From: Burkholderiaceae bacterium
GTDB lineage: Bacteria > Pseudomonadota > Gammaproteobacteria > Burkholderiales > Burkholderiaceae_C
Assembly: GCA_030726195.1 (NCBI GenBank)
Contig: JANREF010000280.1
Coordinates: forward strand, 1 to 16,404
Reading direction: 5' to 3'
DNA length: 16,404 nt
Translations under genes and position numbers: made by a program
Shown here: one piece after another, positions 1 to 16,404 of the stretch
Position numbering within the stretch: position 1 is the stretch's first letter
How the letters are laid out: every line of letters begins with the position of its first letter
The notes under the pieces: model-generated
What the model was told of the DNA's origin: nothing
Seen by the model: only the letters and a program-made list of their open reading frames with translations
Database searches by the model: none

Positions 1-622
1 GCTGCACATAGCGCTTGAGCCACACCTTGGCTGGGCCTTGCACAACGCTGGCATTGAGACTGCTGCCTGCGGGCAGGCGCATCCAACTCCATGGGCGCAA
101 CGCGTCGTCGCCTTCAAGCAAGTGCCCCTGCAACACCAGCAACTCTGCGCCATAGGCAAACGTGTCTTGCCAGACCTGACCTTGCGCGCTGTGCACCACA
201 CCAACCCACTCCCGTTCATCGCTGTGCAAGCTGTGCGTTCCGGGCCCGTTGGGCATGTCGGTATGGACCTGTGCGCAGTCACTGGGGTGCATGTGGCGCA
301 GCTTTACAAAGATAGTGGCGCCTTGATCCGCACGGGGGGTGTGGCTGCTCCCGGGTGGGTTGCGCACGTAGTGACCAGCGGGATGGTCACCCCGCTCGTC
401 TTGAAACACGCCGTCTAACACCACGTACTCTTCACCCAGCTCGTGGGTGTGCGGTGCAAACGAGGCACCCTTGTCGTAGCGCACGATGCTGGTGGCCAGC
501 GCCACCTCGCCACCCACACGTGAGAGCATGCGCCGCTGCACGCCGCCTTGCGGTGACGCCACCCAGGGCAGCGCATCGCCGTGAACAACGGTGCGAATGG
601 CTTCATTGGCGTTGATCAACAT
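1..622 (-). CDS. ChrR-type cupin domain protein (3' end cut by window edge)
   Basis: At least 207 codons, open to the left edge with no stop seen, so the C-terminus is missing. The start is the ATG at 620-622, preceded by a perfect AAGGAGG ribosome site 8 nt upstream. The first cupin half has the metal-binding pattern H58-T-H60-ELG-E64 and a later histidine H94 (in GSSHTP), next to a D-E-R-G-D-H-P-A-G stretch typical of the ChrR/Cupin_7 family. Residues about 130-200 look like a second, degenerate cupin half without the histidines. Family members are zinc- or iron-binding anti-sigma domains or small dioxygenase-like proteins. The N-terminal sigma-binding zinc domain of true ChrR is absent, so an anti-sigma role is not supported. 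It lies 49 nt downstream of the amine oxidase gene on the same strand and is probably co-transcribed with it. The substrate is unknown. Confidence 0.85.
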   Translation of the reverse strand, partial: MLINANEAIRTVVHGDALPWVASPQGGVQRRMLSRVGGEVALATSIVRYDKGASFAPHTHELGEEYVVLDGVFQDERGDHPAGHYVRNPPGSSHTPRADQGATIFVKLRHMHPSDCAQVHTDMPNGPGTHSLHSDEREWVGVVHSAQGQVWQDTFAYGAELLVLQGHLLEGDDALRPWSWMRLPAGSSLNASVVQGPAKVWLKRYVQ

Positions 623-671
623 AGGATGGGCCTCCTTGGCTGGGTGTGCATGGTGAGGTCTGTGTTCGGCG

Positions 672-1919
672 TCATGTTGTGCTGGCCGTGTTGGTGCGCG
701 CGTCCATCTCAGCCGCCACCGTCTCAGCCGAACGCACAGCGCCTTCGAGATAGCCTGTGAAGGTATCGGCAAACTCTGAGCCAGCCAACCAGGCCACGCC
801 ATCCCAGGGCGCGGGCAACTGCCGCGGTGGCTGCGATGGGTGGCCTTGCGCACCCGCGGCGTCGGCAGGCGTGGCCGTGTTGGCGTCTTGCGCCCAGTCC
901 TTTAAGCACACCCAGCTTGGCTGGCCCGCTTGTGGGCCAAACAGGCGCGTGAGCTGCTCAACACAGGCCTGCGTGAGCGCCTCTTTGCCCAACGAGCGGC
1001 GCCACTGCGCGGGCACCCCTACAAAGCCAAACAACGCGGCACAGGCTGCGTCTGGACTGCTGGCATCGTGCATTTCCACCATGGGGCCCAGCTGGCTGGA
1101 CGCGTCGCCGGACAAGCCCGCTTCGCGCCAAAACGCGCTGGGATAGGTGGCTACAAACTTGGCTTGACCTGCCATCCACGTGGGGGTGCGTGCCCACGCC
1201 TGCGTGATGGCCGCGGGCAGGGCCGGCTCCCAGCGCATCTGTTCGCCGAGCAAACGCGCGGGCAGCGCCAACACCACATGCGCGCCCACGTGCTGCACCT
1301 CGCCAGCGCGCGTGTGGGCCACAACGCGCACGCGCGACGAACCAGGGTGTACTGGGTCCCTAGCTGTGGCTGTGGCTGTGGCTGCGGTAGGAGCATATGC
1401 AGATGCAGATGCAGTAACGGGGTCAAGGCCAGAGGTGGCTTGGGCCAGGCGCGTCGCGTCAGCCTCATGGTGAATGGTGTGCACGCGGGTGTCGAGGCGC
1501 AACTCGGTGCGCGTCAGCCGTCCCAACAGCGCTTGCGTGAGAGCCGCCATGCCGCCCACCATGCGCTGCGACGCAGGCTGCTGGTAAAACGACGCGTCGT
1601 AACGCTGCACCGGCTGGTTGGGTCGCTCTAACAAGGCAGCGCCGCTTTGGTGCTGCGCAAACAGGCTCAAGCCCAGGGTCTCACACCAGTGGTGCAACCT
1701 GTCGTTGAGTTCAGGCCACAGCCAGCTGGGCCCCATGTCTACAACAGGCTGCGCGGTGTGCGCGGCATCGCTGCGCACGCGCCCGCCGATTCGTGCACGG
1801 GACTCCAGCAGCAACACCGAACGGCCTTGCTGCTCCAGCAAGTGGGCACACAACAGGCCCGCTACGCCAGCGCCAATCACAATGGTGGCGTCGGGTGGTG
1901 CTTGAAAGCTGTTGTGCAT
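672..1919 (-). CDS. FAD-dependent amine oxidase (flavin monoamine oxidase family)
   Basis: 415 aa from the ATG at 1917-1919. A TTG 90 nt further upstream is in frame, but using it would put the coding region into the terminator hairpin of the neighbouring operon and ahead of the dinucleotide fold, so I prefer the ATG. Residues 13-21 form the FAD-binding Rossmann motif (IVIGAGVAG), followed by acidic E39 at the end of the second strand and the GGR signature at 45-47. The C-terminus carries the family's closing FAD motif, with a G-Y-L-E-G-A-V core. These features place it in the amino_oxidase family, which oxidises primary or polyamine substrates to imines and releases H2O2. The substrate cannot be read from sequence. 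Residues about 160-195 are an alternating Ala/Thr/Ser insert encoded by hexanucleotide repeats, unlike the rest of the protein. The cupin gene follows 49 nt downstream. Confidence 0.88.
   Translation of the reverse strand: MHNSFQAPPDATIVIGAGVAGLLCAHLLEQQGRSVLLLESRARIGGRVRSDAAHTAQPVVDMGPSWLWPELNDRLHHWCETLGLSLFAQHQSGAALLERPNQPVQRYDASFYQQPASQRMVGGMAALTQALLGRLTRTELRLDTRVHTIHHEADATRLAQATSGLDPVTASASAYAPTAATATATARDPVHPGSSRVRVVAHTRAGEVQHVGAHVVLALPARLLGEQMRWEPALPAAITQAWARTPTWMAGQAKFVATYPSAFWREAGLSGDASSQLGPMVEMHDASSPDAACAALFGFVGVPAQWRRSLGKEALTQACVEQLTRLFGPQAGQPSWVCLKDWAQDANTATPADAAGAQGHPSQPPRQLPAPWDGVAWLAGSEFADTFTGYLEGAVRSAETVAAEMDARTNTASTT
1364..1414 (+). repeat. Two adjacent hexanucleotide tandem repeats inside the amine oxidase gene
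   Basis: On the plus strand there are three copies of CTGTGG plus one variant CTGCGG (1364-1387). After a short gap come three copies of ATGCAG (1397-1414). On the coding strand they specify an Ala/Thr/Ser-rich low-complexity stretch at residues about 169-186 of the amine oxidase. The unit is 6 bp, so copy-number changes would keep the reading frame. Confidence 0.85.
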
Positions 1920-2007
1920 GAGCTGGGCTGACTGTAGCAAGGTGAAGTGGACGCGGCTGGCTTGCGTGACACCAATGTCGCGCTGGGCGTATTGTGACCG
2001 GCCCAAC

Positions 2008-2033
2008 AAAAAAGGCCCCGGATGGGGCCTTTT
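2008..2033 (-). terminator. Intrinsic terminator of the dctPQM operon
   Basis: On the minus strand a perfect 10-bp stem (AAAAGGCCCC with GGGGCCTTTT, loop ATCC) runs into six consecutive T residues. It lies 15 nt after the dctM stop codon. The plus-strand reading also ends in four T residues, but no plus-strand gene ends here. Confidence 0.9.
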
Positions 2034-2048
2034 AAATGGCGTTAACGC

Positions 2049-3329
2049 TTAAATACCAATGTAGTTGGGCAGCGCCAAACTGATCGCAGGTATGTAAGTG
2101 ACCAACAGCAAAAACACCAGCAGCACAGACAGCCAAGGCAATGCAGCCTTGGTCACTTGCACCAAACTCATGCCCGTGATGCCACTGGTCACAAAGAGGT
2201 TCAGACCCACCGGTGGCGTCACCATACCGATCTCCATGTTGACCACCATGATCACACCCAGGTGAATGGGATCTATGCCCAACTCGGTGGCAATGGGAAA
2301 CAGTATGGGCGCCAGAATCAAGATGATGCCTGTGGGCTCCATGAAGTTGCCTGCAATCAGCAAAATCACGTTGACCACCAGCAAGAACATCCAAGGCGAC
2401 ATACCAAACGCCACAATGTGCTCGGCAATGGTTTGCGGAATGCGCTCTGTCGTGAGCACATGCGCGAACAACAAAGCGTTGACCACAATAAACATCAACA
2501 TGACCGTGGTTTTGGCGCTTTGCAAAAACACATCTGGCAACTGCTTGAAGGTCAGGTCGCGGTACACAAACACCGCCACCACCAGCGCATACACCGCCGA
2601 CACAGCAGCAGCCTCGGTGGGTGTGAACACGCCGCCATAAATGCCGCCCATGATGATGCCCAGCAGCGCAATGCCCCAGAACGAATCCAAGAACGCTTTG
2701 AACACCTCACCGCGCGATGCTTTGGGTGGGCGGGCCAATTGCAGCTTGCCCGCACGCCACCACACCGCCGCCATCAGCATCAAGCCCAGCAACATGCCTG
2801 GCACCACACCAGCCATGAACAAGCGCCCTACCGACACTTCGGTCACTGCGGCGTAGACCACCATGACGATAGACGGTGGGATCAGAATGCCCAATGTGCC
2901 CGCATTGCAAATCACGCCTGCAGCAAACTCTTTGCTGTAGCCGTTTTTCACCATACCGGCGATCACGATGGAGCCAATGGCCACCACCGTGGCGGGGCTA
3001 GAGGCCGACACGGCCGCAAACAACATACACGCCATGATGGACGCAATGGCCAAGCCGCCGCGCATGTGGCCCACCGATGCAATGGCAAAACGCACCATGC
3101 GCTTGGCCACACCACCTGTGGACATCAAGTTACCGGCCAACACAAAAAATGGAATGGCCAGCAAAGTGTAGTGCTCGCTGGTTTCAAACAACTTGATGGA
3201 CATGGACGCCAGCGAGTCTTGCGAGAAAAACACAATGGTGAGCAAGCTGGACAAACCCAAACTGATGGCCACTGGTATGCCCATGGCCATCAGCGCAAAC
3301 AAGGCTGCAAATAAAACGATGGTGCTCAT
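2049..3329 (-). CDS. dctM: TRAP dicarboxylate transporter, large permease subunit DctM
   Basis: 426 aa, the normal length for DctM. It is hydrophobic throughout, with about a dozen predicted membrane segments. Family signatures include GIPVAISLGLSS near the N-terminus, the IPFFVLAGNLMSTGG stretch at about 58-72, and a late TPPVGLNLFV segment. DctM forms the transport channel and, with DctQ, makes an inner-membrane, ion-gradient-driven importer of carboxylates delivered by the periplasmic protein DctP. The ATG overlaps the dctQ stop codon (ATGA), indicating translational coupling, and an AGGAG site lies upstream inside dctQ. It is the last gene of the operon and is followed by an intrinsic terminator. 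The exact substrate (C4-dicarboxylate or another organic acid) is not determined by this subunit. Confidence 0.95.
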   Translation of the reverse strand: MSTIVLFAALFALMAMGIPVAISLGLSSLLTIVFFSQDSLASMSIKLFETSEHYTLLAIPFFVLAGNLMSTGGVAKRMVRFAIASVGHMRGGLAIASIMACMLFAAVSASSPATVVAIGSIVIAGMVKNGYSKEFAAGVICNAGTLGILIPPSIVMVVYAAVTEVSVGRLFMAGVVPGMLLGLMLMAAVWWRAGKLQLARPPKASRGEVFKAFLDSFWGIALLGIIMGGIYGGVFTPTEAAAVSAVYALVVAVFVYRDLTFKQLPDVFLQSAKTTVMLMFIVVNALLFAHVLTTERIPQTIAEHIVAFGMSPWMFLLVVNVILLIAGNFMEPTGIILILAPILFPIATELGIDPIHLGVIMVVNMEIGMVTPPVGLNLFVTSGITGMSLVQVTKAALPWLSVLLVFLLLVTYIPAISLALPNYIGI

Positions 3330-3874
3330 GAGCGTGCTCCTGTGGTCTCAAACGCATCGTCTTGCGCGCGCAGGTGCATGGCATCAGCGGCTTCGTCTGC
3401 CAACGACAGACTGCTGATGTGACCGGTGACCAATTTGTAAAAGATCTGCAAAAACCGAAAGCCGACCAGGGCGTAGCCAAAGGGCATCACTGCCAGCACC
3501 TTCCAGCGCTCAATCGGCATGTCTTCCAGCTCAATGCCCACCATGGCCATTTTGCTCACGTAAACATAAGAGCCCGACAAAACCAAGCCCACGTAGACCA
3601 TGATCAACAGCACCGACACGATGGCCACGGCGCGCCGGGGACGCTCGGGCAACAACTTGACCAAGGCATCCACGCCAATGTGTGCGCCCACGCGTACGCC
3701 ATAAGAGATGCCAACAAAAATCATGATGGCGAAAAACACCGTGGTGAGCTCAAGTGCCCAGGTGAAGCCGCCGTTGAATACGTAGCGCAACACCACTTGT
3801 GTGAACGACAAGGCCGTCATCAACAGCAGCATCAGCGAAATGACCCACTCTTCAAATTTATCTAATACGCGCAT
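3326..3874 (-). CDS. dctQ: TRAP dicarboxylate transporter, small permease subunit DctQ
   Basis: 182 aa from the ATG at 3872-3874. The preceding codon is GTG and could also start the protein; GGGAG lies 6 nt before the ATG. It has four hydrophobic segments, as expected for DctQ, and the family's conserved late stretch MPIERWKVLAVMPFGYAL. DctQ is the small inner-membrane partner of DctM and docks the binding protein. The gene follows dctP after a 119-nt gap that holds an intrinsic terminator, so it is probably expressed at a lower level than dctP. It overlaps dctM by 4 nt. Its C-terminal tail after the fourth segment is longer than needed for the membrane core and is hydrophilic. Confidence 0.93.
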   Translation of the reverse strand: MRVLDKFEEWVISLMLLLMTALSFTQVVLRYVFNGGFTWALELTTVFFAIMIFVGISYGVRVGAHIGVDALVKLLPERPRRAVAIVSVLLIMVYVGLVLSGSYVYVSKMAMVGIELEDMPIERWKVLAVMPFGYALVGFRFLQIFYKLVTGHISSLSLADEAADAMHLRAQDDAFETTGARS

Positions 3875-3886
3875 CACGCACTCCCG

Positions 3887-3920
3887 AAAAAAAGCCTCGC
3901 ATCTGGTAGGAGCGAGGCTT
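3887..3920 (-). terminator. Intrinsic (partial) terminator between dctP and dctQ
   Basis: On the minus strand a perfect 9-bp stem (AAGCCTCGC with GCGAGGCTT, 11-nt loop) is followed by a run of T residues (3893-3887). It lies 73 nt after the dctP stop codon and 12 nt before the dctQ start. Because dctQ and dctM show no separate promoter that I can recognise, it probably lets some transcripts through. Confidence 0.85.
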
Positions 3921-3993
3921 GGTGAACGTTGAATAGTTCAAGACCAGCGGTCAGTGCACGGGGCCCAAGCCACGGCACACGGGCGCGCGTAGC

Positions 3994-5263
<1,270 letters not shown>

Positions 5264-6262
5264 ATGACCCGCTTGAATACACAACCGTTGCTGCGCTGGG
5301 TAGCGCCCATTGGCCTATCACTGGCCGCCTTTGCCATGCCAGCCCAAGCCTTTGAACCCGGCAACACCGAATGCATTGCACCTGCGGGCGCTGGCGGCGG
5401 CTGGGACTTCACGTGCCGCCAAGTGGGTAAGACGCTGCAAGACCTGAAACTCATTCCAGGCTCCATGCAAGTGGTGAACAAAGCTGGCGGCGGCGGCGGC
5501 GTCGCGTTTGCCGAAGTGGTGAACAAGCGCAACACCGACAACAACTTGATCGTGGCCGCATCGTCTGCCACGGCCACACGCTTGGCCCAAGGCGCATACC
5601 CAGGCAACAACATGTCTGAAGTGCGTTGGCTGGCGGCTGTGGGCGCCGATTACGGCATCATCGCTGTGGCCAAAGACTCACCCATCAAAACGCTGCCAGA
5701 GCTGTTTGCCAAGATGAAGGCCGACTCCAAAGCGGTGTCGTTTGCGGGTGGCTCAGCCGTGGGCGGCTGGGACCACTTGAAGGTGTTGATGGCGGCACGC
5801 AAAGGCGGCATCAACGATGTGCGCACCATCAAGTACGTGGCCTTTGACGGCGGCGGCGAGGCGGTCACCCAACTGCTTGCTGGCAAGGTTCAGGCCTTTA
5901 CAGGTGACGCATCTGAAGCCAAAGGCTTTGTAGACGCAGGCAGCATCAAGGTGTTGGCCGTATTAGCCCCCGAGCGTTTGGACGGTGACTTCGCCATGTT
6001 CCCAACTGCCAAAGAGCAAGGCGTGAACGTGGTGGGTGCCAACTGGCGCGGCTTCTACGCACCAGGCAAGATGTCTGACGAGGCCTACAACTACTGGGTC
6101 AAGCAGCTGGGCGCAACCTACGACTCCAAGGCTTGGAAGGCCACCATGGCCTCCAACGGCTTGGCACCTCTGAACCTGCGTGGCGACGCCTTTGGCGCGT
6201 TCGTGAAAGAGTCGGTGCAAGACATTCAAGACATTTCCAAAGAAATCGGCTTGATCAAGTAA
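5264..6262 (+). CDS. tctC: Tripartite tricarboxylate transporter binding protein TctC
   Basis: 332 aa. Residues 1-29 are a signal peptide (cleavage after MPAQA). The mature protein shows the TctC/Bug family pattern: a PAGAGGGWDFTCR loop near the N-terminus, the VNKAGGGGGVAF ligand loop, and the conserved FAGGSAVGGWDH and FDGGGEAVTQLLAGKV segments. The mature region fits the family's usual size. It binds a carboxylate (citrate in the founding members; other di- or tricarboxylates in Bug proteins) in the periplasm for TctAB. The start is fixed by GGAG 8 nt upstream. It heads tctC-tctB-tctA; the 121-nt gap to tctB holds two strong hairpins that probably stabilise the tctC message. The ligand is unknown. 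Confidence 0.95.
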   Translation: MTRLNTQPLLRWVAPIGLSLAAFAMPAQAFEPGNTECIAPAGAGGGWDFTCRQVGKTLQDLKLIPGSMQVVNKAGGGGGVAFAEVVNKRNTDNNLIVAASSATATRLAQGAYPGNNMSEVRWLAAVGADYGIIAVAKDSPIKTLPELFAKMKADSKAVSFAGGSAVGGWDHLKVLMAARKGGINDVRTIKYVAFDGGGEAVTQLLAGKVQAFTGDASEAKGFVDAGSIKVLAVLAPERLDGDFAMFPTAKEQGVNVVGANWRGFYAPGKMSDEAYNYWVKQLGATYDSKAWKATMASNGLAPLNLRGDAFGAFVKESVQDIQDISKEIGLIK

Positions 6263-6297
6263 GCGCCGGGCTTGCAACTGCGTTTGCACCACATCGT

Positions 6298-6355
6298 GCA
6301 GCGCGGGCTGGCCCCGCGCTGCGCACAACCACCGCCTGCTGGCCAGTGCGGTGGT
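6298..6355 (+). other. Two tandem perfect hairpins between tctC and tctB
   Basis: Hairpin 1 has a 10-bp perfect stem, GCAGCGCGGG (6298-6307) with CCCGCGCTGC (6313-6322), and a 5-nt loop. Hairpin 2 has an 8-bp perfect stem, ACCACCGC (6328-6335) with GCGGTGGT (6348-6355), and a 12-nt loop that itself contains CTGGCCAG. Neither is followed by a T run, so they are not classical terminators. They sit 35 nt past the tctC stop codon, the usual place for mRNA-stabilising stem-loops after a binding-protein gene. Confidence 0.75.
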
Positions 6356-6383
6356 CTGTCCCCTCCTCACTGAAGCGACCCGT

Positions 6384-6815
6384 ATGAGTGACCGTATTTT
6401 TGGCTCTATTTGCATCGCCTTGGCCGCATTCATGGCCTGGGGTGCCAGCGTGATTGAAGAAAGCTTCATACAAGACCCACTGGGGCCTAAGGCGTTTCCA
6501 ATCGTGATCGCCATCGTGCTGGTCGCTTGCGGTATTGCCATTTGGCTCAAGCCAGACGCGCAACCGCAATGGCCACGCGCTCGCAAACTGATCCAGCTGC
6601 TGTGGGCCATCTCAGCCATGGTGCTATACGCCCAGGCTCTACCTGTTGTTGGCTTTGTCATCGCCACCGCCGCAGCCGCGGGCTTTTTGTCGTGGCAGCT
6701 GGGCGCACAGGTGAAAGAAGCGGCAGTGGCTGGCGTGCTGATTTCCGTAGGCATTTACGCCGTATTTCATTTGGTGCTGGGCTTGTCGCTTGCGCGCGGG
6801 CCACTTGGTTTTTAA
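6384..6815 (+). CDS. tctB: Tripartite tricarboxylate transporter small membrane subunit TctB
   Basis: 143 aa from the ATG at 6384. An in-frame GTG 33 nt upstream overlaps the second intergenic hairpin and is less likely. There are four hydrophobic segments, at about residues 8-24, 33-51, 70-90 and 105-135, matching the TctB (DUF1468) family in length and layout. An early D-P-x-G-P-x-x-F-P stretch is typical of the family. TctB is the small inner-membrane partner of TctA in the TTT transporter. No strong ribosome site is visible before the ATG. It lies 25 nt before tctA in the same operon. Confidence 0.9.
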   Translation: MSDRIFGSICIALAAFMAWGASVIEESFIQDPLGPKAFPIVIAIVLVACGIAIWLKPDAQPQWPRARKLIQLLWAISAMVLYAQALPVVGFVIATAAAAGFLSWQLGAQVKEAAVAGVLISVGIYAVFHLVLGLSLARGPLGF

Positions 6816-6840
6816 ACGCACCCAACCATAAAGATTCGCC

Positions 6841-8379
6841 ATGGACGCGCTGTACTCACTTGCCGATGGTTTTGCCATCGCCCTTACTTGGCAAAACCTA
6901 GGCCTAGCGCTGCTGGGTTGCTTTTTAGGCACGCTCATTGGCGCGCTGCCAGGCCTTGGCCCGTCTAATGGCGTGGCCATTTTGATACCACTGGTGTTCA
7001 GCATTGGCCTGCCCGCTGCACCGTCGTTGATTTTGCTCACCAGCGTCTACTACGGCGCCATGTATGGCGGGCGCATTTCGTCTATTTTGCTGAACATACC
7101 GGGTGACGAGCCCGCCATGATGACCACACTAGACGGTTTTCCCATGGCGCAAAAAGGCCAAGCAGGCGAGGCTTTGGCCATCTCGGGTATTGCATCGTTT
7201 GTCGGCGCGTTTGTGGCCACCTGGGGCCTTGTATTTTTGGCGCCGCAACTGGTAAAAGTCGCACTGCTGTTTGGCCCTGCCGAGTACTTTGCATTGTTTG
7301 CACTCGCGTTTGCAACGCTGGGGGGCTTGTCCAGTAAAAACCAAGCCAAAGCCGCCGTAGCCGCAGCCATTGGTTTGGCCATTGCCATGATTGGTGTAGA
7401 CGGCCAAACCGGTGTGCCACGCTTTGCCTTCAACAATGTGCACTTCTATGACGGCGTTGACTTTTTGGTCGCCATCGTGGGTTTGTTTGCGGTCGCCGAG
7501 GTGTTGGTGTTTATTGAGCACCATGGCACAGGCCACGGCTCTGACGGCGCCACCGCCGCCAAACTGGGCCGCATCACACCGCCTCTGTCCATGGTCAAGC
7601 AAACCTCCGGCGCCATGGGTCGCGGCACCGTGCTGGGCTTTATCGCGGGCGTATTGCCCGGCGCTGGCGCGTCATTGGGCTCCTTCATTGCCTATGCCGC
7701 CGAAAAGAAGTTCTCCAACAAAGACGACACCTTTGGCAAGGGCGATCCGCGCGGTGTGGCTGCACCGGAAGCTGGCAACAACGCCGCTGCGGGCGGTGCG
7801 CTGGTGCCCATGTTGGCGCTGGGTGTGCCAGGCTCAGGCACCACAGCCGTGTTGTTGGCCATGTTGCTGGCGCTGGACATCACACCAGGCCCACTGCTGT
7901 TCACCAAAAACCCCGATGTGGTGTGGGGCCTCATTGCCGCGCTGTTCATTGGCAACGTCATGTTGCTGGCCATGAACATTCCCATGGTGGGCTTGTTCAT
8001 GCGTGTCTTGGCCATTCCCAGCAAATACCTCATGCCCGCCGTCGCCATGATTTCCTTTGTGGGTATCTACGGCATTTCCGGCTCCATCTTTGACTTGATG
8101 GTCATGATCGCCTTTGGTGTGCTGGGTTGGGTCTTACGCAAACTGGAGGTGCCGCAGGTCCCCGTTATTTTGGGACTGCTGCTGGGCACGCAAATGGAAA
8201 ACAACTTGCGCCGCGCCATGACCATTTCTGACGGCGACTTGTGGGCTTTGGTGGAGTCCCCCTTGGCCATTGGCTTGTGGGCAACCGCCATCATTGGGTT
8301 TATATTGCCCATGATCCTCGGGCGTTTTGTACGCGTGCCCGCGCCCCAACAGGTGCAAGACACAACCCCCAGCGCCTAG
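6841..8379 (+). CDS. tctA: Tripartite tricarboxylate transporter large membrane subunit TctA
   Basis: 512 aa, the standard TctA length. It is highly hydrophobic, with about 12 membrane segments in two related halves. The first-half signature GALPGLGPSNG (about residues 36-46) and its second-half counterpart GVLPGAGASLGS are the two family pore motifs. The conserved G-x-R-I-S-S-I-L-L-N-I-P-G-D-E-P segment and the APEAGNNAAAGGALVP stretch are both present. It is the ion-gradient-driven channel that imports the carboxylate delivered by TctC. It is the last structural gene of tctCBA; the regulator gene tctD starts 60 nt downstream beyond a hairpin. Confidence 0.96.
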   Translation: MDALYSLADGFAIALTWQNLGLALLGCFLGTLIGALPGLGPSNGVAILIPLVFSIGLPAAPSLILLTSVYYGAMYGGRISSILLNIPGDEPAMMTTLDGFPMAQKGQAGEALAISGIASFVGAFVATWGLVFLAPQLVKVALLFGPAEYFALFALAFATLGGLSSKNQAKAAVAAAIGLAIAMIGVDGQTGVPRFAFNNVHFYDGVDFLVAIVGLFAVAEVLVFIEHHGTGHGSDGATAAKLGRITPPLSMVKQTSGAMGRGTVLGFIAGVLPGAGASLGSFIAYAAEKKFSNKDDTFGKGDPRGVAAPEAGNNAAAGGALVPMLALGVPGSGTTAVLLAMLLALDITPGPLLFTKNPDVVWGLIAALFIGNVMLLAMNIPMVGLFMRVLAIPSKYLMPAVAMISFVGIYGISGSIFDLMVMIAFGVLGWVLRKLEVPQVPVILGLLLGTQMENNLRRAMTISDGDLWALVESPLAIGLWATAIIGFILPMILGRFVRVPAPQQVQDTTPSA

Positions 8380-8397
8380 AGCCAAGTCACCCCACAC

Positions 8398-8420
8398 GCT
8401 GCCAGCGCGACTCTGGCAGC
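8398..8420 (+). other. Hairpin between tctA and tctD
   Basis: Perfect 8-bp stem GCTGCCAG (8398-8405) with CTGGCAGC (8413-8420) and a 7-nt loop. It lies 18 nt after the tctA stop and 19 nt before the tctD start. It is followed by GGGCCC rather than T residues, so it is not a typical terminator. It may attenuate or process the transcript between the transporter and regulator genes. Confidence 0.65.
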
Positions 8421-8439
8421 GGGCCCACCTGAGCCGCCC

Positions 8440-9114
8440 ATGTATTTGTTGCTTGTTGAAGACGAGGCCTCCTTGGCAGAAGGGCTGGTTGGTTTGCTCA
8501 CCGCCAGAGGCCACAAGGTAGAGTGGGCCAGCCACGGCGCCATGGCGCTACAAGCCGCGCAAACGCACCGCTTTGACGTGGTGGTGCTGGACTTGGGCCT
8601 ACCCGACATCAGCGGCATGCGCGTACTGGCCACACTGCGCGAGCAGCACGCCGACATACCGGTGCTCATTTTGTCTGCGCGTGACCAGGCCATAGACAAA
8701 ATCGATGCCATCAACGCAGGCGCCGACGACTATTTGAGCAAGCCCTTTGACGCCGCCGAACTAGAAGCGCGCTTGTTCGCACTCCTACGCAGACGCGGCG
8801 GCGCAGCCTCGGCCAAGCTCGATTGCGCAGGCGTGAGCTTTGACGCCAACACGCGGCGCTTCCACTGCCAAGGACACACGCTCAACGTTAGCCCGCGCGA
8901 ACACCTGGCGCTGCTGGCTTTGGTGCAAGCACAAGGTACACCACTGAGCCGCCAAGAGTTGTTTGACCGCGTGTTCGTCACCGACGACGACATTGCGCAC
9001 GACGCACTCGACGTGGTGCTGTATCGCCTGCGCAAACGCTTGGACGAGCTGGGCGTGGCCATTCGCAATGTGCGCGGCATTGGCTTTTACTTAGAGGCCA
9101 GCCACACGCCGTGA
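8440..9114 (+). CDS. tctD: TctD-type response regulator (OmpR family)
   Basis: 224 aa. The receiver domain (about 1-115) has the acidic pair E7/D8, phospho-acceptor D51 (in VVLDLGLPD), S79 (in LILSARD) and K101 (in LSKPFD). The C-terminal half (about 125-220) is an OmpR/PhoB winged helix, with the family ending R-N-V-R-G-I-G-F-Y-L. The gene overlaps tctE by 4 nt and lies directly after tctCBA. In Salmonella and Bordetella such TctD/BctD proteins control the adjacent tricarboxylate transporter. I infer it controls the tctC promoter at 4972-5263 and possibly this operon. The start ATG at 8440 has only a weak ribosome site. Confidence 0.92.
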   Translation: MYLLLVEDEASLAEGLVGLLTARGHKVEWASHGAMALQAAQTHRFDVVVLDLGLPDISGMRVLATLREQHADIPVLILSARDQAIDKIDAINAGADDYLSKPFDAAELEARLFALLRRRGGAASAKLDCAGVSFDANTRRFHCQGHTLNVSPREHLALLALVQAQGTPLSRQELFDRVFVTDDDIAHDALDVVLYRLRKRLDELGVAIRNVRGIGFYLEASHTP

Positions 9115-10604
9115 GCACACTCGACAAAGCCGCAACGCTGGGTCGACGCTCCTTGCGCGCACGCCTGCTGGTATTGCTCATGCCAGCCCTGGTCATCATC
9201 ACCTTGGTGGAATTCACCTTGTCGTACCGCTTGGCACAGCGAACGATCGACGAGGCTTATGACCGCAGCCTGCAAGGTGCCGTGCAAGCACTGAGCTTGG
9301 CCACACGCTACGACGACACGGGCTTTGCAGTTGACAAGCCCTTCAAGCTGCTCAGCTATGTGCAAAGCCACTCGCGCGGGACGGTGTTTTTTAATGTGCG
9401 CACCAGCGACGGCCTCATGAGCGCGGGCTTTGCAGGCTTGGACTTCCCCTGGCCCGCACAGGCGCCACTGGACGAGGTGCTGCTGGGCGAAGGCAGCTAC
9501 TTTGAGCAACACCTGCGCATGGCGGCCATGCGCCGAGAAGTTGCGCCCGCCAGTGCCAATCAACCCGCCTTGTATGTCGAGCTGTTGGTCGCCGAAGACC
9601 TGGCACCACGCCTAGCGTATTTGCGCGGCTTTGCGCTACAAACAGCGCTGCGCGATGGCGTACTACTGCTGCTGACGTCGCTGATTTTGGTGTGGATTGT
9701 GCGCAATGGCTTGGCACCCCTGAAAGAGTGGTCGCAACTGGTGAAGAGCCAATCCAGTGACAACTTGGCACCGCTGCCATTGAACCAGTCGCTGCCCGAC
9801 GAGGCCAGGCCATTGGTCGAGGCTTTGAACTTTCACATCTCACGCAGCCAACAACAACAACGCCAGCACCAACAATTTTTAGACAATGCCTCTCACCAGC
9901 TGCGCACACCACTTGCCGTGCTGAAAACGCACATTGCGTGGGCGCGCGAACAATACAAAGACAACGCCGCGCTGGCGGTGTTTTTACCAAAGTTTGAAGC
10001 ACAAGTCGACACCGCCACCCAGCACGCCAATCAAATGCTGCAATTGGCCCGCCTTGAAGGCACCGGCGCAGGCACCGTGCGCGCACAGGCCACGCCTGTC
10101 ATAGCCGCCGCGCGCGACGCACTCATGGCGCTGCAACCGCTGGCCAGGGCACGCGATATTGACGCGGGACTGCGCTGCGAAGCGGGCGTGAACGCCGATA
10201 CATGCGTGTGGATAGACGCCAACTTGCTTCGCCAAGTGTTGGAGAACCTACTGGACAACGCCATCAAGTACGGACGCGCCAACGGCCAGATCACCGTGGT
10301 GCTGTCGCGCACCAACACAACCACCGAGGCACCAAAGCAACTCTGTATCTGCGTTGAAAACGACGGCGATGTCATCGATGCCGAAACCTTTGCCCACATG
10401 GGCGAGCGTTTCTACCAAGCCGATCAGCAAAGCAAATGGGGCGCGGGTTTGGGTTTGTCTATCGTCAAGCTCATACTCGACAAAGCGGGCAGCAGCATCC
10501 ACTTCACACCCAACGCCAACGCTCAAGGCTTGCGCGCCACGTTTTGCTTGCCCATCAACGAGCGTGCCGCCCAGCCCGCTGTTGACGCCACCCACAAGGC
10601 CTGA
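9111..10604 (+). CDS. tctE: TctE-type sensor histidine kinase
   Basis: 497 aa with a GTG start overlapping the tctD stop codon (GTGA). There is a membrane segment at about 18-40, a periplasmic domain at about 41-180 of the 2CSK_N/TctE type, and a second membrane segment at about 183-198, with no long HAMP linker visible. The phospho-acceptor is H262 (in NASHQLRTPL). The N box includes N383 (in LLDNAIKYG), and the G2 box GAGLGLS is at 444-450. The G1 box reads E-N-D-G-D-V-I instead of the usual D-x-G-x-G, so the adenine-contacting Asp is Asn and the second Gly is Val; similar N-x-G variants occur in active kinases. It senses carboxylate outside the cytoplasm and phosphorylates TctD. The next gene, a TctC paralogue, starts 2 nt after the stop. 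Confidence 0.93.
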   Translation: MSTLDKAATLGRRSLRARLLVLLMPALVIITLVEFTLSYRLAQRTIDEAYDRSLQGAVQALSLATRYDDTGFAVDKPFKLLSYVQSHSRGTVFFNVRTSDGLMSAGFAGLDFPWPAQAPLDEVLLGEGSYFEQHLRMAAMRREVAPASANQPALYVELLVAEDLAPRLAYLRGFALQTALRDGVLLLLTSLILVWIVRNGLAPLKEWSQLVKSQSSDNLAPLPLNQSLPDEARPLVEALNFHISRSQQQQRQHQQFLDNASHQLRTPLAVLKTHIAWAREQYKDNAALAVFLPKFEAQVDTATQHANQMLQLARLEGTGAGTVRAQATPVIAAARDALMALQPLARARDIDAGLRCEAGVNADTCVWIDANLLRQVLENLLDNAIKYGRANGQITVVLSRTNTTTEAPKQLCICVENDGDVIDAETFAHMGERFYQADQQSKWGAGLGLSIVKLILDKAGSSIHFTPNANAQGLRATFCLPINERAAQPAVDATHKA

Positions 10605-10606
10605 CC

Positions 10607-11635
10607 ATGCACACCCTTGAACGCTTTGTCACCCAAAGCCTAGCAACTGCGGCGCTGTTACTGATGGCCACACAGGCCTGCGCAGCCTCGGGTGCAGCAC
10701 CGACTCACACACCCGCGTTTGCAACTTACCCCACCAAGCCCGAGTGCGTCGCACCGGCCAAACCCGGCGGTGGCTTTGACCTCACATGCCGCTTGGCGGC
10801 GGCCGCACTCGAAGACCAGCTGCCCGTGCCCATGCAGGTCACATTTTTGCCAGGCGGTATCGGGGCCGCGGCCTACCAGCTGTTCACCAGCCAGCGCGCC
10901 ACCGACAACAACGCGCTGGTCGCGCATTCGTCGGGCTCGCTGCTCAACATTGCCACCGGCAAATTTGGCTCGCTCGGTGGCGACGATGTGCGCTTTGTCG
11001 CCTCCGCAGGTGCCGACTACGGCGCGGTGGTGGTGGCCAACGCGTCCAAGCTCAACAACCTGCAAGACCTCATGGCCAAGCTGCGCGGCAAGGCCTCACG
11101 CGTGGTGTTTGGCGGCGGCGGCTCGGTGGGCAGCCAAGATTGGGTGAAGGCCGCCTTGGTGATGCGCGCCGCAGGCGGCAGCCCCAAGGGCATGCGCTAT
11201 GTGTCGTTTGATGGCGGCGGGGAAGCCTTGGCCAGCTTGGACAACGGCAACATCGAGGTGTACACAGGCGACGTGTCAGAGCTGCGTGCACACTTGCGCT
11301 CGGGCAAATTCAGGGTCTTGGCCGTGTTGTCTGAGGCCCGCCTAGACGGCGCATTGGCAGACTTGCCGACCGCCAAAGAACAAGGCGTGGATGTGACCTG
11401 GGCCTCGTTCCGAGGGTTTTATATGGGCAAGCATGTTGACCCACAGGCCTACCGTTTTTACGTCAACGCATTCAACAGCGCCTACGCCAGCAGCCAGTTT
11501 GCGTTGCTGCGCGCCGACAAAGGCTTGTCTGAGTTTTCCCTCTCAGGTCAGGCGTACCACGACTATGTGCTCGCACAAATCAAACAGTTGCGCGACCTGG
11601 TGCGCCAAGCGGGCCTGCTCACGCCCGGACAATAA
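10607..11635 (+). CDS. Orphan TctC/Bug-type solute-binding protein, co-transcribed with tctDE
   Basis: 342 aa. Residues 1-26 form a signal peptide ending ACA; the cysteine there does not fit a lipobox. The mature part is clearly paralogous to the TctC at 5264-6262: the first loop reads ECVAPAKPGGGFDLTCR against ECIAPAGAGGGWDFTCR, and the FDGGGEAL and TAKEQGVDV segments are also shared. The rest has diverged widely, including the second ligand loop, which lacks the glycine run. It starts 2 nt after the tctE stop, so it belongs to the regulatory operon and has no permease genes of its own. It may be a high-affinity alternative binding protein for TctAB or a periplasmic sensing partner for TctE. 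In Bordetella pertussis the TTT binding protein BctC is reported to take part in signalling through the BctDE system. Confidence 0.93.
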   Translation: MHTLERFVTQSLATAALLLMATQACAASGAAPTHTPAFATYPTKPECVAPAKPGGGFDLTCRLAAAALEDQLPVPMQVTFLPGGIGAAAYQLFTSQRATDNNALVAHSSGSLLNIATGKFGSLGGDDVRFVASAGADYGAVVVANASKLNNLQDLMAKLRGKASRVVFGGGGSVGSQDWVKAALVMRAAGGSPKGMRYVSFDGGGEALASLDNGNIEVYTGDVSELRAHLRSGKFRVLAVLSEARLDGALADLPTAKEQGVDVTWASFRGFYMGKHVDPQAYRFYVNAFNSAYASSQFALLRADKGLSEFSLSGQAYHDYVLAQIKQLRDLVRQAGLLTPGQ

Positions 11636-11685
11636 AAGCCTGGATCCTAGACGCCGCACGGCAACTGGCAACTAGCAGCTTGCAA
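11636..11685. other. Convergent gap between the two orphan binding-protein genes
   Basis: 50 nt separating the stop codons of the convergent tctC-like and dctP-like genes. It contains three spaced copies of GCAACT-like sequence (GGCAACT, GGCAACT, TTGCAACT). No hairpin followed by a T run is visible on either strand, so termination here is not explained. Confidence 0.5.
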
Positions 11686-12714
11686 CTAATGCTTGCGCAG
11701 CGCTTTGTAAACTTGGTCTAACCACACGCTGCCTATGCGCTGCTCTAAATCGTCGTAGGCGGGTTGCACCGCTTGGCGCAAGGCGGCGCGGTTGTCATCG
11801 CTCAAGGTGTGGATTTGCGTGGTGCCTGCATCACGCAAGGCTTGTAGCGACTTGTCGTTTTCTTCTTGTGCAATCGCGTTGCCATAAGCCAAAGCATCGG
11901 CCAACGCGCCCTTGACCAACTGGCGCTGAGAGACTGACAGGGCAGTCCAAAAATGAGGGTTGGTCACAACGGCATAACCGATGTAACCGTGCTGGGTGAG
12001 GCTGAAATGGCTTTGCACCGTGTTCATGCCTTGGGTCCAAAAGTTAGACGGTGGGTTTTCGGTGCCATCCACGACCTGCTGGGCCAGCGCGCGTTGCGTG
12101 TCACTGAAGGGCAACACCACAGGCTGCGCGCCCAGGGCCAACATTTGCGCGGCAATCACATGCGACGACTGCACGCGCATGCGCAAGCCCACAAAGTCGC
12201 TGGGCCGCAGCAAGGGCTTGTTGGCGCTCATTTGCTTGAAGCCATTGTCCAAATACCCCAAGCCCAACAGCTGCACGCGCTCCAGCTTGCGCAGCAACTG
12301 ACGCCCTACGGAGCCTTTGGTGATTTTGGCCACATCGCCAGTCGACCTGAACAAAAACGGCAAATCGAAAATTTCAAACTCGGGCACGCCCATGCGACCA
12401 AACTTAGACAGCGACGGCGCAATCATCTCAACCGCACCCAGCTGCAATGCCTGCACCTCATCGGTATCGCCGTACAACTGCCCGCGCGGGTAAATGACCA
12501 CCGCCATCGTGCCCTCGGAGCGCTCGCGCACGAGTTGCTGAAAACGCTGAACCGCCAAACCCTTGGGCGTATCTGTGGCCACCACATGCGAAAACCGTAT
12601 GGTGAGCACAGGCGAGGCCGCATGGCCTAGTTGAGGGCACACACACGCAGCCAGCAGCCCCGCAACAGCGGCAACGCCGGCCCACCGATGCACACAATAG
12701 ATTCGCTTGAACAT
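11686..12714 (-). CDS. Orphan DctP-type TRAP solute-binding protein
   Basis: 342 aa from the ATG at 12712-12714; an upstream alternative start would place non-signal sequence ahead of the signal peptide. Residues 1-23 form a hydrophobic leader ending L21-A22-A23 before C24, a good lipobox, though a normal cleavage after GHA (30-32) is also possible. The mature protein follows the transport DctP at 3994-4971: SHVVATDTPKG, IAPSLSKFG, ligand arginine R180 (in GLRMRVQSS), and VVDGTENPPSN with Pro where DctP has Trp. There are no dctQM genes beside it. It is divergent from the DctS-like kinase gene and convergent with the TctC paralogue. It may feed DctQM with another ligand, or act as a ligand sensor for the kinase; the placement favours sensing, but this is inference. 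Confidence 0.92.
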   Translation of the reverse strand: MFKRIYCVHRWAGVAAVAGLLAACVCPQLGHAASPVLTIRFSHVVATDTPKGLAVQRFQQLVRERSEGTMAVVIYPRGQLYGDTDEVQALQLGAVEMIAPSLSKFGRMGVPEFEIFDLPFLFRSTGDVAKITKGSVGRQLLRKLERVQLLGLGYLDNGFKQMSANKPLLRPSDFVGLRMRVQSSHVIAAQMLALGAQPVVLPFSDTQRALAQQVVDGTENPPSNFWTQGMNTVQSHFSLTQHGYIGYAVVTNPHFWTALSVSQRQLVKGALADALAYGNAIAQEENDKSLQALRDAGTTQIHTLSDDNRAALRQAVQPAYDDLEQRIGSVWLDQVYKALRKH

Positions 12715-12843
12715 ACCCGCTATGCTAGCGGGCAATGCCAGCGCCAACCAGCCCACCCTCAAGCGATACGCAACAAACCCCTGGGTTTGACTTCAACTTG
12801 CTGCAAGGCCCCGCCTTGCCAGCGAGCGAACGCGTGCGATTAC
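12715..12843. promoter_or_regulatory. Divergent control region with two perfect palindromes
   Basis: 129 bp between the dctP-like start and the chosen kinase start. Palindrome 1 is CCCGCTA-TGC-TAGCGGG (12716-12732), 1 nt from the dctP-like ATG. Palindrome 2 is CAAACCC-CT-GGGTTTG (12774-12789). No convincing -35/-10 pair was found on either strand. The region is also open in a frame different from that of the kinase from an ATG at 12735 to a stop at 12861-12863 (42 codons), which may be a remnant of the missing kinase N-terminus. Confidence 0.55.
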
Positions 12844-14295
12844 ATGGTGGCCATATCGATTGAGGCGGCCGTGGCCAACGTGGTGCCCAGTTGGTTTATG
12901 AACAACCACCGCTTGCGCCTGATCAAACCCGGCGACGAGGCCACCAGTGCCGCCGAGCTCAGCGAGCCACGGTTTTGGGCACGACTGGACTTGCCCGGTG
13001 TGGACTTGGCCATTGATGTGCAAACCCTCACGCCACAGGTGTCCAGCGTGCCGCGTTTGTTTTTGCTGGTGGCGTTGGTGTTTTTAGCGGGCATGTTTGC
13101 CGCCCTGGTCGCGCTGCGGCGCGACTTCAGCAAGCGCCAGCGCATTGAAGCCCAGCTCCAAGCGCAAGTCGCACTGCGCAAGGCCATGGAGAACGCCGTC
13201 ACCGTGGGTTTGCGTGCATGGGACTTGGAGGGGCGCATTTTGTATGTCAACCACGCGTTTTGCCACCTGGTGGGCTTTGACGCGCACGAGCTGCTTGGGC
13301 GCAGCGCGCCACTGCCCTACTGGCCCACCGCTCAAACCGACGAGCTCAACACCGTGCACCGCGACTTGATTGCACAAGGCACCAAGGACGCAGGCGTGGA
13401 GGTACAGTTCCAACACAAAAATGGCCGCTTGGTCGATGTGCTGATTCACGAGGCACCGCTGCTGGACACCCACAACACCCAACTGGGTTGGATGAGCTCT
13501 GTGATCGACATCTCCGAGCGCAAACGCAACCAGGCCATGGCCGCCAAGCAACAAGAGCGTCTAGAGGCCTCAGGGCGATTGGTCGCCATGGGCGAGGTCG
13601 CCTCAACACTGGCCCATGAGCTCAACCAGCCATTGGGCGCACTCAGCGGCTTTGCGAACGGCTTGCTCAACCGATTACGAGGCGGGCGTATCGCGATTGA
13701 AGACATAGCACCCGTTGTCGAGCGCATGGACGCCCTGTCAGACAAGGCCGGGCGCATCATTCAACGCGTCAACGCCTTTGCCAGACGCTTAGAAATGTCG
13801 CGCCAACGCGTTGAGCTGGGTCAGTTTGTGCGCGAGACGGTTGCCAACGCACGCATGGGCTCTAACGTCAAGCTGCACATCAAACCGCAAGGTCACACCA
13901 TGTGGGTAGAAGCCGACCCCTTGCTGCTAGAACACGCCATCAGCAACGTGGTGCGCAATGCATCAGACTGGGCACAACGCGGCGCGTTTGCGCCACGCAT
14001 CAGCATCGCCTTTGTACTGGAGCGTGAGGCGGACACGCCGCGCGTGGGCATTGTCATTGGCGACAACGGCCCCGGCGTGCCTGAGCAGGAAATGGGCGAC
14101 ATCTTCAACGCTTTTCACACCAACAAACCCGAAGGCATGGGCATGGGCTTGGCCATTTGCCGCTCGGTCATGGAGGCCCACCACGGCAGCGTAGACGTGG
14201 CGGCAGACCCCGCGCTAGGCGGTGCACAATTCACACTGTGGTTGCCGCTGTTATCGCCAACATCAGGGCGTGCCACCGCTGCTGCCCAGCCCTAG
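12844..14295 (+). CDS. dctS: DctS-type sensor histidine kinase, apparently lacking its N-terminal sensor region
   Basis: 483 aa from the ATG at 12844; the frame is open further upstream, but that sequence is antisense to the dctP-like gene and shows no kinase features. Residues 1-70 resemble only the last part of a DctS periplasmic domain (VPSWF, LPGVDLAIDV). A single membrane segment follows at about 72-93, then a PAS domain at about 112-225 (DLEGRILYVNHAFCHLVG). The phospho-acceptor is H258 (in AHELNQPL), the N box has N372 (in VVRNASDW), G1 is GDNGPGVP, and G2 is GMGMGLAI. The catalytic core looks intact and belongs to the DctS/FixL group. Intact family members are over 600 aa, with an N-terminal membrane segment and a full periplasmic domain, both absent here. 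It is followed by its likely partner regulator. Confidence 0.82.
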   Translation: MVAISIEAAVANVVPSWFMNNHRLRLIKPGDEATSAAELSEPRFWARLDLPGVDLAIDVQTLTPQVSSVPRLFLLVALVFLAGMFAALVALRRDFSKRQRIEAQLQAQVALRKAMENAVTVGLRAWDLEGRILYVNHAFCHLVGFDAHELLGRSAPLPYWPTAQTDELNTVHRDLIAQGTKDAGVEVQFQHKNGRLVDVLIHEAPLLDTHNTQLGWMSSVIDISERKRNQAMAAKQQERLEASGRLVAMGEVASTLAHELNQPLGALSGFANGLLNRLRGGRIAIEDIAPVVERMDALSDKAGRIIQRVNAFARRLEMSRQRVELGQFVRETVANARMGSNVKLHIKPQGHTMWVEADPLLLEHAISNVVRNASDWAQRGAFAPRISIAFVLEREADTPRVGIVIGDNGPGVPEQEMGDIFNAFHTNKPEGMGMGLAICRSVMEAHHGSVDVAADPALGGAQFTLWLPLLSPTSGRATAAAQP

Positions 14296-14336
14296 TCCTT
14301 GTACTTTTGCTTGTACTTGTCCTACTTCTACCCACC

Positions 14337-15014
14337 ATGACCGACAACACCCCAGCAACACCCACCGAGCCGCTCATTGCCGCGCACGTACATGTTGTGG
14401 ACGACGACGCCGACTTTCGCGACGGCTTGGCATGGTTGCTGGATTCACGCGGCCATGCCGTCAAAACATGGTCTGGCGGCGATGCGTTGATAGCCACTCT
14501 GGGCCACAATGCGCTCGCCGCTCAAGCGGTATTCAATGCCTCGCCATGTGACGTGGTGCTGCTAGACATTCGCATGGCACCACTCTCAGGCCTGGCCACC
14601 TTTGAGACCTTACAAGCGGTGGACTGTCCATGGCCCGTGTTGTTTCTCACCGGTCATGGCGACGTGGGCATGGCGGTGCAAGCCGTCAAGGCTGGTGCTT
14701 GGGACTTTTTAGAAAAGCCATTTCAAAACAACGTGCTGGTTGACAAGGTAGAAGCTGCGCTCGCAGGTGCACAGGCCAACAGCGCGCACATACGGCACAC
14801 GCAACGCCTGCGCGCGGCTTTCGCGCGCCTAAGCCCAAGAGAGCGCGATGTACTTGATGAGCTCATCAAAGGCAGCTACAACAAAAACATTGCCGATCAC
14901 TTGGGCATCACCCCACGCACGGTGGAGTTTCACAGAGCCAATATTTTTGAAAAGATGGGCGTGTCATCGGCCATAGAGTTGGCACATCAACTGGGCAAGA
15001 GCGGCCTGCGTTAA
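14337..15014 (+). CDS. dctR: DctR-type response regulator (FixJ/LuxR family)
   Basis: 225 aa from the ATG at 14337, 41 nt after the kinase stop; the frame is open upstream, but that part overlaps the kinase gene and is not receiver-like. The receiver domain (about 16-135) has the acidic triplet D22-D24, phospho-acceptor D77 (in VVLLDIRM), T105 (in LFLTGHGD) and K127 (in FLEKPF). The C-terminal LuxR-type helix-turn-helix (about 160-222) contains LSPRERDVL and GITPRTVEFHRANIFEKMG. This is the FixJ/DctR architecture, which activates C4-dicarboxylate TRAP transporter genes in Rhodobacter and relatives. Likely targets are dctPQM and the orphan dctP-like gene, by inference from location. The spacer before it holds a repeated TTGTACTT and no clear ribosome site. 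Confidence 0.9.
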   Translation: MTDNTPATPTEPLIAAHVHVVDDDADFRDGLAWLLDSRGHAVKTWSGGDALIATLGHNALAAQAVFNASPCDVVLLDIRMAPLSGLATFETLQAVDCPWPVLFLTGHGDVGMAVQAVKAGAWDFLEKPFQNNVLVDKVEAALAGAQANSAHIRHTQRLRAAFARLSPRERDVLDELIKGSYNKNIADHLGITPRTVEFHRANIFEKMGVSSAIELAHQLGKSGLR

Positions 15015-15180
15015 CGGCTCAACAAGCGTCGTCGCTTTACGTGTGCCAGCCGCACCAGGTTTGACACGCAGCCTTCAGCTCAGCAACCGGTGAACAACCG
15101 TCGGTTAAAACCCCTGCGCACGCACCTATCAGTAAGCACGTATCAGCACGCACCAGTCGGTGTGGGCGACTTGGCTGCAC
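15015..15180. repeat. Convergent intergenic region with short imperfect direct repeats
   Basis: 166 nt between the dctR-like stop and the nrsF-like stop. CACGCACCTATCAG (15119-15132) is followed directly by TAAGCACGTATCAG (15133-15146) and then CACGCACCAGTCGG (15147-15160), an imperfect 14-bp tandem array. A weak hairpin AAGCG-TCGT-CGCTT occurs at 15024-15037 with only one further T after its arm. I see no convincing terminator and no small gene. Confidence 0.45.
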
Positions 15181-15738
15181 TTACCAGCGCATGGCACGCG
15201 GACCCAGCCAAGCACCCACGGCCACGCAGGCACCAATGCCCAGCACGTACCACACAGCGATGTAGCCGGCATCAAACACAGGGCAATACAGGCTGTAAAC
15301 CGCAGCGCCTAGGCCGCCCGCAATCGCACCAGACACAGCGCCCGCGCGGCGCAACTGGGTGGGCGCACAACGCTGGGCGTGCCACATCAAACCCAACCAA
15401 ACCGGCAAGGCCAAAGCCGCAATGCTCACCGAGCAAGTGCTCCACATGCCACCCATGGCCTGGCTGAGCACGGGCGTGTCGGTACCCAACAAGGCCCACA
15501 GCCACACCAAAGCCGTCGGTGCCGCTACCGCCAACACGCGCGCGCGACGCGCATTGCTGGGCTTTAACAGCTGCGGCCACAACCACAAACCCACTGCAGC
15601 AGTCAGCAAGCCCAGCGCAATTTTGGCGATGAACGCCGGCGTTTGCATGGTCGCCAACAGGTTGGTCAACACACCCCAAAACACCAGCAACAAAGCCATG
15701 CTCCATCCAACCCAGCTTCGGAGGCCGGTCTGACCCAA
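15181..15738 (-). CDS. NrsF-family (DUF1109) membrane anti-sigma protein, main reading frame
   Basis: 185 aa if begun at the TTG at 15736-15738. There are six hydrophobic segments, and the family ending (CP near 152, AVWYVLGIGA, AWLGPRAMRW) is clear. The expected DUF1109 N-terminus is missing from this frame and is found in another frame just upstream (15787-15739), so the gene looks frameshifted. Removing one base near 15737-15739 would give a normal 201-aa protein starting MNTNDLITAL. NrsF proteins hold an ECF sigma factor of the SigF type at the membrane. Cys102 and Cys152 are 50 residues apart, the same spacing as the two functional cysteines (131 and 181, as I recall) of Caulobacter NrsF. 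It is downstream of and overlaps the sigma gene. Confidence 0.8.
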   Translation of the reverse strand: MGQTGLRSWVGWSMALLLVFWGVLTNLLATMQTPAFIAKIALGLLTAAVGLWLWPQLLKPSNARRARVLAVAAPTALVWLWALLGTDTPVLSQAMGGMWSTCSVSIAALALPVWLGLMWHAQRCAPTQLRRAGAVSGAIAGGLGAAVYSLYCPVFDAGYIAVWYVLGIGACVAVGAWLGPRAMRW

Positions 15739-15787
15739 GCGCCGCGTCGTTGGTGGCCAATGCCGTTATCAAATCATTGGTGTTCAT
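15739..15787 (-). pseudogene. Out-of-frame N-terminal piece of the nrsF-like gene
   Basis: Starting at the ATG at 15785-15787, which overlaps the end of the sigma gene by 14 nt, the translation begins MNTNDLITALATNDAAL. This is the expected start of a DUF1109/NrsF protein. The frame then leaves the family, while the neighbouring frame picks up the correct sequence (GQTGLRSWVGWS...). The join is at GCG-CTT-GGG-TCA on the minus strand; dropping one T restores a continuous gene. It could be a sequencing error, a real mutation or, less likely, a translational frameshift. Confidence 0.7.
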
Positions 15788-16334
15788 ATGTTCTACCTAG
15801 CAAACTGGCAAGCTTGCGCAACCCTCTGTGCGTATTCACCTTCACGGCGGACTCGGTCATGTTCAGCTGCACTGCGGCCTCGGCCACAGATATGCCCTGA
15901 AACTTGACCAACATAATGACCTCTCGTTGCTGCGGCGACAACTGCGCCATCACCGCTTGCAAATCTCGCTTGGCTTCAAAGGCGTCAATCGACGACTCGC
16001 CAACCAAAGCACTTTCATCCTCGTCGCTCAAACCCTGTTCGTTGAGGCGGCCCACGCGACGCCAAAAATCAATCAGCTTGTAGCGCGCAATGGCGTGCAT
16101 CCACGCCGTCAATGGCTGCGATGTGTCGTAGGTGTGGCGCTTGGTATGCACGGCCAACAACACATCCTGCACCAAGTCCTCCACGTCGCCATCTTGGCCG
16201 GTTAGTCTGCGCCGCAAATAGGCGCGTACCAATTTGGCCATTCGCTCCAGCAAACGCTTGTATGCGCCTTGGTCACCCTGTTGCGCTTTCGCAAACAAAG
16301 TCCACAGCTCGTTCTCAATGGATTCAAGTGTCAT
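15774..16334 (-). CDS. ECF sigma factor of the SigF type (partner of NrsF)
   Basis: 186 aa from the ATG at 16332-16334; a TTG 15 nt upstream is in frame but unlikely. Sigma region 2 spans about 25-95 (DVEDLVQDVLL, then LTAWMHAIARYKLIDFWRR). Region 4 spans about 130-180 (LSPQQREVIMLVKFQGISVAEAA, then a helix-turn-helix with ESAVKVNTHRGLRKL). No sigma region 1 or 3 is present, which defines the ECF class. The stop codon lies inside the start of the NrsF-like gene, indicating coupled translation. The promoter upstream matches the SigF consensus and places the transcript start near the ATG, so the mRNA is probably leaderless, which explains the absence of a ribosome site. SigF-type factors answer heavy metals such as chromium, cadmium or copper in known species; the signal here is unknown. 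Confidence 0.92.
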   Translation of the reverse strand: MTLESIENELWTLFAKAQQGDQGAYKRLLERMAKLVRAYLRRRLTGQDGDVEDLVQDVLLAVHTKRHTYDTSQPLTAWMHAIARYKLIDFWRRVGRLNEQGLSDEDESALVGESSIDAFEAKRDLQAVMAQLSPQQREVIMLVKFQGISVAEAAVQLNMTESAVKVNTHRGLRKLASLLGRTYEHQ

Positions 16335-16341
16335 CTGAGAG

Positions 16342-16367
16342 TTCGACAAATAAGGGGCGGAAGTTAC
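16342..16367 (-). promoter_or_regulatory. Candidate SigF-type autoregulated promoter of the sigma gene
   Basis: On the minus strand GTAACT (16367-16362) is followed by exactly 16 nt and then CGAA (16345-16342). This is one mismatch from the form reported for Caulobacter SigF promoters (GTAACC-N16-CGAA). CGAA ends 7 nt before the ATG at 16334. Confidence 0.7.
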
Positions 16368-16390
16368 AGCAAAAAAAGAGTTTTAGAAAT

Positions 16391-16396
16391 GTAACC
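16391..16396 (+). promoter_or_regulatory. Candidate -35 element of a divergent SigF-type promoter leading out of the window
   Basis: A perfect GTAACC on the plus strand, 23 bp from the minus-strand GTAACT. With a 16-nt spacer its CGAA would fall at 16413-16416, just beyond the right edge, so only half of the promoter can be seen. Confidence 0.4.
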
Positions 16397-16404
16397 CAAA
16401 GGTA

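Follow-up and report, generated by a model that had tools for sequence, protein, structure and literature searches.

In a draft genome of Burkholderiaceae bacterium, a TRAP and a TTT transporter are encoded in one locus, each accompanied by a two-component pair and by a second binding protein of its own family, which raises the question of what these two additional binding proteins do. The original prediction was of a general design in which one binding protein serves the permease and its paralogue reports ligand to the neighbouring kinase. We analyzed a stretch of 16,404 nucleotides, hereafter the window (GCA_030726195.1, contig JANREF010000280.1, positions 1-16,404, forward strand), with genes called from open reading frames and Pfam profiles. 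Both sources bore out the expected gene content, namely dctPQM, tctCBA, tctDE, a second tctC, a second dctP and dctSR, arranged as listed below.

2049-3329, minus strand: dctM, TRAP large permease subunit (PF06808, E 2.6e-123)
3326-3877, minus strand: dctQ, TRAP small permease subunit (PF04290, E 3e-25)
3994-4971, minus strand: dctP1, transport binding protein of the TRAP system (PF03480; member of the P1 clade)
5264-6262, plus strand: tctC1, TTT binding protein, immediately preceding tctB and tctA (PF03401)
6351-6815, plus strand: tctB (PF07331)
6841-8379, plus strand: tctA (PF01970, E 3.1e-149)
8440-9114, plus strand: tctD, OmpR-type response regulator (PF00072 and PF00486)
9111-10604, plus strand: tctE, sensor kinase of 2CSK_N-HisKA-HATPase architecture (PF08521, PF00512, PF02518; hydropathy)
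10607-11635, plus strand: tctC2, permease-less TctC adjoining tctE, proposed co-sensor (PF03401)
11686-12714, minus strand: dctP2, second DctP, proposed DctS co-sensor (PF03480, E 6.9e-86)
12716-12732, no strand assigned: 7-bp inverted repeat with TGC at its centre, in the gap separating the start codons of dctP2 and dctS (read in the sequence)
12735-12831, plus strand: dctS start remnant of about 30 codons, in a frame different from that of the remainder (weak tblastn matches)
12832-14295, plus strand: dctS remainder, within the open frame 12631-14295 (Pfam)
about 14337-15014, plus strand: dctR, LuxR-type response regulator (PF00072 and PF00196 in the ORF 14157-15014)

Organization of the locus

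The ATG of tctC2 lies 2 nt past the tctE stop codon, in agreement with the predicted spacing, and tctC2 and dctP2 face each other as had been described; dctP2 is in turn divergent from dctS. Both reading frames are intact and match their families. No permease gene directly adjoins tctC2, and tctC1 precedes tctBA. The description of dctP2 as lacking a permease holds for its position, but the gene and dctP1QM share a strand, and nine relatives have the order dctP2-dctP1-dctQ-dctM, with dctP2 first. The draft genome encodes six DctP-family genes and two TctC genes, the latter number ruling out tctC2 as part of a Bug expansion. Rfam and tRNA scans of the window returned no matches, and a promoter and terminator scan gave counts no higher than in shuffled sequence. 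Among 32 loci, 16 share the TATGCTA core of the inverted repeat between dctP2 and dctS. An exact search of the window finds the 15-bp core of the repeat nowhere else, so an operator at another place in this stretch is not supported; with three mismatches allowed there are three matches against 0.56 expected, two of them being the same site on both strands.

DctP2 forms a clade linked to dctS

To follow DctP2 in relatives, we drew on 82 matching genomes including that of the window, covering all 31 others at or above 52% identity to the window, the cut-off for DctP2 rows (G011 among them), and sampling 12 with lower matches (including G016 and G022); G009 was added from outside this sample. Matches shorter than 700 bp (TctC, DctP), 850 bp (TctE) or 600 bp (DctS) were dropped, and the trees are quick searches containing some long branches. 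DctP2 forms a single clade (33 rows, SH-aLRT 100), which is the outcome expected of a distinct orphan lineage, and the predicted conservation beside the kinase is equally evident: of 33 loci, 32 have dctP2 next to dctS, and a contig end truncates the remaining one. The two genes are divergent in 31 of these 32, and L193 carries dctP2-dctS-dctR on one strand. None of the 33 dctP2 genes lies within 400 bp of dctQ, and the nearest dctM is about 1.7 kb away; in the P1 clade of DctP1, dctQ is found within 400 bp in all 15 rows.

The DctS partners of DctP2 likewise cluster together (32 rows, support 94). Over 30 loci (L076, L190 and L196 left out), DctP2 and DctS distances are correlated with r 0.82, a value reached in none of 2000 permutations; in the nine loci with dctP1QM, DctP2 distances track those of DctP1 (0.94) as well as those of DctS (0.91). 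A plasmid search gave three DctP matches at 40-51% identity, two of them in stretches without annotation.

The transporter beside dctP2 is exchanged

The carrier gene neighbouring dctP2 varies among the loci (n=33): two kinds of TRAP system account for 21, nine with dctP1QM and twelve with PbQM, while DctA occurs in seven, TctBA in one and none of these in two. DctA was identified by Pfam in the four loci tested and by tblastn in the other three, with dctS in view in six of the seven; it is a symporter that needs no binding protein. The neighbouring transporter switches at least six times over 28 loci, or eight times over 30 if 'none' is counted as a state. A DctP-family protein is thus tied to dctSR whether or not a TRAP permease adjoins, and because dctP2 stays beside dctS while the transporter varies, it is the sensor together with its binding protein that looks like the conserved unit, in parallel with Bacillus DctB/DctS and Bordetella BctC/BctE.

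All ten searched genomes that have DctA, TctBA or no such carrier beside DctP2 encode DctM at another site, so the notion that DctP2 is cut off from any TRAP permease through lack of one is not supported, and DctP2 may be paired with DctM at a distance. In G076, DctP2 looks surplus, since a DctP-family gene is found near each of the two DctM genes; of the three DctM genes in G063, one is without a binding protein in the examined stretch, which begins at the contig start; in G210, dctP1QM lies about 8 kb away from dctP2. We consider it somewhat more likely than not that DctP2-DctS-DctR of Burkholderiales is a transporter-independent sensor cassette, with a TRAP-family protein as dedicated receptor subunit, plugged in beside four carriers (two TRAP lineages, the symporter DctA and the TTT permease TctBA), and that permease-less TctC-TctDE is its TTT parallel. 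Such a cassette in proteobacteria was not found in the portions available of the open-licence PMC literature, PMC4268860 included.

TctC2, TctE and permease-less TctC proteins

The 2CSK_N domain of TctE spans residues 27-169 between predicted transmembrane segments at 19-37 and 179-197. Permease-less TctC beside tctDE is widespread in relatives, as had been anticipated, and occupies several separate places in the TctC tree, which covers 21 of the 79 other named loci, without Bug-like rows. One large clade (33 rows, SH-aLRT 95) adjoins tctE in every row; tctA occurs in the examined stretch of two of these, and three are cut by an end. The expectation that such proteins have their own clade is therefore satisfied by this group, but the pair formed by TctC2 of the window and its counterpart in G005 falls outside it. 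Of the 80 named loci that resemble TctC2 most closely, 79 have tctA behind the tctC gene. In the TctE tree (15 named loci), the kinase of the window falls among Burkholderiales TctE, at the end of a long branch, whereas TctC2 groups with permease-linked TctC of alpha- and gammaproteobacteria; since these groupings disagree, TctDE and TctC2 may have separate histories. Candidate TctE-TctC fusions suggested by long open frames were rejected: in G012 the upstream part is unlike TctE, and in L234, L242, L244-L246, L248, L253, L254, L258 and L260 the tctE and tctC matches lie in different frames.

The dctS lesion in this assembly and the probable origin of the locus

The kinase beside dctP2 had been taken as a match for its transporter, but its gene is not intact. 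Relative to its homologues, dctS lacks about 170 codons between the start remnant (about 12735) and the continuation (about 12832), where the frame also changes. The missing part comprises the first transmembrane segment and most of the periplasmic domain; the remainder, whose homology begins at residue 214 of the L075 frame, holds the end of the periplasmic domain, one transmembrane segment, PAS, HisKA and HATPase. At least two transmembrane segments are present in 13 of 13 relatives examined, against the one left here. The start remnant gives weak tblastn matches to the DctS starts of L075 (E 0.057) and L171 (E 0.007). With about 170 codons gone and a change of frame, the DctP2-DctS branch has probably ceased to function here, provided that the draft was assembled correctly.

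The pairing of two transporter systems in one locus, which the original prediction singled out, is not conserved: only one of ten genomes of the genus carries both sets, and the two modules occur separately in the relatives examined. We did not find dctP2 in eight of the ten, including all five with completeness of 90% or more and contamination of 5% or less. G005 keeps dctMQP1-tctC1BA-tctDE-tctC2 without dctP2-dctSR, its tctDE-tctC2 being 59-65% identical to the window, and G002 keeps dctMQP1 with only the first 30 or so codons of tctC1, as deletion of the cassette would leave. The locus appears best explained by insertion of a TTT cassette (tctC1BA-tctDE-tctC2) between dctP2 and dctP1QM.

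Proposed mechanism and alternative explanations

The reading we favour, with a probability of about 0.65, is that TctC2 detects, and DctP2 once detected, the ligand within a three-component sensor that includes the neighbouring kinase, in a locus into which the TTT cassette was inserted and from which the sensor region of dctS was lost. Conserved linkage and clades in relatives speak for the general design originally proposed. With ligand bound, TctC2 would dock onto the 2CSK_N domain of TctE in the periplasm and control phosphorylation of TctD, which would then switch on tctC1BA. In relatives, DctP2 would act likewise with DctS and DctR for whichever dicarboxylate carrier adjoins. In this genome, in an inferred order of events, the TTT cassette would have entered between dctP2 and dctP1QM and the dctS sensor region would have been lost, leaving a DctP2-DctS branch that is probably not working.

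Both proteins might instead be spare transport binding proteins that share the DctP1 or TctC1 permease and widen its substrate range, kinase adjacency reflecting operon history. DctP2 (342 aa) carries the DctP domain PF03480 and shared invariant columns, and retains many residues common to transport binding proteins, such as Q182, N224 and R180, the last being the expected carboxylate-binding Arg; the nearest solved chains are named DctP, with 4mx6 (C4-dicarboxylate) first. With these residues kept, and another dctP plus dctQM following in 21 of 33 loci, DctP2 could still serve a permease; the distant DctM genes, and the fact that tctC2 follows tctC1BA in the same orientation, fit the same view. 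We nevertheless regard it as quite unlikely, given that DctA or TctBA adjoins dctP2 in eight loci, that the constant link is to dctS and not to any permease type, and that, at each of 16 alignment columns conserved to at least 90% in 40 dctQ-adjacent binding proteins, the usual residue occurs in no more than 20% of the 33 DctP2 proteins. Somewhat more credible, if still doubtful, is the view that TctC2 and DctP2 are functionless remnants, in a small genome, of a canonical dctSR-dctPQM, tctDE-tctCBA locus that lost its permease. The tctA gene behind the closest tctC relatives, the disrupted dctS, the absence of dctP2 from most genus genomes searched and the tctC1 scar in G002 all agree with it, and it fits DctP2 of this one genome well; the intact frames of both orphans, the retention of tctDE-tctC2 in G005 and the large permease-less tctDE-tctC clade elsewhere argue against it.

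A purposeful paired design, in which one locus joins two transporters to two reporter binding proteins, would account for the presence of all its elements in the window, but its occurrence in one of ten genus genomes rules it out as a conserved unit, and the separate modules of relatives and the truncated kinase make it very hard to credit. The dctS lesion, finally, could be a misassembly in a draft contig, in which case an assembly or binning error would conceal a DctP2-DctSR sensor that is intact in the living organism. The source genome (G000) is indeed fragmented, with 346 contigs and 87% completeness. A search of the draft with the N-terminal part of an intact relative's DctS, however, recovered only the piece remaining here and one weak match on contig C27 (26%, E 1.3e-5); dctR and the rest of dctS lie in open frames, and the dctP2 match is absent from other genus members, so that we judge such an error rather unlikely.

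Comparison with known sensor systems

Some bacteria encode more than 100 orphan TctC (Bug) proteins, which have long been a puzzle. Permease-less TctC proteins of the tctE-linked clade and loci that combine dctP2 with dctA offer clean test cases for a sensing role, because gene order there makes a transport role unlikely. Binding protein signalling through a kinase is already in print for BctC and has been suggested for orphan Bug proteins (PMC5812351, in the part available), and the available part of PMC9602780 counts about ten characterized kinases activated by binding proteins.

The closest parallel to TctC2 is BctC-BctDE of Bordetella pertussis, where a TctC protein beside a tctDE-type pair is the signalling partner; the tctE kinase of the window likewise has a periplasmic domain between two transmembrane segments, and many Burkholderiales loci have tctC directly 3' of tctE. 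In Bordetella a single protein, BctC, works with permease and kinase alike, whereas the window has TctC1 for the permease and TctC2 behind tctE. In Ruminiclostridium cellulolyticum, CuaD is a second binding protein beside the CuaSR pair, while another feeds the transporter, and is reported to bind the kinase (PMC10384115, in the part available); the proteins there belong to an ABC transporter and the ligand is a sugar.

For DctP2, the kinase, regulator and TRAP proteins are homologous to those of DctSR-DctPQM in Rhodobacter capsulatus, and the divergence of dctSR and dctP there recurs in L078-L080. One DctP serves the TRAP permease in the R. capsulatus type, whereas DctP2 is a separate clade that lies directly before dctQ in none of 33 loci. 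Bacillus DctB is a DctP-family binding protein with a lipoprotein anchor, which is not a feature of the DctP2 clade (lipobox pattern in 2 of 33 starts), and the Bacillus DctS kinase family is CitA/DcuS-like. DctB-DctS-DctA of Bacillus subtilis resembles the present system in having an accessory protein with DctS, and dctP2 adjoins dctA in seven relatives; it differs in being Gram-positive, the kinase of the window being a Rhodobacter-type DctS with PAS and without dctA beside it. DctB is needed by the Bacillus DctS kinase together with DctA, according to the part available of PMC6978683, citing Graf 2014. If our reading is true, this co-sensor principle would extend to proteobacterial DctSR.

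Gene content and layout

The draft genome holding the window (2.09 Mb, 346 contigs, 87% complete) contains, by search of the draft, two TctC genes, both inside the window, and six DctP genes. The genes named in the original prediction were borne out as open reading frames (ORFs) with Pfam domains. The kinase gene tctE overlaps tctD by 4 nt and is followed after 2 nt by tctC2, the permease-less TctC gene, which converges with dctP2, the second DctP gene, across 50 nt. The start codons of dctP2 and the divergent dctS are only 20 bp apart (window 12712-12737). A symmetric TATGCTA between these starts recurs in 16 of 32 loci, and TATTAT is seen by eye at this intergenic site in others; both resemble a two-way -10 element. 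At the edges of the locus, the TRAP operon is flanked by ChrR-type cupin and amine-oxidase/FAD genes (window 2-2009), and NrsF-like anti-sigma and ECF sigma genes lie 3' of dctR (window 15181-16349).

A DctP clade that accompanies DctS

DctP2 matches at E 1e-80 or better occur in 82 of 299 family genomes, the window's own counted. Besides the window, we fetched 31 loci at 52% identity or more, that of G009 (a genome of a relative) and 12 lower matches. In a DctP tree of 78 rows (33 DctP2, 15 DctP1-type or P1, and 30 from the other, canonical dctPQM lineage), for which the program warned of long branches, all DctP2 rows form one clade (SH-aLRT 100) separate from the P1 and canonical rows, and the P1 rows also form one (100). 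The dctS gene lies within ~1.1 kb of dctP2 in 32 of 33 loci, the remaining one (L196) stopping at a contig end, and a dctQ lies within 400 bp in none of the 33. The predicted second DctP beside dctS is therefore kept in relatives as a clade of its own. The two genes are divergent in 31 of 32 loci; L193 reads dctP2-dctS-dctR on one strand. The gene set on the other side of dctP2 varies.

Gene set on the other side of dctP2 in 33 loci
dctP1QM: 9 loci
canonical dctPQM: 12 loci
dctA: 7 loci
tctBA: 1 locus (L180)
no carrier of these kinds within the sequence fetched: 2 loci (L174, L193)
unknown: 1 locus (L076, contig start)
TTT cassette: the window

PF00375 (dctA) was found in L190, L191, L195 and L198, and the L190 DctA protein is 86-94% identical to those of the six other dctA loci; at L198:5837-7182 the dctA adjoining dctP2 is split into two neighbouring ORFs. 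At L180:7252-10386, tctB and tctA come next after dctP2 in the same direction without an intervening tctC, so that a TRAP-family binding protein adjoins a TTT permease. A TctC-family gene adjoins dctP2 on the opposite strand at L193:5976-8130, and at L201:4024-10232, where the stretch contains no dctQM, a canonical dctP has divergent dctSR on one side and a full tctC-tctB-tctA set on the other.

Co-inheritance with the kinase and possible transport roles

Carrier labels require eight changes on the DctS tree (30 rows), or six over the 28 rows without the label "none". DctS and DctP2 distances correlate over 30 loci (r 0.82; 0 of 2000 permutations as high). Across the 12 loci with a canonical permease, the DctS correlation is 0.94 with DctP2 and 0.77 with the transport DctP. 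The nine dctP1QM loci do not discriminate, because DctP2 and DctP1 correlate at 0.94, beside DctS values of 0.91 (DctP2) and 0.85 (DctP1).

DctP2 may instead serve a TRAP permease encoded at a distance. A dctP2-dctA genome without any TRAP permease would exclude a transport role for DctP2; among the ten genomes tried whose dctP2 is not beside TRAP genes, none was of this kind, all ten encoding DctM elsewhere. DctM neighbourhoods were inspected in three of the ten. In G210, a dctP1QM set lies ~8 kb from dctP2 on the same contig. DctP2 looks surplus in G076, where each of the two DctM genes has a DctP-family gene close by; this holds for two of three in G063, the third being close to a contig start. 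Of the columns conserved at 90% or more in 40 dctQ-adjacent binding proteins, 16 are retained in no more than 20% of the 33 DctP2 sequences, and many columns are common to both groups, among them R180, Q182, S223 and N224. The nearest solved chain to DctP2 is 4mx6, a C4-dicarboxylate DctP.

Permease-less TctC proteins

TctC2 matches at E 1e-50 occur in 59 of 299 genomes of the family sample. An alignment built from five TctC2-like proteins was used to scan named genomes, and of the 585 stretches confirmed the 80 best were retained; in 79 of these tctA lies behind tctC, the exception being L090 (Burkholderiaceae bacterium isolate FCJ.38, G005, same genus), which is also the top match of the window tctC2. 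Of the 88 rows in a TctC tree, 45 are permease-linked, 39 are permease-less and adjoin tctDE, and four are TctC1-type; a single clade (SH-aLRT 95) unites 33 of the permease-less rows. All 33 adjoin tctE, 32 on the same strand, with gaps of 15-498 bp, so the predicted adjacency is kept in relatives. A tctA is present in the fetched stretch of two of these loci, L235 (3.9 kb) and L265 (1.8 kb), that of L235 belonging to a second tct locus next door; three of the 33 are cut by a stretch end. Permease labels require five to six changes on the tree, counts that cannot separate gain from loss.

The TctC2 proteins of the window and G005 pair with each other (100) among permease-linked, mostly alpha- and gammaproteobacterial TctC and so stand apart from this clade; the TctE of these two genomes falls instead, on a long branch, among Burkholderiales TctE. 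A further tctC, resembling those of the expanded Bug family, lies within 450 bp of tctD in 24 of 33 loci (L234, L242-L250, L253-L262 and others), where two binding proteins flank one kinase pair. At L235:3298-14904 (G201), a permease-linked tctCBA with tctDE lies beside a permease-less tctDE-tctC set.

An apparent dctS lesion

The window dctS was examined by three-frame translation and comparison with relatives. Its start region (~12735 on) weakly matches the DctS start of L075 (E 0.057) and L171 (E 0.007), and strong homology begins only at ~12832 in a different frame, equivalent to residue 214 of the L075 frame. The gene is thus present, as predicted, but lacks ~170 codons, among them those for the first transmembrane segment and the greater part of the periplasmic domain. 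By hydropathy, the window frame has one transmembrane segment, against two or more in all 13 relatives examined; the cytoplasmic part retains PAS, HisKA and HATPase domains (Pfam). The other 31 DctP2-linked dctS frames have at least 666 codons, except L190 (475) and L194 (535), whose short frames adjoin dctP2 and may reflect a contig end or a lesion. The intact N-terminal part, searched against the draft genome, returned the remaining piece in the window and a weak match on contig C27 (26%, E 1.3e-5). The defect would lie either in the gene itself or in the assembly.

Origin of the locus

The paired design emphasized in the original prediction is not conserved, as both systems share a locus in only one of ten genus genomes, five of which reach 90% completeness or more with no more than 5% contamination. 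G011 and eight others carry dctSR divergent from dctP2-dctP1-dctQ-dctM. G005 has dctMQP1-tctC1BA-tctDE-tctC2 with no dctP2-dctSR at that place; there ecf and nrsF come after tctC2, in opposite orientation. G002 aligns with the window across dctMQP1 and ends ~30 codons into tctC1 (L085:7154-7243), a stub that is apparently the scar of a lost TTT cassette. G009 has dctP2-dctSR on a short contig, where the dctS frame is long (720 codons), and tctC1BA elsewhere, with a different, divergent tctDE. In the simplest order of events, insertion of the TTT cassette would have separated dctP2 from dctP1 in an ancestral dctSR-dctP2-dctP1QM set, and the dctSR branch would have decayed afterwards within the genus.

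Comparison with known systems

Gene-level comparison supports the predicted general design, in which a binding protein would work with a sensor, and not the special pairing; some details of the prediction were wrong. The DctP2 cassette in relatives is of more worth than the window itself, and our searches of the open-licence PMC literature turned up no description of a DctP clade that stays linked to DctSR whether the carrier alongside is TRAP, DctA or TTT. Citrate-loaded BctC reportedly acts on BctE and is needed for induction (PMC5812351, PMC9602780); in Ralstonia eutropha, 64.1% of 154 TctC genes lie near a regulator, and a regulatory role was suggested for TctC proteins (PMC5812351); Bacillus DctB, DctS and DctA probably form a tripartite sensor (PMC6978683); and CuaD, a second solute-binding protein, binds the kinase CuaS (PMC10384115). 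The loci of the window and its relatives are alike in arrangement to BctC-BctE, DctB-DctS-DctA and CuaD-CuaS.
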